Shown here in pieces: positions 1 through 64,000 of a DNA stretch of 64,000 nucleotides; position 1 is the first letter of the stretch; each line of letters opens with the position of its first letter. The notes beneath the pieces were generated by a model. That model made no database searches and was not told where the DNA came from. It worked only from the letters and a program-made list of their open reading frames with translations. Position numbers and translations under genes: made by a program. Origin of the DNA: Cycloclasticus sp. (GTDB lineage Bacteria; Pseudomonadota; Gammaproteobacteria; Methylococcales; Cycloclasticaceae); the NCBI GenBank assembly GCA_002733135.1, contig NVUJ01000003.1, positions 4,035 through 68,034 on the forward strand, written 5' to 3'.

Positions 1-36
1 CTTTCAGAAAAGTTAATAATTTCGAAGAGTGTAAAA

Positions 37-858
37 ATGCAAAATGTAAAAAGACCAGCTCCCTTTGTATTACTGTCTTCTAATCACGGAAGCATGATTA
101 TTAATCGTAATGATTATCGAATGATTGATAAAGATAGTGGCTATGGCGTTGGCTATCAAATTATGACTAATTCTTGTTTTGATCAAGAAGAAGTTGACCT
201 TGTGTTGGCAATACTTAAATTGCGTCGGAAGTATTTTGGTGATGGCGTCGTGGGCATTGATTGTGGCGCTAATATTGGTGTGCACACAATTGAATGGGCG
301 CGCTTAATGCACAATTGGGGCCATGTGTTTTCATTCGAAGCACAAGAAAAAGTCTTTTACGCAATGGCTGGAAACGTTGCGCTTAACAACTGCTTGAATG
401 TTACTGCACGATGTAATGCAGTAGGCGCATCTGTTGGAGAGATTAAAATTCCTGAACCGGATTATCTTATACCCTCATCATTTGGAAGCTTCGAACTTAA
501 AAAGACATCAACAACTGAATTTATAGGCCAGTCGATTGATTATAATAAAGCGAATAAAGTAGTGTCCCAGATTACCTTAGACTCCCTCAATTTATCACGT
601 ATTGATTTAATTAAAGTGGACGTTGAAGGTATGGAAGAGGATGTGTTTCAAGGTGCATCAAACTCAATTACTGAGTGTAAGCCGATATTGCTTGCCGAGG
701 TTATTAAGTCGAATAAAAGTAAATTAGTTAAATATGCTGAGGATAAGGGATATAAAGTATTTCAGATTGGCATTAATATGTTGGCTGTACACAGCGAGGA
801 TCCAGTCCTAAATCATATTAAATTGGATGGTACCTCGTTGTCAGTACAGTTAAGTTGA
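37..858 (+). CDS. FkbM-family SAM-dependent methyltransferase
   Basis: A 273-residue soluble protein with the Rossmann methyltransferase signature. A glycine-rich SAM-binding loop (GIDCGANIGVHT) lies near residue 73, and the FkbM-type motif DLIKVDVEGMEEDVFQGA near residue 190. Family members O-methylate sugars or small molecules and are common in polysaccharide loci, so modification of a sugar in the EPS repeat unit is the natural guess. The substrate cannot be read from sequence. It is the first gene in the window and may be the last gene of an operon that begins outside it. Its stop codon touches a CRP-like site that belongs to the next transcription unit. Confidence 0.85.
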   Translation: MQNVKRPAPFVLLSSNHGSMIINRNDYRMIDKDSGYGVGYQIMTNSCFDQEEVDLVLAILKLRRKYFGDGVVGIDCGANIGVHTIEWARLMHNWGHVFSFEAQEKVFYAMAGNVALNNCLNVTARCNAVGASVGEIKIPEPDYLIPSSFGSFELKKTSTTEFIGQSIDYNKANKVVSQITLDSLNLSRIDLIKVDVEGMEEDVFQGASNSITECKPILLAEVIKSNKSKLVKYAEDKGYKVFQIGINMLAVHSEDPVLNHIKLDGTSLSVQLS

Positions 859-873
859 GTGAAGTAAATCACA
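858..873. promoter_or_regulatory. CRP/Vfr-like binding site
   Basis: The sequence AGTGA-N6-TCACA matches the CRP consensus TGTGA-N6-TCACA at 9 of 10 positions. Its centre is about 68 bp upstream of the start point expected from the extended -10 element at 919-927, which is a class I activator spacing. It probably controls the secreted-protein and beta-barrel genes that follow. Confidence 0.55.
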
Positions 874-918
874 AAGGTGTATTTTTAAGTGTTTGATTGG
901 TTTGAAATTTATGCCTTG

Positions 919-927
919 TGCTATAAT
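919..927 (+). promoter_or_regulatory. Extended -10 promoter
   Basis: TGC immediately precedes a perfect TATAAT at 922-927, forming an extended -10 element. No good -35 hexamer sits at 16-18 bp, which fits an activator-dependent promoter served by the CRP-like site upstream. Confidence 0.55.
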
Positions 928-953
928 TAAAAGCATTACGTGAAGCATAATAG

Positions 954-1427
954 ATGGGCATGAAAAAAATATTAATAGTTACAATAGTCACTTTCTTATT
1001 TATTGGGGCTTCGTTCGCTAACCAAGCTACTGTGGATGTAGTTCAGTCTCAGTCTAAAGGTGTTAACTTAACTGACGAACAGCAAGCTAAAGTGGCGGAT
1101 GCACAGGGCAACGAGGCTTTAGTTGCGGCTATTTCTGGTTGTAATGCGCATGTTGTGGTTGTACCAATTGTTACTGCTGCGGTTACACAGTCCCCAGCGT
1201 TAGTGTTGGATATTGTGTCTGCTGCTATTAATGCGGTACCAGAAAAAGCGACAGAGATAAAAAATGCCGCTGTTGCCATTGTTCCGGCTCAAGCAGAAGC
1301 GATTCACACAGCGGCGGCAACCTCGGTAATTGCTGCCTCAAACCATATGTGTGGGCGTATAAATACGCCTCCAAATACGGGCACAACACCCGTTGCTGCT
1401 AATAATAATACCGGCAGCCCTAGTTAG
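954..1427 (+). CDS. Small secreted Ala/Val-rich protein of unknown function
   Basis: This 157-residue product is not recognised. It begins with a typical Sec signal peptide (MKKILIVTIVTFLFIGASFA). The mature part is rich in Ala and Val, with an amphipathic stretch at about residues 75-125 that looks helical, two Cys residues, and a low-complexity Asn/Thr/Pro tail. The start could be ATG 954 or ATG 960; the second places the signal peptide lysines directly after Met and is as likely. It sits between a predicted promoter and an outer-membrane beta-barrel gene of the EPS locus, so a periplasmic or secreted EPS role is inferred. Function is unknown. Confidence 0.65.
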   Translation: MGMKKILIVTIVTFLFIGASFANQATVDVVQSQSKGVNLTDEQQAKVADAQGNEALVAAISGCNAHVVVVPIVTAAVTQSPALVLDIVSAAINAVPEKATEIKNAAVAIVPAQAEAIHTAAATSVIAASNHMCGRINTPPNTGTTPVAANNNTGSPS

Positions 1428-1483
1428 GCATTTTGTTGCTTAGCTAGTAGCTACGTCGAAGATACTAAAATTCACGGATTGAA

Positions 1484-2686
1484 ATGAACAAACTCAACTT
1501 TTATTCTCGAACGAGTGTTTTTTTAGTATTTGTTTGTTCTACTGCCTCAGTGGCTGTAGACGCACTGCCAATTGATTTTGCAGGTATGAATTTTACGCCG
1601 ACGCTGATGCTTTCTGAGTCTTACGATGATAATGTGTGGAATGCGCCAACAATCAATGCCAATGGCGAGAGATCGTCTTGGGTAACAAAAATATCCCCCG
1701 AGTTTGTTTTAACAGCACAAGATAGGCTGAATGTTTATCAGTTGAGTTATCGCGTAACGCGTGAAGAAGTGCATTCAAGTAGCGGCGATAGTCATACGGA
1801 TCATAATGCTGCTGTGACGGCTCATTTAGAATTTAATGCTCGCAATCGCTTGGATTTAAAAACAAGTTATGAAGACGTAAAGGCAAGGCGCGATTCTGAA
1901 AATAATATTTTTAGGGAGTCGGGTAATGAGTCAGAAAGTTATAACGTTGGGGGTGTTTATGGCTATGGAGCAAACACTGCAAAAGGACAGATAGAAATAA
2001 AAGCAAATCGCGGCTCGCTTCGCTATAACAACAACGTTAGTACGGGTTCTATGACGCGTGAAAGTGAGCGTGATGTGACCGAGTTAGGTACGACGCTGTA
2101 TTACCGAATAGCGCCTAAAACTCGCGTTTTAGCAGAAGTCCAACACCGTGATTATGATTATAAATCCTCAACTAGTCTGTTGGATGGCGATAGTACAATT
2201 TATCGTTTAGGCGTGGCGTGGGATGCTACCGCTAAAACATCTGGAGCTATTAGAATTGGAAGAGAGAAAAAGGAATTCGATGCCTCGGGCCTATCGAGTG
2301 TAAGTAACCCATCTTGGGATGCGACGATTACATGGCAACCACGAACCTATTCTGCTTTTACTCTATCCACGAGTAGTTTAGTTGAAGAAGGTAGCGCAAC
2401 AGAAAATCATATAAAGAGAGAGTCTACAAAATTATCGTGGGACCATAGATGGAATAACCGCTTAAGTTCGAATGCCTATTATTCTTTTACCAATCAGGAA
2501 TATACGGGTAGTACAAACGATTCCCGCGAAGACGATATTAGTAATTTTAGTATAGGTGTTAATTATCAATTTAGGCGTTGGATGGATGTAGGTTTGCAGT
2601 ATCAGTATTTGGATAATGATTCTAATGACCCTGCTTCTGACTATGATAAAAATATCATCGGAGTTATGGTTACTTTAAGCTTATAG
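1484..2686 (+). CDS. Outer-membrane beta-barrel protein of EPS locus
   Basis: A 400-residue exported protein with a signal peptide (about residues 1-27, ending VAVDA). The body is almost entirely alternating polar/aromatic strands (for example TYSAFTLSTSSLVEEG and NRLSSNAYYSFTNQEY), and it ends in a hydrophobic strand (IIGVMVTLSL) as outer-membrane barrels do. It resembles the putative beta-barrel porin family (BBP2-like) that accompanies Wza/Wzc-type polysaccharide systems. A role as an outer-membrane conduit or assembly factor for the polymer is inferred from this context. It is co-directional with the upstream secreted protein and is followed by a terminator. Confidence 0.75.
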   Translation: MNKLNFYSRTSVFLVFVCSTASVAVDALPIDFAGMNFTPTLMLSESYDDNVWNAPTINANGERSSWVTKISPEFVLTAQDRLNVYQLSYRVTREEVHSSSGDSHTDHNAAVTAHLEFNARNRLDLKTSYEDVKARRDSENNIFRESGNESESYNVGGVYGYGANTAKGQIEIKANRGSLRYNNNVSTGSMTRESERDVTELGTTLYYRIAPKTRVLAEVQHRDYDYKSSTSLLDGDSTIYRLGVAWDATAKTSGAIRIGREKKEFDASGLSSVSNPSWDATITWQPRTYSAFTLSTSSLVEEGSATENHIKRESTKLSWDHRWNNRLSSNAYYSFTNQEYTGSTNDSREDDISNFSIGVNYQFRRWMDVGLQYQYLDNDSNDPASDYDKNIIGVMVTLSL

Positions 2687-2709
2687 CACCCCTACACTAA
2701 AGCTTCTAG

Positions 2710-2734
2710 AAGGGTGTCGCTACACCCTTTTTTT
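2710..2734 (+). terminator. Rho-independent terminator
   Basis: AAGGGTGT and ACACCCTT flank a four-base loop (CGCT) and are followed by a run of T. It ends the transcript of the beta-barrel gene and separates it from the Wza/Wzc operon. Confidence 0.85.
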
Positions 2735-2763
2735 ATGTAACATCGTTTTGTTCCATTTACGTC

Positions 2764-2769
2764 TATAAT
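2764..2769 (+). promoter_or_regulatory. Putative -10 box for the EPS operon
   Basis: A perfect TATAAT lies 34 bp upstream of the Wza-like start and directly after the terminator. No convincing -35 hexamer is visible at the normal spacing, so the promoter may be activator dependent or a chance match. Confidence 0.4.
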
Positions 2770-2802
2770 TGAACTTTAAGCACAATTTAAGAGAAAAACT
2801 AA

Positions 2803-3336
2803 ATGACACCGAGTTCAAAACTATTCGTTCTCTTTTTGTTAATATTTTTGACGTTTGCAAATGCAACAGATGATTCTTCATACCGGTTGGGGTCTGGAGA
2901 TATCGTTAGCATAAAGGTTTACGGTGAAGAAGAACTAACCTTTGAAAAGGTGTTGTTGACAGACGTGGGAACCATTTCATATCCATTCTTGGGTGAGGTG
3001 AGCGCTGAAGGTAAAACGGTAACGCAGCTAGTACAACTTATTACGTTGGGTTTAAAAGATGGCTACTTAATCAACCCCAAAGTAACCGTTAGTATTTATC
3101 AATACCGCGACTTTTTTGTTAATGGCGAGGTTAAAAAACCAGGTGGTTACCCTTTTAAGCCAGGCCTAACATTGCGAAAAGCTATCGCGATAGCAGGCGG
3201 TTTAACAGAACGCGCCTCAGATAGCGACATGTACATCATAAGGGATAAAGAAGCTGGCCAAAAAACACAAAAAATAAAAATGGATTCAGCCGTTCAGCCT
3301 GGTGATATTGTTACGATTGAGCAGAGCTTCTTCTAA
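2803..3336 (+). CDS. Polysaccharide export protein, Wza-like (Poly_export + SLBB)
   Basis: A 177-residue exported protein. After a signal peptide (residues 1 to about 22) comes the polysaccharide-export domain beginning YRLGSGDIVSIKVYGEEELT, then an SLBB-type segment (FFVNGEVKKPGGYPFKPGLT) near residues 105-150. It is much shorter than Escherichia coli Wza (about 380 residues), lacks the C-terminal membrane helix, and shows no lipobox cysteine. It therefore resembles the short export proteins of exosortase-type and Vibrio vps-like systems, and probably works with the separate beta-barrel encoded upstream. It is the first gene of a long operon; the next start is one base after its stop codon. 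Confidence 0.88.
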   Translation: MTPSSKLFVLFLLIFLTFANATDDSSYRLGSGDIVSIKVYGEEELTFEKVLLTDVGTISYPFLGEVSAEGKTVTQLVQLITLGLKDGYLINPKVTVSIYQYRDFFVNGEVKKPGGYPFKPGLTLRKAIAIAGGLTERASDSDMYIIRDKEAGQKTQKIKMDSAVQPGDIVTIEQSFF

Positions 3337-3337
3337 A

Positions 3338-5551
3338 ATGGACAACATGAAACAAGGGGCCAAAAACAATTTTATTGAGGATGATATCAACGACGAAGAA
3401 ATTGATCTTAGGGCGTTATGGGGGACTATTAACCGCTACAAATGGAATATTCTTTCACTGTCTGGAATCGTCGTATTAAGTACCATTTTGTTCGTATTTA
3501 GTATGACGCCCATCTACCAAGCCACTGCAACATTACTGATCGAACCTCAAGATAATCAAGTCGTTTCTATTGAGCAAGTTTATAGAATTAATGGTGGATG
3601 GGAGTATCTGCCGACTCAATTCGAGTTGTTAAAGTCACGCGAATTGGCAGAAAGAGTGGTACTAGCATTAGATTTACCACACCACGCAATGTTTGACTCT
3701 AAAAAACAGCCAGAGCCATTTATTAATTGGGCTTCTTTTGCAAAATATTTGCCATTAACAAGTCCAGAAAACCTTGCTCAATCACCTGCAGAACTAGAAG
3801 CGAAACAGTTTGATGCAGTCGTGCGTTCATTTATGGGTACGATTGAGGTAGAGCCAGTCCGAGATACTCAATTGGTAAAGGTGTCGATTGAAATGGCAGA
3901 CAAAAACTTGGCAACAGCCGCGGCAAATGCGGTGGTTAATGGCTATATCAGTAGCCAGTTAGACGCCAGAATGGGCATGACCCTAACAGCAACCAGTTGG
4001 ATGAACGAGCGCTTAGTCGAACTAAAAGAACAATTATCTGCATCAGAAGTAACCCTTCAAGCGTTTAGAGAAAAAGAAAACTTGCTTGATTTGCAAGGTG
4101 TAACAAGTATTAGCGCGGATGAGTTAATGTTGTCTAGCGCACAATTAGCGAGCGCGCAAAAAGAACGAAGCGCAGCAGAAAGTGAATATCGCCAAGTCCA
4201 ATCAATGAAAAGTAGTGGTTGGCGGAGTCAAACAACCGTTCCTGCGGTCATCAAAAACCCACTGATACAAGAGTTTAAAACACAAGAAGCGCAAGCGCGA
4301 ACGAAAGTAGATGAGTTGTCACGACGATATGGCGAAAAGCATCCGAGGATGCGTTCCGCGCGTTCAGAACTGAAGACAGCGACAGCAAATCTGCAACAGC
4401 AGGTAGACGTAATCGTGTCGAGTATCGAGCGACAATATCAATTAGCGCGTTCAGCAGAACAATCAATAAAGTCCACAGTGGCTTCTAATAAAGGTGATAT
4501 ACAAGCCATAAAACGTAAGGAATTTAAACTTCGAGATCTGCAACGAGAAGTAGACGCAGACCGTTCGTTGTATGACACCTTTTTAACACGGCTAAAAGAA
4601 ACCTCCGCAACGACTGACGTCGATACGGCAAATGCGCGCGTGGTGGATAAAGCCGTTGTTCCAACATCACCCGTTAAACCCAAAAAGAAATTAATTGTTG
4701 CTTTAGCGGGCGTGTTGTCTTTAATGTTAGGCATGGCCCTCGCATTCTTGTTTGAAGCGTTGCACAACACATTTAAAAGCACCGATGAGGTTGAAAACAC
4801 CCTGCACCTTCCAGTGTTTGGCATATTACCGTTGGTTAAAGATAAAACGGTAGGCGCTATCGCAAAACTAGCAGTTGGGGATCAAGATAAGCCATTTTCT
4901 GAATCAATGCGCTCAATCCGTACAGGTGTTGTGTTATCTGGGTTAGATAATCCACATAAAATTATTGTCGTTACCTCGTCAGTGCCTGGCGAGGGAAAAA
5001 GCTGTGTAGCATCAAATCTTGCATTTTCATTAGGTCAGATGGAAAAAGTATTACTACTCGATGCCGATATGCGTAAGCCAAGCATCGCCAAAAATTTTGA
5101 TTTTCAAGTAGGCGCGCCAGGGTTAGCAAATTTAATTGCAGGCACATCAACACTACAAGAGTGTATCCATAGTATTGATGGAATCGATGTAATATCAGCG
5201 GGTATTGTTCCACCAAATCCACTTGAACTACTATCAACGAAACGCTTCGTTAACATTATAAAAGGGCTTGATGAGACGTACGATCGTATTATTATCGACT
5301 CACCGCCTGTTCAAGCGGTGAGTGATGCGTTGATGTTATCGACCTTTGCTAACGCAATGATTTTCGTCATCAAATCAGACGATACACCGAGACCGATTGC
5401 GAAAAAAGCAGTGGGGCAATTATTGCAACACAAAGCGGCGGTAGCAGGTGTCGTTATTAATCAGGTTGATATAGAAAAAGCACAAAAAGACGGGTATAGC
5501 TACGGTGGATATTATGATAATTATGGCTATAGCGGTGCTGCAAATACATAA
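3338..5551 (+). CDS. Wzc-like chain-length determinant / tyrosine autokinase
   Basis: I choose ATG 3338, just after the upstream stop, giving 737 residues. The order is a Wzz domain with a first membrane helix near residues 40-60, a long periplasmic coiled-coil/GNVR segment, and a second helix near 450-470. A cytoplasmic BY-kinase follows with Walker A (SSVPGEGKSCVASN, about 547), Walker A' (VLLLDADMRKPS) and Walker B (RIIIDSPP). The C-terminus is a tyrosine cluster with six Tyr in 12 residues (YSYGGYYDNYGY). Family members autophosphorylate this cluster and control polymer length and export. The cognate phosphatase is encoded immediately downstream. Confidence 0.93.
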   Translation: MDNMKQGAKNNFIEDDINDEEIDLRALWGTINRYKWNILSLSGIVVLSTILFVFSMTPIYQATATLLIEPQDNQVVSIEQVYRINGGWEYLPTQFELLKSRELAERVVLALDLPHHAMFDSKKQPEPFINWASFAKYLPLTSPENLAQSPAELEAKQFDAVVRSFMGTIEVEPVRDTQLVKVSIEMADKNLATAAANAVVNGYISSQLDARMGMTLTATSWMNERLVELKEQLSASEVTLQAFREKENLLDLQGVTSISADELMLSSAQLASAQKERSAAESEYRQVQSMKSSGWRSQTTVPAVIKNPLIQEFKTQEAQARTKVDELSRRYGEKHPRMRSARSELKTATANLQQQVDVIVSSIERQYQLARSAEQSIKSTVASNKGDIQAIKRKEFKLRDLQREVDADRSLYDTFLTRLKETSATTDVDTANARVVDKAVVPTSPVKPKKKLIVALAGVLSLMLGMALAFLFEALHNTFKSTDEVENTLHLPVFGILPLVKDKTVGAIAKLAVGDQDKPFSESMRSIRTGVVLSGLDNPHKIIVVTSSVPGEGKSCVASNLAFSLGQMEKVLLLDADMRKPSIAKNFDFQVGAPGLANLIAGTSTLQECIHSIDGIDVISAGIVPPNPLELLSTKRFVNIIKGLDETYDRIIIDSPPVQAVSDALMLSTFANAMIFVIKSDDTPRPIAKKAVGQLLQHKAAVAGVVINQVDIEKAQKDGYSYGGYYDNYGYSGAANT

Positions 5552-6274
5552 ATGATCGACTTACACAGCCATCTCCTGCCGGGTATTGATGATGGCTCGC
5601 CAGATATTCAAACATCAATAGAGCTGGCTAGCCTTGCTGTAGAAGACGGCATTACGCATATGGTGTGTACACCACATATTCACGCCGGGCGTTACGAAAA
5701 CACCTTAGCAACAATACAGTCTGCAAAGATAATATTTGAAGAGGCGTTAAAACAACAAGGCGTCGATCTAAATATAGCGACAGCGGCAGAAGTGCGGTTT
5801 GATATTGAACTGATGACCAGTGTAAAGAACGGCGACATTCCTTTGTTAGGTGAGTGGCATGGCAAAAAAGTAATCTTGCTCGAATTCCCCCACGGTGAAA
5901 TCCCCTTTGCTGCCGAGCGCTTAACATCATGGTTATTAGAGCAAAATATTATCCCAATGATTGCACACCCAGAAAGAAATAAAGGGTTGTTAAAAACACC
6001 CTCTAAATTAAATGTGTTTATACAGCAAGGTTGTTTATTGCAAGTAACAGCCGGGGCAGTGGCAGGTGGTTTCGGTGTCCCAGCGCGTGAGTTAGCAACT
6101 AAATTACTGGCGCAAGGCCACGTTACCGTATTGGCGACAGATGCTCATAATCAACAGCACCGCCCTCCTGTATTATCTGATGGTGTTGAGGCGGCGGCTC
6201 ACATCATCGGTCAAGAAAAGGCGTATCAATTAGTGCAACAAAACCCGTGGGAAATTGCGCGCTCGCTTTTTTAG
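5552..6274 (+). CDS. PHP-type tyrosine-protein phosphatase (CpsB/YwqE-like)
   Basis: A 240-residue polymerase-and-histidinol-phosphatase (PHP) fold protein. Its metal-binding motifs are all visible: HSHLLPGIDDG at the N-terminus, PHIHAGRY, EVRFD, AHPERN and ATDAHN. CpsB-type enzymes are Mn-dependent phosphatases that dephosphorylate the BY-kinase tyrosine tail. Many Gram-negative systems use an unrelated low-molecular-weight phosphatase (Wzb), so use of the PHP type is of note. The ATG directly follows the kinase stop codon, implying translational coupling and a kinase/phosphatase pair. Confidence 0.92.
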   Translation: MIDLHSHLLPGIDDGSPDIQTSIELASLAVEDGITHMVCTPHIHAGRYENTLATIQSAKIIFEEALKQQGVDLNIATAAEVRFDIELMTSVKNGDIPLLGEWHGKKVILLEFPHGEIPFAAERLTSWLLEQNIIPMIAHPERNKGLLKTPSKLNVFIQQGCLLQVTAGAVAGGFGVPARELATKLLAQGHVTVLATDAHNQQHRPPVLSDGVEAAAHIIGQEKAYQLVQQNPWEIARSLF

Positions 6275-6285
6275 CAGCACATCAA

Positions 6286-6966
6286 ATGCCAAAAAGACCC
6301 CGCTTAATTTTATTAATACTTATTGGTATCGTACTGTTGGTAACGTCAAGCAGAATGATGCTAGCAAGTTTTTGGGGTAACCAAGTAAATAGCTTTTTGA
6401 TTGATTGGGAACAACATGGCGTAGAGCCAGAGTCCGAAGCTTGGCAAGTGGCTTATGAGGCGGCCAATAAAGCCATAACATTGTCCCCAGTTGCCGATGC
6501 AGAGTATTACAATTATTTAGGGCGCGTTTGGGAATGGCAGCAATTCACAAAAAAATTTGGTGATTCTACTGCCCAAGCGTCACGCCAAAACGCCCTAATA
6601 GCGTATAGGCAAGCCGTAGCGTTAAGGCCGCAATGGCCCTATACTTGGGTAAGTTTGGCCTATACCAAATTACGCCTATTACAAATAGATGAGGAGTTTA
6701 TGCACGCGTTAAACACAGCTGCCAAATATTCTCCTTGGCGAATAAAAAGTAATAAACGGGTAGCAGAAATAGGCTTGATGGCTTGGTTTGACCTCGATCA
6801 AGCAACTAAAAGAACAGTCATAACGGCTATTCAACGAACAGTAAATTTTAATGTCAATGAAGCCCGTTGGCTAGAAAAAAGAGCGACACAAAGCAATCAA
6901 CTGTTAATTTTGTGTGGCGTAATAGAACAAGAAATGAGAGTGAAATTGAAGGGTTGTGTGCATTGA
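6286..6966 (+). CDS. VpsP-like membrane-anchored EPS protein
   Basis: A 226-residue product starting at ATG 6286, 11 bp after the phosphatase. One N-terminal membrane helix (LILLILIGIVLLVTSS, about residues 7-24) is followed by a helical, TPR-like domain (AYEAANKAITLSPVADAEYY; IAYRQAVALRPQWPYTWVSL). The architecture and position match VpsP-type proteins of exopolysaccharide loci, whose biochemical role is poorly defined. It probably scaffolds the assembly machinery at the periplasmic face. An in-frame start further upstream would overlap the phosphatase gene and is less likely. Confidence 0.65.
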   Translation: MPKRPRLILLILIGIVLLVTSSRMMLASFWGNQVNSFLIDWEQHGVEPESEAWQVAYEAANKAITLSPVADAEYYNYLGRVWEWQQFTKKFGDSTAQASRQNALIAYRQAVALRPQWPYTWVSLAYTKLRLLQIDEEFMHALNTAAKYSPWRIKSNKRVAEIGLMAWFDLDQATKRTVITAIQRTVNFNVNEARWLEKRATQSNQLLILCGVIEQEMRVKLKGCVH

Positions 6967-7004
6967 TGCGCACAGAAATTGAATGCCCCTAATGTGATAA
7001 AAAA

Positions 7005-8396
7005 ATGGAAGAACTAATACCGCAACAGGCCTATAAACGAGGCCTCACGTTTTGGATTCAATGGATAATTGCGATGGCAGTTGTGTTATTGCTATTGTTT
7101 ATTCTCGTCTTAAATAAGTCTGGTGAATTTAGTTCGGTGTATCAATTACTAATGGTTATTACCGTGTTAATTGCATTGCCTGTTTATACCCTATGGCAAG
7201 TCTACCCCAGCCAAGGCGACTACCTAACAGGTATCAAATTATTGGGCGGCGCGTGGGGCACGGTCATTGTTATATTAGCTGTTATTGGGTTTGCAACTAA
7301 AACAGGTGCAGTCTACTCCAGAGAAGTGTTATTAACATGGGGTGTGTTAGCATTTTTTGGGCAAGCCTTATGTTTCGCTGGGTTGCATACATTATCAAGA
7401 ATTTATTTTTCACAACCAGTCAATAAAACAAAGGTGGCTATTATTGGCGTTGGTGATGTTTCGGCGCAGCTAGAGCAAAAATTAAACAGTAATTCATATG
7501 AACAATTGATAGGCGTCATAGCCCATGAGGATGCAGATAATAAAACTGCTCATGTAGCTTCAAATATCATAGGAAGCATCAGTCAACTTAATGAATTAAT
7601 TCAAACGCATAAAATTTCTAGGCTTTATATAGCACTGCCAATCTCAAATATGGGTCAAGTCAAAAGTATTTATTTTGATTTATTTGAATTGAATGTTGAT
7701 GTGATATGGATGCCTGATTTACAGGGCATGATGCTACTTAATAACTCCATTTCAGATTTAGCGGGTATGCCTGCAATACATTTGAATGAAAGTCCATTAA
7801 CCGCAAACAAGATGTCCGGGCTACTTAAAAACACCATGGATAAACTATTGTCTGTAGTCGCTGTTCTAGTGCTAAGCCCGCTCATGCTAATGGTCTGTCT
7901 TGGGGTTAAATTAAGCTCCCTTGGGCCAATAATATTTAAGCAAAAAAGGCACGGTTGGAACGGTAAAGTCATTGAAATATGGAAATTTCGTAGTATGACA
8001 GTTCATGACGATAACGAAGTGAAACAGGCCGTTCAAAACGATAGTCGTGTTACTTCGTTTGGCCGCTTTATTCGCTGTACATCGATAGACGAATTACCAC
8101 AGTTTTTTAATGTGCTCATGGGCGACATGTCCTTAGTTGGCCCCCGCCCGCATGCCTTAGAACATAATGATTATTACACTGGAAGAATAGACGCCTATAT
8201 GGCGCGCCACCGAATTAAACCTGGCATAACAGGGTTAGCCCAAATCAATGGTTTTAGAGGCGAAACAGAAACAATAGAGCAAATGAAAGAGCGAGTAGAC
8301 TATGACCTACGGTACATTAACAATTGGTCAATAGGGCTAGATATAAGCATCTTACTAAAGACACCGTTGTCGTTATTGTCGAAAGATATTTATTAA
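7005..8396 (+). CDS. Undecaprenyl-phosphate glucose (sugar) phosphotransferase
   Basis: A 463-residue polyisoprenyl-phosphate hexose-1-phosphate transferase. It has four or five N-terminal membrane helices, a central Rossmann-like domain (VAIIGVGDVSAQLEQKLN), a further helix (LLSVVAVLVLSPLMLMVCLG), and the catalytic bacterial sugar transferase domain with IEIWKFRSM, DELPQFFNVLMGDMSLVGPRPH and KPGITGLAQINGFRG. Such enzymes start repeat-unit synthesis by moving sugar-1-phosphate onto the lipid carrier. The first sugar is likely glucose by homology to the WcaJ/EpsL group, but this is not provable from sequence. It is the only initiating transferase found in the locus. Confidence 0.92.
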   Translation: MEELIPQQAYKRGLTFWIQWIIAMAVVLLLLFILVLNKSGEFSSVYQLLMVITVLIALPVYTLWQVYPSQGDYLTGIKLLGGAWGTVIVILAVIGFATKTGAVYSREVLLTWGVLAFFGQALCFAGLHTLSRIYFSQPVNKTKVAIIGVGDVSAQLEQKLNSNSYEQLIGVIAHEDADNKTAHVASNIIGSISQLNELIQTHKISRLYIALPISNMGQVKSIYFDLFELNVDVIWMPDLQGMMLLNNSISDLAGMPAIHLNESPLTANKMSGLLKNTMDKLLSVVAVLVLSPLMLMVCLGVKLSSLGPIIFKQKRHGWNGKVIEIWKFRSMTVHDDNEVKQAVQNDSRVTSFGRFIRCTSIDELPQFFNVLMGDMSLVGPRPHALEHNDYYTGRIDAYMARHRIKPGITGLAQINGFRGETETIEQMKERVDYDLRYINNWSIGLDISILLKTPLSLLSKDIY

Positions 8397-8397
8397 A

Positions 8398-9528
8398 ATG
8401 AAAAAAAAACCCAGAAAAATTGCATACATAGTTTCAGCGGGCAATGGGCTTGAGTCCTTTGTCTTTAGAGAAATAGACTATCTAGTAGAACAAGGTATTG
8501 ATCTAAGTATATATGCTACGAAATATAAAGCTGGAGACGTCTATACACCTAAAGAATTTTGGGTTACATACTATATTTCGGCGTCTAAAATAACCGTACT
8601 TCCTATAATATTATCTGGCTTGATTACGCAGTTCAGATTGATTCCAAAAGCGTTAAAGACTAAAAGTTTTGTAGATCTTGTTCTAGCAATTTATTTTAGT
8701 TTTTACATGAAAAAAAATAAGATAGAACAAATTCATTGTCACTTTGGGGATCATAAATTATTCGTTGGTTATTACTGCCAGAAAATTTTAGGTTTGCCTC
8801 TGAGTGTGACAATTCATTCGCATGAATTACATGTGAATCCGAATGAGAGAATGTTTCAAATAGCACTGCAATCATGTAATCGGGTTTTTGTAATATCGCA
8901 ATTGGCGAAAGATATAATTACTAATAGATATGGTGTTTCTAAGAAAAAAGTTTTGCTATCTAAATTATGGGTAGATGATAGTGAGTGGCGGCCAGAAAAA
9001 CCATGCAGGGTCCTTACGGTAGCTAGATTCCAACCACAAAAAGGATTTTCTGACTTACTTGAAGCCGCAAAAATATTGCGGGATATAGATATCGAATTCG
9101 TGATAGTTGGTTATGGCCCTCTTGATGTGAAAAAGATTGCGACAGAGAAAGGAGTTGGTAGTAAAGTGGTGTTTTTTGATAAATTAGACTGCAAGCAACT
9201 CCAGTTTTTATATCAAAATGTTGATATTTATTGTTTGCCTTCCATTACTCATTCTGAGCAAGGCAGAGAGGGGATACCTGTAGTATTGATGGAAGCTATG
9301 GCTTCAGGATTGCCTGTTGTTGCAACAAACTGTGGTGCTGTCCATGAAATTGTCACTACAAAGATTGTGGAAGAGTCATCTCCATCTCAACTCGCAAGTG
9401 CGATCTTAGAATACGCAAATAGTAAAGAGCTAAGAATAAAAGATGGAGAGAAGAATAGAGATAAGGTAAAACATGATTTTTCAACAATCAATATCGAGCG
9501 CTTTTTAAGTAATCTACTTACTAAGTAG
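8398..9528 (+). CDS. Glycosyltransferase family 4
   Basis: A 376-residue GT-B enzyme. The N-terminal half has IHCHFGDHKLFVGYYCQ and TIHSHELH. The C-terminal nucleotide-sugar half has RVLTVARFQPQKGFSDLLEA and the E-x7-E donor motif EGIPVVLMEAMASGLPVVAT (about residue 295). It adds a sugar to the growing lipid-linked repeat unit; donor and linkage are unknown. The start is one base after the initiating transferase's stop, so the two are tightly coupled. Confidence 0.88.
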   Translation: MKKKPRKIAYIVSAGNGLESFVFREIDYLVEQGIDLSIYATKYKAGDVYTPKEFWVTYYISASKITVLPIILSGLITQFRLIPKALKTKSFVDLVLAIYFSFYMKKNKIEQIHCHFGDHKLFVGYYCQKILGLPLSVTIHSHELHVNPNERMFQIALQSCNRVFVISQLAKDIITNRYGVSKKKVLLSKLWVDDSEWRPEKPCRVLTVARFQPQKGFSDLLEAAKILRDIDIEFVIVGYGPLDVKKIATEKGVGSKVVFFDKLDCKQLQFLYQNVDIYCLPSITHSEQGREGIPVVLMEAMASGLPVVATNCGAVHEIVTTKIVEESSPSQLASAILEYANSKELRIKDGEKNRDKVKHDFSTINIERFLSNLLTK

Positions 9529-9557
9529 CGTTTTATCCGGATGAATAAGGTGCTTTA

Positions 9558-10694
9558 ATGAAGAGCATAGCGATAATTTGTTTTGACTTTCATGCCACGC
9601 ATATTCGAAGTCAACCTTGGCATATGGCTCATGGGCTAGCTAAGGGGTTAAAAAAAGAAAGCTTTAACGTAAAATTATTTACTGATGTTGAAGATGTTCC
9701 TGATACAGACTACCCAATACAATCAGTAAAAGCACTTTTTCATAGGTCCCAACCAAGTTCTTGGTTGCTGAATGCTTTGAATGATTATCAACCGAGTTCA
9801 ATATTTGTATTTATTGGAAGTCACGAGCTTTTGACACCTAAAAGATTTCATTTACTAGGTGCTGTTCAGTTAGTTATATGTAATGCGCGATTTACATTGT
9901 CAGAGTTGTTTCGTATATCAGCAAGTGATTATTGGGCTGAGTGGACGTTGCTTATTCGACCCTTGTTAGCAAGTTTAATTCCTAGTTGGGTATTGAGGTA
10001 TGGATTTAGAAAGTCAGGAGCGGAAAATCTTGTGTACGTGAGCGTTGCAGCGCAACAACGATACAGTAATTTGGGGCTGCCAAAGGGTACAGTGCTAATT
10101 CCAGCGGTGGATAAAGAACATTATCAGGTGAATTATGAGCATCCCAAAGCTGTGGGTGCTGAGAGAGTTATTTGCTATTTTGGACCGCCCCTGCAGCTGA
10201 GGGGTGTCAATTTAACAATTGGGGCCTTCGAAGTTGCTGCAGAAAAAGAGAGGAATCTTCGCTTGAAATTGCTGCTTCGATTAAATGGAGAGCCTTACAC
10301 CAAGGCTAAATTCGACAACTTATCTAAAAAAGCATCTCAAAGTAAATACTCAGATAGGATTGAAGTGGTGGCTAAACACATGTCAGCATCTGAGTTAAAG
10401 GCAGAGTTACAACATGTTGATGTTTTCTTACTGCCTTTTAAGCTTACGGTCTCAGACTCGCCATTGGTCACTATTGAAGCTGGACTCGCTGGGAAACCCA
10501 TTGTGGCCTTGAAAACACCGGGGGTGGATGAGTTCATAAAAATATTTGGAGGAGTCTCTGTGCCAAATGCAGGTGATTTGGGGGAGGGAATACTTAAAGC
10601 GTTAACAATTAACACGCGGATAAATGATGCAGAGCAGTGGGTTGATTGGTCTTCCAGTGTTAAACCCTTGATTGATAAACTGTTGCATGAATAA
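9558..10694 (+). CDS. Glycosyltransferase, GT-B/GT4-like
   Basis: A 378-residue protein with two Rossmann-like halves. The C-terminal half shows the weakly conserved donor region LLPFKLTVSDSPLVTIEAGL followed by AGKPIVALKTPGVDEFI. The N-terminal half (IICFDFHATHIRSQPWHMAH) fits an acceptor domain. It is divergent from the textbook GT4 pattern, so the family call is less certain than for its neighbours. It probably adds one sugar of the repeat unit. It overlaps the next gene by 8 bp. Confidence 0.75.
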   Translation: MKSIAIICFDFHATHIRSQPWHMAHGLAKGLKKESFNVKLFTDVEDVPDTDYPIQSVKALFHRSQPSSWLLNALNDYQPSSIFVFIGSHELLTPKRFHLLGAVQLVICNARFTLSELFRISASDYWAEWTLLIRPLLASLIPSWVLRYGFRKSGAENLVYVSVAAQQRYSNLGLPKGTVLIPAVDKEHYQVNYEHPKAVGAERVICYFGPPLQLRGVNLTIGAFEVAAEKERNLRLKLLLRLNGEPYTKAKFDNLSKKASQSKYSDRIEVVAKHMSASELKAELQHVDVFLLPFKLTVSDSPLVTIEAGLAGKPIVALKTPGVDEFIKIFGGVSVPNAGDLGEGILKALTINTRINDAEQWVDWSSSVKPLIDKLLHE

Positions 10695-11316
10695 GCCACA
10701 GAATATTTGTTTATTAGGTGTGGATGGCAGTGGGAAAACAGCGCTAGCAACAGCCTACCTTAAAAGATTAAATAAAACTGGGGAGCCTGCCGTTCATGTT
10801 TGGAGCAGATATAGGAATTATCTTTCCAAACCTTTCTTAGGTGTAATGAGGTTGACGGGTCATAACAGAAAAGAAATGATTGACGGTGTAAAGATTGGGT
10901 TTCATGACTTTTCAGAAAACAGGTTTATTGCTTATTCTTTTTTAATGTTCCAATGGCTCGATCAAGTTATTGATATTGTTTATCGTTTTAGAAGAAGGCG
11001 TGGGAATATTGTTTGTGATAGGTGCGTAATCGATACATTGGTCGACTTATGCGTGGACACAGGTATGGATGGTTATATTTTTGGGCGTTATGGGAAATCT
11101 CTAATAACTCTTATGCCTAAAGGTACAGTGTATTTTATTGTAAATCGTAACAAAAGCTTAGTTTTTAATAGCCGCCCTGATGTAAGAGCAGATAAAAATT
11201 ATGATAGGCGTATTAAGCTTTATTCGCGAGCAGCCAAAATATTTGGATTAATTTTTCTAGATAACGATGGTTCTATTGAATACTCAATAGAGCAAATTGT
11301 TAAACAAGTGGATTAA
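10687..11316 (+). CDS. P-loop kinase, thymidylate-kinase-like
   Basis: Starting from ATG 10687, which overlaps the previous stop, the product has 209 residues. It has a clear Walker A motif at the N-terminus (LLGVDGSGKTALATAYL) and a kinase-like NIVCDRCVIDTLVDL motif near residue 110, equivalent to the DR-containing motif of thymidylate kinases. True TMP kinases are housekeeping enzymes; paralogues like this inside EPS loci have no assigned substrate. Phosphorylation of a sugar or lipid precursor is possible, but I make no specific claim. Confidence 0.7.
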   Translation: MNKPQNICLLGVDGSGKTALATAYLKRLNKTGEPAVHVWSRYRNYLSKPFLGVMRLTGHNRKEMIDGVKIGFHDFSENRFIAYSFLMFQWLDQVIDIVYRFRRRRGNIVCDRCVIDTLVDLCVDTGMDGYIFGRYGKSLITLMPKGTVYFIVNRNKSLVFNSRPDVRADKNYDRRIKLYSRAAKIFGLIFLDNDGSIEYSIEQIVKQVD

Positions 11317-11318
11317 GA

Positions 11319-12419
11319 ATGACGATATATGTTTTTTATAATAATGACCCGCTTGCAAGTGATCAAGGTGGAGGTGCAGAGCATCTTAGAGGGATTTATA
11401 GAGCGCTTAACCGCACTGATAAATCTTTTAAATTGGTATCATCTAAAATGCAAGATAAGTATGACTCTAAGGATGTTGAATATATATCTAACGGTGCAAA
11501 TATAATGTTGTTTTTTATGGCTATGTTTGTTTGGTTCTTTAAGAACAAGTCAAGTTTAACTGAATCTGATGTATTTCACTTTCATAGGAACTATACCGTT
11601 TGGCCAAAATTCTTAGTTATTGGTAAAAGAGGGAAAACGATAATTACCTATCATAATCATACGGGGAAGATTCTAGAGGATTGGTTTGGGGGTTGGGTAG
11701 CAAGTGTGGTTCGTAATATTATGTTGCGTTTCGAACGGTCGGCAGTGTCGCTAGTAGATAGAGTGATATTTGTTTCAGATGGAGTGCGGCAACAACTTAA
11801 GAGAGAAGTTATTCGAAGTAACTACAATAAAACAGTAGTAATTCCGGCTGCTTTTGATTCTTCTGCTTTTGAAGGTTGTTCTACTGCTGAAGCTGAATTG
11901 GCTAACAGAATTGTGGTAATAGGCCGTTTAGCCAGTATTAAAAACTTTAATCTAGCCATTGAAACTTTAGAATTTCTTTGTGCAGAAGGGCATCAATATT
12001 ATCTTACTATTGTTGGTGATGGTGAGTTGCGCGATGAGCTAGAGAAAAAAGTGGGCGCTAGTAAATTTAAAGAAAATATTATTATGTACGGTTTGGCAGA
12101 GCATAGCGAAATTAGAGAAATTATAGCTAAACATGGAATAGTGATGGTTAGCAGTAAATTTGAAGCATCCCCGACAATTGTAAAAGAAGGAATTGCCTCA
12201 ATGCGTCCAATTGTCACAACCGATGTAGGTGATGTGGATTTGTGGATAAAAGAGGGTGTTAATGGCTACATTTGTAATCATACCGCGGAATCTCTGGGCT
12301 CTGCTATTAAGCAAGCATCTAATTTAATACTCGAAGGAGGTTACAAACAATCAGTTGATTTAAATGAATTTTCTGAGTTGACAATCATGAATAAACTTAT
12401 AGAGCAATATACGTTCTAA
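11319..12419 (+). CDS. Glycosyltransferase family 4
   Basis: A 366-residue GT-B transferase. The N-terminal half begins IYVFYNNDPLASDQGGGAEH, a typical acceptor-side glycine loop. The C-terminal half has RIVVIGRLASIKNFNLAIET and the donor-binding SKFEASPTIVKEGIASMRPIV with the spaced glutamates of GT4 enzymes. It probably adds one sugar of the EPS repeat unit. It begins 2 bp after the kinase-like gene's stop. Confidence 0.87.
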   Translation: MTIYVFYNNDPLASDQGGGAEHLRGIYRALNRTDKSFKLVSSKMQDKYDSKDVEYISNGANIMLFFMAMFVWFFKNKSSLTESDVFHFHRNYTVWPKFLVIGKRGKTIITYHNHTGKILEDWFGGWVASVVRNIMLRFERSAVSLVDRVIFVSDGVRQQLKREVIRSNYNKTVVIPAAFDSSAFEGCSTAEAELANRIVVIGRLASIKNFNLAIETLEFLCAEGHQYYLTIVGDGELRDELEKKVGASKFKENIIMYGLAEHSEIREIIAKHGIVMVSSKFEASPTIVKEGIASMRPIVTTDVGDVDLWIKEGVNGYICNHTAESLGSAIKQASNLILEGGYKQSVDLNEFSELTIMNKLIEQYTF

Positions 12420-12445
12420 TTTTATTTTTTATATCTTTTAATGTG

Positions 12446-13765
12446 ATGCGAGTGTCAACCGTGAAAATAAATACTAAGTTACTAAATTTATTTAATATGG
12501 GGAGTGGTCGAGTTATGCAGGCGCTACTTTCTTTTTTGATTGTGACAGTGCTTGCAAGAGAGTTAGGTCCAGATCAGTTGGGAATATATTCAATTGTGTT
12601 AGCTATATTTGCTTATGGCTCGCATGTCAGTGAATTTGGTATGCGTTCGATTGTCATACGGGATGGGAATTTACCAAATAAAAAGATACATAGTGAAGCA
12701 GGCCTGTATATTTGTCTGAGACTAATTACAGCAACTTTAGTGAGTGTCTCTACTTATTTTGTAGGCGTGATCTTTTTCCCTGAATACGCAGTACTTGCTG
12801 GGTTGGTAATGATCAGTACGTTCTTTATCGCTATGCAACTTGATTGGCTGTTGCTTGTTTCAAAACGATATTTGGCGGCTTCATGGGTGCTCGTTATACG
12901 CCCAATATTTTATTTAGCAGCCGTGTTGTTACTAGTATGGTTTGAACAGGTAAGCTTAATAATGTTGATACTAGCATTTGTTTCATCATGGGGGGCCCTA
13001 GCTATATTCTCATGGATTATAGTGGGCCAATCAGTCCCAAAATTCACAAGAGCTGGCTTACTAAATAAAAAGGGTCTGCGTCTTCTGAAAGAAGGATATC
13101 CTATTCTTGGTGTGGCTTTAGTAGGGCAGGCAATACAAAGTGCTGATTTAATATGGATTGGCGGTGTTTACGGAGTTGTAGATGCAGGACATTATTATGT
13201 GGCTAGTGCAATAATTGTTGCTGCTATGGTGTTTGCTAACGCTATGACTCAAATATCGTTGGGTGAGATGTCAAAATACATAGATGATAAAGGTGCGTTT
13301 TCCAAACAGTTAAAATCGGATATAAGTTTGATTTTATGGGTAGGGGTCTTTATTTCTATCGGTTTGATTTATATTATTAGTCCACTGATTCCGATGGTTT
13401 TCGGTTATGAGTACAAAGTATCTGGTGACTTAATAGTATATTTTGTACCGTATTTTTTTTTAAGCCATGTGACGGGTATTTTGTATTCGAGCATCATTGT
13501 TATTGGCAAACAAAAGCAGTTACTTAGAATAAATATCGTCCGTGCATTTTTACTATTAAGCGGGTTATTCATAGTGTCATATAGTGATAATCTTGGATAT
13601 ATAGCCTTGATGAAGGCGCTTGTTGAGCTCGTGATTGTCATAGTTATTCGGCAATATTACTCGTATGGATATCTAAGAGGGATATTAGGAGCTATCTTTT
13701 GGCCAGGACTTATAGTTGCTATTGGTATCGGGTTAAGGGGTCTTGGTGATTATAATGTTTCTTAA
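12446..13765 (+). CDS. Wzx-type polysaccharide flippase
   Basis: A membrane protein of about 439 residues with some twelve hydrophobic helices, starting NMGSGRVMQALLSFLIVTVL, the usual opening of the Polysacc_synt/MATE-like flippases. It would translocate lipid-linked repeat units across the inner membrane. A GTG at 12443 adjoins ATG 12446 and either may be used. It overlaps the polymerase gene by 11 bp. Confidence 0.88.
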   Translation: MRVSTVKINTKLLNLFNMGSGRVMQALLSFLIVTVLARELGPDQLGIYSIVLAIFAYGSHVSEFGMRSIVIRDGNLPNKKIHSEAGLYICLRLITATLVSVSTYFVGVIFFPEYAVLAGLVMISTFFIAMQLDWLLLVSKRYLAASWVLVIRPIFYLAAVLLLVWFEQVSLIMLILAFVSSWGALAIFSWIIVGQSVPKFTRAGLLNKKGLRLLKEGYPILGVALVGQAIQSADLIWIGGVYGVVDAGHYYVASAIIVAAMVFANAMTQISLGEMSKYIDDKGAFSKQLKSDISLILWVGVFISIGLIYIISPLIPMVFGYEYKVSGDLIVYFVPYFFLSHVTGILYSSIIVIGKQKQLLRINIVRAFLLLSGLFIVSYSDNLGYIALMKALVELVIVIVIRQYYSYGYLRGILGAIFWPGLIVAIGIGLRGLGDYNVS

Positions 13766-14981
13766 ACAAAGGAATTTCGTATATTATTTCTGGCTGTTAC
13801 TATTTATATTGCCTGCATTTTTCCCGCAATATTTATTGGAAAACTTTGAGCTAAGGAGTCTGGCTTTAGCCATTTTTTTTGTGCCAGTTGGTGTGTTCGT
13901 TCTTACTTCATTTTTTACGGGTTGGGCGGTATGGCGTTCACATAGGGTAATCTTATTAATGATTTCATCTGCTCTAGCAATTATTTTTATATTAGATTTT
14001 TTTGATGGAGAAATATATTTAAAAGGGTATAAGGTCTTAATACTTTTATTAATTCCCTTCGTTGTGTGTAAGTATTCAGAGCGATTTGATTCAGATACTG
14101 TGTGTAAGTTAATTTGGTATTTGTTTTTGACTTACATAGTGCTTACATTCTCAAGTTACTTGGCAGGCCATTCTCGAGAAGTCATTGTAGGGACGTTATA
14201 TAAAAGACTAGATATTACCGGCTCACTCACAGCACATGCTGTTTTGTGCTCCTTATTTATCATGTTCACCTTGGCTTGGTTCAACACAGCAAAGTATATT
14301 GCCCCCCGATGGTTCATGCTGTGCATGTTGTTCGTAGCGTTATATATGTTGTTTAAAACAGGGAACAGACAATCGTTATTGGTCCTTTTTATTTTTGGTT
14401 TTGTATATACGTTAGCTTTTCCAAAGAAATTGCAATCTATTCTATACGCTTCATATGGATTGATGGGAATGGCGGGTGTTTTTTTTATGTACACAATCTT
14501 TATAGATTCGAATTTATTTTATAGATTATTTCTTTTAGACGAAAGAGGTTTTAGTTCTGGAAGACAAGAGGCAATCATTTATTGGATATCCCAAGTTGAG
14601 AATGTGTTTACTGGTCTGGGCTTAGGGAATACAGCTGAATTCCTTGTAAATCTGCGAGGTGAACTTTATACGTATGAGAATTTCCCCCATAATGAGTTAA
14701 TTCGCTTCTACGTGGAGGGCGGTATTTTTGGATTGCTGTTTATCCTTTTGTTGTTAGGGTACTTCTTTTATTGGAGTTATGTAGTAATAAAATTTGATAA
14801 AAATAGAATGCGAGTACTATATGTAACGGCAGTTTTTTCTACGGTATTTATTAGTTCGGTTCTAGATAATTTGATTTTTGATATGTATAAGTCAAACGCT
14901 TATTTAATGATCATACTAATGATGTGGTCTTTTTATAAGAGGGACACAGAAGAGGCTAAAAGAGGTCGTCAAAGTGACTAG
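13755..14981 (+). CDS. Wzy-like O-antigen polymerase
   Basis: A polytopic membrane protein of 408 residues from ATG 13755 with ten or more helices and the O-antigen ligase/polymerase family features. These include a periplasmic loop after a conserved arginine region (FKTGNRQSLLVLFIFGFVY) and the late motif NFPHNELIRFYVEGGIFGLL. Placement right after the flippase argues for the repeat-unit polymerase rather than a ligase. In-frame TTG/GTG codons lie just upstream; the ATG overlapping the flippase stop is preferred. Confidence 0.82.
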   Translation: MFLKQRNFVYYFWLLLFILPAFFPQYLLENFELRSLALAIFFVPVGVFVLTSFFTGWAVWRSHRVILLMISSALAIIFILDFFDGEIYLKGYKVLILLLIPFVVCKYSERFDSDTVCKLIWYLFLTYIVLTFSSYLAGHSREVIVGTLYKRLDITGSLTAHAVLCSLFIMFTLAWFNTAKYIAPRWFMLCMLFVALYMLFKTGNRQSLLVLFIFGFVYTLAFPKKLQSILYASYGLMGMAGVFFMYTIFIDSNLFYRLFLLDERGFSSGRQEAIIYWISQVENVFTGLGLGNTAEFLVNLRGELYTYENFPHNELIRFYVEGGIFGLLFILLLLGYFFYWSYVVIKFDKNRMRVLYVTAVFSTVFISSVLDNLIFDMYKSNAYLMIILMMWSFYKRDTEEAKRGRQSD

Positions 14982-15666
14982 CATTCAGCCAAAAAAAAAG
15001 AAAGAATTTGGCTGGATTCCTAAGTCACCTCTTTTGTTGAAGGCAATGCAGAGCAACGCGGGCATATTAATAATCAATTGGGCATTTCAAGGAATGCGAG
15101 GAATGCAGAGCAAAGAACTATCTTTCAGAATTATTCTAGAATTGATTATGGGAACTTTGTTTTATGCGATGATTTTTGGTTCGAAACTTGATGTTGGTGG
15201 GGCTTTGTTGCTTTCCCTTTTTATGGCACATTCGGTAAATTGGCTCTTAAATACTCATTTGTGGGTTTGTATTCGTTACATGAAGTTTTATAGGCGTGAC
15301 CCAGATGCTTTACGTGATTTTTTGTGTAGAGTGTCTGGAGAAATAGAGCGAAAGCGGTGGCTTAAAGAAGCGGTGTGTATCGGTTCTATAGGTGATAAAG
15401 AAGACGTGACTTCGTGGCGGTCAGACATCGATTTAAGACTTTTTTTCAAACTAGGATTAATGAATTATTTAAGGTTAAATTTTTACTTAATTTATCTACG
15501 CACTAAAGCATTGTTTCTTATAATTCCACTTGATTTATATGCGTACAATGACATTGAGTACCTTAAAAATTTTAAAAAAAACGAGGGCATGTTACTCATT
15601 AAAGACGAGCAAGGGGCTATTACTCAAATGTATCCTGAAAAGCTAGTGAGCACTCGGAATGAATAA
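14974..15666 (+). CDS. Membrane protein with nucleotidyltransferase-like motif
   Basis: A 230-residue protein from GTG 14974, overlapping the polymerase by 8 bp. One or two hydrophobic segments lie near residues 50-90 (IILELIMGTLFYAMIFG; ALLLSLFMAHSVNWLLN). A cytoplasmic part follows with GSIGDKEDVTSWRSDIDLRL, which resembles the GS-x(n)-S-D-x-D signature of Pol-beta-type nucleotidyltransferases. I do not recognise a named family. Modification of a lipid-linked sugar or a protein partner by nucleotidyl transfer is only a hypothesis. It overlaps the PssD-like gene by 8 bp, so it is clearly part of the EPS operon. Confidence 0.6.
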   Translation: MTSIQPKKKKEFGWIPKSPLLLKAMQSNAGILIINWAFQGMRGMQSKELSFRIILELIMGTLFYAMIFGSKLDVGGALLLSLFMAHSVNWLLNTHLWVCIRYMKFYRRDPDALRDFLCRVSGEIERKRWLKEAVCIGSIGDKEDVTSWRSDIDLRLFFKLGLMNYLRLNFYLIYLRTKALFLIIPLDLYAYNDIEYLKNFKKNEGMLLIKDEQGAITQMYPEKLVSTRNE

Positions 15667-16132
15667 TTGTAATCAAGCTGAAAATAGAAAAGTTTGTTTG
15701 GCGTACTCTGCAGGCGGTCATTACGCAGAATTAATTAAAGCCTTAGATGGAGTTGAATTTTCAAATGTATACCATGTAACTTTCGATTCGGGGCATTTTA
15801 ATAAAGAACATGGGTGTAATAGATTTTTTCTTACTCACCCTAGAAAAAAAGTTGGAAGAACGTTATTAAATGCAATTGAAGCATTACGTTTGCTTTATAA
15901 ACAACGACCTAAAATCATCATATCTACAGGGGCTGACGTAACTGTCCCAACAATTATCTTAGGAAAGCTGTTATTTGGTTGTAAGGTTATTTTTATTGAA
16001 TCTGCTGGCGATATTACTCCTACGCTCACTGGGAAAATTGTATATAGGTTTTGCGACTTGTTTATTGTGCAATGGTTAGAGCATAAGAAACATTATCCAA
16101 ATGCTGTTCTATGTGAAGGTCTCCTGTTGTGA
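15659..16132 (+). CDS. PssD/Alg14-like glycosyltransferase subunit
   Basis: A 157-residue protein homologous in pattern to Alg14/PssD, the membrane-anchoring acceptor half of a split GT-B enzyme. It has VCLAYSAGGHYAELIKAL at the N-terminus, IISTGADVTVPTIILGKLL in the middle and VIFIESAGD before the C-terminal part. It needs the catalytic partner encoded next, with which it overlaps by 4 bp (ATGA-type coupling). Confidence 0.87.
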   Translation: MNNCNQAENRKVCLAYSAGGHYAELIKALDGVEFSNVYHVTFDSGHFNKEHGCNRFFLTHPRKKVGRTLLNAIEALRLLYKQRPKIIISTGADVTVPTIILGKLLFGCKVIFIESAGDITPTLTGKIVYRFCDLFIVQWLEHKKHYPNAVLCEGLLL

Positions 16133-16596
16133 TCTACTTGACAGTAGGTACATATCCGCTTGGGTTTGATCGATTGGTGATGGCGGTTGATGAAATGTGC
16201 TGTAGGCATGGAGTTGAATGTGTCGCTCAAATATCTGGCGGTAAATATAAGCCTAAACACATGGCGTACCAAAAGTTCTATTCTATCGATAAGCAGTCAG
16301 CTTATATTGAAAAAAGTCAATTTGTAATTACACATGGTGGTTTTGGTGTGATTGGTGATGTACTTTGTAAAGGTAAGCCTTTGTTAGTTTTTCCAAGGCC
16401 TCCCGAAGAAGGCCCTAATGACCAAAGGCCAGTTGTGAAACGACTGTATGAACGGTATGGGTTTTGTGTAAGTAATAACCTCGAAGAGTTCAGCAGCCAT
16501 TTTGTTGCGATGCTGAATGATGATAGTGGTAGGCGTGAATATCTCCTAGAAACGAATGTACCTGCGATTATTGGCGATTTTCTAAATCAAATATGA
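16129..16596 (+). CDS. PssE/Alg13-like glycosyltransferase catalytic subunit
   Basis: A 155-residue protein corresponding to the C-terminal, donor-binding half of a GT28-type transferase. It has MIYLTVGTYPLGFDRLV, the QFVITHGGFGVIGDVLCKGKP motif and PLLVFPRPPEEGPNDQRP. Together with the PssD-like protein it should form one functional transferase. The start codon is an ATG reading GTG-ATC in the sequence context, overlapping the upstream stop. Confidence 0.87.
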   Translation: MIYLTVGTYPLGFDRLVMAVDEMCCRHGVECVAQISGGKYKPKHMAYQKFYSIDKQSAYIEKSQFVITHGGFGVIGDVLCKGKPLLVFPRPPEEGPNDQRPVVKRLYERYGFCVSNNLEEFSSHFVAMLNDDSGRREYLLETNVPAIIGDFLNQI

Positions 16597-16619
16597 GCTT
16601 GTTGTAGCAAGGGTGTTAA

Positions 16620-17465
16620 ATGGCTGAGCTAGAAACTATATCTATCATAATTGTGGACTTCTTCAAGGCGGGCAGGGTTGTTGACAATGTTAAGGGCGCG
16701 TTGTCACAAAAAGGTGCTTTTGAATTAGAAGTAATAGTTATAGATAACTCGTGTGATAAAGATAATCGAAATAAGTTGCAAAATTTGGTTGAGCTGTCCG
16801 ATGTAACTGTCATTTTTAATGATGCGAATGTAGGTTATGTGGAAGCATGTAACCAAGGGTTTGATTTAGGTTCTGGTGAGTACATTTTCTTGGTTAATCC
16901 AGATATTGTATGGAAGAGTAACGATATTATTTCGGATATTATTTCTACCTTTAATGAGGCTAAAGATATTGGCGTTATCGGTGTTCGTCAAGAAAATGAT
17001 GATGGGTCCACACCAGAAATTGTGAGACGGTTTCCTAATATTGTTGCACAGATTTCCCGTAGAACATTCCTTCGTCGTTTGCCCTGGTTTGAAAGCAGAA
17101 CAGCTGAATATGAGGTGGTAGATTTTGATTACTCAATATCTACAGATGTTGATTGGGTACAATCCTCATTTATGTGTGTTAAACGAAATGTTTGGCTTGA
17201 TGTTAATGGTTTAGATTCGCGATTCTTTTTGTTTATGGCTGATCCAGATATTTGTTATCAAACTTGGCTAAAAGGTTACCGTGTATTTTATCAAGCGGAT
17301 ATTCTTGTAGGGGCAGATGGTAAGCGTTGTAGCGCAGGTGGGTTGGGCGAATTTTTTACTAACCAAGCTATTCGATATCACCTTCGTGATGCAATTCATT
17401 ATCAGTTAAAATACTTATTTAAAGCAAAAACTCGTTCGAAAATAAATTTGATTAGTGATTGTTGA
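16620..17465 (+). CDS. Glycosyltransferase family 2 (rhamnosyltransferase-like)
   Basis: A 281-residue GT-A enzyme with the N-terminal donor fold (ISIIIVDFFKAGRVVDNV), a DXD-like region in GEYIFLVNPDIVW and the late acidic motif FFLFMADPDICYQTWLKGYR. The arrangement resembles dTDP-rhamnose-using GT2 enzymes, and the rhamnose pathway genes start 84 bp further on, which supports rhamnosyl transfer by context only. Confidence 0.85.
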   Translation: MAELETISIIIVDFFKAGRVVDNVKGALSQKGAFELEVIVIDNSCDKDNRNKLQNLVELSDVTVIFNDANVGYVEACNQGFDLGSGEYIFLVNPDIVWKSNDIISDIISTFNEAKDIGVIGVRQENDDGSTPEIVRRFPNIVAQISRRTFLRRLPWFESRTAEYEVVDFDYSISTDVDWVQSSFMCVKRNVWLDVNGLDSRFFLFMADPDICYQTWLKGYRVFYQADILVGADGKRCSAGGLGEFFTNQAIRYHLRDAIHYQLKYLFKAKTRSKINLISDC

Positions 17466-17549
17466 GCGCTTATATAGTAAACAGACCCGGGTGTTGTAAA
17501 GGAAATTATGCGCATCGGTGGTAATTTAAAAAAATATAAAAGAGGGCTT

Positions 17550-18431
17550 ATGAAAGGGATAGTATTAGCTGGAGGAAGTGGAACGCGTTTGTACCCAATT
17601 ACGCGTGGTGTTTCTAAACAATTGGTGCCACTTTACGATAAGCCGATGATTTATTACCCAATATCTGTATTGATGTTGGCGGGTATCACTGACATTCTCA
17701 TTATTACGACACCTGAAGACCAAAGTAACTTCCAACGTTTGTTAGGCGACGGTGCGGAATTGGGCGTGCAATTTAATTATGTGGTGCAGCCTTCTCCAGA
17801 TGGTTTGGCACAGGCATTTATTTTGGGTGAAGAGTTTATTGGCGAAGATGACGTGTGTTTGGTGTTGGGTGATAATATTTATCACGGCCATGATTTAACG
17901 CGCTTGTTCGCTAAGGCCGTGAGTAACGTCAGCGAACAAGGTTGCGCGACAGTGTTTGGCTATCGCGTTGCTGATCCAGAGCGCTATGGTGTGGTGGAGT
18001 TTGACAGCAAAGGTAAAGCCATTAGCCTAGCTGAAAAGCCTAAACAACCAAAGAGTAATTATGCAGTAACTGGGTTGTATTTTTACCCTAATGATGTGAT
18101 TAAAAAAGCCAAAGAGGTAGTGCCGTCTGAGCGGGGTGAATTAGAGATTACCTCAGTTAATCAATTGTATTTAGACGAACAACGTTTAAAGGTGGAGCTG
18201 ATGGGGCGTGGTTATGCTTGGTTAGATACAGGTACACACGAAAGCCTTTTGGAGGCGGCACAATTTATTGAGATTATAGAAAAGCGTCAAGGTTTAAAAG
18301 TAGCTTGTTTGGAGGAAATTGCGTTTGAGCAAGGTTATATCTCTAGAGAACAATTGATTGAACTTGCGCAACCGTTAGTTAAAAACCAATACGGACAGTA
18401 CCTGTTGAGGTGTGCTGAAGAAGGGCGTTAA
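17550..18431 (+). CDS. rmlA: Glucose-1-phosphate thymidylyltransferase
   Basis: From ATG 17550 (ribosome site AGAGGG upstream) the protein has 293 residues, the normal RmlA length. It starts [18 protein letters not shown] and carries the signature [27 protein letters not shown] and [14 protein letters not shown]. It forms dTDP-glucose from dTTP and glucose-1-phosphate, the first step to dTDP-L-rhamnose. An in-frame ATG 42 bp upstream is less likely, because it adds residues absent from the family. Confidence 0.95.
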
Positions 18432-19007
18432 GTGCAGTTTATAAAACAATCAATTGCTGATATTTTAGTTATTGAGCCAACAGTTCATGGTGATTCGCGT
18501 GGGTATTTTGTAGAAACGTTTCGACAAGATTTGCTTGATAAGGCCTTGGGTTATACGGTTAGCTTTGTGCAGGATAACGAGTCAAAATCGTCGAAAGGGG
18601 TTTTAAGAGGCTTGCACTTTCAATTAGCGCCCCACGCGCAAAGTAAATTAGTAAGGGTGGTAGACGGCAGCGTTTTGGATGTGTCTGTGGACATTCGCGT
18701 GGGAAGCCCAAGCTTCGGTCAGCACGTTGCTATTGAACTTTCGGCTGACAATAAGCGCCAGATTTTTGTACCGCGCGGCTTTGCACATGGCTTTGTGGTG
18801 CTCAGTGAGAACGCTACGTTTGCTTACAAGGTTGATAATTACTATTCACCTGAATGTGATCGTGGTTTAGCCTTTGATGACGAGCAATTAAATATAGATT
18901 GGCGATTAGGTAAGGATGAATTGCTGTTATCTGATAAGGATGCAAAGCAACCTTCGTTTGCAGATCTGCCTGAGTGTTTTAATATCACACAAAATTACTA
19001 TGAGTGA
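18432..19007 (+). CDS. rmlC: dTDP-4-dehydrorhamnose 3,5-epimerase
   Basis: A 191-residue cupin enzyme starting at GTG 18432, immediately after the rmlA stop. Conserved elements are HGDSRGYFVETF, KGVLRGLHFQLAPHAQSKLVRVV (with the active-site His) and FVPRGFAHGFVVLSE. It catalyses the third step of dTDP-rhamnose synthesis. It overlaps rmlD by 8 bp. Confidence 0.95.
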   Translation: MQFIKQSIADILVIEPTVHGDSRGYFVETFRQDLLDKALGYTVSFVQDNESKSSKGVLRGLHFQLAPHAQSKLVRVVDGSVLDVSVDIRVGSPSFGQHVAIELSADNKRQIFVPRGFAHGFVVLSENATFAYKVDNYYSPECDRGLAFDDEQLNIDWRLGKDELLLSDKDAKQPSFADLPECFNITQNYYE

Positions 19008-19893
19008 GATTAGTTCGATATTAGTAACGGGCGGTAGTGGGCAACTCGGCCAGTCTATACGACGTTTGATTACGAAAAATGCGGATTACAAGGTCTCATT
19101 TCCAAAGCGCCAACAGTTAAACCTTGAAGACTCACAAAGCATTAGAGACTATTTTAATCAGCATACAGTTGATTTGATTATTAATTGTGCCGCATACACG
19201 GCAGTTGATAAGGCAGAGTCTGAACCGGAGCAAGCCGACCAATTAAATCATTTAGCCGTTAAGCGGCTGGCAAAAATGGCTGTTGAGCAAAATGCCAAGC
19301 TGATTCATATTTCAACGGATTATGTGTTTGCAGGTATCAGTTGTAAGCCTTATGTAGAATCTGATGATGTGGCCCCACAAGGCGTGTATGGTTTAACGAA
19401 ACTTAAGGGAGAGCAGGCGATACTTTCCATCATGCCCGATAATGCCGTTATTATCCGCACAAGCTGGCTGTATTCTGAATTCGGCAATAATTTTGTTAAA
19501 ACGATGCTGAAGCTAGGCGAGCAAAGAAATGAGTTAAATGTCGTATCTGACCAATTAGGTACGCCGACTTATGCAGGTGATTTAGCCCAAGCGATTATTT
19601 GTATTGTGCAAAGTGAAGCGTTTAACCAAACAAACTTTAAAAGCAGTATTTACCACTACAGTAATGAAGGCGTGTGCAGTTGGTATGATTTTGCTAAGAC
19701 TATATTTGAATTAAGTGGCATTGATTGTTCTGTTAGTCCTATTGCAAGCAAAGACTACCCAACGCTTGCAAAGCGCCCGAATTACAACGTGCTAAACAAA
19801 GCTAAAATAAAACAAGCGTACGCATTGGATGTGCCTTACTGGAAGGAGTCTTTGCAGAGTTGCTTACGGGCGATTCAGGGGAAAGCATCATGA
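19000..19893 (+). CDS. rmlD: dTDP-4-dehydrorhamnose reductase
   Basis: From ATG 19000, inside the end of rmlC, the product has 297 residues. It is a short-chain dehydrogenase with nucleotide-binding [22 protein letters not shown] and the YGLTKLKGE catalytic Tyr/Lys pair. It performs the last reduction to dTDP-L-rhamnose. A longer in-frame start 84 bp upstream would lie within rmlC and adds a non-family extension. Confidence 0.94.
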
Positions 19894-20936
19894 AAACAAT
19901 ATTGCTAACGGGTGGGGCTGGTTTTATTGGCTCAGCCGTTATACGGCACCTTATTAATGACACAAATGCTACGGTTATTAATGTAGATAAGTTGACCTAT
20001 GCAGGTAACTTAGAGTCTCTTGCGCTTGTAAGTGATAGTGAGCGGTATACGTTTGAGCAAGTTGATATTTGTGATGCCGCTGAGATTAAACGGGTGTTAA
20101 ATCAGCATCAGCCCGACATAATGATGCACCTAGCGGCGGAATCGCACGTGGATCGCTCTATCGATGGGCCAGGTGAATTTATTCAGACCAATATTGTGGG
20201 CACTTATAACTTGCTAGAGCAGGCAAGGCATTATTGGGCCGCATTAAATGGCGATAAAAAGGCTAGTTTTAGATTCCATCATATTTCAACTGATGAGGTG
20301 TATGGCGATTTAGAAGGCACTGATGATTTGTTTACCGAGGAAACGCCCTACGCGCCCAGCTCGCCCTATTCTGCCAGTAAAGCGAGCTCAGACCACCTAG
20401 TAAGGGCTTGGCAACGCACCTATAACTTTCCAGCGGTCATTACTAACTGTTCTAATAACTACGGCCCTTATCATTTTCCCGAGAAATTAATTCCGTTGAT
20501 GGTTTTAAATGCCTTAGCGGGAAAGCCATTGCCCGTTTATGGCAAAGGGCATCAAATTCGTGATTGGTTATACGTAGATGACCACGCTCGCGCATTAGTA
20601 AAAGTAGCAACAGATGGCGCGTTGAATGAAACATATAATATTGGTGGGCATAATGAAATGCAGAATATCGATGTTGTACGAACCATTTGCGATTTATTAG
20701 AAGAACTGGTTCCCAACAAGCCTGCAGGAGTGATGGCCTATCGGGATTTAATCACCTACGTAACAGATCGAGCTGGGCATGATGTACGATATGCGATTGA
20801 TGCCAGTAAAATACAGAAAGAACTGGGTTGGATGCCCCACGAAACCTTTGACAGTGGCATTCGCAAAACGGTGAAATGGTATTTAGCTAATCAGCAGTGG
20901 TGTCAGCATGTGCAAGACGGTAGCTACCATAAATAG
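19890..20936 (+). CDS. rmlB: dTDP-glucose 4,6-dehydratase
   Basis: From ATG 19890, a four-base overlap with rmlD, the enzyme has 348 residues. It has [26 protein letters not shown] and [11 protein letters not shown] (Tyr/Lys), and [16 protein letters not shown]. It performs the second step of the pathway. The complete pathway is present in the order A-C-D-B, rather than the enterobacterial B-D-A-C, with all four genes touching or overlapping. Confidence 0.95.
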
Positions 20937-20984
20937 GTAAAGTGATGGCTTGTTACCTCGACCTTGCCAACGTAATGAATTTCT

Positions 20985-22151
20985 ATGAATAAACTACCGC
21001 TCGATAATAGTTATGCTTTGCTAATGGTTTTTTTGGCGCCACAAAAAACCGAGGCAAGGTTGTTACAGATACAGCAAGCAGCGGAAAATAATCAGATTGT
21101 TTGGGAAGAGCTGCTTTATCAGGCAAATATTCAATTATGTACCCCTCTTTGGTTTAGCCAGTTACGTAAAGACGGTTTGCTAGAGCTATTGCCTAGCGAC
21201 CTTGTTGAATACATATCGGAAATTTATAACGCCAATGAAGAGCGGAATATTCAAATGCGTTTGGCACTTATTGAATTGTTGTCTGCTCTCAATGCAGCAT
21301 CTATTGATTCTATACTTCTAAAGGGGGCGTCTACATTTTGCGATAACTTGTATGGTGATTTAGGTAGCCGTGTAATGGGAGATTTAGATGTGCTAGTGCC
21401 CGCTGATAAGGTTGAACAAAGCCAACTGATTTTAGACAAATTAGGTTACGTTGCCATACCTAATAAGGGCATGGAGCTTGAAGGGCTGCCAACTGATGTC
21501 AGACACCATCAGTTGCTTCAACATTACATTCCTAATACGCCCGTGGTGGTTGAGATTCACTTTAAATTGTCTTATGCAATGGTGGGGCGCATGTTGCCTG
21601 TTGAGACTGCGTGGAAAAACAGAGTGACGGTATGTTTACAAACGGAGGCTACGTCAGTCCTTTCACCAAGTGATAAGTTAATACTCAATACAGGCCATGC
21701 TTTAGTGCCCCACCGTGAGTACATTAGGGGATATATATCACTGCTTCAATTAACGGAATTTACAAATCTTACTGTGCGTTATGGTGATGAAATCTCAAAG
21801 CGTGAATGGCTGGCAGTGGCTGCTAAGTTTGGTTTATCGGTGGCGTTTGCCACGTATGCTATGTTGTCTAGCCGATACATGGACGGGGACTTTGTGCGTT
21901 CTGAGGGGTCACTAACCTTTAATGAGAAACGAATTCTTTTTCTGGGGCGCTATCTCGAGAAGGTAGGGATTGGTGCTACACCTCTTGTTTTAAGGGGTAG
22001 GAATTTATTTTATCAAGGGTTGTATCTATTGAAGCTACCTTTTTGGGTATGGATAAACCCATGCTATGTCGAGGGTTGGAAAAACTTGCCTGCAAGGCTA
22101 AGACTGCTTTTTGTGAAGCTGCTCAGTTTTAAGAGCTGGGGTAAGGTCTGA
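20985..22151 (+). CDS. Nucleotidyltransferase family protein (NTP_transf_5-like)
   Basis: A 388-residue protein with a central Pol-beta-type nucleotidyltransferase motif, SILLKGASTFCDNLYGDLG then SRVMGDLDVLVPADKVEQS (about residues 110-145), as in the NTP_transf_5 (PF14907) family. A long helical region follows. The substrate is unknown. The same family recurs beside HPr-kinase-like genes in some lasso-peptide and EPS clusters. Here it converges with such a kinase, 11 bp end to end, and follows rmlB by 48 bp. That arrangement supports a peptide or glycan modification role without proving it. Confidence 0.8.
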   Translation: MNKLPLDNSYALLMVFLAPQKTEARLLQIQQAAENNQIVWEELLYQANIQLCTPLWFSQLRKDGLLELLPSDLVEYISEIYNANEERNIQMRLALIELLSALNAASIDSILLKGASTFCDNLYGDLGSRVMGDLDVLVPADKVEQSQLILDKLGYVAIPNKGMELEGLPTDVRHHQLLQHYIPNTPVVVEIHFKLSYAMVGRMLPVETAWKNRVTVCLQTEATSVLSPSDKLILNTGHALVPHREYIRGYISLLQLTEFTNLTVRYGDEISKREWLAVAAKFGLSVAFATYAMLSSRYMDGDFVRSEGSLTFNEKRILFLGRYLEKVGIGATPLVLRGRNLFYQGLYLLKLPFWVWINPCYVEGWKNLPARLRLLFVKLLSFKSWGKV

Positions 22152-22162
22152 TGCTTTCTTGG

Positions 22163-23359
22163 CTACGCAATGCTATTTAGTGCATTCATGGCGTCATTAA
22201 TATCCGAATACTGTAACGAGTAACACGGTAATTGTTCCACTAGTGTCACGATGGATCTTATATCGTCATCATTGAGTGGTCGCCCAGATGAGCCGCATTG
22301 AAGTAATATTTTAAGGGCGTTTTGTTTATCGATAGACTCAAATAGACACGGCTTATTCTGTTGATATGTCGGAAATACAATGGCATTAATGGTGATGTTT
22401 TCTTCTATTTCCACGGGTGACTTTTTTATTGGCATGTAACGCACCCATTTTTCATCTAAACGATGGTGTTGCATGGTTGATTTTAACGTTGGGTAGTAGC
22501 CAGATAAAAAGGGTACTGAGCCACCTTTAATGCAAATTGGGAAAGGGTGGGGAATAAGCCGTTGAGTAGCTGTATCAATAATGGCGAGTTCATCTGTATG
22601 GCACCGCCATTTTTGCGTAGATAAGACAGCAGCCAGTGTGCTTTTGCCTGAGCCAGCTTCAGCCGGAAACAGCAATGTTTGACCTGTTGTTGCTGATAAT
22701 GCCGCTGAGTGAAACATTAAGGGTGGGTTGTTTAATTTAGCTTGTGCGCTGTAGCTGGTCTCAAAAAGAATGCCAAATAAATTAGGAATAACACCCTTAA
22801 GCGGTACGTTTTTTGATACGCATACATAATCGATATAAATATAGAATTGTTCATTGCCGGGGTATTTAGATGCACAGCAAGTAATAATACTTTTGGGTTT
22901 TGAGTCTTTAGCGAGGGGGATAAAAGAATCAAAAATACGTAAAAATTCTCGCTTTAGAACAATCGATTCGATAGCGATACCGAATGCTTGCGAATCGATC
23001 TGTAGAAAAATGTCAGGTAGTAAGGCCTTGTTAGCAATGAGCTTTTTGGCGGGGCTAATAGGGGTTATAAACGACTCGTAGTTAGGCTCCGTAGGAAGTT
23101 GTAGTTGGCTTTTCTCAAAAGAATCAAAGAAGCTGTCGATGTCACCTTTAGCTGTAGCTAAAGAGACAGACATTTGTTTTGCATAAAGATTGGCTAGCTC
23201 TTCGTGTGTCGCCACTTCGAATGAATTGCACCATAGGAAAGATGCGGACTGGTTTAATGCTACGACGGTTTGGTTTGCTTCATTAAAAAGTATGGGCCCA
23301 TCCGAGAACGGATGAAAAGTAAAATATTCATACGCTTCTTTTAATTTAAGAAAAGACAA
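22163..23359 (-). CDS. PqqD-like domain fused to HPr-kinase-like kinase
   Basis: A 398-residue protein. The N-terminal 90 residues look like a PqqD/RiPP-recognition fold (GPILFNEANQTVVALNQSAS then FLWCNSFEVATHEELANLYA). The C-terminal half is an HprK-related P-loop kinase with Walker A (PAEAGSGKSTLAAVL, about residue 235) and an HTDELAIIDTATQRLIPHPF strand/loop. HprK relatives phosphorylate Ser, and one lasso-peptide tailoring kinase is in this family. The upstream gene on the same strand encodes a tiny Cys/Ser/Thr-ending protein, the obvious candidate substrate. This pairing is inference. There is no HPr or PTS gene nearby. Confidence 0.78.
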   Translation of the reverse strand: MSFLKLKEAYEYFTFHPFSDGPILFNEANQTVVALNQSASFLWCNSFEVATHEELANLYAKQMSVSLATAKGDIDSFFDSFEKSQLQLPTEPNYESFITPISPAKKLIANKALLPDIFLQIDSQAFGIAIESIVLKREFLRIFDSFIPLAKDSKPKSIITCCASKYPGNEQFYIYIDYVCVSKNVPLKGVIPNLFGILFETSYSAQAKLNNPPLMFHSAALSATTGQTLLFPAEAGSGKSTLAAVLSTQKWRCHTDELAIIDTATQRLIPHPFPICIKGGSVPFLSGYYPTLKSTMQHHRLDEKWVRYMPIKKSPVEIEENITINAIVFPTYQQNKPCLFESIDKQNALKILLQCGSSGRPLNDDDIRSIVTLVEQLPCYSLQYSDINDAMNALNSIA

Positions 23360-23471
23360 TTAACTAATTCGAGGCGTTTATTATTAAAGAATTTATTGCA
23401 TTGCGATGCTTAGAGTTTTATATTTTGGCGTATGCACAATGTATTACTCTTACTCAATGAATAATAATCAA

Positions 23472-23657
23472 CTAACAGTTGGGGTGGCCAGGTGATGACG
23501 TTGGGCAGTTTTTATGGGATGCCATTGCCGATTCGCTATGAAGGATTAAGGACGTAATAGCTGGAGTAGCATAAACGGCGTATTTACTTTTTCTTAAAAA
23601 TTCGCGACGTGACTCACAGTCAGTAGCTTGAGGTGTTTCCTTTATTTTATTTTCCAT
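23472..23657 (-). CDS. Small Tat-signal peptide with Cys/Ser/Thr/Pro tail (possible RiPP precursor)
   Basis: A very small protein, 61 residues from ATG 23657 (AAAAGG eight bases upstream). In-frame ATGs at 23681 and 23687 would add 8-10 residues, and the latter has AAGGAG upstream. It has a twin-arginine motif (SRREFLRK), a short hydrophobic helix (AVYATPAITSLIL), an AMA-type cleavage site and a 15-residue tail, SHKNCPTSSPGHPNC. The tail offers two Cys plus Ser/Thr acceptors. The adjacent PqqD-kinase gene, 112 bp downstream on the same strand, suggests modification of this tail. The function is unknown, and no close family is recognised beyond similar small proteins in EPS loci. Confidence 0.55.
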   Translation of the reverse strand: MENKIKETPQATDCESRREFLRKSKYAVYATPAITSLILHSESAMASHKNCPTSSPGHPNC

Positions 23658-23772
23658 TTTTAAGCCTTTTGCTTTTTCCATCTGCATTATCCTTATACTC
23701 CTTGCTCTTCTTATTCTAGTGGAAAATGTTAAGAGTGTGTGTATTTTTAAGACCAAATCAGAATAAATAACC

Positions 23773-23786
23773 GTGATGCACATCAC
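23773..23786. promoter_or_regulatory. CRP/Vfr-like binding site
   Basis: GTGA-N6-TCAC with a symmetrical GTGAT-N4-ATCAC core. It lies in the 246-bp divergent region between the small Tat-peptide gene (start 116 bp away) and the O-antigen-ligase-family gene (start 118 bp away), so it could serve either or both. The third base (G) favours CRP over FNR. Confidence 0.55.
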
Positions 23787-23903
23787 TTTTTGGCATAAAA
23801 GGTAAAAAAATAAATTATTTTGGGTGGATTCATTTGTTGGCATGTAATATATCGTCTTCTTTTAACAAACCAGTCACACGGATCATATAAGCCAAATTAA
23901 ACC

Positions 23904-25244
23904 ATGACTTTTACTCATTCAAAATCAAGCCAACTTTTGGCTAATGCTGCGCTAGTACTGTTGGTATGGGTAACGTTGCCGCTGGGTAGTAATCGGCCTT
24001 GGTCGGCCATGTTGTTTGTGATGTTGGTGTCGATGCTATCTGGGGTGTGGGCTTGGATGGCGTGTCGGCAACCAGCCCATAAAGCTTCTCAAAAGCAAGT
24101 ATTTACGCTAGCAAAACCTTTGTTTGTACTGTTATTAGTCACCCAGCTTTGGGTGTGCGTACAGTGGTTAATGGGCTTAAGCGAAGATAGTGCTAGAACC
24201 TTTTATTACCTGCTGCTCGGTTGTGCTTATTGTTTGTTATATTTATTGATAGTTAATTTATTTACCACCCGTAAACGGCTCACTTTATTACTGTCGACGT
24301 TAATTATTAGTGGCGCATTTCAGGGGTTTTACGGCTCGCTGATGACGCTGTCGGGTATTGAGTGGGGTTTTTTTGTAGAGAAAGAGCATTATCGAGGACT
24401 GGCTACGGGTACTTTTGTTAACCGTAATCACTTGGCGGGTTATTTGGAAATGACCATCGCTTGTAGCATCGGTTTGCTGCTGGCGTTTAGAACGGGGCAA
24501 GCCTTAACCTTGCGCAACACCATTGAATTGCTGATGGGGCCGAAGGTGAAAATACGTTTGGCTTTACTGATGATGGTTATTGCGCTGGTGTTGACGCATT
24601 CGCGAATGGGCAACACGGCCTTTTTTAGTAGTTTGTTGTTGGTGGGTGGTTTATTTGTGCTGACTAATAAGCGTCATAGAAAGCGAAACAGCCTTATTTT
24701 TATTAGTATTATTTTGATTGACCTATTGGTTATCAGCCAATATTTTGGTTTGGATCAACTAAAAGAGCGCTTAGTGAATACGCGAATTAGCGATCAAGTG
24801 GTGAATGGCGAGGTGGTGCAAAAAGATAATATTGTGCGAGATGATATTGTGGTGTCTGCCTTACCCATGATTAAGCAACGCCCTTTTGTGGGTTATGGCG
24901 CAGGTTCGTTCGAGTCTACGTATCAACAATATGCGGGTGATCATATACGCATTCATTTAGACCATGCGCATAACGACTACGTGCAGTTTTTGGTTGAATT
25001 TGGGTTAATTGGTTTCGTGCCTTTGTTGTTGTTTGTTTTGATGTCCCTTTGGCATGCTTTTCAGGCTTTGCGGATGAGAGAGTCGTGGTATCGAAGTGGT
25101 GTGGGTTTTGCCGCGTCGATGGGCATAATGTCGATTTTAATCCACTCATTTACCGATTTTAACTTACAGATTCCCGCTAATGCGGCGACGTTTATTGTGT
25201 TATGCGCCATAGCGGTTTTGGCACGAACACACGTTAAGGAATAA
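23904..25244 (+). CDS. O-antigen ligase family membrane protein
   Basis: A 446-residue polytopic protein with about twelve helices and the Wzy_C/WaaL signature: LTHSRMGNTAFFSSLLLVGG in the middle and the late periplasmic DHAHNDYVQFLVEFGLIGFV (His-containing). It is the second O-antigen polymerase/ligase-like protein of the locus (the other starts at 13755). It could ligate or polymerise the EPS, or attach it to a protein or lipid acceptor. It is transcribed divergently from the small-peptide/kinase pair. Confidence 0.82.
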   Translation: MTFTHSKSSQLLANAALVLLVWVTLPLGSNRPWSAMLFVMLVSMLSGVWAWMACRQPAHKASQKQVFTLAKPLFVLLLVTQLWVCVQWLMGLSEDSARTFYYLLLGCAYCLLYLLIVNLFTTRKRLTLLLSTLIISGAFQGFYGSLMTLSGIEWGFFVEKEHYRGLATGTFVNRNHLAGYLEMTIACSIGLLLAFRTGQALTLRNTIELLMGPKVKIRLALLMMVIALVLTHSRMGNTAFFSSLLLVGGLFVLTNKRHRKRNSLIFISIILIDLLVISQYFGLDQLKERLVNTRISDQVVNGEVVQKDNIVRDDIVVSALPMIKQRPFVGYGAGSFESTYQQYAGDHIRIHLDHAHNDYVQFLVEFGLIGFVPLLLFVLMSLWHAFQALRMRESWYRSGVGFAASMGIMSILIHSFTDFNLQIPANAATFIVLCAIAVLARTHVKE

Positions 25245-25255
25245 GTTGTGAGAAA

Positions 25256-25332
25256 TGGCGCGCTCGGCGGGAGTCGAACCCACGACCTTCGCCTTCGGAG
25301 GGCGACACTCTATCCAGCTGAGCTACGAGCGC
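25256..25332 (-). tRNA. tRNA-Arg (anticodon CCG)
   Basis: Complete cloverleaf on the minus strand. The acceptor stem is GCGCTCG paired with CGAGCGC. The D arm is TAGCTCAGCTGGATAGAG, the anticodon loop CTCCGAA holds CCG in a TCGCC/GGCGA stem, and the T arm has GTGGG-TTCGACT-CCCGC. The CCA end is encoded at 25256-25258. It reads CGG codons. Confidence 0.96.
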
Positions 25333-25354
25333 GTTGGTTTTTTTAATGCCGATT

Positions 25355-25360
25355 ATTATA
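25355..25360 (-). promoter_or_regulatory. -10 box for tRNA-Arg
   Basis: On the minus strand a perfect TATAAT lies 22 bp upstream of the tRNA 5' end, giving a predicted start about 16 bp before the mature tRNA. The -35 region is AT-rich without a strong hexamer. Confidence 0.5.
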
Positions 25361-25481
25361 GCGTGATAAGAGTTATAACTTTATTCTTAAGTGACTTGTT
25401 ATAGTAAAATGTTCGGTTTTTTTGTTGAGTGCCTCATGTAGCGTTTATAATCATATAAAATTTATTATTTGGAGTGGTTCA

Positions 25482-25970
25482 GTGAGTGAAGATAAAAAAG
25501 TTTTTAGTGATTTAACGTTGGTTATTGGTGTTTTGGTGCTGGTAGCCGTCATTATTTCAATTATTGCAGTTAACCTAGTGGATACTGAAAATCCTAATGG
25601 TAATGCATGGAAAGAAAAGAAGCTGCTTGATAGGATTAAACCTCTTGGGGAAGTAGCCACCACGGCAGAAGAAGCATTGGCTGCTAGCCCAAAATCAGAC
25701 GAGCCCCAGCCTGTTGAAAGCACAGGCCCGATGACGGCTGAACAGATTTACGATACAGCGTGCATGGCCTGCCATACAACGGGTGCGGCTAGTGCTCCTG
25801 TATTGGGCGATGTGGCAGCGTGGGCGCCACGCATTGCACAAGGTGCTGATGTATTGTTTGAGCACGCAACCAAAGGTTTTAAAGGCATGCCTCCGCGAGG
25901 CGGTTCTCCGCAGTTATCGGATGATGAGATTAAAGCCAGCATTGAATATATGGTGGAAAAAAGTAGTTAG
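25482..25970 (+). CDS. Membrane-anchored cytochrome c5-like protein
   Basis: The GTG at 25482 has a good ribosome site (GGAGTGG) and gives 162 residues. An N-terminal helix (LTLVIGVLVLVAVIISIIAV) anchors it, followed by a charged Pro/Ala linker and one class I cytochrome c domain. The heme site is CMACH (about residue 93) and the likely Met ligand lies in FKGMPPRGGSP. It is a periplasmic one-heme electron carrier, similar in shape to cytochrome c5. An upstream in-frame start adds residues without signal-peptide character and is rejected. Confidence 0.88.
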   Translation: MSEDKKVFSDLTLVIGVLVLVAVIISIIAVNLVDTENPNGNAWKEKKLLDRIKPLGEVATTAEEALAASPKSDEPQPVESTGPMTAEQIYDTACMACHTTGAASAPVLGDVAAWAPRIAQGADVLFEHATKGFKGMPPRGGSPQLSDDEIKASIEYMVEKSS

Positions 25971-26014
25971 AGGCCTTTTCACGAAAGCTCTTTTGCTCCC
26001 ATATGGCGTCACCT

Positions 26015-26153
26015 AAAGCGCCTACTGTTGGTAAAAAAGCACCCAAAGCATTCGCTGCACTCATGGGGCAGGCTCTGCTCAATCGGTCATTTACTCCAGT
26101 AAACCCCCTCTTTTCGCGCATTTTTGCCTCGCCTAAAAGCGCCTACTGTTGGT
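26015..26153. repeat. 18-bp direct repeat in intergenic region
   Basis: AAAGCGCCTACTGTTGGT occurs at 26015-26032 and again at 26136-26153, each preceded by a CCTAAA-type sequence and a CTCTTTT motif further upstream. The gap between cytochrome c and rep (230 bp) holds only this repeat pair and an open frame with no family resemblance. Confidence 0.6.
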
Positions 26154-26200
26154 GTCTGGAAACAAAATCCTCTTCCGTGCAAAGCCCTCAGTTAATATAT

Positions 26201-28207
26201 TTAGCTAGACTTTAGTAAACTTTTCATCAAGGCCAAGTTTTCTTGGCCCTTTTTCTTTTGATCTTCGGGGTTTCGTTTATTAACAGCTGCCCAGTCTAAA
26301 TCTTGAACAGGCAGCTCAGTTAAAAATCGGCTTGGTTCTGTTGAGGTGATGTCGCCGTATTTTTTTCGTTGCGAACAATAACTGAAGGTGAGTTGTTTTT
26401 GTGCTCGAGTAATGCCAACGTAGGCGAGCCTGCGTTCTTCTTCAATTTGATCGGTGTCTATGCTGTTTTGGTGTGGCAGTATGCCTTCTTCCATGCCAAT
26501 AAGGTAAACGTAAGGGAATTCGAGTCCTTTCGCTGCGTGGAGGGTCATTAGCTTAATTTGATCCGTTTCATCTTTTTCATTTCTTTCAAGGCTATCCAGT
26601 AACATCATGCGTGAAACGATGTCGCCCAGTGATCGTTCTTCTTGCGATCTTTTGGCGCTATTTTCAATCCACTTGATTAGCTCTAGTACATTATCAATTT
26701 TTCGTTCGGCTTGTTTGTCGCTGTTTGCGTGGGCTTTAATCCAGTCGTAGTAGTCAATGTGCTGAACCATTTCGTGCAGTATGGCGATGGGGTCTTCTTG
26801 TTGGGTTCTGTCAGACAACGCGACTATCCATTCACAAAATGAATATAATTTTTGATAAGTTCGCTCGTTGAGTTGCACTTTCAAACCCATTTCAAAACAA
26901 GCATTAAATAAGCTGATGCGCCTTTCGTTTGCGTAAAGCGCTAATTTCTCAACGGTTGTTGTGCCTATCTCCCTGCGCGGAGTGTTTATAACGCGAAGAA
27001 AAGCGCTGTTATCGTCGGGGTTGATGAGTAGCTTGATGTAGCTTAATACGTCTTTAATTTCTGTATGTGAGAAAAAAGAGGTACCGCCGCTAATCTCATA
27101 AGGTAATGAGAGTTCACGTAGGCTTTTTTCTAATAACCGTGCTTGGTGGTTGCTGCGGTACAGAATAGCAAAGTCTGCATTATTGGCGCGATGCTTGAAT
27201 TTTAGGCGTGAGATTTCTGCTGCAATTTGTTGGGCTTCTGAAAATTCATCTTTACACTTTATGACGGTAATATTGTCGTCACCAATTATATTGCTCCACA
27301 GGTTCTTTTCGTATAAATGCGGGTTGTTGCTAATGAGTTGGTTGGCCGCTTTTAGAATGCGTTGATTGGAGCGGTAGTTTTGTTCTAGTTTTATGATTTC
27401 TAAGCGGGGGAAGTCTTTTTTTAATGTAAAAAGATTTTCTGGGTTGGCGCCACGCCAGGCATATATGGATTGGTCGTCGTCGCCTACCACGGTGAATTGG
27501 CCAACAGAACCAACTAAGTGCTTAAAAAATTCATATTGGGTTGTGTTGGTGTCTTGGTATTCATCGAGTAATAAGTAGCGGGTACTGAGTTGCCACTTTT
27601 CTAATATGGCAGGGTGTTCGTTAAAGAGGGTTAGCGGCTTTAAGATAAGGTCGTCAAAATCAACGGCGTTGCATACGTGGTTATATTGTTCATATTGTTC
27701 GTATAACGCAGCGGCAAATTGTTGTTGGGCATCTTCTGCTATCGACATCGCTTGTGCTGGTAATACAGCTTGGTTCTTCCAGCCTGATATTTGCCAAGAT
27801 AACGGTGATATTTGAGCTTTGTCGAGTTGATGCTGACTGTTCTCTAGAATATCTTGAAGTACTTTTGTTTTGTCTTGTTCATCAAGAATACTAAGGTTTT
27901 TTTTCAGACCCAATGCTAGATATTCTTTACGTAGAACATCTAACCCTAGGGAATGAAATGTCGATATTCGGATACTTTGAGTTTTTTTAGAATAGCAGAG
28001 CTTGTCAACACGTGCCCTCATTTCTCGTGCGGCCTTATTGGTGAATGTAACGGCCGTAATGTGTTTAGCCTCAACGCCGGTATTGATTAGGTGCGATATT
28101 TTTTCTGTAATAACACGTGTTTTACCACTGCCAGCACCTGCAATCACCAGTAATGGCGCGTCTGTCATTAAAACGGCTTTTTGTTGTTCTGGATTTAGCT
28201 TGCGCAC
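26201..28207 (-). CDS. rep: ATP-dependent DNA helicase Rep
   Basis: A 668-residue superfamily 1A helicase with all motifs: LLVIAGAGSGKTRVI (I), TNKAAREMRARV (Ia), LLLDEYQDTNTTQYEF (II), VVGDDDQSIYAWRGANPE (III), LEQNYRSNQRILKAA (IV), MTLHAAKGLEFPYVYL (V) and RRLAYVGITRAQKQL (VI). Length and opening (MRKLNPEQQKAV) match Rep rather than UvrD or PcrA. It removes proteins ahead of replication forks and helps restart stalled forks. Its last codons overlap an antisense terminator. Confidence 0.94.
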   Translation of the reverse strand: MRKLNPEQQKAVLMTDAPLLVIAGAGSGKTRVITEKISHLINTGVEAKHITAVTFTNKAAREMRARVDKLCYSKKTQSIRISTFHSLGLDVLRKEYLALGLKKNLSILDEQDKTKVLQDILENSQHQLDKAQISPLSWQISGWKNQAVLPAQAMSIAEDAQQQFAAALYEQYEQYNHVCNAVDFDDLILKPLTLFNEHPAILEKWQLSTRYLLLDEYQDTNTTQYEFFKHLVGSVGQFTVVGDDDQSIYAWRGANPENLFTLKKDFPRLEIIKLEQNYRSNQRILKAANQLISNNPHLYEKNLWSNIIGDDNITVIKCKDEFSEAQQIAAEISRLKFKHRANNADFAILYRSNHQARLLEKSLRELSLPYEISGGTSFFSHTEIKDVLSYIKLLINPDDNSAFLRVINTPRREIGTTTVEKLALYANERRISLFNACFEMGLKVQLNERTYQKLYSFCEWIVALSDRTQQEDPIAILHEMVQHIDYYDWIKAHANSDKQAERKIDNVLELIKWIENSAKRSQEERSLGDIVSRMMLLDSLERNEKDETDQIKLMTLHAAKGLEFPYVYLIGMEEGILPHQNSIDTDQIEEERRLAYVGITRAQKQLTFSYCSQRKKYGDITSTEPSRFLTELPVQDLDWAAVNKRNPEDQKKKGQENLALMKSLLKSS
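26231..26259 (+). terminator. Terminator for plus-strand transcript inside 3' end of rep
   Basis: GGCCAAG - TTTT - CTTGGCC followed by CTTTTTCTTTT on the plus strand. It would stop transcription from the cytochrome c gene, while the same bases encode part of the Rep C-terminus on the other strand. Confidence 0.75.
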
Positions 28208-28278
28208 ATCAAATGGGAGGGTTAAAAGCGATGAAGAATTTTACTTCTTTTGCGCTGTCGTTTCAGTGCTTTTATTAA

Positions 28279-29793
28279 CTACATGACGGCTTTATCCATT
28301 CGCCGATAACTGAGTGCTTCTGTTAAGTGGTGACGTTGTATATTAGTTTGCGCGTCCATGTCGGCAATGGTTCGAGAAACACGAAGAATTCGATGGTATG
28401 CGCGATGTGAAAGGCCTAATTTTTCAATCGCGTGTTCAAGTAAAGTGTGGTCGTCATCACTAATGCGGCAATGTTGTTTAATTTGCGGGGTGGATAAAAG
28501 ATGGTTTGGCTGACCTTGGCGTTTAATGGCTTGCAACCGTGATTTACAAACACGCTGCGCTATGATGTGACTACTTTCCTCGCCTCCTGTGGATCCTTTT
28601 CGCAACACATCACTTGAGATGCGCGGTACTTCGATATGCATATCAATTCGGTCGAGCAAAGGGCCAGAAATTTTATGGCGATAACGAGTAATTTGAGTGG
28701 GTGTACATTGACAACGTTGTGATGGGTCACCAAGGTATCCACAGGGGCAAGGGTTCATGGCCGCTATTAATTGGAATCGTGCCGGGAATTCAGTTTGGTG
28801 GTTGGCCCTAGAGATTGAAATTTTTCCGTTTTCGATGGGCTCGCGTAATACTTCTAAGACATTCCTATCAAATTCCGGTAATTCATCAAGAAATAATACA
28901 CCGTTATGGGCCAACGACACTTCACCAGGTTTTGGATGGCTACCGCCACCAACCAGCGCAACGGCAGACGCGGTGTGATGTGGTGATCTGTATGGGGGTA
29001 TTCGCCAGTGTGCGATATTAATTGGGTGGTAGCTTATTGAATACACGGATGCTGTTTCAACGGCTTCTCTTTCGTTAAGCGCAGGCATGATACTAGGTAA
29101 TCTTGATGCTAGCATCGATTTGCCAGTGCCGGGTGGGCCGAGCATAAGTAAGCTATGATTTCCTGATGCAGCTATTTCTAGTGCGCGTTTAACGTGTTGT
29201 TGTCCGTGTACGTCTGAAAAGTCAGCTAAGGATGTTGTTTCAATCTTTGATGTGATTGATTGAGAATAAGAGAGGATGGTTTGTTTGCCGCGTATATGCG
29301 CGCAAATATCTAGTAAGTGCTTAATGCCCAAAATTTCAACGTTTGAAATTAATGAGGCTTCTTCTTGGTTATGTTCGGGTAGGCAAAGCGTGCGTTTGTC
29401 CGATTGGCAAGCAATGGCACAAGGCAGTGCACCTTGAATGGGTCTTAGTTGGCCGCCTAGAGATAGTTCACCTAAAAATTCGTAGTTGAGAAGTGTGTCT
29501 TTTGGAATTTGGCCCGATGCAGCCAAGATACTCAACGCGATGGGTAAGTCGAAACGCCCGCCTTCTTTAGGTAAGTCAGCGGGCGCTAAATTAATGGTTA
29601 TTCGCTTAGCAGGGAATTCGAATTGACAGTTTATGATTGCGCTACGAACCCGGTCTTTACTTTCCTTTACCGCGGCTTCAGGCAGGCCAACAATATTTAA
29701 ACTGGGCAATCCATTGGCAAGGTGTGCTTCAACGGTGACGAGTGGGGCATTGATGCCGGCGCAACTTCGGCTATAGATGGTGGCGAGAGACAT
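28279..29793 (-). CDS. comM: YifB/ComM-family Mg-chelatase-like AAA+ ATPase
   Basis: A 504-residue protein with an N-terminal Lon-protease-like fold without a protease site, then an AAA+ domain with Walker A (LMLGPPGTGKSMLASRL), Walker B (GVLFLDELPEF) and a Cys cluster (CPCGYLGDPSQRCQC). It ends in the Mg_chelatase_C region. ComM in Vibrio and Haemophilus is a hexameric branch-migration helicase needed for integration of taken-up DNA. The Pil-Chp cluster downstream is compatible with natural transformation, but no competence genes are seen here. Confidence 0.93.
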   Translation of the reverse strand: MSLATIYSRSCAGINAPLVTVEAHLANGLPSLNIVGLPEAAVKESKDRVRSAIINCQFEFPAKRITINLAPADLPKEGGRFDLPIALSILAASGQIPKDTLLNYEFLGELSLGGQLRPIQGALPCAIACQSDKRTLCLPEHNQEEASLISNVEILGIKHLLDICAHIRGKQTILSYSQSITSKIETTSLADFSDVHGQQHVKRALEIAASGNHSLLMLGPPGTGKSMLASRLPSIMPALNEREAVETASVYSISYHPINIAHWRIPPYRSPHHTASAVALVGGGSHPKPGEVSLAHNGVLFLDELPEFDRNVLEVLREPIENGKISISRANHQTEFPARFQLIAAMNPCPCGYLGDPSQRCQCTPTQITRYRHKISGPLLDRIDMHIEVPRISSDVLRKGSTGGEESSHIIAQRVCKSRLQAIKRQGQPNHLLSTPQIKQHCRISDDDHTLLEHAIEKLGLSHRAYHRILRVSRTIADMDAQTNIQRHHLTEALSYRRMDKAVM

Positions 29794-29828
29794 GGAATCC
29801 TTTCCTTAAGCTCATGTGTTAGAGGAGG

Positions 29829-30074
29829 TTATTTTATAGAGGTTTTCAACTCAGTGATAATTTTTTCTAAAGCATATAGTTTTTCTCTGGTGCGAGCTAA
29901 TACAGCGTTTTGCGTATCAAATTCCTCACGTGTCACTAAATCTAATTTAACAAATTGCTGTTGCAAGACGCTCTTAAAATTTTTTTCTACGTCATCTTTT
30001 ATATTGCCAAGCCCGTCGGGCAATTGACCAGTTAAAGACTTTGCGAGTTGTTCAATGTTGTGTAAATCAATCAT
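29829..30074 (-). CDS. ubiK: Ubiquinone biosynthesis accessory factor UbiK
   Basis: From ATG 30074 the protein has 81 residues, the standard length. It starts MIDLHNIEQLAKSLTGQLPD and ends in a C-terminal coiled coil with TREEFDTQNAVLARTREKL, the hallmark of the BMFP/UbiK family. It binds UbiJ and assists the aerobic ubiquinone-synthesis complex. An upstream in-frame ATG would add 31 residues not found in the family. It is transcribed away from the TorF porin gene. Confidence 0.92.
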   Translation of the reverse strand: MIDLHNIEQLAKSLTGQLPDGLGNIKDDVEKNFKSVLQQQFVKLDLVTREEFDTQNAVLARTREKLYALEKIITELKTSIK

Positions 30075-30131
30075 ATTAAATAGTTTAAACGATTTAGCTA
30101 GGTTTTGACGAATAGCTGATAAAAAGATATT

Positions 30132-30148
30132 TGCACCAATTCGGCGCA
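30132..30148. promoter_or_regulatory. NtrC-like box 1
   Basis: TGCACC-N5-GGCGCA matches the NtrC consensus TGCACC-N5-GGTGCA with a single mismatch. It is 31 bp (three helical turns) from a second box, the same geometry as the two strong sites at enterobacterial glnA. Confidence 0.5.
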
Positions 30149-30162
30149 ATAAACAGCTACAT

Positions 30163-30179
30163 TGCATTGATGCGGTGCA
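30163..30179. promoter_or_regulatory. NtrC-like box 2
   Basis: TGCATT-N5-GGTGCA matches the same consensus in one half perfectly and in four bases of the other. Together with box 1 it looks like an enhancer for nitrogen control, although no sigma-54 promoter was found between it and the porin gene. Confidence 0.45.
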
Positions 30180-30297
30180 ATAGTTCGTTGTAAAAATGCA
30201 AAAAAAGCCGTATCGTTACGCTACACAAAATTTAATCATTCGTTGTTTAAGTGAAATTGAAAATTAAGTGTTATTAACTAAAACTCAGGAGTTAAAA

Positions 30298-30957
30298 ATG
30301 AAATTATTTAAAACAACTGCAATTGCCGGCTTGTTAGTAGCTTCAGGTGCAGCAAGTGCTTTAGAACTAAGCGGCAACGTTGCTTTAACTACAGACTATA
30401 TCTGGCGTGGTATTTCTCAAACAGGTGCAGACCCAGCAATCCAAGGTGGTTTTGATGCTGATTTAGGTAATGGTTTATACGCTGGTGTTTGGGCGTCAAA
30501 CGTAGACTTTGATGACGATGCAAGCATCGAAGTTGATGTTTATGGCGGTTGGGCTGGCGAATTCAATGGCGTAGGTGTTGATGTGGGTTACATTCATTAC
30601 CACTATCCAAGCGAAACATACCAACTTGATGAAATCTATGTTGGTTTATCTTATGGTCCTGTTAGCTTTACACAGTACTTCGACTTAAGTCTTGATAATG
30701 ATGACGAGTTAGGTGACTACTCAGATTTAGGTCTAGACCTTGGTGAATATAACGGTGTTGCTTTATCTGCGCATGCTGGATATTACAATGTTGATAGCAA
30801 TGTTGGCGGAGATGATTACTGGGATTATAAATTGGCGGTTTCTACATCAATGTTCAGCGTTGATTGGGAATTAGCTGTTACGGGTACTGATGAAAATACA
30901 TCAGACGGTGACGCAGCTGATGATACAGTGATCTTAACTGTGTCTAAGTCGCTATAA
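30298..30957 (+). CDS. TorF-family putative porin
   Basis: From ATG 30298 (ribosome site CAGGAG, 6 bp spacing) the protein has 219 residues. A signal peptide (ends GAASA, about residue 20) is followed by a beta-strand-rich body starting LELSGNVALTTDYIWRGISQ, the typical opening of the TorF (Gcw_chp) family. The protein is very acidic (many Asp). It lies directly upstream of glnK-amtB, as in several gammaproteobacteria, and two NtrC-like boxes precede it, so passage of a nitrogen compound across the outer membrane is a reasonable inference. Confidence 0.87.
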   Translation: MKLFKTTAIAGLLVASGAASALELSGNVALTTDYIWRGISQTGADPAIQGGFDADLGNGLYAGVWASNVDFDDDASIEVDVYGGWAGEFNGVGVDVGYIHYHYPSETYQLDEIYVGLSYGPVSFTQYFDLSLDNDDELGDYSDLGLDLGEYNGVALSAHAGYYNVDSNVGGDDYWDYKLAVSTSMFSVDWELAVTGTDENTSDGDAADDTVILTVSKSL

Positions 30958-30980
30958 GTTAAACGTTTATTCGTTTTAAA

Positions 30981-31008
30981 AACGCCCCTTTTTGAGGGGC
31001 GTTTTTTT
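30981..31008 (+). terminator. Rho-independent terminator after TorF porin
   Basis: ACGCCCC - TTTTTG/A loop - GGGGCGT followed by a T-run; a strong GC stem ends the porin transcript ahead of the independently promoted glnK-amtB. Confidence 0.92.
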
Positions 31009-31052
31009 ATGCGTGTCATAAAACGAATATATAAATAGAATGCAAGAACAAG

Positions 31053-31069
31053 CGCACCACCATTGTGCG
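31053..31069. promoter_or_regulatory. NtrC-like enhancer box for glnK
   Basis: CGCACC-N5-TGTGCG is an inverted repeat close to TGCACC-N5-GGTGCA (nine of twelve fixed positions). It lies about 90 bp upstream of the sigma-54 promoter, a normal enhancer distance. Confidence 0.55.
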
Positions 31070-31141
31070 AATTGGGTTTTTGATACATTAAATCTAGATA
31101 AAAATTTACATAACTAGTTGATAACATTAAATTTTATATAG

Positions 31142-31159
31142 TTGGCACATAGTATGCAA
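31142..31159 (+). promoter_or_regulatory. Sigma-54 (-24/-12) promoter of glnK-amtB
   Basis: TTGGCACATAGTATGCAA carries TGGCAC at -24 and TGCA at -12, with the invariant GG and GC exactly 10 bases apart. It lies 45 bp before the glnK start. Nitrogen-limitation control through NtrC is expected. Confidence 0.82.
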
Positions 31160-31188
31160 TAGTGCTGTTGTCAATAAGACATTTTTAA

Positions 31189-31542
<354 letters not shown>

Positions 31543-31566
31543 ATAAATAAAAAAGAGGATATAAAC

Positions 31567-32856
31567 GTGGATATTAACGCGAATAATATATTGGAATTGC
31601 AATACGCAGTCGATACCTTTTACTTTTTGGTATGTGGCGCGCTAGTAATGTGGATGGCAGCTGGTTTCTCGATGTTAGAGGCTGGGCTTGTTCGTTCAAA
31701 AAATACAGCAGAAATTTTAACCAAGAACGTTGCGCTATTCGCAATTTCTTGCATCATGTACTTAGTATATGGCTATGAAATTATGTACGGTGGCGGTGCT
31801 ATGTTGAGCGGAATTGAGCTTGACGGCGCAGCAACAGCCGATGCATTAACGGCAACAGTGTTAGCAGAATCGCAAGAAGCTGGCTTTGATGGCGGTTCTG
31901 TTTATTCAAATGCATCAGACTTCTTCTTCCAAGTTGTATTCGTTGCAACGGCGATGTCTATCGTGTCAGGCGCGGTTGCTGAACGTATGAAGCTTTGGTC
32001 ATTCTTAGCGTTTGCTGTTGTGATGACCGGTGTTATCTATCCTATGGAAGGCGCATGGACATGGAATGGTGATGATGTTTTCGGCCTGTATAACCTTGGA
32101 GACCTTGGCTTCTCAGATTTTGCGGGCTCAGGCATTGTGCATATGGCCGGTGCAGCAGCAGCCTTAGCTGGCGTTTTATTGTTGGGCGCTCGTAAAGGCA
32201 AATATGGCCCGAATGGTGAAATTAACCCAATTACAGGTGCAAACTTACCATTAGCAACATTAGGTACATTTATTTTGTGGATGGGATGGTTTGGTTTTAA
32301 CGGCGGTTCTGTACTTAAATTAGGTGATATTGCTAGTGCAAACTCAGTAGCGATGGTGTTCTTAAACACAAATGCAGCCGCAGCTGGTGGCGCAATGGGT
32401 GCGTTAATTCTTGCTCGTCTATTGTTCGGCAAAGCTGATTTAACCATGCTGTTAAATGGCGCATTAGCTGGCCTTGTAGCGATTACGGCGGAGCCTTCAA
32501 CGCCAACAGCGCTTCAAGCAACATTGTTTGGTGCAGCCGGTGGCGCATTGGTTGTATTCTCAATCGTAGCGTTAGATAAAATGAAAATTGATGATCCAGT
32601 GGGTGCTATTTCAGTACACGGCACCTGTGGCTTGTTAGGTCTTCTATTAGTACCTTTAACAAATGATGGCGTGAGCTTCTCTGGTCAATTGATCGGTGCA
32701 GCAACGATCTTTGTTTGGGTGTTTGGTGCAAGCTTCATCGTTTGGGGGATACTGAAAGCTGTGATGGGAATTCGTGTATCAGCTGAAGAAGAGTACGAAG
32801 GTGTTGATTTAAGTGAATGTGGACTGGAAGCATATCCAGAGTTTACTAATAAGTAG
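31567..32856 (+). CDS. amtB: Ammonium transporter
   Basis: A 429-residue polytopic protein from GTG 31567, with ribosome site AGAGGA. Eleven helices are visible, including ALVMWMAAGFSMLEAGLVRS, the pore His in GSGIVHMAGAAAALAG and the second pore His in GAISVHGTCGLLGLL. It moves ammonium across the inner membrane and is regulated by GlnK binding. It is the second gene of the glnK operon and is followed by a strong terminator. Confidence 0.95.
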   Translation: MDINANNILELQYAVDTFYFLVCGALVMWMAAGFSMLEAGLVRSKNTAEILTKNVALFAISCIMYLVYGYEIMYGGGAMLSGIELDGAATADALTATVLAESQEAGFDGGSVYSNASDFFFQVVFVATAMSIVSGAVAERMKLWSFLAFAVVMTGVIYPMEGAWTWNGDDVFGLYNLGDLGFSDFAGSGIVHMAGAAAALAGVLLLGARKGKYGPNGEINPITGANLPLATLGTFILWMGWFGFNGGSVLKLGDIASANSVAMVFLNTNAAAAGGAMGALILARLLFGKADLTMLLNGALAGLVAITAEPSTPTALQATLFGAAGGALVVFSIVALDKMKIDDPVGAISVHGTCGLLGLLLVPLTNDGVSFSGQLIGAATIFVWVFGASFIVWGILKAVMGIRVSAEEEYEGVDLSECGLEAYPEFTNK

Positions 32857-32874
32857 AGCCACACTTTAAGCAGT

Positions 32875-32903
32875 TAAAAAAGGGCGCCTAGGCGCCCTTT
32901 TTT
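32875..32903. terminator. Bidirectional-looking terminator after amtB
   Basis: AAAAAAGGGCGCC - TA - GGCGCCCTTTTTT, a near-perfect palindrome with A-run before and T-run after the stem, so it could terminate transcription from either side. Confidence 0.92.
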
Positions 32904-32956
32904 ATTGGGTTATTAAGAAGAGCTCAAGAAGAGACGTGAATATTAGAATTTAAAAG

Positions 32957-32972
32957 TGTGACGTAGTTAACA
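32957..32972. promoter_or_regulatory. CRP/Vfr-like site upstream of pilG
   Basis: TGTGA-N6-TAACA matches TGTGA-N6-TCACA at nine of ten positions. A TTGACT hexamer, a possible -35, lies 24 bp downstream at 32996-33001, though no strong -10 follows at ideal spacing. Control of the Pil-Chp operon by a Vfr-type regulator is inferred. Confidence 0.45.
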
Positions 32973-33089
32973 AAAAAATAAGAAATAAAAGTATTTTGAC
33001 TATTCTGAACTATTCTTAATTTACGTATTTTTGAGTTTCTTAATTTGCAAACTCATTTAATTTTTAAGGAATTATTGGACCTATTATTT

Positions 33090-33470
33090 ATGAAAATTAT
33101 GTTAATCGATGACAGTAAGACGATAAGAAAATCTGTCGAGTTATACATGAAAGAGTCAGGGTACGAAATTATTTTGGCCACTGATGGCTATGAAGCATTA
33201 TGCAAAATATCTGAGCACCATCCCGATTTAATATTTGTCGACATTACAATGCCGCGTTTAGACGGCTATCAAACTTGCGCACTGATTAAACAAAATCATC
33301 GGTATAAACATATTCCGGTGTTGATGCTTTCAAGCAAAGGTGGTTTGTTTGATAAAGCGAAGGGGCGAGTCGTGGGTGCAGATGACTACCTTACCAAGCC
33401 CTTTACTAAAGAAGGCTTACTAGAAACGATTGGTCGTTTCGACCAAAAGCAGAGTTTGGCTGCCAACTAA
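33090..33470 (+). CDS. pilG: Response regulator PilG-like
   Basis: Starting at ATG 33090 the protein is a 126-residue single receiver domain. Its acidic pocket is at IMLIDDSKTIRKSVE, the phospho-acceptor Asp lies in PDLIFVDITMPRLDGYQ, and Thr/Ser and Lys in VLMLSSKGG and YLTKPF. It is the output regulator of the type IV pilus chemosensory path, promoting pilus extension in Pseudomonas. An earlier in-frame ATG adds 15 residues unlike the family. Confidence 0.88.
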   Translation: MKIMLIDDSKTIRKSVELYMKESGYEIILATDGYEALCKISEHHPDLIFVDITMPRLDGYQTCALIKQNHRYKHIPVLMLSSKGGLFDKAKGRVVGADDYLTKPFTKEGLLETIGRFDQKQSLAAN

Positions 33471-33492
33471 TAAATTAACGGAGAGAACGCTT

Positions 33493-33855
33493 ATGTCACG
33501 TATTTTAGTTATTGATGATTCACCAACAGAGTTACATATTATTACAAAAATGTTGGAAAAAAATGGTCATGAATTTATTACAGCGAGTGATGGGGATGAA
33601 GGCATTATTGTTGCGAAACAAGAAAAACCTGATCTTATAATTATGGATGTCGTGATGCCAAATTTAAATGGTTTTAAAGCGACAAGAAGCCTTACTAGGG
33701 ATGGGGAAACTAAACATATTCCTGTTGTTATCTTAAGCAGTAAATCAATGCCTACCGACAAGCTTTGGGGTGAGAAGCAAGGCGCAAAAGATTACTTGTT
33801 TAAGCCCGTTGATGAATCTTTACTCATGCAAGCCATTGTACGGTTGGTAGCGTAA
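33493..33855 (+). CDS. pilH: Response regulator PilH-like
   Basis: From ATG 33493 (ribosome site CGGAGAG) this is a 120-residue stand-alone receiver. It has RILVIDDSPTELHII at the start, the acceptor Asp in PDLIIMDVVMPNLNGF, and VVILSSKSMPTDKLWGEKQG, which is characteristic of PilH. In Pseudomonas it counteracts or buffers PilG. It lies 22 bp after pilG. Confidence 0.9.
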   Translation: MSRILVIDDSPTELHIITKMLEKNGHEFITASDGDEGIIVAKQEKPDLIIMDVVMPNLNGFKATRSLTRDGETKHIPVVILSSKSMPTDKLWGEKQGAKDYLFKPVDESLLMQAIVRLVA

Positions 33856-33859
33856 ACCG

Positions 33860-34414
33860 ATGAGTGCTTCAGCGAAAAAAGTTATCCCTTTTGAAACTGT
33901 TGAATCAATGGATCAGCAGTATTTAAAAGCACGAGATAAACTAGTGCAAGTTGAAAACTTATCAACCGGAACTAAAGTAGTGAGAGTGGGTGTTGCTAAT
34001 TTTAGGTTTGCGTTAGAGGTTGGGTTAGCTGTAGAGACCATTAGGTATAAAGTGCCTCAAGTAATTCCACGCTCTTACCCTTGGATGCTTGGTTTGATTG
34101 AATTGCGCGGCGAAGTGATTCCTGTTGTTGATTTTGCAGCATTTAACAACCAAGGAAAAACGAGCATAGATAAAAGCTGTCGTCTTTTGATAGTTCGTCA
34201 AGAGCAAGCAGTATATGCAATGTTAGTGAACAGTGTGTCTGCAGTGACAGAGGTCAATGATTTTTTTGATCAAAAAGATAAAACAGCTCCAAAAGTACCG
34301 TCAGGTATTTCAATAAAATTCGATCAATGGGTGGAAATAGAAGGTGAAAAAATACACTTTTTAGATTTGCATGCCTTAGGAAATCAAGCTGATTTTCTAA
34401 AAATAACGTTTTAA
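33860..34414 (+). CDS. pilI: CheW-like adaptor PilI
   Basis: A 184-residue CheW-domain protein: VVRVGVANFRFALEVGLAVE, SYPWMLGLIELRGEVIPVVD and VYAMLVNSVSAVTEV define the fold. It couples the receptor PilJ to the kinase ChpA. It begins 4 bp after pilH. Confidence 0.88.
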   Translation: MSASAKKVIPFETVESMDQQYLKARDKLVQVENLSTGTKVVRVGVANFRFALEVGLAVETIRYKVPQVIPRSYPWMLGLIELRGEVIPVVDFAAFNNQGKTSIDKSCRLLIVRQEQAVYAMLVNSVSAVTEVNDFFDQKDKTAPKVPSGISIKFDQWVEIEGEKIHFLDLHALGNQADFLKITF

Positions 34415-34439
34415 ATTTAATTAATTAAGGAATAAGAAA

Positions 34440-36098
34440 ATGGCTACTAGAAATTCTTCAAAAATCGATATGTTGTTTGTATATGGTACGTTATTGGTGG
34501 TATTTTTAGCCGCCACTATTACGTCGTTTTTATATGTTAATAGGTTGGGTAACTATGATACTGAGTATCTAGAAGCTGCATTTAACATTGGTGTGATATC
34601 TCAATCAGTTATACCTTTAGCCAAAGAAGGTGCTGCGGGTAACGCAGTTGTTGCTAAGCAATTGGCTGATAAGGGACGACATCTTGTGGCCTTTGCTGAG
34701 AAATTTTCAAATGGTAACTCTGCAACAAGCTTACCTCCATTGCCTAAGAACTTAAGAAAACTAGCCAAGAGTATTATTTTTAAAGCGACAACTATTTCAG
34801 ATAATTTGCTAGTGGTTCAAAAAAGATACGTTGACCAACCTAGTATTGCTGCAAAAGCGAGTCGAATAATTGATACGCAAGGTAAAGCATTTGTAGAGGA
34901 TCTAGAAAAGGTTAATAAAGAAATTAAAAAAGGCACAACGCATCCTTATATGCTTGTTGGCCACGTTGACCATTCATTAACGGTTACATTGGGGCTGGCT
35001 ACATTATTATTCTTAATTCTAATGGGCGACCATTTGATTAGAAGCAGTCGGGCACAAGAAAAAGAAGCGCAAAAAGCGTTTGATGAAAACCAAGATGCTA
35101 TTTTAAATTTACTTGATGATATCTCGAGTTTGGCTGATGGTGACTTATCGAAAGAGGTTAGGGTGTCCGAAGATATTACGGGGGCTATTGCCGACTCCAT
35201 TAACTATACGGTGGAAGAATTACGTGCTTTGGTTTCTACAATTCAGGGGTCAGCTGACCAAGTGACGGATACAACGTCTAGAACAGAGGTTTTAACTAAA
35301 TCTTTAGCTGAAACAAACAACGTGAATGAAAAAAGGATTTCTGAAACTAACGTCACGGTTTCTAATGTTGCTGCAGACGTACAGGCGATGTCTGTGAATG
35401 CTGAAGAAGCATCTAAAATGGCAACAAGTTCAGCCGAGATTGCGAAAGAAGGTGCGCAAGTTGTCAAGGAATCTATTGATTCAATGAATAATGTTCGGGA
35501 ACAAATTCAAGAAACATCTAAACGGATTAAAAGGTTGGGTGAAAGCTCGCAAGAAATTGGTGATATCTTGGAAATTATTAGTGATATTGCGGATCAAACC
35601 AATTTGTTGGCGCTAAACGCTGCTATGCAAGCTGCGATGGCAGGTGAAGCAGGTCGTGGTTTCGCTGTTGTTGCCGATGAAGTGCAACGACTTGCTGAAC
35701 GTTCAAGTCAAGCTACGCACCAAATTGATGGGTTGATTAAAACTATTCAGGCTGATACCAGTGAAGCGATTCAATCAATGGAATCGAGTACTACGGAGGT
35801 GGTGTTTGGTTCAGATAAAATTGAAGCTGCGGGTGAATCTTTGGGTAAGATTGAAGCTAACTCAGTTAAATTATCAGACAATATTTCGGAATTATCAGCA
35901 CAAGCTAAAATTCAATCAGAACGAACCATTGCTATTAGCGCAACCATGGGAACTGTTCACAGTGCGACGACAAAATCGGCGGAAGAAACACGTGAAACGG
36001 CTTCATTAATTGGACAGTTAGGTGCTTTGTCAGCAACGTTAAAAGAATCTGTAAGTGGTTTTACATTACCAGGCGACGAAAGTGCAGAAGCTTCATAG
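34440..36098 (+). CDS. pilJ: Methyl-accepting chemotaxis protein PilJ
   Basis: A 552-residue receptor. The first helix (residues 11-31) and second helix (about 178-198) bound a periplasmic sensor region of around 145 residues, which is rather short. A HAMP-like segment ([20 protein letters not shown]) follows, then the signalling hairpin near residues 380-425 ([20 protein letters not shown] then [20 protein letters not shown]). PilJ senses pilus or surface signals for twitching control. No methyltransferase or methylesterase gene accompanies it here. Confidence 0.92.
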
Positions 36099-36136
36099 CG
36101 ATATATAAAAAGCATAAAAAAGACAACTGAATAGGA

Positions 36137-39100
36137 ATGGTTATGCAAACTAATACGCAATTTGCTGCAATAAAGTGGATAAAAAATGAGCTGCAATTGT
36201 CTTTGCAACAAGGCAGGTCAATGTTGGAGGCTGTTCAATTAAATTTTGATAACGAAGTTTTAGAAAATTTCGCGTTACTTATTACTACGTTAGCCAATAA
36301 TTTAGAACTGGCGAATGATGAAATAGGGTCAACATTGTGTGTCGAACTTTCTCAGGCTGCAAAATTCATCAGCTCAAATGGCCAGCAAGAAAATGCTGAT
36401 ACTTCAGTCGCTGATGTTATGCATGGTGTCGTCATTTTAAATGACCACATTGAGAATATATGTCTTGGCTTAAGGGTTGATACACAAGCAATTGGCGATA
36501 TTATTGATGAACTGCGTGTAAGACAGAGCCAGCCCGAGATTCAAAAATCTCTTTTATATAGCCTAGATTTAACGAATGTTGTCACACAACCATCTGCAGA
36601 CTCAAATGATGAAAAATTACAGTCCAAGGCAGGGGAAATTCGCCCAAATTTTCAACGCAAATTGTTGGAGTGGTTCCAAAATGAAGATAAAGAAGTAGCA
36701 TTAGATGACTTAGCTCATATGTCGTTGTCGATTGCAGAATTAACAAGTATTGAATTAATAGAGTTGTATTTCACAGCCAGTGGATTTGTTATAGAAGATG
36801 TTTTGAACGGGCACTTAGAGGATTCTAAAGATGTGAAAACATTGATTGGCCAAATCGATAAGCAATTAAAGGTGCTTGCAGCACACGGTGAGGCTCGTCT
36901 AGCGATGGGTATGAGTTTAGGCCTAGTTCGTCAAACTTTGTATTACGTAGCAAAATCCCCTTCGGAAGATAACCGTGTAGTTGAATTACAAAATAAATTT
37001 AGTTTAAAAGAAAGTTTATTGGCTAGTGTGGATGGAGAAAGTTCCATACACTCTATACAGGCGCTGGGGTCGATTGCTACGGCAGTTAGAGAAGAATTTA
37101 AAAATATTAAACATTGGTTACAAGATATTGTTGAGCACGATAAGCCAGCAGCAGAAGAAATTGATCATTTCATCCATTCGGCTGAAGGCTGGGCTCAAAC
37201 GTTGGACGTGGTTGGCGAAGAAGAACTTTCTGAAAACATAGCTGATTTTGTTCGTCGACTGGCTTTTTGTATTTATGGGTCATCAGAGCCTGAAGAGTCT
37301 CAGCTGCTTGAGTTAGCAGGTGATTGGCTTAAGATCGATGAAACATTAATTAATATTGAAAACACAGCTGGAACTACTAAAAAATCAGAGGTGGGCGCGG
37401 AGGGAAAGGACGAAGATTCAGAGAGTCCGCTCATCGTTTCGACAGCTAATACAATTCTTGATGAACTGTCACAAATAAAAGACATTATTTCTGAAGACAT
37501 TGAAAATAATAGTAATGATGGTGAGGTTCGTTGGGAAGAGATTCGTCAATTATTGAACCATACACAAGCAGCATGCCATTTTATTGAGTTAGAAAAGGCA
37601 TCTAAATTGATAGCAGATAGCCGCACTTATATTAGTGCCGTTATCGAACGTTCAGATTATCCGATTGTAGATCGAGATGTATCCTCTATCGCAGACATCG
37701 TCTCATCGGTTGAGCTAATCTTAGAAGATGTAGCAAACAACGTATCGCACCAAAACAGATCGCTTTCATTAGCAGAGGAAGCATCTGCGTATTTATTGGA
37801 AAGAGTTGAATTTATTGAGGCTGGCGTTTTTGAAGAACAAAAATCAGCACCAATTATTACGTTAGCTATTGATAATGTAAAAGAAATTGATGGAATTGAA
37901 GTATCTGATGAGGCGGTTAATGATGCACTTGAGAATTTGAATGAAACGTCTATTGCAAAGGAACATAACCAAGATATTGATGAAGACGACTTAGAAATAT
38001 TAGAAATCTTTATTGAAGAAGCAGAAGAAATTAGCGGTGAACTTGTGACAGACTTAGCCAGATGGGCGCAAGAACAAGCTGATAAAGAGGCACTAAAAGA
38101 TGTAAGGCGAGCTTTCCATACTTTAAAAGGAAGTGGCCGTTTAGCCAAAGTAGAATTTCTTGCGGAGACTGCGTGGTCAATAGAAAACATGCTTAACCGG
38201 GTGATGGAAGATGAGCTAAAAGTAAATGATGAAATGATGAGCTTAATTAGCTACTTTGTTACTACGTTGCCAGAATGGGTAACGAAGATAAGCGGACAAA
38301 GGCCTAGTTTAGATGACATGAGCGAGGTTATTAATGCAGCCAATGCGATGGAAACAGGTGAACAAGCTGATTTATCGTTTATTCCTACAGAGATTCGAGT
38401 TTCAAATGAGCCAGAGTTTGATGCGGAATTGTATGAAATATTTTCCGCTGAGACAGCACTTCATTTAGAAACGGTCGATAAATATATTAAATCACATGAG
38501 GGACAGAAAACTACATATGTTAGTGAACCGCTGTTTAGAGCCTTACATACAATTGAAGGTTGTGCGGCAATGTCGCATTTCGATGAAATTGAAACATTGA
38601 CGCATGAGTTAGGTAGTTATGTAAGAGAACTTAATGATAACAAAGCGTTATGTGATGTCGCTGTAATACAACCGATATTGACAGAGTATGTTCGTTGCAC
38701 TCAGATACAAATTAGAGCGTTAATTGAATCTACGGTGGATGTACCAGATCATACATCATTATCAGAGATGATTGCGAAGGCACATACTGATTTAACAGCC
38801 CAATTAAGCAGACAAAGTGTGATTGAGGCCGAAGAAGAAATAGCTGCGGAAGAAGAGAAAGCGGCAGTAGACAAAGCTCGAGCCGAGAAAGCTCAAGCCG
38901 AGAAAGCTCAAGCCGAGAAAGCTCAGGCTGAGAAAGTGGCAGCAGACAAAGCACAGGCCGAGAGAGCCAGAGCAGACCAAGCCGCAACCGAGAAAGCTCA
39001 AGCCGAGAAAGCTGCAGCAGACAAAGCTCAAGCCGAGAAAGTTGCAGCTGAGAAAGCACAGGCTGAGAAAGCACAGGCTGAGAAAGTGGCAGCAGGCAAA

Positions 39101-41488
39101 GCTCAAGCCGAGAAAGTACAGGCCGAGAAAGTGGCAGCTGACAAAGCCGCTGCAGTCGAGCAAACTGATGTGGATATAGAGATGCAAGGCTTCTTTATCG
39201 AAGAGGGAGTTGAGCTACTCGAAGAATTAACTACGTTGTTCCAAACTTGGATTAGCAACGTTGAAGATAAATCACCGTTAGATAAGGTTTTACATATTCT
39301 TCACACACTTAAAGGTAGTTCTTTATTAGTGGGATTAACTGATTTTGGTGGTATAGCTCACGAGATTGAATCATTGTTGGAGAGTCATGAAGCTAAAAAG
39401 ATTCCGTATACCGAAGCGGAACTTAATCGCTTACTAAGTGTTTCGGATAACTTATTGGTAGCATTGCAAGATGACACGTTAAGAGAGAATTCAGCTTATT
39501 ACGGGTCATTGCTGGAAACTGTTAAACAAAAAGATAATGAGGCGACAGTTAAGGTAGAGCCAGTTAAACAGAAAGAAACAGCCGTCGTTACAAAACTTCC
39601 TGCACGTAAAAAGATTGATCAAAAAGATCAAAAAGCGATAGTCCGAAAATTAAAATCGGTTGCTTCTAATACGGATCAATCTGTAAAAATATCGAATACG
39701 TTACTAGATAGGCTAATTGCTGATGTGGGTGAAGTTAATGTGTCGCAAGGACAGTTATCTCAAAAAAACAAAGCTCGCCAACTTCAGATACAAGAATTGA
39801 CGCTTACTATTGACCGTTTACGTCAACAATTGCGGAAGTTAGAAATTGAAACGGAAGCACAGGTGCTATTTAAGGTGGATAAAGCTGCAGAAGAGACTGG
39901 TTTCGACCCCCTTGAACTCGATAGGTACACCCAAGTGCAACAAATTTCACGTTCATTATTAGAAAGTATCTCGGATTTAGAGGACATTCGTGAAACATTA
40001 CAGGCAGCTGATGAGGAAATGTCACTGCTATTGCATAAAGAAAGTCAGTTAACGGATACGTTGTTAGAAGATTTATTGAGAACACGGATGGTCGATTTTT
40101 CACGCTTCTCTCCAAGGTTTGAACGTTTGGTAAGGCAGTTGGGTACAGATTTAAACAAACCGGCGAAATTATCAGTCCAAGGCGGTGAAACAGAGATTGA
40201 TCGTTTCATTCTTAATGAGCTCCAGGCTTCTATTGAACATATTATAAGAAATGCAATGGCACATGCCGTCGAGACGCCTGAAGAAAGGGCCAAAGCGAAA
40301 AAAGATAAGACAGCGGATATTAACTTACATTTATCAAGAGAGGGCTCGGAAATTCATTTGATAATTTCTGATGATGGCCGTGGTATTGATACGGAACGGG
40401 TAAGGAAAAAAGCAATATCTCTAGGAATGTTACAAGAAAGCGATCAGCTTTCTGATGAAGATTTGGTGCAATATATCCTAAAACCAGGATTCTCAACAGC
40501 TGATGAAGTTTCAAAACTGTCGGGTCGTGGTATCGGGATGGATATTGTAAATGACACCATTAGAGACATTGGTGGTGCATTAACAATTACTAGCACAAAG
40601 GGTAAAGGAGCAGCGTTCCACCTTATCTTCCCTTACACAATGGCGATTAATATGGCGCTTATGGTTAAGGCTGGTGGTGTTACTTACGCGGTGCCAAATA
40701 ACTACATAGAAAACGTTGTACGTGTTCCTATAGATTTAATTCGTCAAAATTTAGAGGCAGAAAAACCTGTGTTGGTTCAGGGCAATAAACAGTACGAGTT
40801 ACATGAGTTATCTAGATTGTTAGATCCTGGGCAAAGTACAGTTATGTCATCTCAACAGCGCTGGGTTTATGTTGTTTTGATGGACTTAAGGCAAGAAAGA
40901 CATGCGGTTGTAGTAGATCAGTTGATAGGTAATAAAGAGATTGTTGTGAAGCCGTTAAGTCTGCATATGGATCTTATTCCTTGGTTATCTGGTTCAGCTG
41001 TGTCTAGTACGGGCGATGTAACATTAATTTTGGATTTACCAGCGTTAGCAGAAGTCGGTGTTGCAAAAGAAGAGCATGTGGTTGAAGAGGTTGTCGAAGA
41101 AGATTTAGCGCCGTTAGTTATGGTGGTGGATGATTCAATTACCTTTAGAAAAGTGGCTACTAGATTGCTACTACGTGAAGGATATAGAGTGGTCGATGCG
41201 CGTGATGGGGTAGAAGCGGTAGAGAAACTTAGTAATGTTACGCCAGATGCCTTCTTATTGGATGTTGAGATGCCCCGAATGGATGGTTTTGATTTAGCAA
41301 GGCATATTAGGCATACTGACGGAATTGATAATTGCCCAATCGTGATGGTAACGTCTAGAACGGGTGAGAAGCATCAAAACCACGCCAAAGAAATCGGTGT
41401 TGATGATTATTTTGGTAAACCATTTAACAATAAAGCGTTAATAGAGAGCATCAATAGTTTATTGGAGGTAAGACATGCAGGAGCATGA
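36137..41488 (+). CDS. chpA: Hybrid chemosensory kinase ChpA/PilL
   Basis: A 1783-residue hybrid CheA-type kinase. N-terminal degenerate Hpt-like helical repeats (about 1-560) precede phosphotransfer sites: HTLKGSGRLA (His near 661), HTIEGCAAMS (about 804) and HTLKGSSLLV (about 1056). Between the last two lies a Lys/Glu/Ala/Gln repeat linker (about 908-1010). A dimerisation segment follows (LIADVGEVNVSQGQL), then the HATPase (NAMAHAVETPEERAK, SDDGRGIDTERV, SGRGIGMDIV), a CheW-like domain and a C-terminal receiver (MVVDDSITFRKVA, Asp in FLLDVEMPRMDGF). It is the central kinase of type IV pilus chemotaxis. ATG 36143 is an alternative start. Confidence 0.94.
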   Translation: MVMQTNTQFAAIKWIKNELQLSLQQGRSMLEAVQLNFDNEVLENFALLITTLANNLELANDEIGSTLCVELSQAAKFISSNGQQENADTSVADVMHGVVILNDHIENICLGLRVDTQAIGDIIDELRVRQSQPEIQKSLLYSLDLTNVVTQPSADSNDEKLQSKAGEIRPNFQRKLLEWFQNEDKEVALDDLAHMSLSIAELTSIELIELYFTASGFVIEDVLNGHLEDSKDVKTLIGQIDKQLKVLAAHGEARLAMGMSLGLVRQTLYYVAKSPSEDNRVVELQNKFSLKESLLASVDGESSIHSIQALGSIATAVREEFKNIKHWLQDIVEHDKPAAEEIDHFIHSAEGWAQTLDVVGEEELSENIADFVRRLAFCIYGSSEPEESQLLELAGDWLKIDETLINIENTAGTTKKSEVGAEGKDEDSESPLIVSTANTILDELSQIKDIISEDIENNSNDGEVRWEEIRQLLNHTQAACHFIELEKASKLIADSRTYISAVIERSDYPIVDRDVSSIADIVSSVELILEDVANNVSHQNRSLSLAEEASAYLLERVEFIEAGVFEEQKSAPIITLAIDNVKEIDGIEVSDEAVNDALENLNETSIAKEHNQDIDEDDLEILEIFIEEAEEISGELVTDLARWAQEQADKEALKDVRRAFHTLKGSGRLAKVEFLAETAWSIENMLNRVMEDELKVNDEMMSLISYFVTTLPEWVTKISGQRPSLDDMSEVINAANAMETGEQADLSFIPTEIRVSNEPEFDAELYEIFSAETALHLETVDKYIKSHEGQKTTYVSEPLFRALHTIEGCAAMSHFDEIETLTHELGSYVRELNDNKALCDVAVIQPILTEYVRCTQIQIRALIESTVDVPDHTSLSEMIAKAHTDLTAQLSRQSVIEAEEEIAAEEEKAAVDKARAEKAQAEKAQAEKAQAEKVAADKAQAERARADQAATEKAQAEKAAADKAQAEKVAAEKAQAEKAQAEKVAAGKAQAEKVQAEKVAADKAAAVEQTDVDIEMQGFFIEEGVELLEELTTLFQTWISNVEDKSPLDKVLHILHTLKGSSLLVGLTDFGGIAHEIESLLESHEAKKIPYTEAELNRLLSVSDNLLVALQDDTLRENSAYYGSLLETVKQKDNEATVKVEPVKQKETAVVTKLPARKKIDQKDQKAIVRKLKSVASNTDQSVKISNTLLDRLIADVGEVNVSQGQLSQKNKARQLQIQELTLTIDRLRQQLRKLEIETEAQVLFKVDKAAEETGFDPLELDRYTQVQQISRSLLESISDLEDIRETLQAADEEMSLLLHKESQLTDTLLEDLLRTRMVDFSRFSPRFERLVRQLGTDLNKPAKLSVQGGETEIDRFILNELQASIEHIIRNAMAHAVETPEERAKAKKDKTADINLHLSREGSEIHLIISDDGRGIDTERVRKKAISLGMLQESDQLSDEDLVQYILKPGFSTADEVSKLSGRGIGMDIVNDTIRDIGGALTITSTKGKGAAFHLIFPYTMAINMALMVKAGGVTYAVPNNYIENVVRVPIDLIRQNLEAEKPVLVQGNKQYELHELSRLLDPGQSTVMSSQQRWVYVVLMDLRQERHAVVVDQLIGNKEIVVKPLSLHMDLIPWLSGSAVSSTGDVTLILDLPALAEVGVAKEEHVVEEVVEEDLAPLVMVVDDSITFRKVATRLLLREGYRVVDARDGVEAVEKLSNVTPDAFLLDVEMPRMDGFDLARHIRHTDGIDNCPIVMVTSRTGEKHQNHAKEIGVDDYFGKPFNNKALIESINSLLEVRHAGA
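38859..39163 (+). repeat. 15-bp tandem-like repeat encoding AEKAQ/AEKVA linker
   Basis: Within chpA about twenty imperfect copies of a 15-base unit (GCCGAGAAAGCTCAA and variants) encode five-residue blocks AEKAQ, AEKVA and ADKAQ. They are predicted to form a long charged alpha-helical linker between the second and third visible Hpt domains. Repeat number is likely to vary by slippage in multiples of five residues without shifting frame. Confidence 0.9.
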
Positions 41489-41954
41489 AAAAACAATTCG
41501 ATCAGTTTTGCTACCACTAACAAATGAAAGTGTCTTGTTACCTCACTCCGCTATGATGGAAGTGTTGCCAGAACGTGATATCACGCCAGTTGAAAACAGA
41601 GCAAAATGGGTGATAGGGGAGGTTATTTGGAACAATAAACCCATTCCACTGGTTGCCATGGAAATGGTTTTTGGCGCAGAAAAAGTCGAAAAACCGAAAC
41701 GCTCTAGGATTGTTATTGTGGCCTGCCTGTCAGCAGAAAATGATTACCAATATATAGCTATTAGAACAACGGGCGTACCAAGATTAGTCCAATTTAAGGA
41801 TGAAACGTTAAAGTTGATGAAATTTAATGGGTTAAGTGATGAGTTCATTCAATTTTATGGTGAACTCAACCATCAAATGGTTATCATCCCGGATATGAAA
41901 AAATTAGAATCTTGCATCGTAGTGAGTCATGTGAAAAAAAAGAAAACTGTATAG
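41475..41954 (+). CDS. chpC: CheW-like protein ChpC
   Basis: A 159-residue CheW-domain protein overlapping the chpA end by 14 bp. It has RSVLLPLTNESVLLPHSAMM, KWVIGEVIWNNKPIPLVAME and GVPRLVQFKDETL, typical of ChpC. A second adaptor beside PilI, it is thought to link additional receptors to ChpA. It ends 8 bp from convergent purC. Confidence 0.8.
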   Translation: MQEHEKTIRSVLLPLTNESVLLPHSAMMEVLPERDITPVENRAKWVIGEVIWNNKPIPLVAMEMVFGAEKVEKPKRSRIVIVACLSAENDYQYIAIRTTGVPRLVQFKDETLKLMKFNGLSDEFIQFYGELNHQMVIIPDMKKLESCIVVSHVKKKKTV

Positions 41955-41962
41955 GTTGAGGT

Positions 41963-42853
41963 CTAAGCAGTCAATTTCGATTGAACTTCACGGTATTTCG
42001 CAGCAGTTTTTTCCGCGACTTCTTCACTTAATGTAGGTCCTGGGGCAGTCTTATCCCAATCCAACGTTTCTAAGTAATCTCTCACTATTTGTTTATCAAA
42101 ACTTGCGGGGCTCGTACCTACAAGATATTCGTTTGCGTCCCAAAAACGCGATGAATCGGGTGTTAAAACCTCGTCAATTAAATGCAGCACACCGTTGTTA
42201 TCAAGTCCAAATTCGAATTTAGTGTCGGCAATAATTATGTCACGCTCAAGAGCATATTCAGCTGCTTTTTTATAAAGAGTTAGGCTTATGTCGCGTACTT
42301 GTTTGGCTAAGTCTTCGCCTAATAGCTTGATTGTTTGCTCGAAAGAAATGTTTTCGTCGTGGTCACCGACGGCGGCTTTTGTGGATGGGGTGAAGATTGC
42401 TTCAGGTAACTGAGATGCTTGCAGTAAATTGTTTGGTAATTGAATGCCACAGACGTGCCCAGTTTTTTGATAGTCCTTCCAACCAGAACCAATCAAATAG
42501 CCGCGAACAATAGCTTCAATAGGCAGGGGCTTGAGTTTTTTTACAATAATGCCTCGCTTTTCTAGACGCTCACAATCTTCTTCATTATCTAAAACTTGAG
42601 ACAGGGTAAGAGTGGATAATTGGTTGGGTATGAGGCCAGATAACTTGTTAAACCAGAATTCAGATACTTCATTTAGTACTATGCCCTTTCCTGGTATGGG
42701 GTCGGGTAGAATAACGTCAAATGCAGAAAGCCGATCAGTGGTGACAATTAACATATGTTTATCGTCAATATCGTAGATATCACGAACCTTTCCTTTATGA
42801 AGAAGTGGTAAGCTTTTTAGGTTGGCGTCGAGTAAAGAAGCTGGAATGGTCAT
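41963..42853 (-). CDS. purC: Phosphoribosylaminoimidazole-succinocarboxamide synthase
   Basis: A 296-residue SAICAR synthetase of the longer type: LPLLHKGKVRDIYDIDDKHM, TDRLSAFDVILPDPIPGKG, PIEAIVRGYLIGSGWKDYQ, IADTKFEFGLDNNGVLHLID and DEVLTPDSSRFWDANEY. It joins Asp to CAIR in purine synthesis. It is a single gene on the minus strand. Confidence 0.96.
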   Translation of the reverse strand: MTIPASLLDANLKSLPLLHKGKVRDIYDIDDKHMLIVTTDRLSAFDVILPDPIPGKGIVLNEVSEFWFNKLSGLIPNQLSTLTLSQVLDNEEDCERLEKRGIIVKKLKPLPIEAIVRGYLIGSGWKDYQKTGHVCGIQLPNNLLQASQLPEAIFTPSTKAAVGDHDENISFEQTIKLLGEDLAKQVRDISLTLYKKAAEYALERDIIIADTKFEFGLDNNGVLHLIDEVLTPDSSRFWDANEYLVGTSPASFDKQIVRDYLETLDWDKTAPGPTLSEEVAEKTAAKYREVQSKLTA

Positions 42854-42934
42854 TTGATTGAAAAGGTGGGTTGATTAAAAAGCTGCTAATGATGTAATTT
42901 TATTAACAATTATGCAAGTAAAAGGTGTGAAACG

Positions 42935-43714
42935 ATGAGGTGGACAGGGAAATTATTGGGTGGTGTGTTTGGTTATATGACCTTTGGGACTTTAGGCGCA
43001 TTGCTAGGCGTATATATTGGACATAAATTTGATACCGGTTTGGCGCAGAACCCATTCGACCCGGAACGCCAACAACGTACTAAAAAAGTCTTCTTTAAAT
43101 CTACGTTTGCCATCATGGGGCATATTGCGAAAGCAGATGGCCAGGTATCGCAAGAAGAAATTCAAATGGCACGACGCGTAATGGCTCAAATGGAGTTGTC
43201 AGCTGAGATGAAGAACGAAGCGATTGCTGAGTTCAACCGTGGTAAAGAACAAGATTTTAATTTAGATGTTGAACTAAATGAGTTTAAGCAGGCGTGTCAG
43301 CGACATAAGAATTTAGTACGGATGTTTATTGAGGTGCAGTTACAAGCGGCATTTGCCGATGGTGTATTGGATGCGGCTGAAGATAAAATATTACTGCATA
43401 TTTGTGGGCGGCTGGGTATTCCACGGTTTGCCTACGAGCAACTCAAAAGAATGCTTGGGGCAAGTCAACGTCGAGGATCACATCAGCAAACCCGTTCAAC
43501 ACCAGATGAGGCGTATGAGATTTTAGGCGTAAGCAAATCCTCTACCGATGCCGAAGTTAAAAAGGCGTACCGTCGATTGTTAAGCCAGCATCACCCTGAT
43601 AAGCTAGTGTCAAAAGGGCTACCAGACGAGATGATGAAATTAGCAAAGGAAAAAACGCAACAAATAACTGAGGCGTATGACACGATTCAAGAGCTTAGAA
43701 AGAAGCTTAAATGA
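42935..43714 (+). CDS. djlA: Membrane-anchored co-chaperone DjlA
   Basis: A 259-residue protein. One N-terminal helix (LLGGVFGYMTFGTLGALLGV) is followed by a TerB-like domain (AIMGHIAKADGQVSQEEIQM) and a C-terminal J domain (DEAYEILGVSKSSTDAEVKK, with HPD in SQHHPDKLVSKG). DjlA is an inner-membrane DnaJ-type partner of DnaK linked to envelope stress and capsule regulation. Confidence 0.93.
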   Translation: MRWTGKLLGGVFGYMTFGTLGALLGVYIGHKFDTGLAQNPFDPERQQRTKKVFFKSTFAIMGHIAKADGQVSQEEIQMARRVMAQMELSAEMKNEAIAEFNRGKEQDFNLDVELNEFKQACQRHKNLVRMFIEVQLQAAFADGVLDAAEDKILLHICGRLGIPRFAYEQLKRMLGASQRRGSHQQTRSTPDEAYEILGVSKSSTDAEVKKAYRRLLSQHHPDKLVSKGLPDEMMKLAKEKTQQITEAYDTIQELRKKLK

Positions 43715-43827
43715 ATCTAAAAGTTGAGACAGATGGGTTTGGCTTTGAACGTTAGATATAGATGAGATTGGATATGGATCAGAATCAATTGAATTTTATT
43801 ACTTATATTGGGCATTCAAACGTTTAA

Positions 43828-46317
43828 ATGAACGACGAGACCCAGTATTACCGTCGGTTGTTTGAAGTAAACCCAAATCCAATGCTGGTTTATGACCAGC
43901 GTGGTATTTTTGATTTCAACACAGCAACATTAAAGATGTTTGGTGTGTATTCAAAAGATAATTTTTTTGGTCTACAGCTTTCAGACTTATCTCCCGAATT
44001 TCAGCCCAATGGTTCGACATCGAAGCAGATGTTTAACGACCTCTTGCAAGAAGTAGATACGCATAAAACAGCCAATATAGAGTGCTTATGTAAGAAGCTC
44101 AGTGGGGGTGACGCATTTCCAGTTGAAGTGGTGGTGAGTACATTTAATTTAGCCGGTAGAGTTGTTTATCAAGTTATGCTGATTGATTTATCTCATTATC
44201 AACATTGGGGAAATGCGCTTCAAACAAAAAAAGAAATTGTTGAATTAACATTAAAGTCAGTGGATAGCAGTGTCATCACAGCCACTAAGGATGGGCTAGT
44301 TACCTATATGAACGAATCAGCTTGTGATTTAACCCAATGGCTTTTGGACGATGCGATAGGCGAACAAGTTTCGACAGTTATTAATGTTGTTGACTTAGTG
44401 TCAGGCGAGAGCATTGATGTTTGTGTGGGTTCTACTGCAGCAAATAGCACAGCGGAGGAATTAACTTATGACGCTGTTATTATTCCCAAAGGTGGTGAAC
44501 GAATAAATATTCGACTAACGTCTGTGGCTCTAGGGCTATCGGGCCATGATGATATCGGTCGTGTTATCACCCTGATAGAAAATAGTAAACACGATGATGA
44601 CAATGCCGAAATGCAATGGCACGCTACACATGATGATTTGACAAAATTACCGAATCGCATGTTATTAACCGATCGTTTCAAACAAGCATTATTTTCAGCG
44701 ACGCGCCGTAAGAGTATGTTGGCTGTTTGTATGTTGGACTTGGATGAGTTTAAACCGGTTAATGATAGTCATGGCCATGCGGTTGGGGATTTATTATTAA
44801 TAGAGGTAGCAAATCGCCTTAAAACACAGTTACGACAAAATGATACTGTAGCTCGATTAGGTGGCGATGAATTTGTTATTTTGATAGTCGATGTGCATAA
44901 CAAGCCAGAATTACTTCAAGCTTTGCAACGAATAATAGACGCGATTTCATCGCCTTACTTAATCGAAGAAAATAAAATTAACATCTCTTGTAGTATTGGC
45001 GTCGCTGTTTACCCCGAAGACGACGTGGATACAGACACCCTATTAAGGCATGCAGACCAAGCTATGTTTGCAGCAAAACAAGCGGGTAGAAATCAGGTTC
45101 ATTGGTTTGATGTAAAACAAAACCTTCAGATTAGCAGTTCGCAAAAAGAAGCCGTTCGAATAGAACAAGCTCTTGAAAATAACGAATTTCAGCTTTTTTA
45201 CCAACCTAAAGTCAATATGCGCACGGGTGAAATTATTGGTATAGAGGCGTTGATTAGATGGTTACACCCTGAGCGTGGAATTATTCTGCCGATGGAGTTT
45301 TTGCCAGTTGTAGAGCAAAGCGAATTGAGTATTGACATCGCAGAATGGGTCATTGAGGAAGCGTTAATACAACAAATAAAATGGCAACAGTTAGGCAAAG
45401 ATTGGTCAGTAAGTGTCAATATCTCGTCTAAGTACTTTCAATTACCGAGTTTCTATCATCGGTTTAATAACGTATTAAAAAAGCACCCTAAAGCGGATCC
45501 GAAAAAATTAGAAATTGAAATTCTTGAATCAATAGCAATTAAAGACCTTGATCATGTAAAGAAGGTGATTAATGATTGTAAGGAATTGGGTGTGAGTTTC
45601 GCATTGGATGATTTCGGTACGGGTTTTGCGTCTCTCAGTTACTTAAAACAACTGCCAATAGATACTCTAAAAATAGACCAACCTTTTATCCGTGATATTT
45701 TAAACAATAAGGAAAACTTAGCATTAGTTCAGGCAATAACAAGTTTGGCGTCAACATTTGGTCGAGAGGTAATTGCCGAAGGGCTGGAAACAGTAGAACA
45801 AGGCGTGTTACTAATGCGTTTAGGCTGCGACGTAGCTCAAGGTTATGGCATTGCTAGGCCAATGCCAGCCGAGAAGTTGTTGGGATGGGCGGAGAAATTT
45901 ATTGTTGATGCAAAATGGGCGGCATGGTCGTCATCGGGATGGGACTTGAAAAATTTCCCATTATTAGCGGCACAGTACGATATTCGAGAATGGATTGCGG
46001 ATGTGATAGGGAAAATTGAAGATGGAACAATGCTACCGTCGCAAGTGCGACTAAATAACGAAAATAATTGCCGATTTGGTAAATGGTATAAAAGTGATGG
46101 GCGTAATCGTTATGAAAATATGCCTGAATTTAAAAATATTGATTCAGCGCATCATGACTTTCACCGAGTGGGTGATGAAATTTTAAGTCACTTCCTTGAT
46201 GGAAATATGGAGCTTGCACAACAGAAATGTGAGGAGATACACCTCGTAAAGGAAGATTTATTATTAAAATTAGATGATTTGCAATTAGCGGCATTTTCGC
46301 AAAAAAACACACATTAA
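43828..46317 (+). CDS. PAS-GGDEF-EAL protein with C-terminal CZB domain
   Basis: An 829-residue cyclic-di-GMP enzyme. Two PAS domains (about 1-120 and 140-245) are followed by GGDEF with intact RLGGDEFVIL (about 344), then EAL with IGIEALIRW (about 471), DDFGTGFASLSYLKQLPIDT and EGLETVEQGVLL. A C-terminal CZB-type zinc-binding domain (about 705-820) has CRFGKWY (747) and HHDFH, but Ile replaces the first zinc-ligand His (IREW instead of HxxW). Both cyclase and phosphodiesterase motifs look active. CZB domains sense zinc or hypochlorous acid, so redox or metal control is possible. No strong ribosome site precedes the ATG; a 17-codon frame ends at its start. Confidence 0.9.
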   Translation: MNDETQYYRRLFEVNPNPMLVYDQRGIFDFNTATLKMFGVYSKDNFFGLQLSDLSPEFQPNGSTSKQMFNDLLQEVDTHKTANIECLCKKLSGGDAFPVEVVVSTFNLAGRVVYQVMLIDLSHYQHWGNALQTKKEIVELTLKSVDSSVITATKDGLVTYMNESACDLTQWLLDDAIGEQVSTVINVVDLVSGESIDVCVGSTAANSTAEELTYDAVIIPKGGERINIRLTSVALGLSGHDDIGRVITLIENSKHDDDNAEMQWHATHDDLTKLPNRMLLTDRFKQALFSATRRKSMLAVCMLDLDEFKPVNDSHGHAVGDLLLIEVANRLKTQLRQNDTVARLGGDEFVILIVDVHNKPELLQALQRIIDAISSPYLIEENKINISCSIGVAVYPEDDVDTDTLLRHADQAMFAAKQAGRNQVHWFDVKQNLQISSSQKEAVRIEQALENNEFQLFYQPKVNMRTGEIIGIEALIRWLHPERGIILPMEFLPVVEQSELSIDIAEWVIEEALIQQIKWQQLGKDWSVSVNISSKYFQLPSFYHRFNNVLKKHPKADPKKLEIEILESIAIKDLDHVKKVINDCKELGVSFALDDFGTGFASLSYLKQLPIDTLKIDQPFIRDILNNKENLALVQAITSLASTFGREVIAEGLETVEQGVLLMRLGCDVAQGYGIARPMPAEKLLGWAEKFIVDAKWAAWSSSGWDLKNFPLLAAQYDIREWIADVIGKIEDGTMLPSQVRLNNENNCRFGKWYKSDGRNRYENMPEFKNIDSAHHDFHRVGDEILSHFLDGNMELAQQKCEEIHLVKEDLLLKLDDLQLAAFSQKNTH

Positions 46318-46333
46318 ACCATTCTTGTTATGC

Positions 46334-46363
46334 TTGATTGATGGTTGTATGAATCGATAAAAT
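46334..46363 (+). promoter_or_regulatory. Putative promoter of yajQ
   Basis: TTGATT (46334-46339), an 18-bp spacer and TAAAAT (46358-46363), 32 bp before the yajQ start. Confidence 0.45.
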
Positions 46364-46394
46364 AGCCGCTTCAATAAATTAAAAAGGAGTTCGT

Positions 46395-46877
46395 ATGCCA
46401 TCGTTCGACGTTGTTTCAGAAGTGGATATGCATGAATTAACGAATGCTGTGGATCAAGCAAATCGTGAAGTTGGTACACGTTTTGATTTCAAGGGAACCG
46501 ATGCGACATATGAATTGGTGGGGCATGAGGTGACCTTGTTGGGAGAGGCTAATTTCCAACTGGGACAAATGCTTGATATTTTTCGTATCAAACTATCTCG
46601 ACGTGGCGTAGATGTTGATTGCATGGATGTTCAACAAGCAGAACAGTCGGGTTTAAAGGTAAAACAAAAAGTGCTGATTAAAGAGGGCTTAGATAGTGAG
46701 TCGGCAAAAAAAGTCATTAAGTTGATTAAAGATAAAAAATTTAAAGTACAAGCACAAATTCAACAAGAACAAGTTCGTGTAACAGGTAAAAAGCGTGATG
46801 AACTTCAAGCGGTGATGGCGATGTTAAAAGCGGAGTCCCTTGGGTTTCCTTTGCAATATAAAAATTTCCGAGATTAA
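46395..46877 (+). CDS. yajQ: YajQ-family nucleotide-binding protein
   Basis: A 160-residue protein of normal family length, opening MPSFDVVSEVDMHELTNAVD with TRFDFKGTDATYEL and the C-terminal KKRDELQAVMAMLK. A perfect ribosome site (AAGGAG) precedes ATG. Some YajQ proteins (Xanthomonas) bind c-di-GMP and act as effectors with a transcription factor. It is encoded directly after a GGDEF/EAL protein, which makes a functional link plausible but unproved. Confidence 0.94.
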   Translation: MPSFDVVSEVDMHELTNAVDQANREVGTRFDFKGTDATYELVGHEVTLLGEANFQLGQMLDIFRIKLSRRGVDVDCMDVQQAEQSGLKVKQKVLIKEGLDSESAKKVIKLIKDKKFKVQAQIQQEQVRVTGKKRDELQAVMAMLKAESLGFPLQYKNFRD

Positions 46878-46885
46878 AGAGATAA

Positions 46886-47839
46886 TTACTTAATAGTTAA
46901 GGCTTTAATTTGATGGTCCTCGCCTAGCTTAATAACCAAATCAGCTTTGTTGGGCATATCTACTAGCTGAAACTGTGTGAGACGCTCATAGTGATCCACA
47001 AACCTCTTCAATACGCTAGCTGATGTCATTAGATGCTGTTCGTGTTGGTGTTTATTGGCCAGTTTTTGTTCTTGCAAGCCGCGCCATTTTAGAACGTAAT
47101 CGAAACTAGGTATTTGTATGAAAACTAAGCAATCTAGTAAATCAAAAAGTGATTTATAGTCAGATTTAAGGTGCTCATTAACGGCGTTACGCCAGATTCC
47201 ATCCGCATCTTCATTTGTTTCTAATGAGTTAATGCCACGGCGCAACGCATTCTTTGTTTGAGCTGATGCGCCTACGCACCAGCCTTCAAAAATAATAATA
47301 TCTATAGGGCCTTGGCATTTCGGCCACAGTGATATTGGTAAGGGTTCATCATTGCCTTTATCGAACGCAGGGTAGCGAAGAGTTTCGTTGGGTTTCAGTG
47401 TTTTTATTTTCTCCAGGACGTCAATTCCAAGAGCTGTATCGTGGGTGCCTGGCACACCTCTTGTTTTGTACAAGGGGTGAATGTCCGATGCCATTTGTTC
47501 GCGTTGTTGTCGTGTTTTATATAAATCATCTATCGAGAGAATAACGGTTTTTAAATTAAACCCTTGTTGTAATATGGTTGCGGTTAATTGCGATATGGTT
47601 GTTTTGCCGCTTCCTTGCGCACCATTAATGCCAACAATCAGTGTGCTGTTGAGTAAGGACTGTTTTTGCTTCAACCACGCAGCAAAGGGGATATAGAACT
47701 GTTTTAAGTAGGGGCGGATGTTTTGTTCAATATTTTGTTCTTTAAGTTGAGCCTCAAAGCTATTTATTAGTTGTGCGTCCAGCCTGTCTAATTCCGCAGC
47801 AGAGACGTTTATTAGGTGACTGAGCCAGATGCTGTTCAT
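46886..47839 (-). CDS. D-glycerate 3-kinase-like P-loop kinase
   Basis: A 317-residue kinase with Walker A in IVGINGAQGSGKTTISQLTA, then VILSIDDLYKTRQQREQMA, TRGVPGTHDTALGIDVLEKI and IIIFEGWCVGA. This is the arrangement of the plant/cyanobacterial GLYK-type glycerate kinase and the related bacterial YggC group. Production of 3-phosphoglycerate from D-glycerate is the likely reaction. Last gene of a four-gene minus-strand operon; rpe and gph nearby also deal with glycolate/pentose metabolism. Confidence 0.78.
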   Translation of the reverse strand: MNSIWLSHLINVSAAELDRLDAQLINSFEAQLKEQNIEQNIRPYLKQFYIPFAAWLKQKQSLLNSTLIVGINGAQGSGKTTISQLTATILQQGFNLKTVILSIDDLYKTRQQREQMASDIHPLYKTRGVPGTHDTALGIDVLEKIKTLKPNETLRYPAFDKGNDEPLPISLWPKCQGPIDIIIFEGWCVGASAQTKNALRRGINSLETNEDADGIWRNAVNEHLKSDYKSLFDLLDCLVFIQIPSFDYVLKWRGLQEQKLANKHQHEQHLMTSASVLKRFVDHYERLTQFQLVDMPNKADLVIKLGEDHQIKALTIK

Positions 47840-47844
47840 TTAAC

Positions 47845-48258
47845 TTAGCCGATCAACGTCACGGTTATCTTTCTTTGTTGGGCTGAATAGCGATGCTCCC
47901 ATAAAAAAATGCCCTGCCAAGTCCCAAGCGCTAGCCGACCATGTGTGATCGGCGCAGATAGGTTTGGGTTAGTTAGTATAGTTCTAATGTGTGCCGACAT
48001 GTCATCCTCACCTTCAAGGGTGTGAATGAAACGAGGGTCGCCATCCATTACAAGGCCGTTCATATGTGTTTCAAGGTCACGCCTTACGTCAGGGTCGGCA
48101 TTTTCGCAAAGAATGAGAGATGCGCTCGTATGATGGCAAAATACGTGACATATTCCACTGTTAAGAGTGTTTGAACGTATGATATTATTTATTTTAGATG
48201 TTATCTCAATCGTATTTCTGCCAGTCGTCGATACAATAAAACTGTTTTGAATGGCCAT
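47845..48258 (-). CDS. YjbQ/UPF0047 family protein
   Basis: A 137-residue single-domain protein with GICHVFCHHTSASLILCENA (His cluster), DMSAHIRTILTNPNLSAPIT and GTWQGIFLWEHR, the signatures of the YjbQ family. The E. coli member has a weak thiamine-phosphate synthase activity and its physiological role is unclear. It is 2 bp from the DUF445 gene and 5 bp from the kinase gene. Confidence 0.92.
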   Translation of the reverse strand: MAIQNSFIVSTTGRNTIEITSKINNIIRSNTLNSGICHVFCHHTSASLILCENADPDVRRDLETHMNGLVMDGDPRFIHTLEGEDDMSAHIRTILTNPNLSAPITHGRLALGTWQGIFLWEHRYSAQQRKITVTLIG

Positions 48259-48260
48259 GA

Positions 48261-48995
48261 TTAGATAAGACTAAACACCAGGCCAATCAGTCCACCAAAA
48301 ACACCTCCCCAGACGACAAGCCAGCCGAGGTGTTGTTTTATCATCCGTTGAATTATTTGCTTAACCATGTCGGGCGTCAGCTCATCAAGTCGCTTGATGA
48401 CAATAGCTTCAATATCGTCGACTAAATCATCACTAATTTGGCGTGCATTGATGCCCTCGTGTAAGGCTTCAATGAAAGCCTCACTATCTGTCATTTCAGC
48501 CAAGGTTTTGCGTATTTTTTTACAGAAAGGTTCTTTTAAAGGTTCTAGTGCCTCAGTGCCCCCAACCATGGCTAGCATGCTGCCAAATGAAGACTCAGAA
48601 ATAGCATCAACAAGGCTTTGAAATAGTTGGTCGTAATCAAGCCGGTTTAACAAAGGCTCAACATTAAATAATTGTTGGGCAGAGTCTTCCTCGCGCTGCA
48701 AAAAACGTTCAATGTTTTCTTGGGTGAAGAATTGCTGCATGATTAGATCTTGAATGCCGCGTTTAAATTCTTCAAAATGGGCGGGAATAACACCAGAGCC
48801 GTATAAAAATGGCACGCGCTCAAATAGCATATGAATTGCAATCCAATTGGTGATAGCGCCCGATAAGGCAAAAACCCCTATCGCCTTTATGTTTTCTGCA
48901 TAGTGTGGGGTGAAAAAACTCGCGCTAAGGATGCCAATGGCAATCAGGTTGGTTAGTAGGCTCTTATTAATGGATGATGTTTGTTCCGTGCTCAT
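48261..48995 (-). CDS. DUF445 family membrane protein
   Basis: From ATG 48995 the protein has 244 residues. It has an N-terminal pair of helices (LLTNLIAIGILSASFF; AIGVFALSGAITNWIAIHML), then helical DUF445 domains (GSGVIPAHFEEFKRGIQDLI) and a C-terminal helix pair (LVVWGGVFGGLIGLVFSLI). The function is not known. An upstream in-frame ATG would overlap the CopD-like gene. Confidence 0.82.
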   Translation of the reverse strand: MSTEQTSSINKSLLTNLIAIGILSASFFTPHYAENIKAIGVFALSGAITNWIAIHMLFERVPFLYGSGVIPAHFEEFKRGIQDLIMQQFFTQENIERFLQREEDSAQQLFNVEPLLNRLDYDQLFQSLVDAISESSFGSMLAMVGGTEALEPLKEPFCKKIRKTLAEMTDSEAFIEALHEGINARQISDDLVDDIEAIVIKRLDELTPDMVKQIIQRMIKQHLGWLVVWGGVFGGLIGLVFSLI

Positions 48996-49014
48996 AAAAA
49001 TATTAGTATGCGAG

Positions 49015-49479
49015 TTAAGTGAATAAATATCGTCCGCCGGTAGCAACAACCACCACCACGAGTCCAAGAAGGAGGTTGAAACCAATCAGCATTCTTATTT
49101 GAGCCAAGCTGTTGCCAGCAGTTTCCCAATCATGTTCGGTTACGGCGCGTGTTAAACGACGGGTGGGAGTAAAAAAAACGTGTATAAAGACAAGAGACAT
49201 AATGATACCCATGCTCATCATGATGTGAATATGCGCACCAACATTTTCCATGCCGCCAAACTTATTTGAAATTAGCCAGAAGCCTGTGCCAAGCAGTAAA
49301 ACGACAGACGCCCAAACCCAAGGGAAAAATTTAGAGAAGACATTTGACCATAATGTTAGACGCTGGGGTGGTTCAAACTGAATGGCTACGATTGGGCGTA
49401 GAACAAGGTAGGCGAAAAACATGCCACCGACCCAAATGACGGCGGATAGAACGTGTAAGCTAATGGCGAGAGGGATCAT
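49015..49479 (-). CDS. CopD-like four-helix membrane protein
   Basis: A 154-residue integral membrane protein with four helices: PLAISLHVLSAVIWVGGMFF, FFPWVWASVVLLLGTGFWLI, HIMMSMGIIMSLVFIHVFF and LLLGLVVVVVATGGRYLF. The His in the first helix, one early in the third (GAHIHIMMSM) and one later in it suggest heme or metal binding, as in the CopD/DUF4149 type. The role is unknown. It is the promoter-proximal gene of the minus-strand operon. Confidence 0.7.
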   Translation of the reverse strand: MIPLAISLHVLSAVIWVGGMFFAYLVLRPIVAIQFEPPQRLTLWSNVFSKFFPWVWASVVLLLGTGFWLISNKFGGMENVGAHIHIMMSMGIIMSLVFIHVFFTPTRRLTRAVTEHDWETAGNSLAQIRMLIGFNLLLGLVVVVVATGGRYLFT

Positions 49480-49589
49480 AATGTTACCTGATTGTATTTT
49501 TAAAGTTCAGTATATTGAAAGTTGCTTATATTTAAGTGCTTAATGCATGGATATAAAAGTGTTTGAACGTTGGTTATTGTACGGTTTCA

Positions 49590-49605
49590 GGTGAAATAAA
49601 TCACG
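49590..49605. promoter_or_regulatory. CRP/Vfr-like site upstream of rpe
   Basis: G-GTGA-N6-TCAC-G; the eight core bases are perfect. Its centre lies 52 bp before the rpe start codon, near the class II activator position for a promoter using the TCTTAT-like -10 at 49625-49630. Confidence 0.5.
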
Positions 49606-49649
49606 ATTTCGGTTAATCTTCTTGTCTTATTGGACTATATGTCAAACAC

Positions 49650-50321
49650 ATGAAAACACCGTTAATTGCGCCATCGATATTGTCTGCCGACTTTGCTCGT
49701 TTAGGCGAAGAAGTGGATAACGTATTAGCTGCAGGGGCTGACGTTGTGCATTTTGACGTGATGGATAATCACTATGTGCCAAATTTAACCATTGGGCCGT
49801 TGGTTTGCGAGGCGCTGCGAAATCATGGCGTAACGGCACCCATTGACGTTCACTTGATGGTGAAGCCTGTAGACCGAATTATCCCAGATTTTGCAAAAGC
49901 TGGCGCTAGTTACATTACGTTTCACCCGGAAGCATCAGAACACGTTGACCGTAGCTTAGGGTTGATTAGAGAGTTAGGCTGTAAATCTGGTTTGGTATTT
50001 AACCCCGCTACACCATTGCGCTATTTGGATTACGTAATGGATAAAATTGACGTGATTTTATTGATGTCTGTGAACCCGGGGTTTGGAGGCCAGAGCTTTA
50101 TTCCTGCAACACTAGATAAGCTAAAAGAAGCACGTCAGCGTATTGATGATAGCGGTTTCGATATTCGTCTAGAAGTAGATGGTGGCGTTAAAGTGGATAA
50201 TATTGGTGAAATATCAGCAGCGGGTGCAGATATGTTTGTGGCGGGTTCAGCTATTTTTAATACCGATGATTATGCGAAAACAATCAGAGATATGCGTGAG
50301 CAAATCACCAAGGTTAGTTGA
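49650..50321 (+). CDS. rpe: Ribulose-phosphate 3-epimerase
   Basis: A 223-residue TIM-barrel enzyme with [36 protein letters not shown] (metal-binding His/Asp), [35 protein letters not shown] and [16 protein letters not shown]. It interconverts ribulose- and xylulose-5-phosphate. Its stop overlaps the gph start (TGATG). Confidence 0.96.
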
Positions 50322-51013
50322 TGCAGCAATTGGTTCAACAAGGCGTTCCGAGGCTTATTGCTTTTGACTTAGATGGTACTTTAGTGGATAGCGCGCCAGA
50401 TTTGGCTAATGCGGTAAATGCGACGTTGGCTGAGTTGAAGTTGCCCGAATACCACCAAGATCAAGTGCGTGGTTGGATTGGTAATGGCGCCCAAGTGCTT
50501 ATAAAACGTGCATTGGCAGGTGATATAAAAGGCGAGGTCCCCGCAGAACTGTTAGAAAAAGTGTATCCGACTTTTTTAAAATATTATGCAGAACATTTGT
50601 GTGTAGATAGCGTTTTGTACTCAGGTGTAAAAGACACTTTACAAGCCTTGAAGCAGTCGGGGATTGCTTTGGCCTGTATTACTAATAAACCGTCGCAATT
50701 CACGTTGCCATTACTGGAACAGCTAGGTGTGGCCGAATTTTTTGATTACGTCGCGTGTGGCAACACATTCAGCGAAAAAAAGCCTCACCCAATGCCTTTG
50801 TTGCAAGTGGCGGAACACTTTAATGTTGAGCCAGAACAAGCGCTGATGGTGGGTGACTCAATTAATGATATGCAAGCGGCGATTGCTGCGGGCTTTAAGT
50901 CGGTTTGTGTCGATTATGGATATGCGGGAGAACACGATATCTATACAATGGGCGCAGATGTAATAATCAGTGAATTTTCTCAACTGAACGAATTTCTGCA
51001 AAAGGCAGCGTAA
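50321..51013 (+). CDS. gph: Phosphoglycolate phosphatase
   Basis: A 230-residue haloacid-dehalogenase phosphatase from ATG 50321: LIAFDLDGTLVDSAPDLANA (nucleophile Asp), GIALACITNKPSQF and ALMVGDSINDMQAAIAAG. It removes 2-phosphoglycolate formed from DNA repair. The rpe-gph-trp order is conserved in pseudomonads and relatives. Confidence 0.95.
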   Translation: MQQLVQQGVPRLIAFDLDGTLVDSAPDLANAVNATLAELKLPEYHQDQVRGWIGNGAQVLIKRALAGDIKGEVPAELLEKVYPTFLKYYAEHLCVDSVLYSGVKDTLQALKQSGIALACITNKPSQFTLPLLEQLGVAEFFDYVACGNTFSEKKPHPMPLLQVAEHFNVEPEQALMVGDSINDMQAAIAAGFKSVCVDYGYAGEHDIYTMGADVIISEFSQLNEFLQKAA

Positions 51014-51057
51014 TGACTTACTTTTTAGTAAATGAACGATGGTGGTGTTGGCGGTAA
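51013..51057 (+). CDS. trpL: trp operon leader peptide
   Basis: A 14-codon frame encodes MTYFLVNERWWCWR with three Trp codons within four positions (Trp-Trp-Cys-Trp). Its ATG overlaps the gph stop (TAATG) and an AAAAGG ribosome site lies 8 bp upstream. It ends 63 bp before trpE. Such Trp-rich leaders act as ribosome-stalling sensors of charged tRNA-Trp. The Trp codons (51040-51051) can pair with 51086-51093 in a short imperfect stem, consistent with alternative RNA structures. No U-tract terminator is evident before trpE, so the exact mechanism is unclear. Confidence 0.8.
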   Translation: MTYFLVNERWWCWR

Positions 51058-51120
51058 AAATTGCGCGCCTATGTGCGTGATATCACCAGCCACGTTCTAT
51101 ACATTATTAGAGAGAAAGAC

Positions 51121-52599
51121 ATGACACCATTACAATTCCAAGAGTACGCAACCCAAGGGTTTAATCAAATCCCCTTAATGCGTACTATTTTAGCTGACTT
51201 AGAAACCCCTCTCAGCGCTTATATGAAGCTGGCAGATGGCCAGTACAGTTACCTATTTGAATCTGTCGAGGGCGGTGAAAAGTGGGGGCGTTATTCCATT
51301 ATCGGTTTACCCAGTAAAACGGTCATTAAGGTGACGGGTAACGACATTGTCGTACAAATAAATGGTGAAACGCACGAGCAAATAGAAAGCGCATCGCCAC
51401 TAGATTGGGTTCGCGACTATGCAGCTACATTTAAAACACCGAATGTGGATGGCTTGCCACTTTTTACAGGTGGTTTAGTGGGTTATTTCGGCTATGAAAC
51501 AATCCATTATATTGAACCCAGCGTGGCGGGTGTTAAAAAGCCGGACCCGATTGGTTCGCCTGACATTTTGTTAATGGTGTCTAAAGACGTATTGGTGTTT
51601 GATAATGTGACAAATAAGTTAATGATTATCACGCACGTCAACCCATCTGATGCGAACGCGTTAGAAAATGGTTTGCAGCAGTTAATAAATATCGAAGAAA
51701 AACTCTCAACAGCAAAGGTCTGTAATACGTTTGGACAAACGGGTCAGTCGACGACTCAGGAAAGTGATTTTAAATCTGGCTTTACTCAAGAAGGTTTTCA
51801 AGCAGCGGTTAAAACCGTTAAAGAACACATTGTTGAAGGCGATGTGATGCAAGTTGTCTTATCACAACGGATGACCATTTCGTACGAAGCGCCATCCATC
51901 GACTTGTATCGTGCTCTTCGTTGCTTAAACCCGTCACCCTACATGTATCATCTAAATTTAGGTGACACCGATGTCGTAGGTTCTTCGCCTGAAATTCTAA
52001 CGCGATTAGAAAATAACGAAGTGACCGTGCGGCCGATTGCGGGAACACGCCCACGCGGCAAAACACGTGAAGAAGATATAGCATTGGAGAAAGATTTATT
52101 GGCTGACCCTAAAGAGTGCGCTGAGCACTTGATGCTGATTGATTTAGGTCGTAATGATGCCGGTCGCGTGTCTGAAACGGGGTCGGTTAAACTGACGGAT
52201 AAAATGATAATCGAACGTTATTCACACGTGATGCATATTGTCTCGAACGTGAATGGTCAGTTGAAAAAGGGCCTGGATGCGGTTGATGTTTTAGAGGCAA
52301 CCTTCCCAGCTGGTACAGTCAGTGGTGCGCCAAAGGTACGTGCAATGCAAATTATTGATGATTTAGAGCCGGTTAAACGCGGCATATATTCGGGTGCGGT
52401 GGGTTACGTCTCATGGTCTGGTAACTTGGATACTGCCATCGCGATTCGCACCGCTGTCATTAAAGACGGGCAATTAAATATTCAAGCAGGCGCGGGTATC
52501 GTGCATGACTCAGTGCCTGAAAACGAATGGGCTGAAACCATGAACAAAGGCCGCGCAATTTTTAAAGCTGTTGCTATGGCGCAAGGTGGTGAATTATGA
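51121..52599 (+). CDS. trpE: Anthranilate synthase component I
   Basis: From ATG 51121 the protein has 492 residues. The Trp-binding region [20 protein letters not shown] is followed by the chorismate domain: [51 protein letters not shown] and [17 protein letters not shown]. It makes anthranilate from chorismate with TrpG ammonia. An in-frame upstream codon at 51061 would start within the attenuator region and adds an odd extension. Confidence 0.96.
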
Positions 52600-53192
52600 G
52601 TAATTGTAAACTAGTGATGATTGATAACTACGATTCGTTTACCTACAACATTGTTCAGTATTTTGCAGAATTGGGCGCAGATGTTCATGTGCTGCGTAAT
52701 GATCAAACAACGGTTGATGATGTGTTAGCTATGCAGCCAGATAAATTGGTCATTTCACCTGGGCCAGGTGCGCCAAATCAAGCGGGTATTTCATTGGAAT
52801 TAATCCACCGTGCTGCCGGCAGTATTCCCTTGCTTGGGGTGTGTTTGGGGCACCAAAGTATTGGCCAAGCATTTGGTGGAAAAATTGTTCATGCGAATGA
52901 GATTATGCACGGTAAAACATCACTTATTTACCATAACGAGTTAGATGTATTTAAAGGCCTAACAAACCCGTTCACCGCCACTCGATACCATTCTTTAGTG
53001 GTGGAAAAAGAATCACTACCAGATTGTTTGCAAGTGACTGCTTGGACCCAAACATCGGGCGGCGAGATAGATGAAATAATGGGTTTGCGTCACCGTGAAT
53101 TAAATATCGAAGGTGTGCAGTTTCATCCAGAATCAATTTTGACTGAGCACGGCCATGATTTGTTAAAAAACTTTTTAGATAAGGCATCTTAA
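52596..53192 (+). CDS. trpG: Anthranilate synthase component II
   Basis: A 198-residue class I glutamine amidotransferase: [17 protein letters not shown], the nucleophile Cys in [16 protein letters not shown] and the His/Glu pair in [14 protein letters not shown]. It overlaps trpE by 4 bp and abuts trpD. It may also serve p-aminobenzoate synthesis. Confidence 0.96.
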
Positions 53193-54220
53193 TGGATATT
53201 AAACAAGCGCTTGAAATGGCGATAAATCATCAGGATTTATCAACTGAGCAAATGATCAGCGTGATGCGCGAAGTGATGAAGGGTGAAACGACTGACGCTC
53301 AAATTGGTGGGTTTTTAATAGCGTTAAGAATGAAAGGTGAATCGCTGGATGAAATTGAAGGTGCAGCCATTGTGATGCGTGAGTTGGCAAGTAAGGTCAA
53401 TGTGTCGGCAATGCATTTAGTTGATACCTGTGGAACCGGTGGCGACGGCTCAGATTTATTTAATGTGTCAACGGCTAGTGCATTCATCGTTGCGGCGGCT
53501 GGTGGCAGCGTTGCTAAGCACGGTAACCGTTCTATTTCTAGCTCAACAGGTAGTGCCGATGTATTAGAGGCAGCAGGCATTAATTTAAGTTTAACCCCTG
53601 AGCAAGTTGCAGATTGCATTGCTGACATTGGTATTGGCTTTATGTTTGCCCCCGCTCACCATAGCGCGATGAAGCACGCGATTGGCCCACGCAAGGAATT
53701 GGCTCAACGGACTATTTTTAATATGTTGGGGCCAATGACAAACCCAGCGGGGGTGAAAAACCAAGTGATAGGCGTTTTTAACGGCGCGTTATGTAAGCCA
53801 ATTGCTGACGTGTTAGGGCGTTTAGGCAGTGAGCACGTTCTAGTCGTACACGCGCACGATGGCTTGGATGAAATTAGTTTAGCAACGCCTACGCATATTG
53901 CGGAGTTTAAAAATGGTGATGTTAAGGAATACGATATAACGCCAGAAGATATGGGTATTGCTAGCCAAAGTTTAATCGGTTTAACCGTAGATAGTGCAGA
54001 ACAGTCGTTGGAATTAATTAACGACGCATTAAGTGAACAACGTACGGTGGAAGGTAAAAAAGCAGCTGATATATTGGCGCTTAATGCGGGTGCTGCGTTG
54101 TATGTTTGTGGTGTATCACAGAGCATTAAAGCAGGCGTAGAGTTGGCAAAACATACGATTGAAACGGGTGCCGCACTAAAAAAACTCGCCGAATTAAAAG
54201 AAAAAACGCAGGGTTTTTAA
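53192..54220 (+). CDS. trpD: Anthranilate phosphoribosyltransferase
   Basis: A 342-residue enzyme with [59 protein letters not shown] and [20 protein letters not shown]. It transfers phosphoribosyl to anthranilate. It overlaps trpG by one base. Confidence 0.96.
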
Positions 54221-54221
54221 G

Positions 54222-55019
54222 GTGAGTAATACACCTGACGTATTAAAAAAAATTCTCGCTAGAAAACAGGAAGAAATAGCAGAGCGTTCGGCCAGTGTGT
54301 CTATCGCAGATTTAAAACGCCAAATTGAAACGGCCTCGCCAGTACGCGGATTTATTGGAGCTATTCAGCAAAAACTTGAAGCCGGCCAATCCGCTGTTAT
54401 TGCCGAAGTAAAAAAGGCCTCGCCGAGCAAAGGCTTGTTACGTGAAAACTTTATCCCGGCGGATATCGCAAGAAGTTATCAGGCAGGGGGTGCTGCTTGT
54501 TTGTCCGTATTAACTGATAAAGACTTTTTTCAAGGTTCTGAAGCGTACTTAAAACAAGCCAGATCGGCGTGTGAACTGCCGGTAATTCGTAAAGATTTTA
54601 TTGTTGATTCGTATCAAGTGTACGAAGCACGTGCGATGGGTGCAGATTGTATTTTGCTGATAGTGGCCGCTTTAGATGACGAGGTGTTATCGGGCTTGTA
54701 TGAATTGGCAAATGACTTGGGTATGGATGTGCTGGTAGAAGTGCATGATGCTGAAGAGTTGCAACGGGCGTTAAAGCTCAATCTCTTATTAGTCGGCATT
54801 AATAATAGAAATTTACGGACATTCGAAACATCGTTACAAACAACGGTGAACCTATTACCTGACATTCCAGACAATGTGGTGGTGGTGAGTGAAAGCGGCT
54901 TGCATAAAACGGGTGATATTGCGCTGCTAAGAAAGCATAACGTTAATACGTTCTTGATTGGTGAGGCGTTTATGCGTTGCGATGACCCAGGTGAGGCGCT
55001 AAAGAGTTTAATTGCTTAG
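54222..55019 (+). CDS. trpC: Indole-3-glycerol phosphate synthase
   Basis: A 265-residue TIM barrel from GTG 54222, one base after trpD. It has [73 protein letters not shown] and [13 protein letters not shown]. Not fused to TrpF. It overlaps convergent crp by 4 bp. Confidence 0.96.
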
Positions 55020-55690
55020 CGTGCTCCTTTAACCAATATTGTTTTGCCATTCACTTGAATAAGACCTTCTTCGCCCATTGATTTTAAGACGCGACCAGCC
55101 ATTTCTCGTGAACAACCAACCATACGACCAATATCTTGGCGGGTAATTCTAATTTGCATGCCGTCAGGGTGCGTCATTGCTTCAGGCGTTTCAGTTAATT
55201 CCATTAACGTTCTTGCTACGCGACCACTAACATCTAGAAAAGCAAGGTGCCCAGCCTTGCGACTAGTTTGTAATAATCGTTTAGCGAGATGTTTACCTAA
55301 TGCAATGATTATTTGTTTGCTTTCAAGTTGTAGCTCATTTTCTAGTAAAGAATTTAACCGGTTATAGCTTATGCCCGCTAATTGGCAGGGTGAGCATGCT
55401 TGCACGTATACATCTCGTTTATCTTGAATTTGGTCGGGCTCAAAAAAACCCGCTTCACCAATAAAGTCACCTCGACCCAAAGTAGCTAGAATAAAATCGT
55501 GCCCATCTACCTGATCAACACGAACATACGCTGAACCTTCTATAAAATAATACAAAGTATCGGCTTTATCACCAGGTTGGATGATGTCTGTTTTATTTGA
55601 ATACTCATGCTTGTGACAAAAACCAATGAATTTCTTAAAGGTTTCATCAGACATGCCTGAAAAATTCAAAACGGGCTTTTGTTTATTCAT
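55016..55690 (-). CDS. CRP/Vfr/Clp-family transcriptional regulator
   Basis: A 224-residue regulator. The N-terminal cyclic-nucleotide-binding barrel (residues about 20-125) has [20 protein letters not shown], where the usual Arg-Ser of the cAMP pocket is Arg-Asp. The C-terminal winged helix has [20 protein letters not shown], with the RExxGR contacts that read GTGA half-sites. It lies beside trpC as vfr does in pseudomonads. The pocket change resembles Xanthomonas Clp (recalled as Arg-Glu), which responds to c-di-GMP. The ligand is therefore uncertain. It is the likely factor for the GTGA-N6-TCAC sites in this window. Confidence 0.88.
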
Positions 55691-55819
55691 AGTTAATAAG
55701 TGTAGCAGAGAATTTTTTTATTACTTTTGTGTTTTTATATTTCAACTGACGCAAAGAAAAATTCGATTGGCACGTTTTATGATATTCTTTGCGCTTAATT
55801 TTAAGGCTGGTAAGTATTG

Positions 55820-56245
55820 ATGGATGTGCGAATAAAATGGGTTGATGGTGCAATGTTTCTTGGCGAGTCTGGCAGTGGTCATGTGGTTGTTATGGATGGT
55901 GCGCCGGAAAATGGCGGAAGAAACTTAGGGCTTCGTCCAATGGAAATGCTGCTGACGGGTATGGGTGGTTGCACGGCGTTTGATGTGAAGATGATTTTGG
56001 ACAAAGCGCGCCAGAATGTCACTGACTGTGTGGCTGAGATTCAAGCAGAGCGTGCTGATACGGTACCTGCTGTATTCACTAAAATTCACGTGCATTTTAT
56101 TATTTCGGGCAAAGGTTTGACAGATAAAGCCGTTTCTCGTGCCGTTAGCCTGTCTGCTGAAAAGTATTGTTCGGCATCCATTATGTTAAGTAAAGCAGTA
56201 GAGATTACACATGATTACGAAATTATTGATGTGGAAGCTGAGTGA
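55820..56245 (+). CDS. OsmC-family peroxiredoxin-like protein
   Basis: From ATG 55820 the protein has 141 residues. It has NLGLRPMEMLLTGMGGCTAF with the first Cys, and SLSAEKYCSASIMLSKAVEI with the second, the OsmC/Ohr Cys pair. Members reduce organic hydroperoxides or act in an undefined thiol process; the subgroup (YhfA-like) is linked to CRP neighbours in many gammaproteobacteria. It is transcribed divergently from the CRP-like gene with 129 bp between. Confidence 0.88.
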   Translation: MDVRIKWVDGAMFLGESGSGHVVVMDGAPENGGRNLGLRPMEMLLTGMGGCTAFDVKMILDKARQNVTDCVAEIQAERADTVPAVFTKIHVHFIISGKGLTDKAVSRAVSLSAEKYCSASIMLSKAVEITHDYEIIDVEAE

Positions 56246-56634
56246 AACGACCTAATCCGACCACGGGGCTAAGGCATATTGCGTTAAATGTTCGTGATTT
56301 AGCTAAAGCCGAAAGCTTTTATGTCGGCTTGATGGGGATGGTTGTTGAATGGCGCCCAGATGCCGATAACGTATATCTCACCTCGGGTAATGATAATTTG
56401 GCCTTACACGTCATAACAGGCGAGCAAGAAGGCGTGCCAACACTGGATCACATCGGTTTTTTTTTGGACAGGGAAGAGGACGTTGATGATTGGTGCGATT
56501 TTTTAAAGCATCACGGTGTTAAAATAAAAACTCATCCTCGTAAGCACCGTGATGGCGCAAAAAGCTTCTATTGTGCGGGTCCTGAAGGCGTGACGGTACA
56601 AATTATTTGTCACCCACCACTCATTGGGAAATAG
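56242..56634 (+). CDS. VOC (glyoxalase/bleomycin-resistance) superfamily protein
   Basis: A 130-residue single VOC domain starting at GTG 56242, with a four-base overlap of the OsmC-like stop. LRHIALNVRDLAKAESFYVG begins the fold and DHIGFFLDREEDVDDW and YCAGPEGVTVQIICHP complete the metal-binding His/Glu set. Substrate unknown. Confidence 0.85.
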   Translation: MKRPNPTTGLRHIALNVRDLAKAESFYVGLMGMVVEWRPDADNVYLTSGNDNLALHVITGEQEGVPTLDHIGFFLDREEDVDDWCDFLKHHGVKIKTHPRKHRDGAKSFYCAGPEGVTVQIICHPPLIGK

Positions 56635-56647
56635 CTATCGCTTGTCG

Positions 56648-57928
56648 TTAGATAATTTCTGAGGCAATCTGTCGCATGGCAGACGTTATTTGAGACAAAT
56701 CTTTTTTCTCAATAATATAGGGGGGCATGACGTAGACAAGATTAGAAAAGGGCCTCACCCAAACGCCTAGCTCAACAAACCGTGGTTGCATCCAGCGAAT
56801 ATCAATCGGTTTGTGTAATTCAATTACACCAACGGCGCCTTTAACTCGCACGTCTTTAACGGAGTTTATATTGCTACAAGGCTTGAGTTCGGCCTTAAGT
56901 TGCACTTCGATATTATCCACATGCTGCTTCCATGGAGAATTTATCAATAGTTCCAAACTCGCATTTGCAACCGCGCAAGCCATTGGATTTGCCATAAAGG
57001 TCGGGCCGTGCATTAGAGTTGGGTGCTCGCCACCACCAATTCCATCGGCTACTTTGCGAGAACATAAGGTTGCTGCAAGGCTAAGGTAGCCGCCTGTTAA
57101 TGCTTTGCCAACACAAAGAATATCAGGGGCAATACTCGCTTGTTCGTAAGCGAATAGAGTACCGGTGCGTCCAAACCCGGTTGCAATTTCATCCAGAATT
57201 AACAGCACATCGTATTTGTCACAAAGCTCTCGTACTTTTTTAAGGTAAGCCGAACTATAAAAACGCATGCCGCCAGCACCTTGCATGATGGGTTCTAAAA
57301 TAACCGCGGCAATGGATAAGTGATTTTGTACTAATAACTGTTCGAAGTCGTTAATCGCTTCGGTGTCGTGTTCGTCTTGATTGGGGCTTTTAGCAAAGAA
57401 GTGCTGAGCTAGTACATCTTTAAATAAGTGATGCATGCCACTGTCGGGGTCACAAACTGCCATCGCGCCGAAGGTGTCTCCGTGATAACCGTTTTTTATG
57501 GTGAGTAAGCGTTGTTTTTTAGGTTTATCTTTTGAGGCCCAATATTGAATCGCCATTTTTATGGATACTTCAACGGCGACCGAGCCAGAATCTGCAAAAA
57601 ACACGTGTTGTAAGTTTTTGTGGGTGATGTCAATGAGTTTTTTCGCCAAATCGATAGCGGGTTTGTGGGTTAGCCCGCCAAACATTACGTGTGACATGGA
57701 CTTTAATTGATCTTCAATCGCCGCATTCAATGCAGGGTGGTTGTAGCCGTGAATGGCGGCCCACCAAGATGACATACCATCAATTAGCTCGCGACCATCC
57801 GCAAGTTTAAGGCGCACGCCGGATGCCGACGCAACAGGGAAAACAGGGCTGGGGTGGCTTAAACTGGTGTAGGGGTGCCAAATATGCTGTTGATCAAATT
57901 CAACGGCGCTTTTCCAATCGTTGGGCAC
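56648..57928 (-). CDS. bioA: Adenosylmethionine-8-amino-7-oxononanoate aminotransferase
   Basis: A 426-residue class III PLP aminotransferase with QQHIWHPYTSLSHPSPVFPV at the N-terminus, GMSSWWAAIHGYNHPALNAA, LLILDEIATGFGRTGTLFAY and the PLP Lys in LCVGKALTGGYLSLAATL. The Trp-Trp pair near residue 53 is characteristic of BioA. It makes diaminopelargonic acid for biotin. The other bio genes are not in the window; coq7 is 5 bp upstream. Confidence 0.95.
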   Translation of the reverse strand: MPNDWKSAVEFDQQHIWHPYTSLSHPSPVFPVASASGVRLKLADGRELIDGMSSWWAAIHGYNHPALNAAIEDQLKSMSHVMFGGLTHKPAIDLAKKLIDITHKNLQHVFFADSGSVAVEVSIKMAIQYWASKDKPKKQRLLTIKNGYHGDTFGAMAVCDPDSGMHHLFKDVLAQHFFAKSPNQDEHDTEAINDFEQLLVQNHLSIAAVILEPIMQGAGGMRFYSSAYLKKVRELCDKYDVLLILDEIATGFGRTGTLFAYEQASIAPDILCVGKALTGGYLSLAATLCSRKVADGIGGGEHPTLMHGPTFMANPMACAVANASLELLINSPWKQHVDNIEVQLKAELKPCSNINSVKDVRVKGAVGVIELHKPIDIRWMQPRFVELGVWVRPFSNLVYVMPPYIIEKKDLSQITSAMRQIASEII

Positions 57929-57933
57929 GTTTT

Positions 57934-58575
57934 CTAAATCCAGTAAGACGCTTTTGTCATGATTTTTGAGACTAATTGCATGCCTTGTTTTACGGGCTCC
58001 GGTAATTCGGCGGCGCCTTGTTCTATGGCGGTCGTTGCGTGTTGGTTTTCGTCTTCATGCATTTGTTTAAGAATAGCTCGGGTCTTGTGGTCATCGGCTG
58101 AGATTTTTTCTAGGTGCTCATCAATGTGTTTAACGACCTGCTTTTCAGTTTCGGCTAAAAATCCTAAATTCCATTTATCGCCTGCTAATCCTGCAACAGC
58201 GCCTATCGTTAGTGAGCCTGCGTACCATAGAGGATCTAGTAAGCTCGTTTGCTCTCCCAGTTCATTAACGCGTTTTTTACACCAAGCTAGGTGGTCGTTT
58301 TCTTCTTCCGCGGCCCGCTTTAAATTTTCTTGAACAGTTTTGTCTTTCGCTGTTAATGCTTGGCCTTGATACAAAGCTTGTGCGGCCACTTCGCCCGCGT
58401 GATTAACGCGCATTAAGCGTGCGGATAGCTGTGCTTCGTCGTCAGTTAGTTCGCTGTGTTCGGCAGAATCCGCAGGGTTATCACGTCCAGTGGTTATTGC
58501 GTGACCTGCTAGGGTGCGTAAGATGCGGTCGGCGTGACTAATCAGATTGTCAGCGGGGGAATATGCTCGTTGCAT
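57934..58575 (-). CDS. coq7: 3-demethoxyubiquinol 3-hydroxylase
   Basis: A 213-residue di-iron enzyme. The ligand motifs are MRVNHAGEVAAQALYQG, AAEEENDHLAWCKKRV, VVKHIDEHLEK and MHEDENQHATTAIEQG, with the ExxH pairs intact. It hydroxylates the ubiquinone ring in the last step but one. Bacteria with Coq7 instead of UbiF include Pseudomonas and many marine groups. Together with UbiK it shows an aerobic ubiquinone pathway. Confidence 0.94.
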   Translation of the reverse strand: MQRAYSPADNLISHADRILRTLAGHAITTGRDNPADSAEHSELTDDEAQLSARLMRVNHAGEVAAQALYQGQALTAKDKTVQENLKRAAEEENDHLAWCKKRVNELGEQTSLLDPLWYAGSLTIGAVAGLAGDKWNLGFLAETEKQVVKHIDEHLEKISADDHKTRAILKQMHEDENQHATTAIEQGAAELPEPVKQGMQLVSKIMTKASYWI

Positions 58576-58796
58576 TCGTTTTGCCTTCTTTGTCGGTAGG
58601 TAGAATGATACCGGATGTAAAGCATTGATGTATAGTTGAGGTAATTGATTATGTGAATTGCCCTTAATATCAAAGCGCTGGTTTGTTCTGTAAAGAATAA
58701 AAAATGCATATGAGTAAAAATTCTTTTATAATTAAAAACTAAATATTTTAAATATATTATTCACTTTAGTTATAAAGAAAAACAACGCGTATTATT

Positions 58797-59711
58797 ATGG
58801 TTATAAGCAATACAAAGCTAACACACTTAAAAAGACTCGAGGCTGAGTCAATTCATATTATGAGGGAAGTTATTGCGGAGTTTGATAACCCAGCAATGCT
58901 ATACAGTGTAGGTAAAGACTCTTCAGTGATGCTGCACCTCGCGCAGAAAGCATTTAACCCCGCGCGCCCACCTTTTCCTCTCGTACACGTGGATACACAG
59001 TGGAAATTTAAAGAGATGATCGAGTTTCGCGGAAAACGAGCGAAAGAAGTCGGTATGGAGTTAGTGGTCTACATTAATCCAAAAGGCGAAGAGTTAAATA
59101 TTTCACCTTTTGTGCACGGTTCTTCCATGCACACGGATATTATGAAAACCGAAGGCTTGCGCCAAATGTTGGACAAGTATCAATATGATGCAGTGTTTGG
59201 CGGCGCTCGACGCGACGAAGAAAAGTCGCGTGCTAAAGAACGCATTTACTCATTTCGTGATAAAAACCACCGTTGGGATCCAAAGGTGCAGCGTCCAGAA
59301 CTTTGGGATACATACAATGGCCGCCATCAGCAAGGTGAGTCAATTCGCGTATTCCCATTATCTAATTGGACGGAGCTAGATATTTGGCAATATATTTATT
59401 TAGAAAGTATTCCTATTCCCGATTTGTACTTTGCAAAAGAGCGCCTTGTGGTTGAATACGGCGGCACTAAAATTATGGTGGATGATGACCGTATGCCGGA
59501 TGAGTTAAAAGCTACTGCGGTGATGGAAAAGGTACGCTTTAGAACCTTAGGTTGTTATCCATTAACTGGCGCGGTGCCATCAGAGGCTGAAACCTTGCCA
59601 GAAATAATTCAGGAAATGTTGTTGACGAAGGTATCCGAGCGGCAAGGTCGGTTAATCGACCACGATGAGTCTGGGTCAATGGAAAAGAAAAAGATTGAAG
59701 GGTATTTCTAA
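58797..59711 (+). CDS. cysD: Sulfate adenylyltransferase subunit 2
   Basis: A 304-residue PP-loop enzyme: [40 protein letters not shown] and [20 protein letters not shown]. With CysN it activates sulfate to APS. The 221-bp AT-rich leader between coq7 and cysD contains TATAAT-like sequences but no clear full promoter. It shares one base with cysN. Confidence 0.96.
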
Positions 59712-61153
59712 TGGCGATTCAGCAAAATAAGCTAATCGAAACGGATATCGAGGCTTATCTACATCAGCACGAAAATAAGGAGCTGCTTCGTTTTATTACC
59801 TGCGGCAGCGTTGATGATGGAAAAAGCACCTTAATAGGCCGTTTATTGCACGATAGTAAAATGATTTTCGAAGATCAGCTGGCGGCGATTAATAAAGACT
59901 CAAAAAAACACGGCACAACCGGTGAACAGGTTGACTTAGCTTTATTGGTTGATGGGCTACAGTCAGAAAGAGAACAAGGCATTACCATCGACGTGGCATA
60001 CCGTTTTTTCGCCACAGATAGACGTAAGTTCATCATTGCGGATACGCCAGGGCATGAGCAATACACACGCAATATGGCAACGGGTGCCTCAACGGCAGAT
60101 CTCGCTATTATTCTTATTGATGCGCGTCATGGTGTGCAAACGCAAACGCGACGCCATAGCTACATCACAAGTCTACTAGGTATTAAACACATTATCGTAG
60201 CCATTAATAAAATGGACCTCGTTGATTTTAGTGAGCAGCGTTTTAATGAGATTAAAGAACAGTACATTGCCTTTGCTGAAGACATAGGCATTCGTGATTC
60301 TGTTTTTGTGCCGGTGTCTGCCTTAACCGGCGATAACGTCGTAAATCCCAGTAAAAAAATGCCGTGGAATAAAGACTTACCGCTGATGGCACAGCTCAAC
60401 TCTATTCCGCTTGAAGATACAGTCAATCTGCAAAATTTTAGGCTGCCTGTTCAATACGTAAATCGACCTCATCTGGATTTCAGGGGTTTCTGCGGCACCA
60501 TTGCAGCGGGTAGTATTAAGGTGGGCGATAAAGTAACGGTGCTACCTTCAAATAAGACGTCTGTTGTTAAACAAGTGATTCAGCCCGCCATTGGCGAAGA
60601 TGATATGACTATTGATGAAGCATTTGCTCCGATGGCCATTACCTTAACGCTTGAAGATGAAGTTGATATCAGTCGCGGCGACATGATTGTAAAATCGGAT
60701 GATATTCCAGAGTTGTCAGATAAGTTTGAAGTCGCACTGGTGTGGATGAATGAAAAAGCAATGCAACCAGGTGTGGAATACCTTATTAAAAGAGCGTCAA
60801 ATGTCGTACCAGGCAAGTTCAGCAAAATTGATCATAAAATTAACGTTAATACATTACAAAAAGAGCAAGCAAATGATTTGCAACTGAATGAAATTGCACA
60901 ATGCGAGTTATCGCTTAACAAAGTCATTGCATTTGATTCATATAAAAAAATTAAGGGCACGGGCGGCTTTATTGTTATCGACAGATATACAAACGCAACA
61001 CTCGCGGCAGGTATGATTCAAGCCACATCAAGTGAGGCTGACAATAAGCCGACGCATAGGCAATACAGCGCTTTTGAAAAAGACTTGAACGAGCTGGTTC
61101 GGCAGCACTTTCCTGAATGGGGCTGTCGGTCGATAGATGATTTATCGTCTTAA
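59711..61153 (+). CDS. cysN: Sulfate adenylyltransferase subunit 1 (GTPase)
   Basis: A 480-residue EF-Tu-like GTPase: G1 FITCGSVDDGKSTLIGRLL, G3 IADTPGHEQYTRNMATGAST, G4 VAINKMDLVDFS, followed by beta-barrel domains and ending EWGCRSIDDLSS. It drives APS formation. It lacks the C-terminal APS kinase domain of CysNC fusions; that function is supplied by genes downstream. Confidence 0.96.
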   Translation: MAIQQNKLIETDIEAYLHQHENKELLRFITCGSVDDGKSTLIGRLLHDSKMIFEDQLAAINKDSKKHGTTGEQVDLALLVDGLQSEREQGITIDVAYRFFATDRRKFIIADTPGHEQYTRNMATGASTADLAIILIDARHGVQTQTRRHSYITSLLGIKHIIVAINKMDLVDFSEQRFNEIKEQYIAFAEDIGIRDSVFVPVSALTGDNVVNPSKKMPWNKDLPLMAQLNSIPLEDTVNLQNFRLPVQYVNRPHLDFRGFCGTIAAGSIKVGDKVTVLPSNKTSVVKQVIQPAIGEDDMTIDEAFAPMAITLTLEDEVDISRGDMIVKSDDIPELSDKFEVALVWMNEKAMQPGVEYLIKRASNVVPGKFSKIDHKINVNTLQKEQANDLQLNEIAQCELSLNKVIAFDSYKKIKGTGGFIVIDRYTNATLAAGMIQATSSEADNKPTHRQYSAFEKDLNELVRQHFPEWGCRSIDDLSS

Positions 61154-61206
61154 GAGAGTAGCGTAAGACGTGATGGATAGACAAGCTGTAAGGAACGCAA
61201 CAGGCT

Positions 61207-61932
61207 ATGTATAAAGAAACCAATAAACGTTCTGTTGTTAAAGGCATCACATGGCGGGTGATTGCCACAACGACGACTATTCTTATAGTCTATTTTTTCT
61301 TTGGCCGTTTAGACCTTGCTATTGCCGCAGGTGCAATAGAAACGGTGTTAAAAATTGGGTTATTCTGGGCGCATGAAAGGGCTTGGTTCAAAGTACGTTG
61401 GGGTAAGAAGAGAATAGAGCCGTTTAACCTTTGGTTTACTGGACTTCCTTTAAGTGGAAAAACAACCATTGCCGACAAAGTTTACGAAGAACTTGAACAG
61501 CTACATATCCCAATTGAGCGTATTGATTCGAAAGATATTCGCGATCTAATACCGAATATCGGCTATACGCGAGAGGATCGAAATCGCCATATGCACCGCA
61601 TTGGCAATCTTATCTGCACCTTGCAGAACAACTCAATTTCAACGGTTGCGTCGTTCGTATCTCCCTATAAAGAATCGCGTGGTGCTATTCGTGAGATGGT
61701 GAATAATAATATTGTCGTGTACGTAAAAGCAGATATTGAAACGTGTAAGCAGCGTGATTATAAAGGCGCATACGCCAAAGCGCTGAGTGGCGAGTTTAAA
61801 AATTTCCCAGGTGTAGATGAAGTATATGAAGAGCCGGAACACGCAGAAATAGTGATTGATACAGATATGACGAGTGTTGACGAGGCAGTTGAGACTATCG
61901 TTAAGTATGTTAAAAAAAGCTGCATTAAGTAG
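61207..61932 (+). CDS. DUF2061 membrane domain fused to divergent APS-kinase-like domain
   Basis: A 241-residue protein. The N-terminal 60 residues are DUF2061, two short membrane helices (VVKGITWRVIATTTTILIVY; LAIAAGAIETVLKIGLFWAH) typically found in sulfur-assimilation clusters. The rest looks like an APS kinase: Walker A variant WFTGLPLSGKTTIADKVY and the VASFVSPYKESRGAIREMV phosphoryl region. The canonical DGDNVR motif reads DSKDIR. It is 53 bp after cysN and 10 bp before a normal cysC. A membrane-anchored kinase with an altered substrate pocket is suggested, with an APS or related substrate. Confidence 0.75.
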   Translation: MYKETNKRSVVKGITWRVIATTTTILIVYFFFGRLDLAIAAGAIETVLKIGLFWAHERAWFKVRWGKKRIEPFNLWFTGLPLSGKTTIADKVYEELEQLHIPIERIDSKDIRDLIPNIGYTREDRNRHMHRIGNLICTLQNNSISTVASFVSPYKESRGAIREMVNNNIVVYVKADIETCKQRDYKGAYAKALSGEFKNFPGVDEVYEEPEHAEIVIDTDMTSVDEAVETIVKYVKKSCIK

Positions 61933-61942
61933 GGGTAAACCG

Positions 61943-62557
61943 ATGAGTACAAATACCGTTTGGCATGAACATCATGTGAACCAGAAACAACGTTCCATAT
62001 TAAAGCAACAGAAGCCTTGTATATTGTGGTTTACAGGGTTGAGTGGCAGTGGAAAATCAACAGTAGCCAATGCCGTCGAAAACCTATTGTTTGGAATGAA
62101 TAAGCACACGTACTTGCTTGATGGAGACAATGTTCGTCAAGGTCTAAACAAGGGGTTAAGTTTTAGCAAAGAAGACCGTATAGAGAATATCCGGCGCGTA
62201 GGAGAAGTAGCAAACTTGTTTTGTGATGCGGGCCTAGTCGTTGTTACTGCATTTATTTCACCATTTGCAAAAGATAGACAGATGGTGCGAGATATGGCAA
62301 TGCAGGGGCAATTTGTAGAAGTATTTATAGATGTGCCATTAGAAGTGTGCGAACAAAGAGACCCGAAAGGTTTATATAAAAAAGCAAGAGAGGGCGAAAT
62401 AAAAGATTTTACGGGTATAGATTCCCCTTATGAAGTGCCTGTTAACCCAGAGTTGCATATAGTGAATGATGGCATTTCTATCGAGCAAGCCGCTGCGCAG
62501 GTTATTGACTACCTGAAAAATCATAAATATATCGTAAGCCATGTTAAAAGTTATTAA
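61943..62557 (+). CDS. cysC: Adenylylsulfate kinase
   Basis: From ATG 61943 (ribosome site AGGGGT) the protein has 204 residues. Canonical motifs are WFTGLSGSGKSTVANAVE, LLDGDNVRQGLNKGLSFSKE, DRIENIRRVGEVANLFCDAG and TAFISPFAKDRQMVRDMA. It phosphorylates APS to PAPS. It overlaps cysQ by 17 bp. The upstream in-frame ATG would lie inside the fusion gene. Confidence 0.95.
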   Translation: MSTNTVWHEHHVNQKQRSILKQQKPCILWFTGLSGSGKSTVANAVENLLFGMNKHTYLLDGDNVRQGLNKGLSFSKEDRIENIRRVGEVANLFCDAGLVVVTAFISPFAKDRQMVRDMAMQGQFVEVFIDVPLEVCEQRDPKGLYKKAREGEIKDFTGIDSPYEVPVNPELHIVNDGISIEQAAAQVIDYLKNHKYIVSHVKSY

Positions 62558-63329
62558 TACGCAGGATATTGTGGCGCTAGCAAAACAAGCAGGCGCAGCT
62601 ATTATGGGAATCTATGAAAAAGACTTTGCAGTGGAGTTTAAAGCCGATGAATCTCCATTAACGGAAGCAGATAAAGCTGCGCACGATATTATCGAGGCGG
62701 GCTTAAAAACATTAGATCAACAAAATAATACCAATATTCCATTGATGTCTGAGGAAGGTAAAAATATCCCCTATGAAGAAAGAAAAGATTGGGAGTATTT
62801 TTGGATGGTAGACCCAGTGGATGGTACGAAGGAGTTCGTAAAGAAGAATGGCGAGTTTACCGTCAATATCGCACTGATTCACAAAGGTGTTCCAGTATTG
62901 GGTGTTGTGTATGCACCTGTGTTGAATCAAATGTACTGGGCAAAAAAAGGCGAAGGGGCACACAAAGATGGCCAGCCGTTACCGTTAAAAAACCCAACTC
63001 AACGTAAAACCTATAAAATCGTCGCAAGCCGGTCGCACATGTCGGATGAAACGAAAGAATTCATTGATGACATAAAAACGAATAAAGAAAAAGAATTAGT
63101 GTCGATTGGTAGTTCGCTAAAAATTTGTTTGGTAGCTGAAGGTGAGGCAGATGTTTATCCAAGGATAGCGCCAACTATGGAGTGGGATACTGCAGCTGCT
63201 CATGCAGTTGTTCTGGAGGCAGGGATGACTATGAAAGCATATGAAAATGGAACGATATTGAACCAGCTTACGTACAATAAGAAAAACTTACTGAACCCAT
63301 TTTTTATTGTCTCAACGCTTAATTCTTAA
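62541..63329 (+). CDS. cysQ: 3'(2'),5'-bisphosphate nucleotidase
   Basis: A 262-residue Li-sensitive Mg phosphatase of the inositol monophosphatase fold: DESPLTEADKAAHDIIEAG, WMVDPVDGTKEFVKKNGEFT, KIVASRSHMSDETKEF and RIAPTMEWDTAAAHAVVLEA. It removes PAP, the inhibitor formed from PAPS, and so completes the sulfur-activation group. Confidence 0.95.
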   Translation: MLKVINTQDIVALAKQAGAAIMGIYEKDFAVEFKADESPLTEADKAAHDIIEAGLKTLDQQNNTNIPLMSEEGKNIPYEERKDWEYFWMVDPVDGTKEFVKKNGEFTVNIALIHKGVPVLGVVYAPVLNQMYWAKKGEGAHKDGQPLPLKNPTQRKTYKIVASRSHMSDETKEFIDDIKTNKEKELVSIGSSLKICLVAEGEADVYPRIAPTMEWDTAAAHAVVLEAGMTMKAYENGTILNQLTYNKKNLLNPFFIVSTLNS

Positions 63330-63338
63330 CAATTCTTT

Positions 63339-63647
63339 ATGGCCTTTTATAAGCAACATATCTTTTTTTGTACCAATCAACGAAGCGATGGTAGAGCTTG
63401 TTGCCAAGACCATAATGCCCAGGAAATGCGCGATTATTTAAAAAAGCGTGTTAAAGAAGCTAAATTGGCAGGCCCGGGTGGCGTAAGGGTAAATAATGCA
63501 GGCTGTCTCGACCGTTGCGGTTTAGGCCCCGTGCTGGTTATTTACCCTAATGAAACTTGGTACCGTTATGAATCAAAAAAGGACATTGATGAGATTTTTG
63601 AGGAACATGTTAATAAGAACCGACATGTGCAAAGGCTATCTATTTAG
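63339..63647 (+). CDS. Thioredoxin-fold 2Fe-2S ferredoxin-like protein
   Basis: A 102-residue protein with an N-terminal Cys (HIFFCTNQR), a CC pair (DGRACCQDH) and the late NNAGCLDRCGLGPVLVIYPN, which give the four cluster ligands of the small thioredoxin-like ferredoxin family. Electron partner unknown. It starts 9 bp after cysQ and is probably co-transcribed. Confidence 0.87.
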   Translation: MAFYKQHIFFCTNQRSDGRACCQDHNAQEMRDYLKKRVKEAKLAGPGGVRVNNAGCLDRCGLGPVLVIYPNETWYRYESKKDIDEIFEEHVNKNRHVQRLSI

Positions 63648-63722
63648 TTAACAATGTAGCTTAATGCATAAAAATTTCGGTTGAGTCAAAAACTTGATGA
63701 AATGAAACAACATGGAATGTAG

Positions 63723-64000
63723 ATGTTAAAAGTTCGTAAAGCAGTTATTCCCGTTGCGGGTCTAGGCACGCGGGTGTTACCTGCCAGTAAGGCGATTCCC
63801 AAAGAAATGATGACGGTGGTTGATAAGCCAGTCATTCAGTATGTTGTTGAAGAGGCTGTTGCAGCCGGTATTAAAGAAATTATTTTGGTTACACGAAATG
63901 GTAAATCGGCTATTGAAGATCATTTTGACTCACACTATGAATTAGAAGCTGAGTTAGCGCGAAAGAATAAGACGGCTCTTTTAGCAACGATTCAACATAT
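63723..64000 (+). CDS. galU: UTP-glucose-1-phosphate uridylyltransferase (5' part, runs off window)
   Basis: The first 92 codons are present: [20 protein letters not shown], then the substrate-binding [40 protein letters not shown] and [12 protein letters not shown], matching GalU closely. It makes UDP-glucose for polysaccharides and is cut by the window end. Confidence 0.95.

Follow-up and report, generated by a model that had tools for sequence, protein, structure and literature searches.

The cassette of three genes that closes an EPS locus in this Cycloclasticus sp. rather probably yields a small, Tat-exported phosphopeptide that works together with the EPS layer and resembles LPP, the linear phosphopeptide RiPP of Bacillota (Popov et al. 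2026, PMC13381572), with the Tat signal doubling as the RiPP leader. This reading builds on the gene set, the domain types, their co-occurrence, a leader motif and a conserved junction Ser, as established by sequence comparison and statistics.

In the window, by which we mean the whole stretch of 64,000 nucleotides analysed, the Wzy-type EPS locus spans 1484-20936. Its first part (1484..16596, + strand) encodes the envelope and assembly components (a BBP2_2 outer-membrane protein, Poly_export/SLBB, Wzz plus an AAA domain, and CpsB/CapC) as well as a sugar-1-phosphate transferase, glycosyltransferases, a flippase, Wzy_C and an Alg14-like plus Glyco_tran_28_C pair, and is followed by a glycosyltransferase and then rmlA, rmlC, rmlD and rmlB for dTDP-rhamnose (16620..20936, +), all assigned from domain matches in scans that covered the 38 of 60 window ORFs of at least 140 aa. 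The rmlACDB genes directly precede the gene of an NTP_transf_5 nucleotidyltransferase (388 aa; 20985..22151, +), which converges across a gap of 11 bp with the gene of a PqqD/HprK fusion kinase (398 aa with a TTG start; 22163..23359, -), and upstream of the kinase, on its strand and 112 bp away, lies the gene of the Tat-signal peptide (69 or 61 aa; 23472..23681, -), its predicted substrate as judged from sequence and alignment. Beyond the peptide gene and divergent from it is found a Wzy_C protein of the O-antigen-ligase/polymerase type (23904..25244, +), which also gives a weak PEP_O_lig_1 match (E 1e-8, below the cut-off). The Tat peptide, the PqqD-HprK kinase, the NTP_transf_5 gene 11 bp from it and the position at the EPS end had all been described in an earlier sequence-only reading, and each is indeed present where that reading put it.

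Two starts are available to the peptide, one beginning MENK (61 aa, reaching 23657, the end given by the sequence-only reading) and one beginning MEKAK (69 aa, reaching 23681, with AAGGAT 7 nt ahead). Either way the order is SRREFLRK, a hydrophobic core, AMA and the tail SHKNCPTSSPGHPNC, with a Ser right after AMA and a SHKNCPTSS stretch in the tail region. Since a Tat motif is of the SRRxFLK type, the combination of such a motif with a hydrophobic core and an AxA site makes the peptide a predicted Tat substrate, and TatC is encoded in the genome (match E 4e-68). Inside the hydrophobic core of the Tat signal lies YATPAI, which fits the published [Y/W]xxPx(hydrophobic) motif, the RRE binding site common to lasso, PQQ and LPP leaders. 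Matches of such peptides to the families TIGR04117, PF01281 and PF05498 were weak and are taken as chance.

The kinase combines an N-terminal PqqD/RRE domain (about residues 23-84) with a C-terminal HprK-type domain (about residues 209-396) carrying the catalytic residues H217, a Walker A motif extending to K239, and D256-E257. The C-terminal part matches HprK_rel_A (TIGR04352) at E 5e-29 with 101.3 bits, which is under the equivalog cut-off of 200, whereas the canonical kinase of locus L112 scores 382.8 bits, and a profile of four fused kinases finds HPr(Ser) kinase 3tqf at E 4e-5. The sequence-only reading had proposed a PqqD-like recognition domain, and this is borne out at the level of the family, since a profile of seven N-terminal domains (six fused, one separate) matches TbiB1 (E 7e-11) and TfuB1 (E 5e-9) among PDB entries and the domain is by this profile a lasso-type RRE; the window's own N-terminus, however, scores 21.1 bits against PqqD PF05402, just below the cut-off of 23.4, compared with 44.4 bits for the same domain in the homologue L104. 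The window kinase did not match PqqD_rel_X (TIGR04353) at any E up to 1, and L104 reached 21 bits against the cut-off of 35 for this family. AlphaFold models built from three-sequence alignments are of low confidence, with mean pLDDT of 43 for the kinase and 40 for the NTP protein. Kinases of this type occur in only 3 of 18 genomes of the genus at 1e-10, the window genome included; a search of genome contigs with the window kinase alone as query gave no match, and one with L104 and L105 as queries returned two loci, from the very genomes that had supplied these two. The third protein matches PF14907 with 117.4 bits (cut-off 31.2), the sole such match in this genome assembly, and its residues K113-G114, D133, D135 and E190 are conserved in an alignment of three proteins. 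Elsewhere, in locus L196, a 706-aa ORF joins an HprK-type kinase to NTP_transf_5.

The sequence-only reading presented the locus as a lone cassette, a picture that has to be given up, since the gene set recurs in relatives and is better seen as a compact variant, with its domains fused, within a wide family. A leader profile was built from 20 order-level leaders and the window peptide and applied to 59 independent class-level loci with an HprK kinase. At E <= 0.1 it picked out a Tat-like protein in 45 of them (39 at 0.001), leaving 14 without a match, whereas none of 19 control stretches of 20 kb gave one. NTP_transf_5 was likewise present in 49 of the 59 loci as against 0 of the 19 controls. 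The 59 loci are all 62 class-level kinase matches less those of genomes G000, G012 and G024, and the controls are 19 of the 20 stretches taken, the 20th being a peptide contig (L174) and hence left out. In the opposite direction, a search of 369 genomes with peptide queries alone gave 22 matches, 19 after removal of the three query sources, and an HprK-type kinase lies within about 2.5 kb of 9 of these 19, including 7 of the best 8; a Tat regex over 1.5-kb flanks misses most longer substrates. The trio of peptide, kinase and NTP_transf_5 is more than a chance neighbourhood, and co-occurrence in relatives, the absence of which would have told against the earlier reading by its own criteria, is found far beyond the controls.

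Among 25 hand-picked loci with a fused kinase, four of which (L217, L218, L220 and L222) come from one genus, the peptide is seen in 20, the NTP gene in 20 and both in 16; L033, in which no clear PqqD part can be recognized, was excluded from this set, and the L214 match, an ORF in the wrong frame, was left uncounted. The order peptide, kinase, NTP gene in one direction is found in L037, L104, L105, L107, L212, L213, L216 and L219. The peptide of L038 is a rearranged remnant, that of L221 lies 1.2 kb from the kinase on the opposite strand, that of L181 lies downstream of the NTP gene, and those of L107 and L212 have KR in place of RR. Seventeen of the 20 peptides were found by profile, seven of them having themselves contributed to the alignment from which one of the two profiles was made, and the remaining three (L107, L212 and L221) by regex and by eye. 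No peptide is visible in 5 of the 25 loci, two of which have less than 750 bp of upstream contig. EPS-type genes adjoin several fused loci, as exemplified by ten flank proteins, which were picked as EPS-like or trio-adjacent and do not amount to a rate. On plasmids, a search with one short peptide as query gave no match, and records with a kinase relative numbered 25 and 27, of which three were inspected. Named records with a locus of this kind include Methylobacterium tardum DSM 19566 (plasmid pMt-1) and Thiohalobacter, the latter with the trio of L175.

The leader motif and the junction Ser are both conserved, though to differing extents in differing sets. In 20 of 20 aligned short Tat peptides (that of the window and 19 others, four of which, L140, L144, L145 and L149, have no kinase in the stretch taken) a Y or W stands three positions before an invariant Pro, and the RR is invariant as well. 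In the fused-locus peptides the same position holds Y or W in 10 of 20 and V, I, F, C or A in the other 10, and a strict [Y/W]xxP rule was set aside accordingly; in longer substrates a small or aliphatic residue mostly stands here, and the Pro itself persists in 17 of the 18 that were aligned (185-247 aa). Of 29 short peptides, 27 have a Ser no more than five residues from an AxA-type site, as a raw count for which sites were assigned loosely, the nearest Ser was taken and the four peptides from stretches without kinase were included. Furthermore, all of 18 longer substrates, hand-chosen as one type, share three junction Ser; this set excludes the long type with a signal ending in TLRSGAA or TLHSG.

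The closest published parallel is LPP, and as far as the accessible parts of its description (PMC13381572) go, the two systems share an RRE, an HprK-like kinase, a short precursor with a YxxP motif, a target Ser just after the leader (predicted here), independence of a lasso cyclase, a polysaccharide-locus setting and an NTP transferase in the cluster, the latter being PF14907 here and LppN in LPP. On the same partial basis they differ in several ways. The RRE of LPP is discrete, and LPP clusters also include a SipW-like leader peptidase and an MsbA-like exporter, whereas the present kinase carries its RRE as a fused domain and the predicted leader is a Tat signal; LPP is reported as restricted to Bacillota, while the present relatives are Pseudomonadota. 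Neither a SipW-like signal peptidase nor an MsbA-like exporter was found among the 38 of 60 window ORFs scanned. Of the LPP precursor consensus YxxPxVLxHQxIxFETxxS, again taken from the accessible text, the window peptide has only the YxxPxI part, as YATPAI, and HQxIxFET is absent; a whole-word search of the main text of the LPP paper (PMC13381572) finds neither "Tat" nor "proteobacteria". The phosphorylated lasso peptides, in so far as they are covered by the available part of PMC9266682 (paeninodin with PadeK, ThcoK, and pseudomycoidin with PsmK/PsmN), likewise depend on an HprK-like Ser kinase, as predicted here, and on an RRE with [Y/W]xxP leaders, but their target Ser is at the C-terminus, whereas here it is predicted near the leader junction. 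In pseudomycoidin the Ser is phosphorylated and a hexose then added, and the nucleotidyltransferase homologue is linked to this hexose on the phosphate, with a host glycosyltransferase left open (PMC9266682, same part).

A second parallel is the HPr-rel-A system of NCBIfam (TIGR04352 plus TIGR04353), which as here pairs an HprK-related kinase A with a PqqD-family "peptide chaperone" and, in the loci examined, mostly also has NTP_transf_5 and a Tat-like substrate. Its PqqD protein and kinase are separate and its substrates mostly of about 130-280 aa, as opposed to the fusion and the 61-69 aa peptide of the window, whose kinase, at 101 bits, stays below the family cut-off. The canonical loci L035 and L036 adjoin an ATPase and a UDP-sugar dehydrogenase, genes which we take to be those familiar from XrtA loci; an exosortase (XrtA) system in the present genome was set aside, there being no PF09721 match. 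The sequence-only reading had suggested that the cassette would be a new RiPP-like class, and this stands only in part, since LPP is published and the HPr-rel-A kinase and PqqD chaperone are already named in NCBIfam, whereas the predicted use of a Tat signal as leader looks new.

In the mechanism that we favor, the RRE domain of the kinase would grip the Tat signal at YATPAI in its hydrophobic core, and the kinase domain would phosphorylate a Ser just past the signal cleavage site, most likely the one right after AMA or else one in SHKNCPTSS, in analogy with LppK, which phosphorylates core Ser3 of LPP (PMC13381572, in the part accessible). NTP_transf_5 may then put a nucleotide or a sugar on that phosphate, although this is the weakest step, because deletion of lppN brought no change in the published LPP work (same source and part). 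The peptide would presumably then be passed to Tat and lose its signal, so that the modified tail reaches the periplasm or the EPS, where it may have a role in the EPS layer. A single sequence, the Tat signal, would in this way serve both as leader peptide and as export tag, and gripping it would hold back the unmodified peptide.

An alternative reading is Tat proofreading, of the kind known from the maturation chaperones of redox Tat proteins: the RRE-kinase would be a Tat-signal chaperone, phosphorylation would only time release, and the exported peptide would carry no special modification. The location of the motif inside the hydrophobic core speaks for this, since RRE binding should therefore compete with the Tat receptor, and so does the retention of the Pro in nearly all the aligned longer substrates. 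A pure chaperone, however, needs neither the Ser kept at the cleavage site of short and long substrates nor an NTP_transf_5 partner in most of the class-level loci, and we consider this explanation unlikely. Still less credit is due to the notion that kinase and NTP gene act on some other target, be it an EPS precursor, a glycan or a regulator, with the Tat peptide a neighbour that has a separate job. The kinase does sit in an EPS locus and a fifth of the fused loci lack a visible peptide, but the association of peptide and kinase is far above controls in both search directions, and the fused lasso-type RRE is of a domain kind published to bind leader peptides.

Finally, the locus might be a decayed lasso or LPP cluster in which cyclase, peptidase and exporter have been lost and production has ceased. 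The earlier claim that the lasso cyclase/protease pair is absent is strengthened for the protease, since the assembly, 83% complete, contains no match to the B2 leader protease PF13471, and an intact lasso cluster was set aside on this ground; for the cyclase, of the Asn-synthase type, it holds within the 38 of 60 window ORFs scanned, among which none was found. These absences would suit decay, yet all three ORFs are intact, their catalytic residues are conserved, and this reduced set is found again across many families of Pseudomonadota, which makes decay highly improbable.

The phosphopeptide reading may extend beyond this locus. We give about even chances to a class of RiPP-like systems, widespread in Pseudomonadota, whose leader is the Tat signal itself: a lasso-type RRE, whether fused to the HprK-type kinase or encoded next to it, would bind the hydrophobic core of the signal, Ser at the junction would be phosphorylated, and NTP_transf_5 would then nucleotidylate or glycosylate them before Tat export of the peptide or protein into the EPS. 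All of HPr-rel-A would then belong to this class, its substrates ranging from 57 to about 280 aa. No joint treatment of RiPP leader recognition and Tat export came up in the open-access literature searched, and the two fields would become joined if this is true. The orphan but common family of HprK-related kinase A and its PqqD partner gains a concrete candidate substrate in the adjacent Tat-like protein, with the junction Ser as the predicted modification site, and this suggests a route in which the Ser is modified before export and the peptide then becomes an anchor or partner of the exopolysaccharide.

All three genes that the sequence-only reading had grouped as a cassette are indeed present in the window as intact open reading frames, namely an NTP_transf_5 gene (20985-22151, plus strand), a kinase in which a PqqD-type leader-peptide recognition domain (RRE) is fused to an HprK-type domain (22163-23359, minus strand) and a Tat-signal peptide (23472-23681, minus strand). 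The kinase starts 112 bp past the end of the peptide gene, whose strand it shares, and converges with the NTP_transf_5 gene across a gap of 11 bp. On their left the three genes are flanked by a Wzy-type EPS locus with BBP2_2, Poly_export, Wzz + AAA, CpsB/CapC, a sugar transferase, glycosyltransferases, a flippase, Wzy_C and rmlACDB, and on their right by a gene of the Wzy_C ligase type. Inside the EPS locus Alg14-like and Glyco_tran_28_C genes adjoin at 15659-16596, and three ORFs at or inside it (954-1427, 6247-6966 and 14974-15666) gave no Pfam match at 0.001. In the source assembly, which is 83% complete at 1.76 Mb, there is a single kinase of the HprK type along with one NTP_transf_5 gene and TatC, and a search of the same assembly gave no match to an exosortase or a lasso B2 protease.

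The N-terminus of the window kinase matches PqqD weakly, at 21.1 bits against a cut-off of 23.4, but the match is clear in L104, a locus from another genome (44.4 bits). A profile of seven such N-terminal domains, six fused and one separate, found its best matches in TbiB1 (E 7e-11) and TfuB1 (5e-9), both lasso RREs, and further ones in 9x8z (PqqD family), 9x90 (lasso PqqD chaperone) and PqqD (4e-3). The C-terminus is HprK-like (TIGR04352, E 5e-29), and a profile built from four fused kinases matched the HPr(Ser) kinase 3tqf at E 4e-5. H217, a Walker A motif through K239 and D256 are kept. The window kinase has a glutamate at position 257, as do those of L104, L105 and L107; phosphorylating lasso kinases carry a His-Lys-Asp-Asp set (PMC9266682). 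In the NTP_transf_5 protein K113-G114, D133, D135 and E190 are conserved among three aligned sequences.

With the window's genome counted each time, an HprK-type relative is present at order level and below in 44 of 101 genomes (1e-10), at class level in 59 of 369 (1e-12) and at phylum level in 87 of 398 (1e-15). With a leader profile trained on 20 order-level leaders and that of the window, a Tat-like protein was detected in 47, 45 and 39 of 59 class-level kinase loci outside the training genomes (452,825 bases) at E <= 10, 0.1 and 0.001, respectively, but in none of the 19 controls, each a 20-kb stretch of a genome of that kind, even at E 10. NTP_transf_5 was found in 49 of these loci against none of the controls, and together with the leader in 40, which bears out the co-occurrence in relatives that the sequence-only reading had proposed as a check. 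At 0.1 the profile detects no leader in 14 loci; several of these are short contigs, and in two the leader is visible on inspection (L110 at E 5.2, and L107 with KR). In the reverse direction, a search of 369 genomes with a profile built solely from five short peptides gave 22 matches in 19 genomes (E <= 0.01), three of these matches being the query sources, and an HprK-type kinase lies within about 2.5 kb of nine of the 19 others (genomes G340, G175, G383 with three in a row, G416, G266, G136 on contig C77, and G458), among them seven of the best eight. Five kinase-distant matches are Tat-like proteins on other contigs of kinase-bearing genomes (G136:C104, G384, G283, G449, G354), two longer ones (G194, G344) look like MsrP, those in G339 and G359 look like chance, and the peptides of G148, a genome without a kinase match at 1e-12, are look-alikes. 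The three tandem peptides of G383 (L098: 4852-5052, 5336-5572 and 5821-6084) have a G-S-P junction and are flanked by an HprK-type kinase on one side and a separate PqqD gene on the other. Another HprK-type kinase has as neighbours two RR proteins in tandem (L126:1252-2167), which contain a WTRPVVDSVVLPAHA stretch and end in long poly-Thr tails.

Fused kinases were found in 25 loci, including L181 and also L142, in which the domain order is less clear; 20 of them have a short Tat-like peptide close to the kinase and 20 have NTP_transf_5, the two occurring together in 16. The 20 peptides include one 1.2 kb from the kinase on the opposite strand (L221) and one that appears as a rearranged remnant (L038:1278-2721), where another N-terminus precedes the AWTPPAM core and the end of the kinase differs from that of its relatives. 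No peptide was found in L031 and L106, whose upstream contig measures only 398 and 727 bp, or in L214, L217 and L222. Eight loci (L037, L104, L105, L107, L212, L213, L216 and L219) have the order peptide, kinase, NTP in one direction, and the natural fusion of an HprK-type kinase (residues 79-298) with NTP_transf_5 (341-681) in a single 706-aa ORF (L196:1267-3387) argues that the two act in one pathway. Named records include MAGs of Thiohalobacter sp. (L175) and a gammaproteobacterium (L176) and, from the Alphaproteobacteria, an Ensifer adhaerens plasmid (L181), in which kinase and NTP_transf_5 are followed by a 99-aa Tat-like peptide ORF (6098-6397) that is without annotation in the record, and Methylobacterium tardum plasmid pMt-1, in which a 94-aa Tat-like ORF (L179:4649-4933; GRRSALKAMGAVAAYTAPVLLA) directly precedes a fused kinase annotated as 'PqqD family peptide modification chaperone', the peptide being missing from the self-described incomplete PLSDB gene table. 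The EPS genes of the window are of the same kinds as those beside other fused kinases, for example BBP2_2, Poly_export and Wzz (L216), BBP2_2 (L212), an rmlA-like nucleotidyltransferase, rmlC and rmlD (L218), a sugar transferase (L214) and a glycosyltransferase (L221), while L104 has an acyltransferase in place of such genes.

RR and one proline are invariant in 20 aligned short peptides, and the residue three before this proline is Y in 19 and W in one (YATPAI in the window), although this uniformity is overstated, since the seeds whose similarity guided the collection themselves carried Y or W. The motif is not universal: among the 20 peptides of fused loci, 10 have Y or W at this position and the other 10 have V, I, F, C or A, and in the longer substrates that were aligned a small or aliphatic residue is usual there, with the proline kept in 17 of 18. 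The motif recalls [Y/W]xxPx[L/V/I/A/F/Y], which is bound by most discrete lasso RREs and common to the leaders of PQQ and of the linear polyphosphorylated peptides (LPP) of Bacillota, and in which pull-down, mutation and NMR showed Y versus W to determine specificity (PMC13381572). In the peptides studied here the motif sits within the hydrophobic core of a Tat signal.

A serine lies at most five residues from the AxA-type site in 27 of 29 short peptides, the exceptions being L104 and L093, often in a G-S, S-P or S-G context. In canonical HPr-rel-A loci, which have a separate PqqD and kinase A, 18 aligned substrates of one type (185-247 aa; L112:5211-5879, L108:2805-3515, L088, L092 and 14 others) have a Tat-like signal and, after it, a C..S...S.N.S stretch, of which the cysteine, the asparagine and three serines right behind the signal are invariant in all 18 (e.g. 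CTLSGMMSGNLS), and usually G-x-[ST]-P-G-[YF]-W. A serine beside the signal junction is the likely modification site. The LPP kinase adds one to four phosphates to core Ser3 (PMC13381572), and PsmK phosphorylates a serine of pseudomycoidin (PMC9266682). As for the nucleotidyltransferases, the homologue PsmN has been linked to hexoses on the pseudomycoidin phospho-serine, a host enzyme being a possible alternative (PMC9266682), and deletion of lppN, the LPP NTP transferase gene, left the products unchanged in a heterologous host (PMC13381572), so that a modification step by NTP_transf_5 is only tentative.

A kinase and a PqqD chaperone of an 'HPr-rel-A system' already have names in NCBIfam, and no paper on this system by name was found in the open-access literature; nor was a report joining Tat signals to RRE-kinase systems found in a search covering mainly open-access literature and few preprints or subscription papers. 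The twenty short peptides scanned gave two hits to TIGR02811 (formate dehydrogenase region TAT target), one to a general NCBIfam TAT model and single weak ones, without bearing, to PF05498 and PF10399. For the long substrates of L112, L108 and L020 there was no hit to any NCBIfam or Pfam family (threshold 0.01 for the former two). The core of the original proposal, a peptide served by an RRE-kinase, stands and its mechanism is likely, but the genes do not form a separate cassette, being members of a family that is much wider. Each part is of a known kind, and the nearest published system is LPP; the new element would be that a Tat signal serves as the leader while RRE and kinase are fused.
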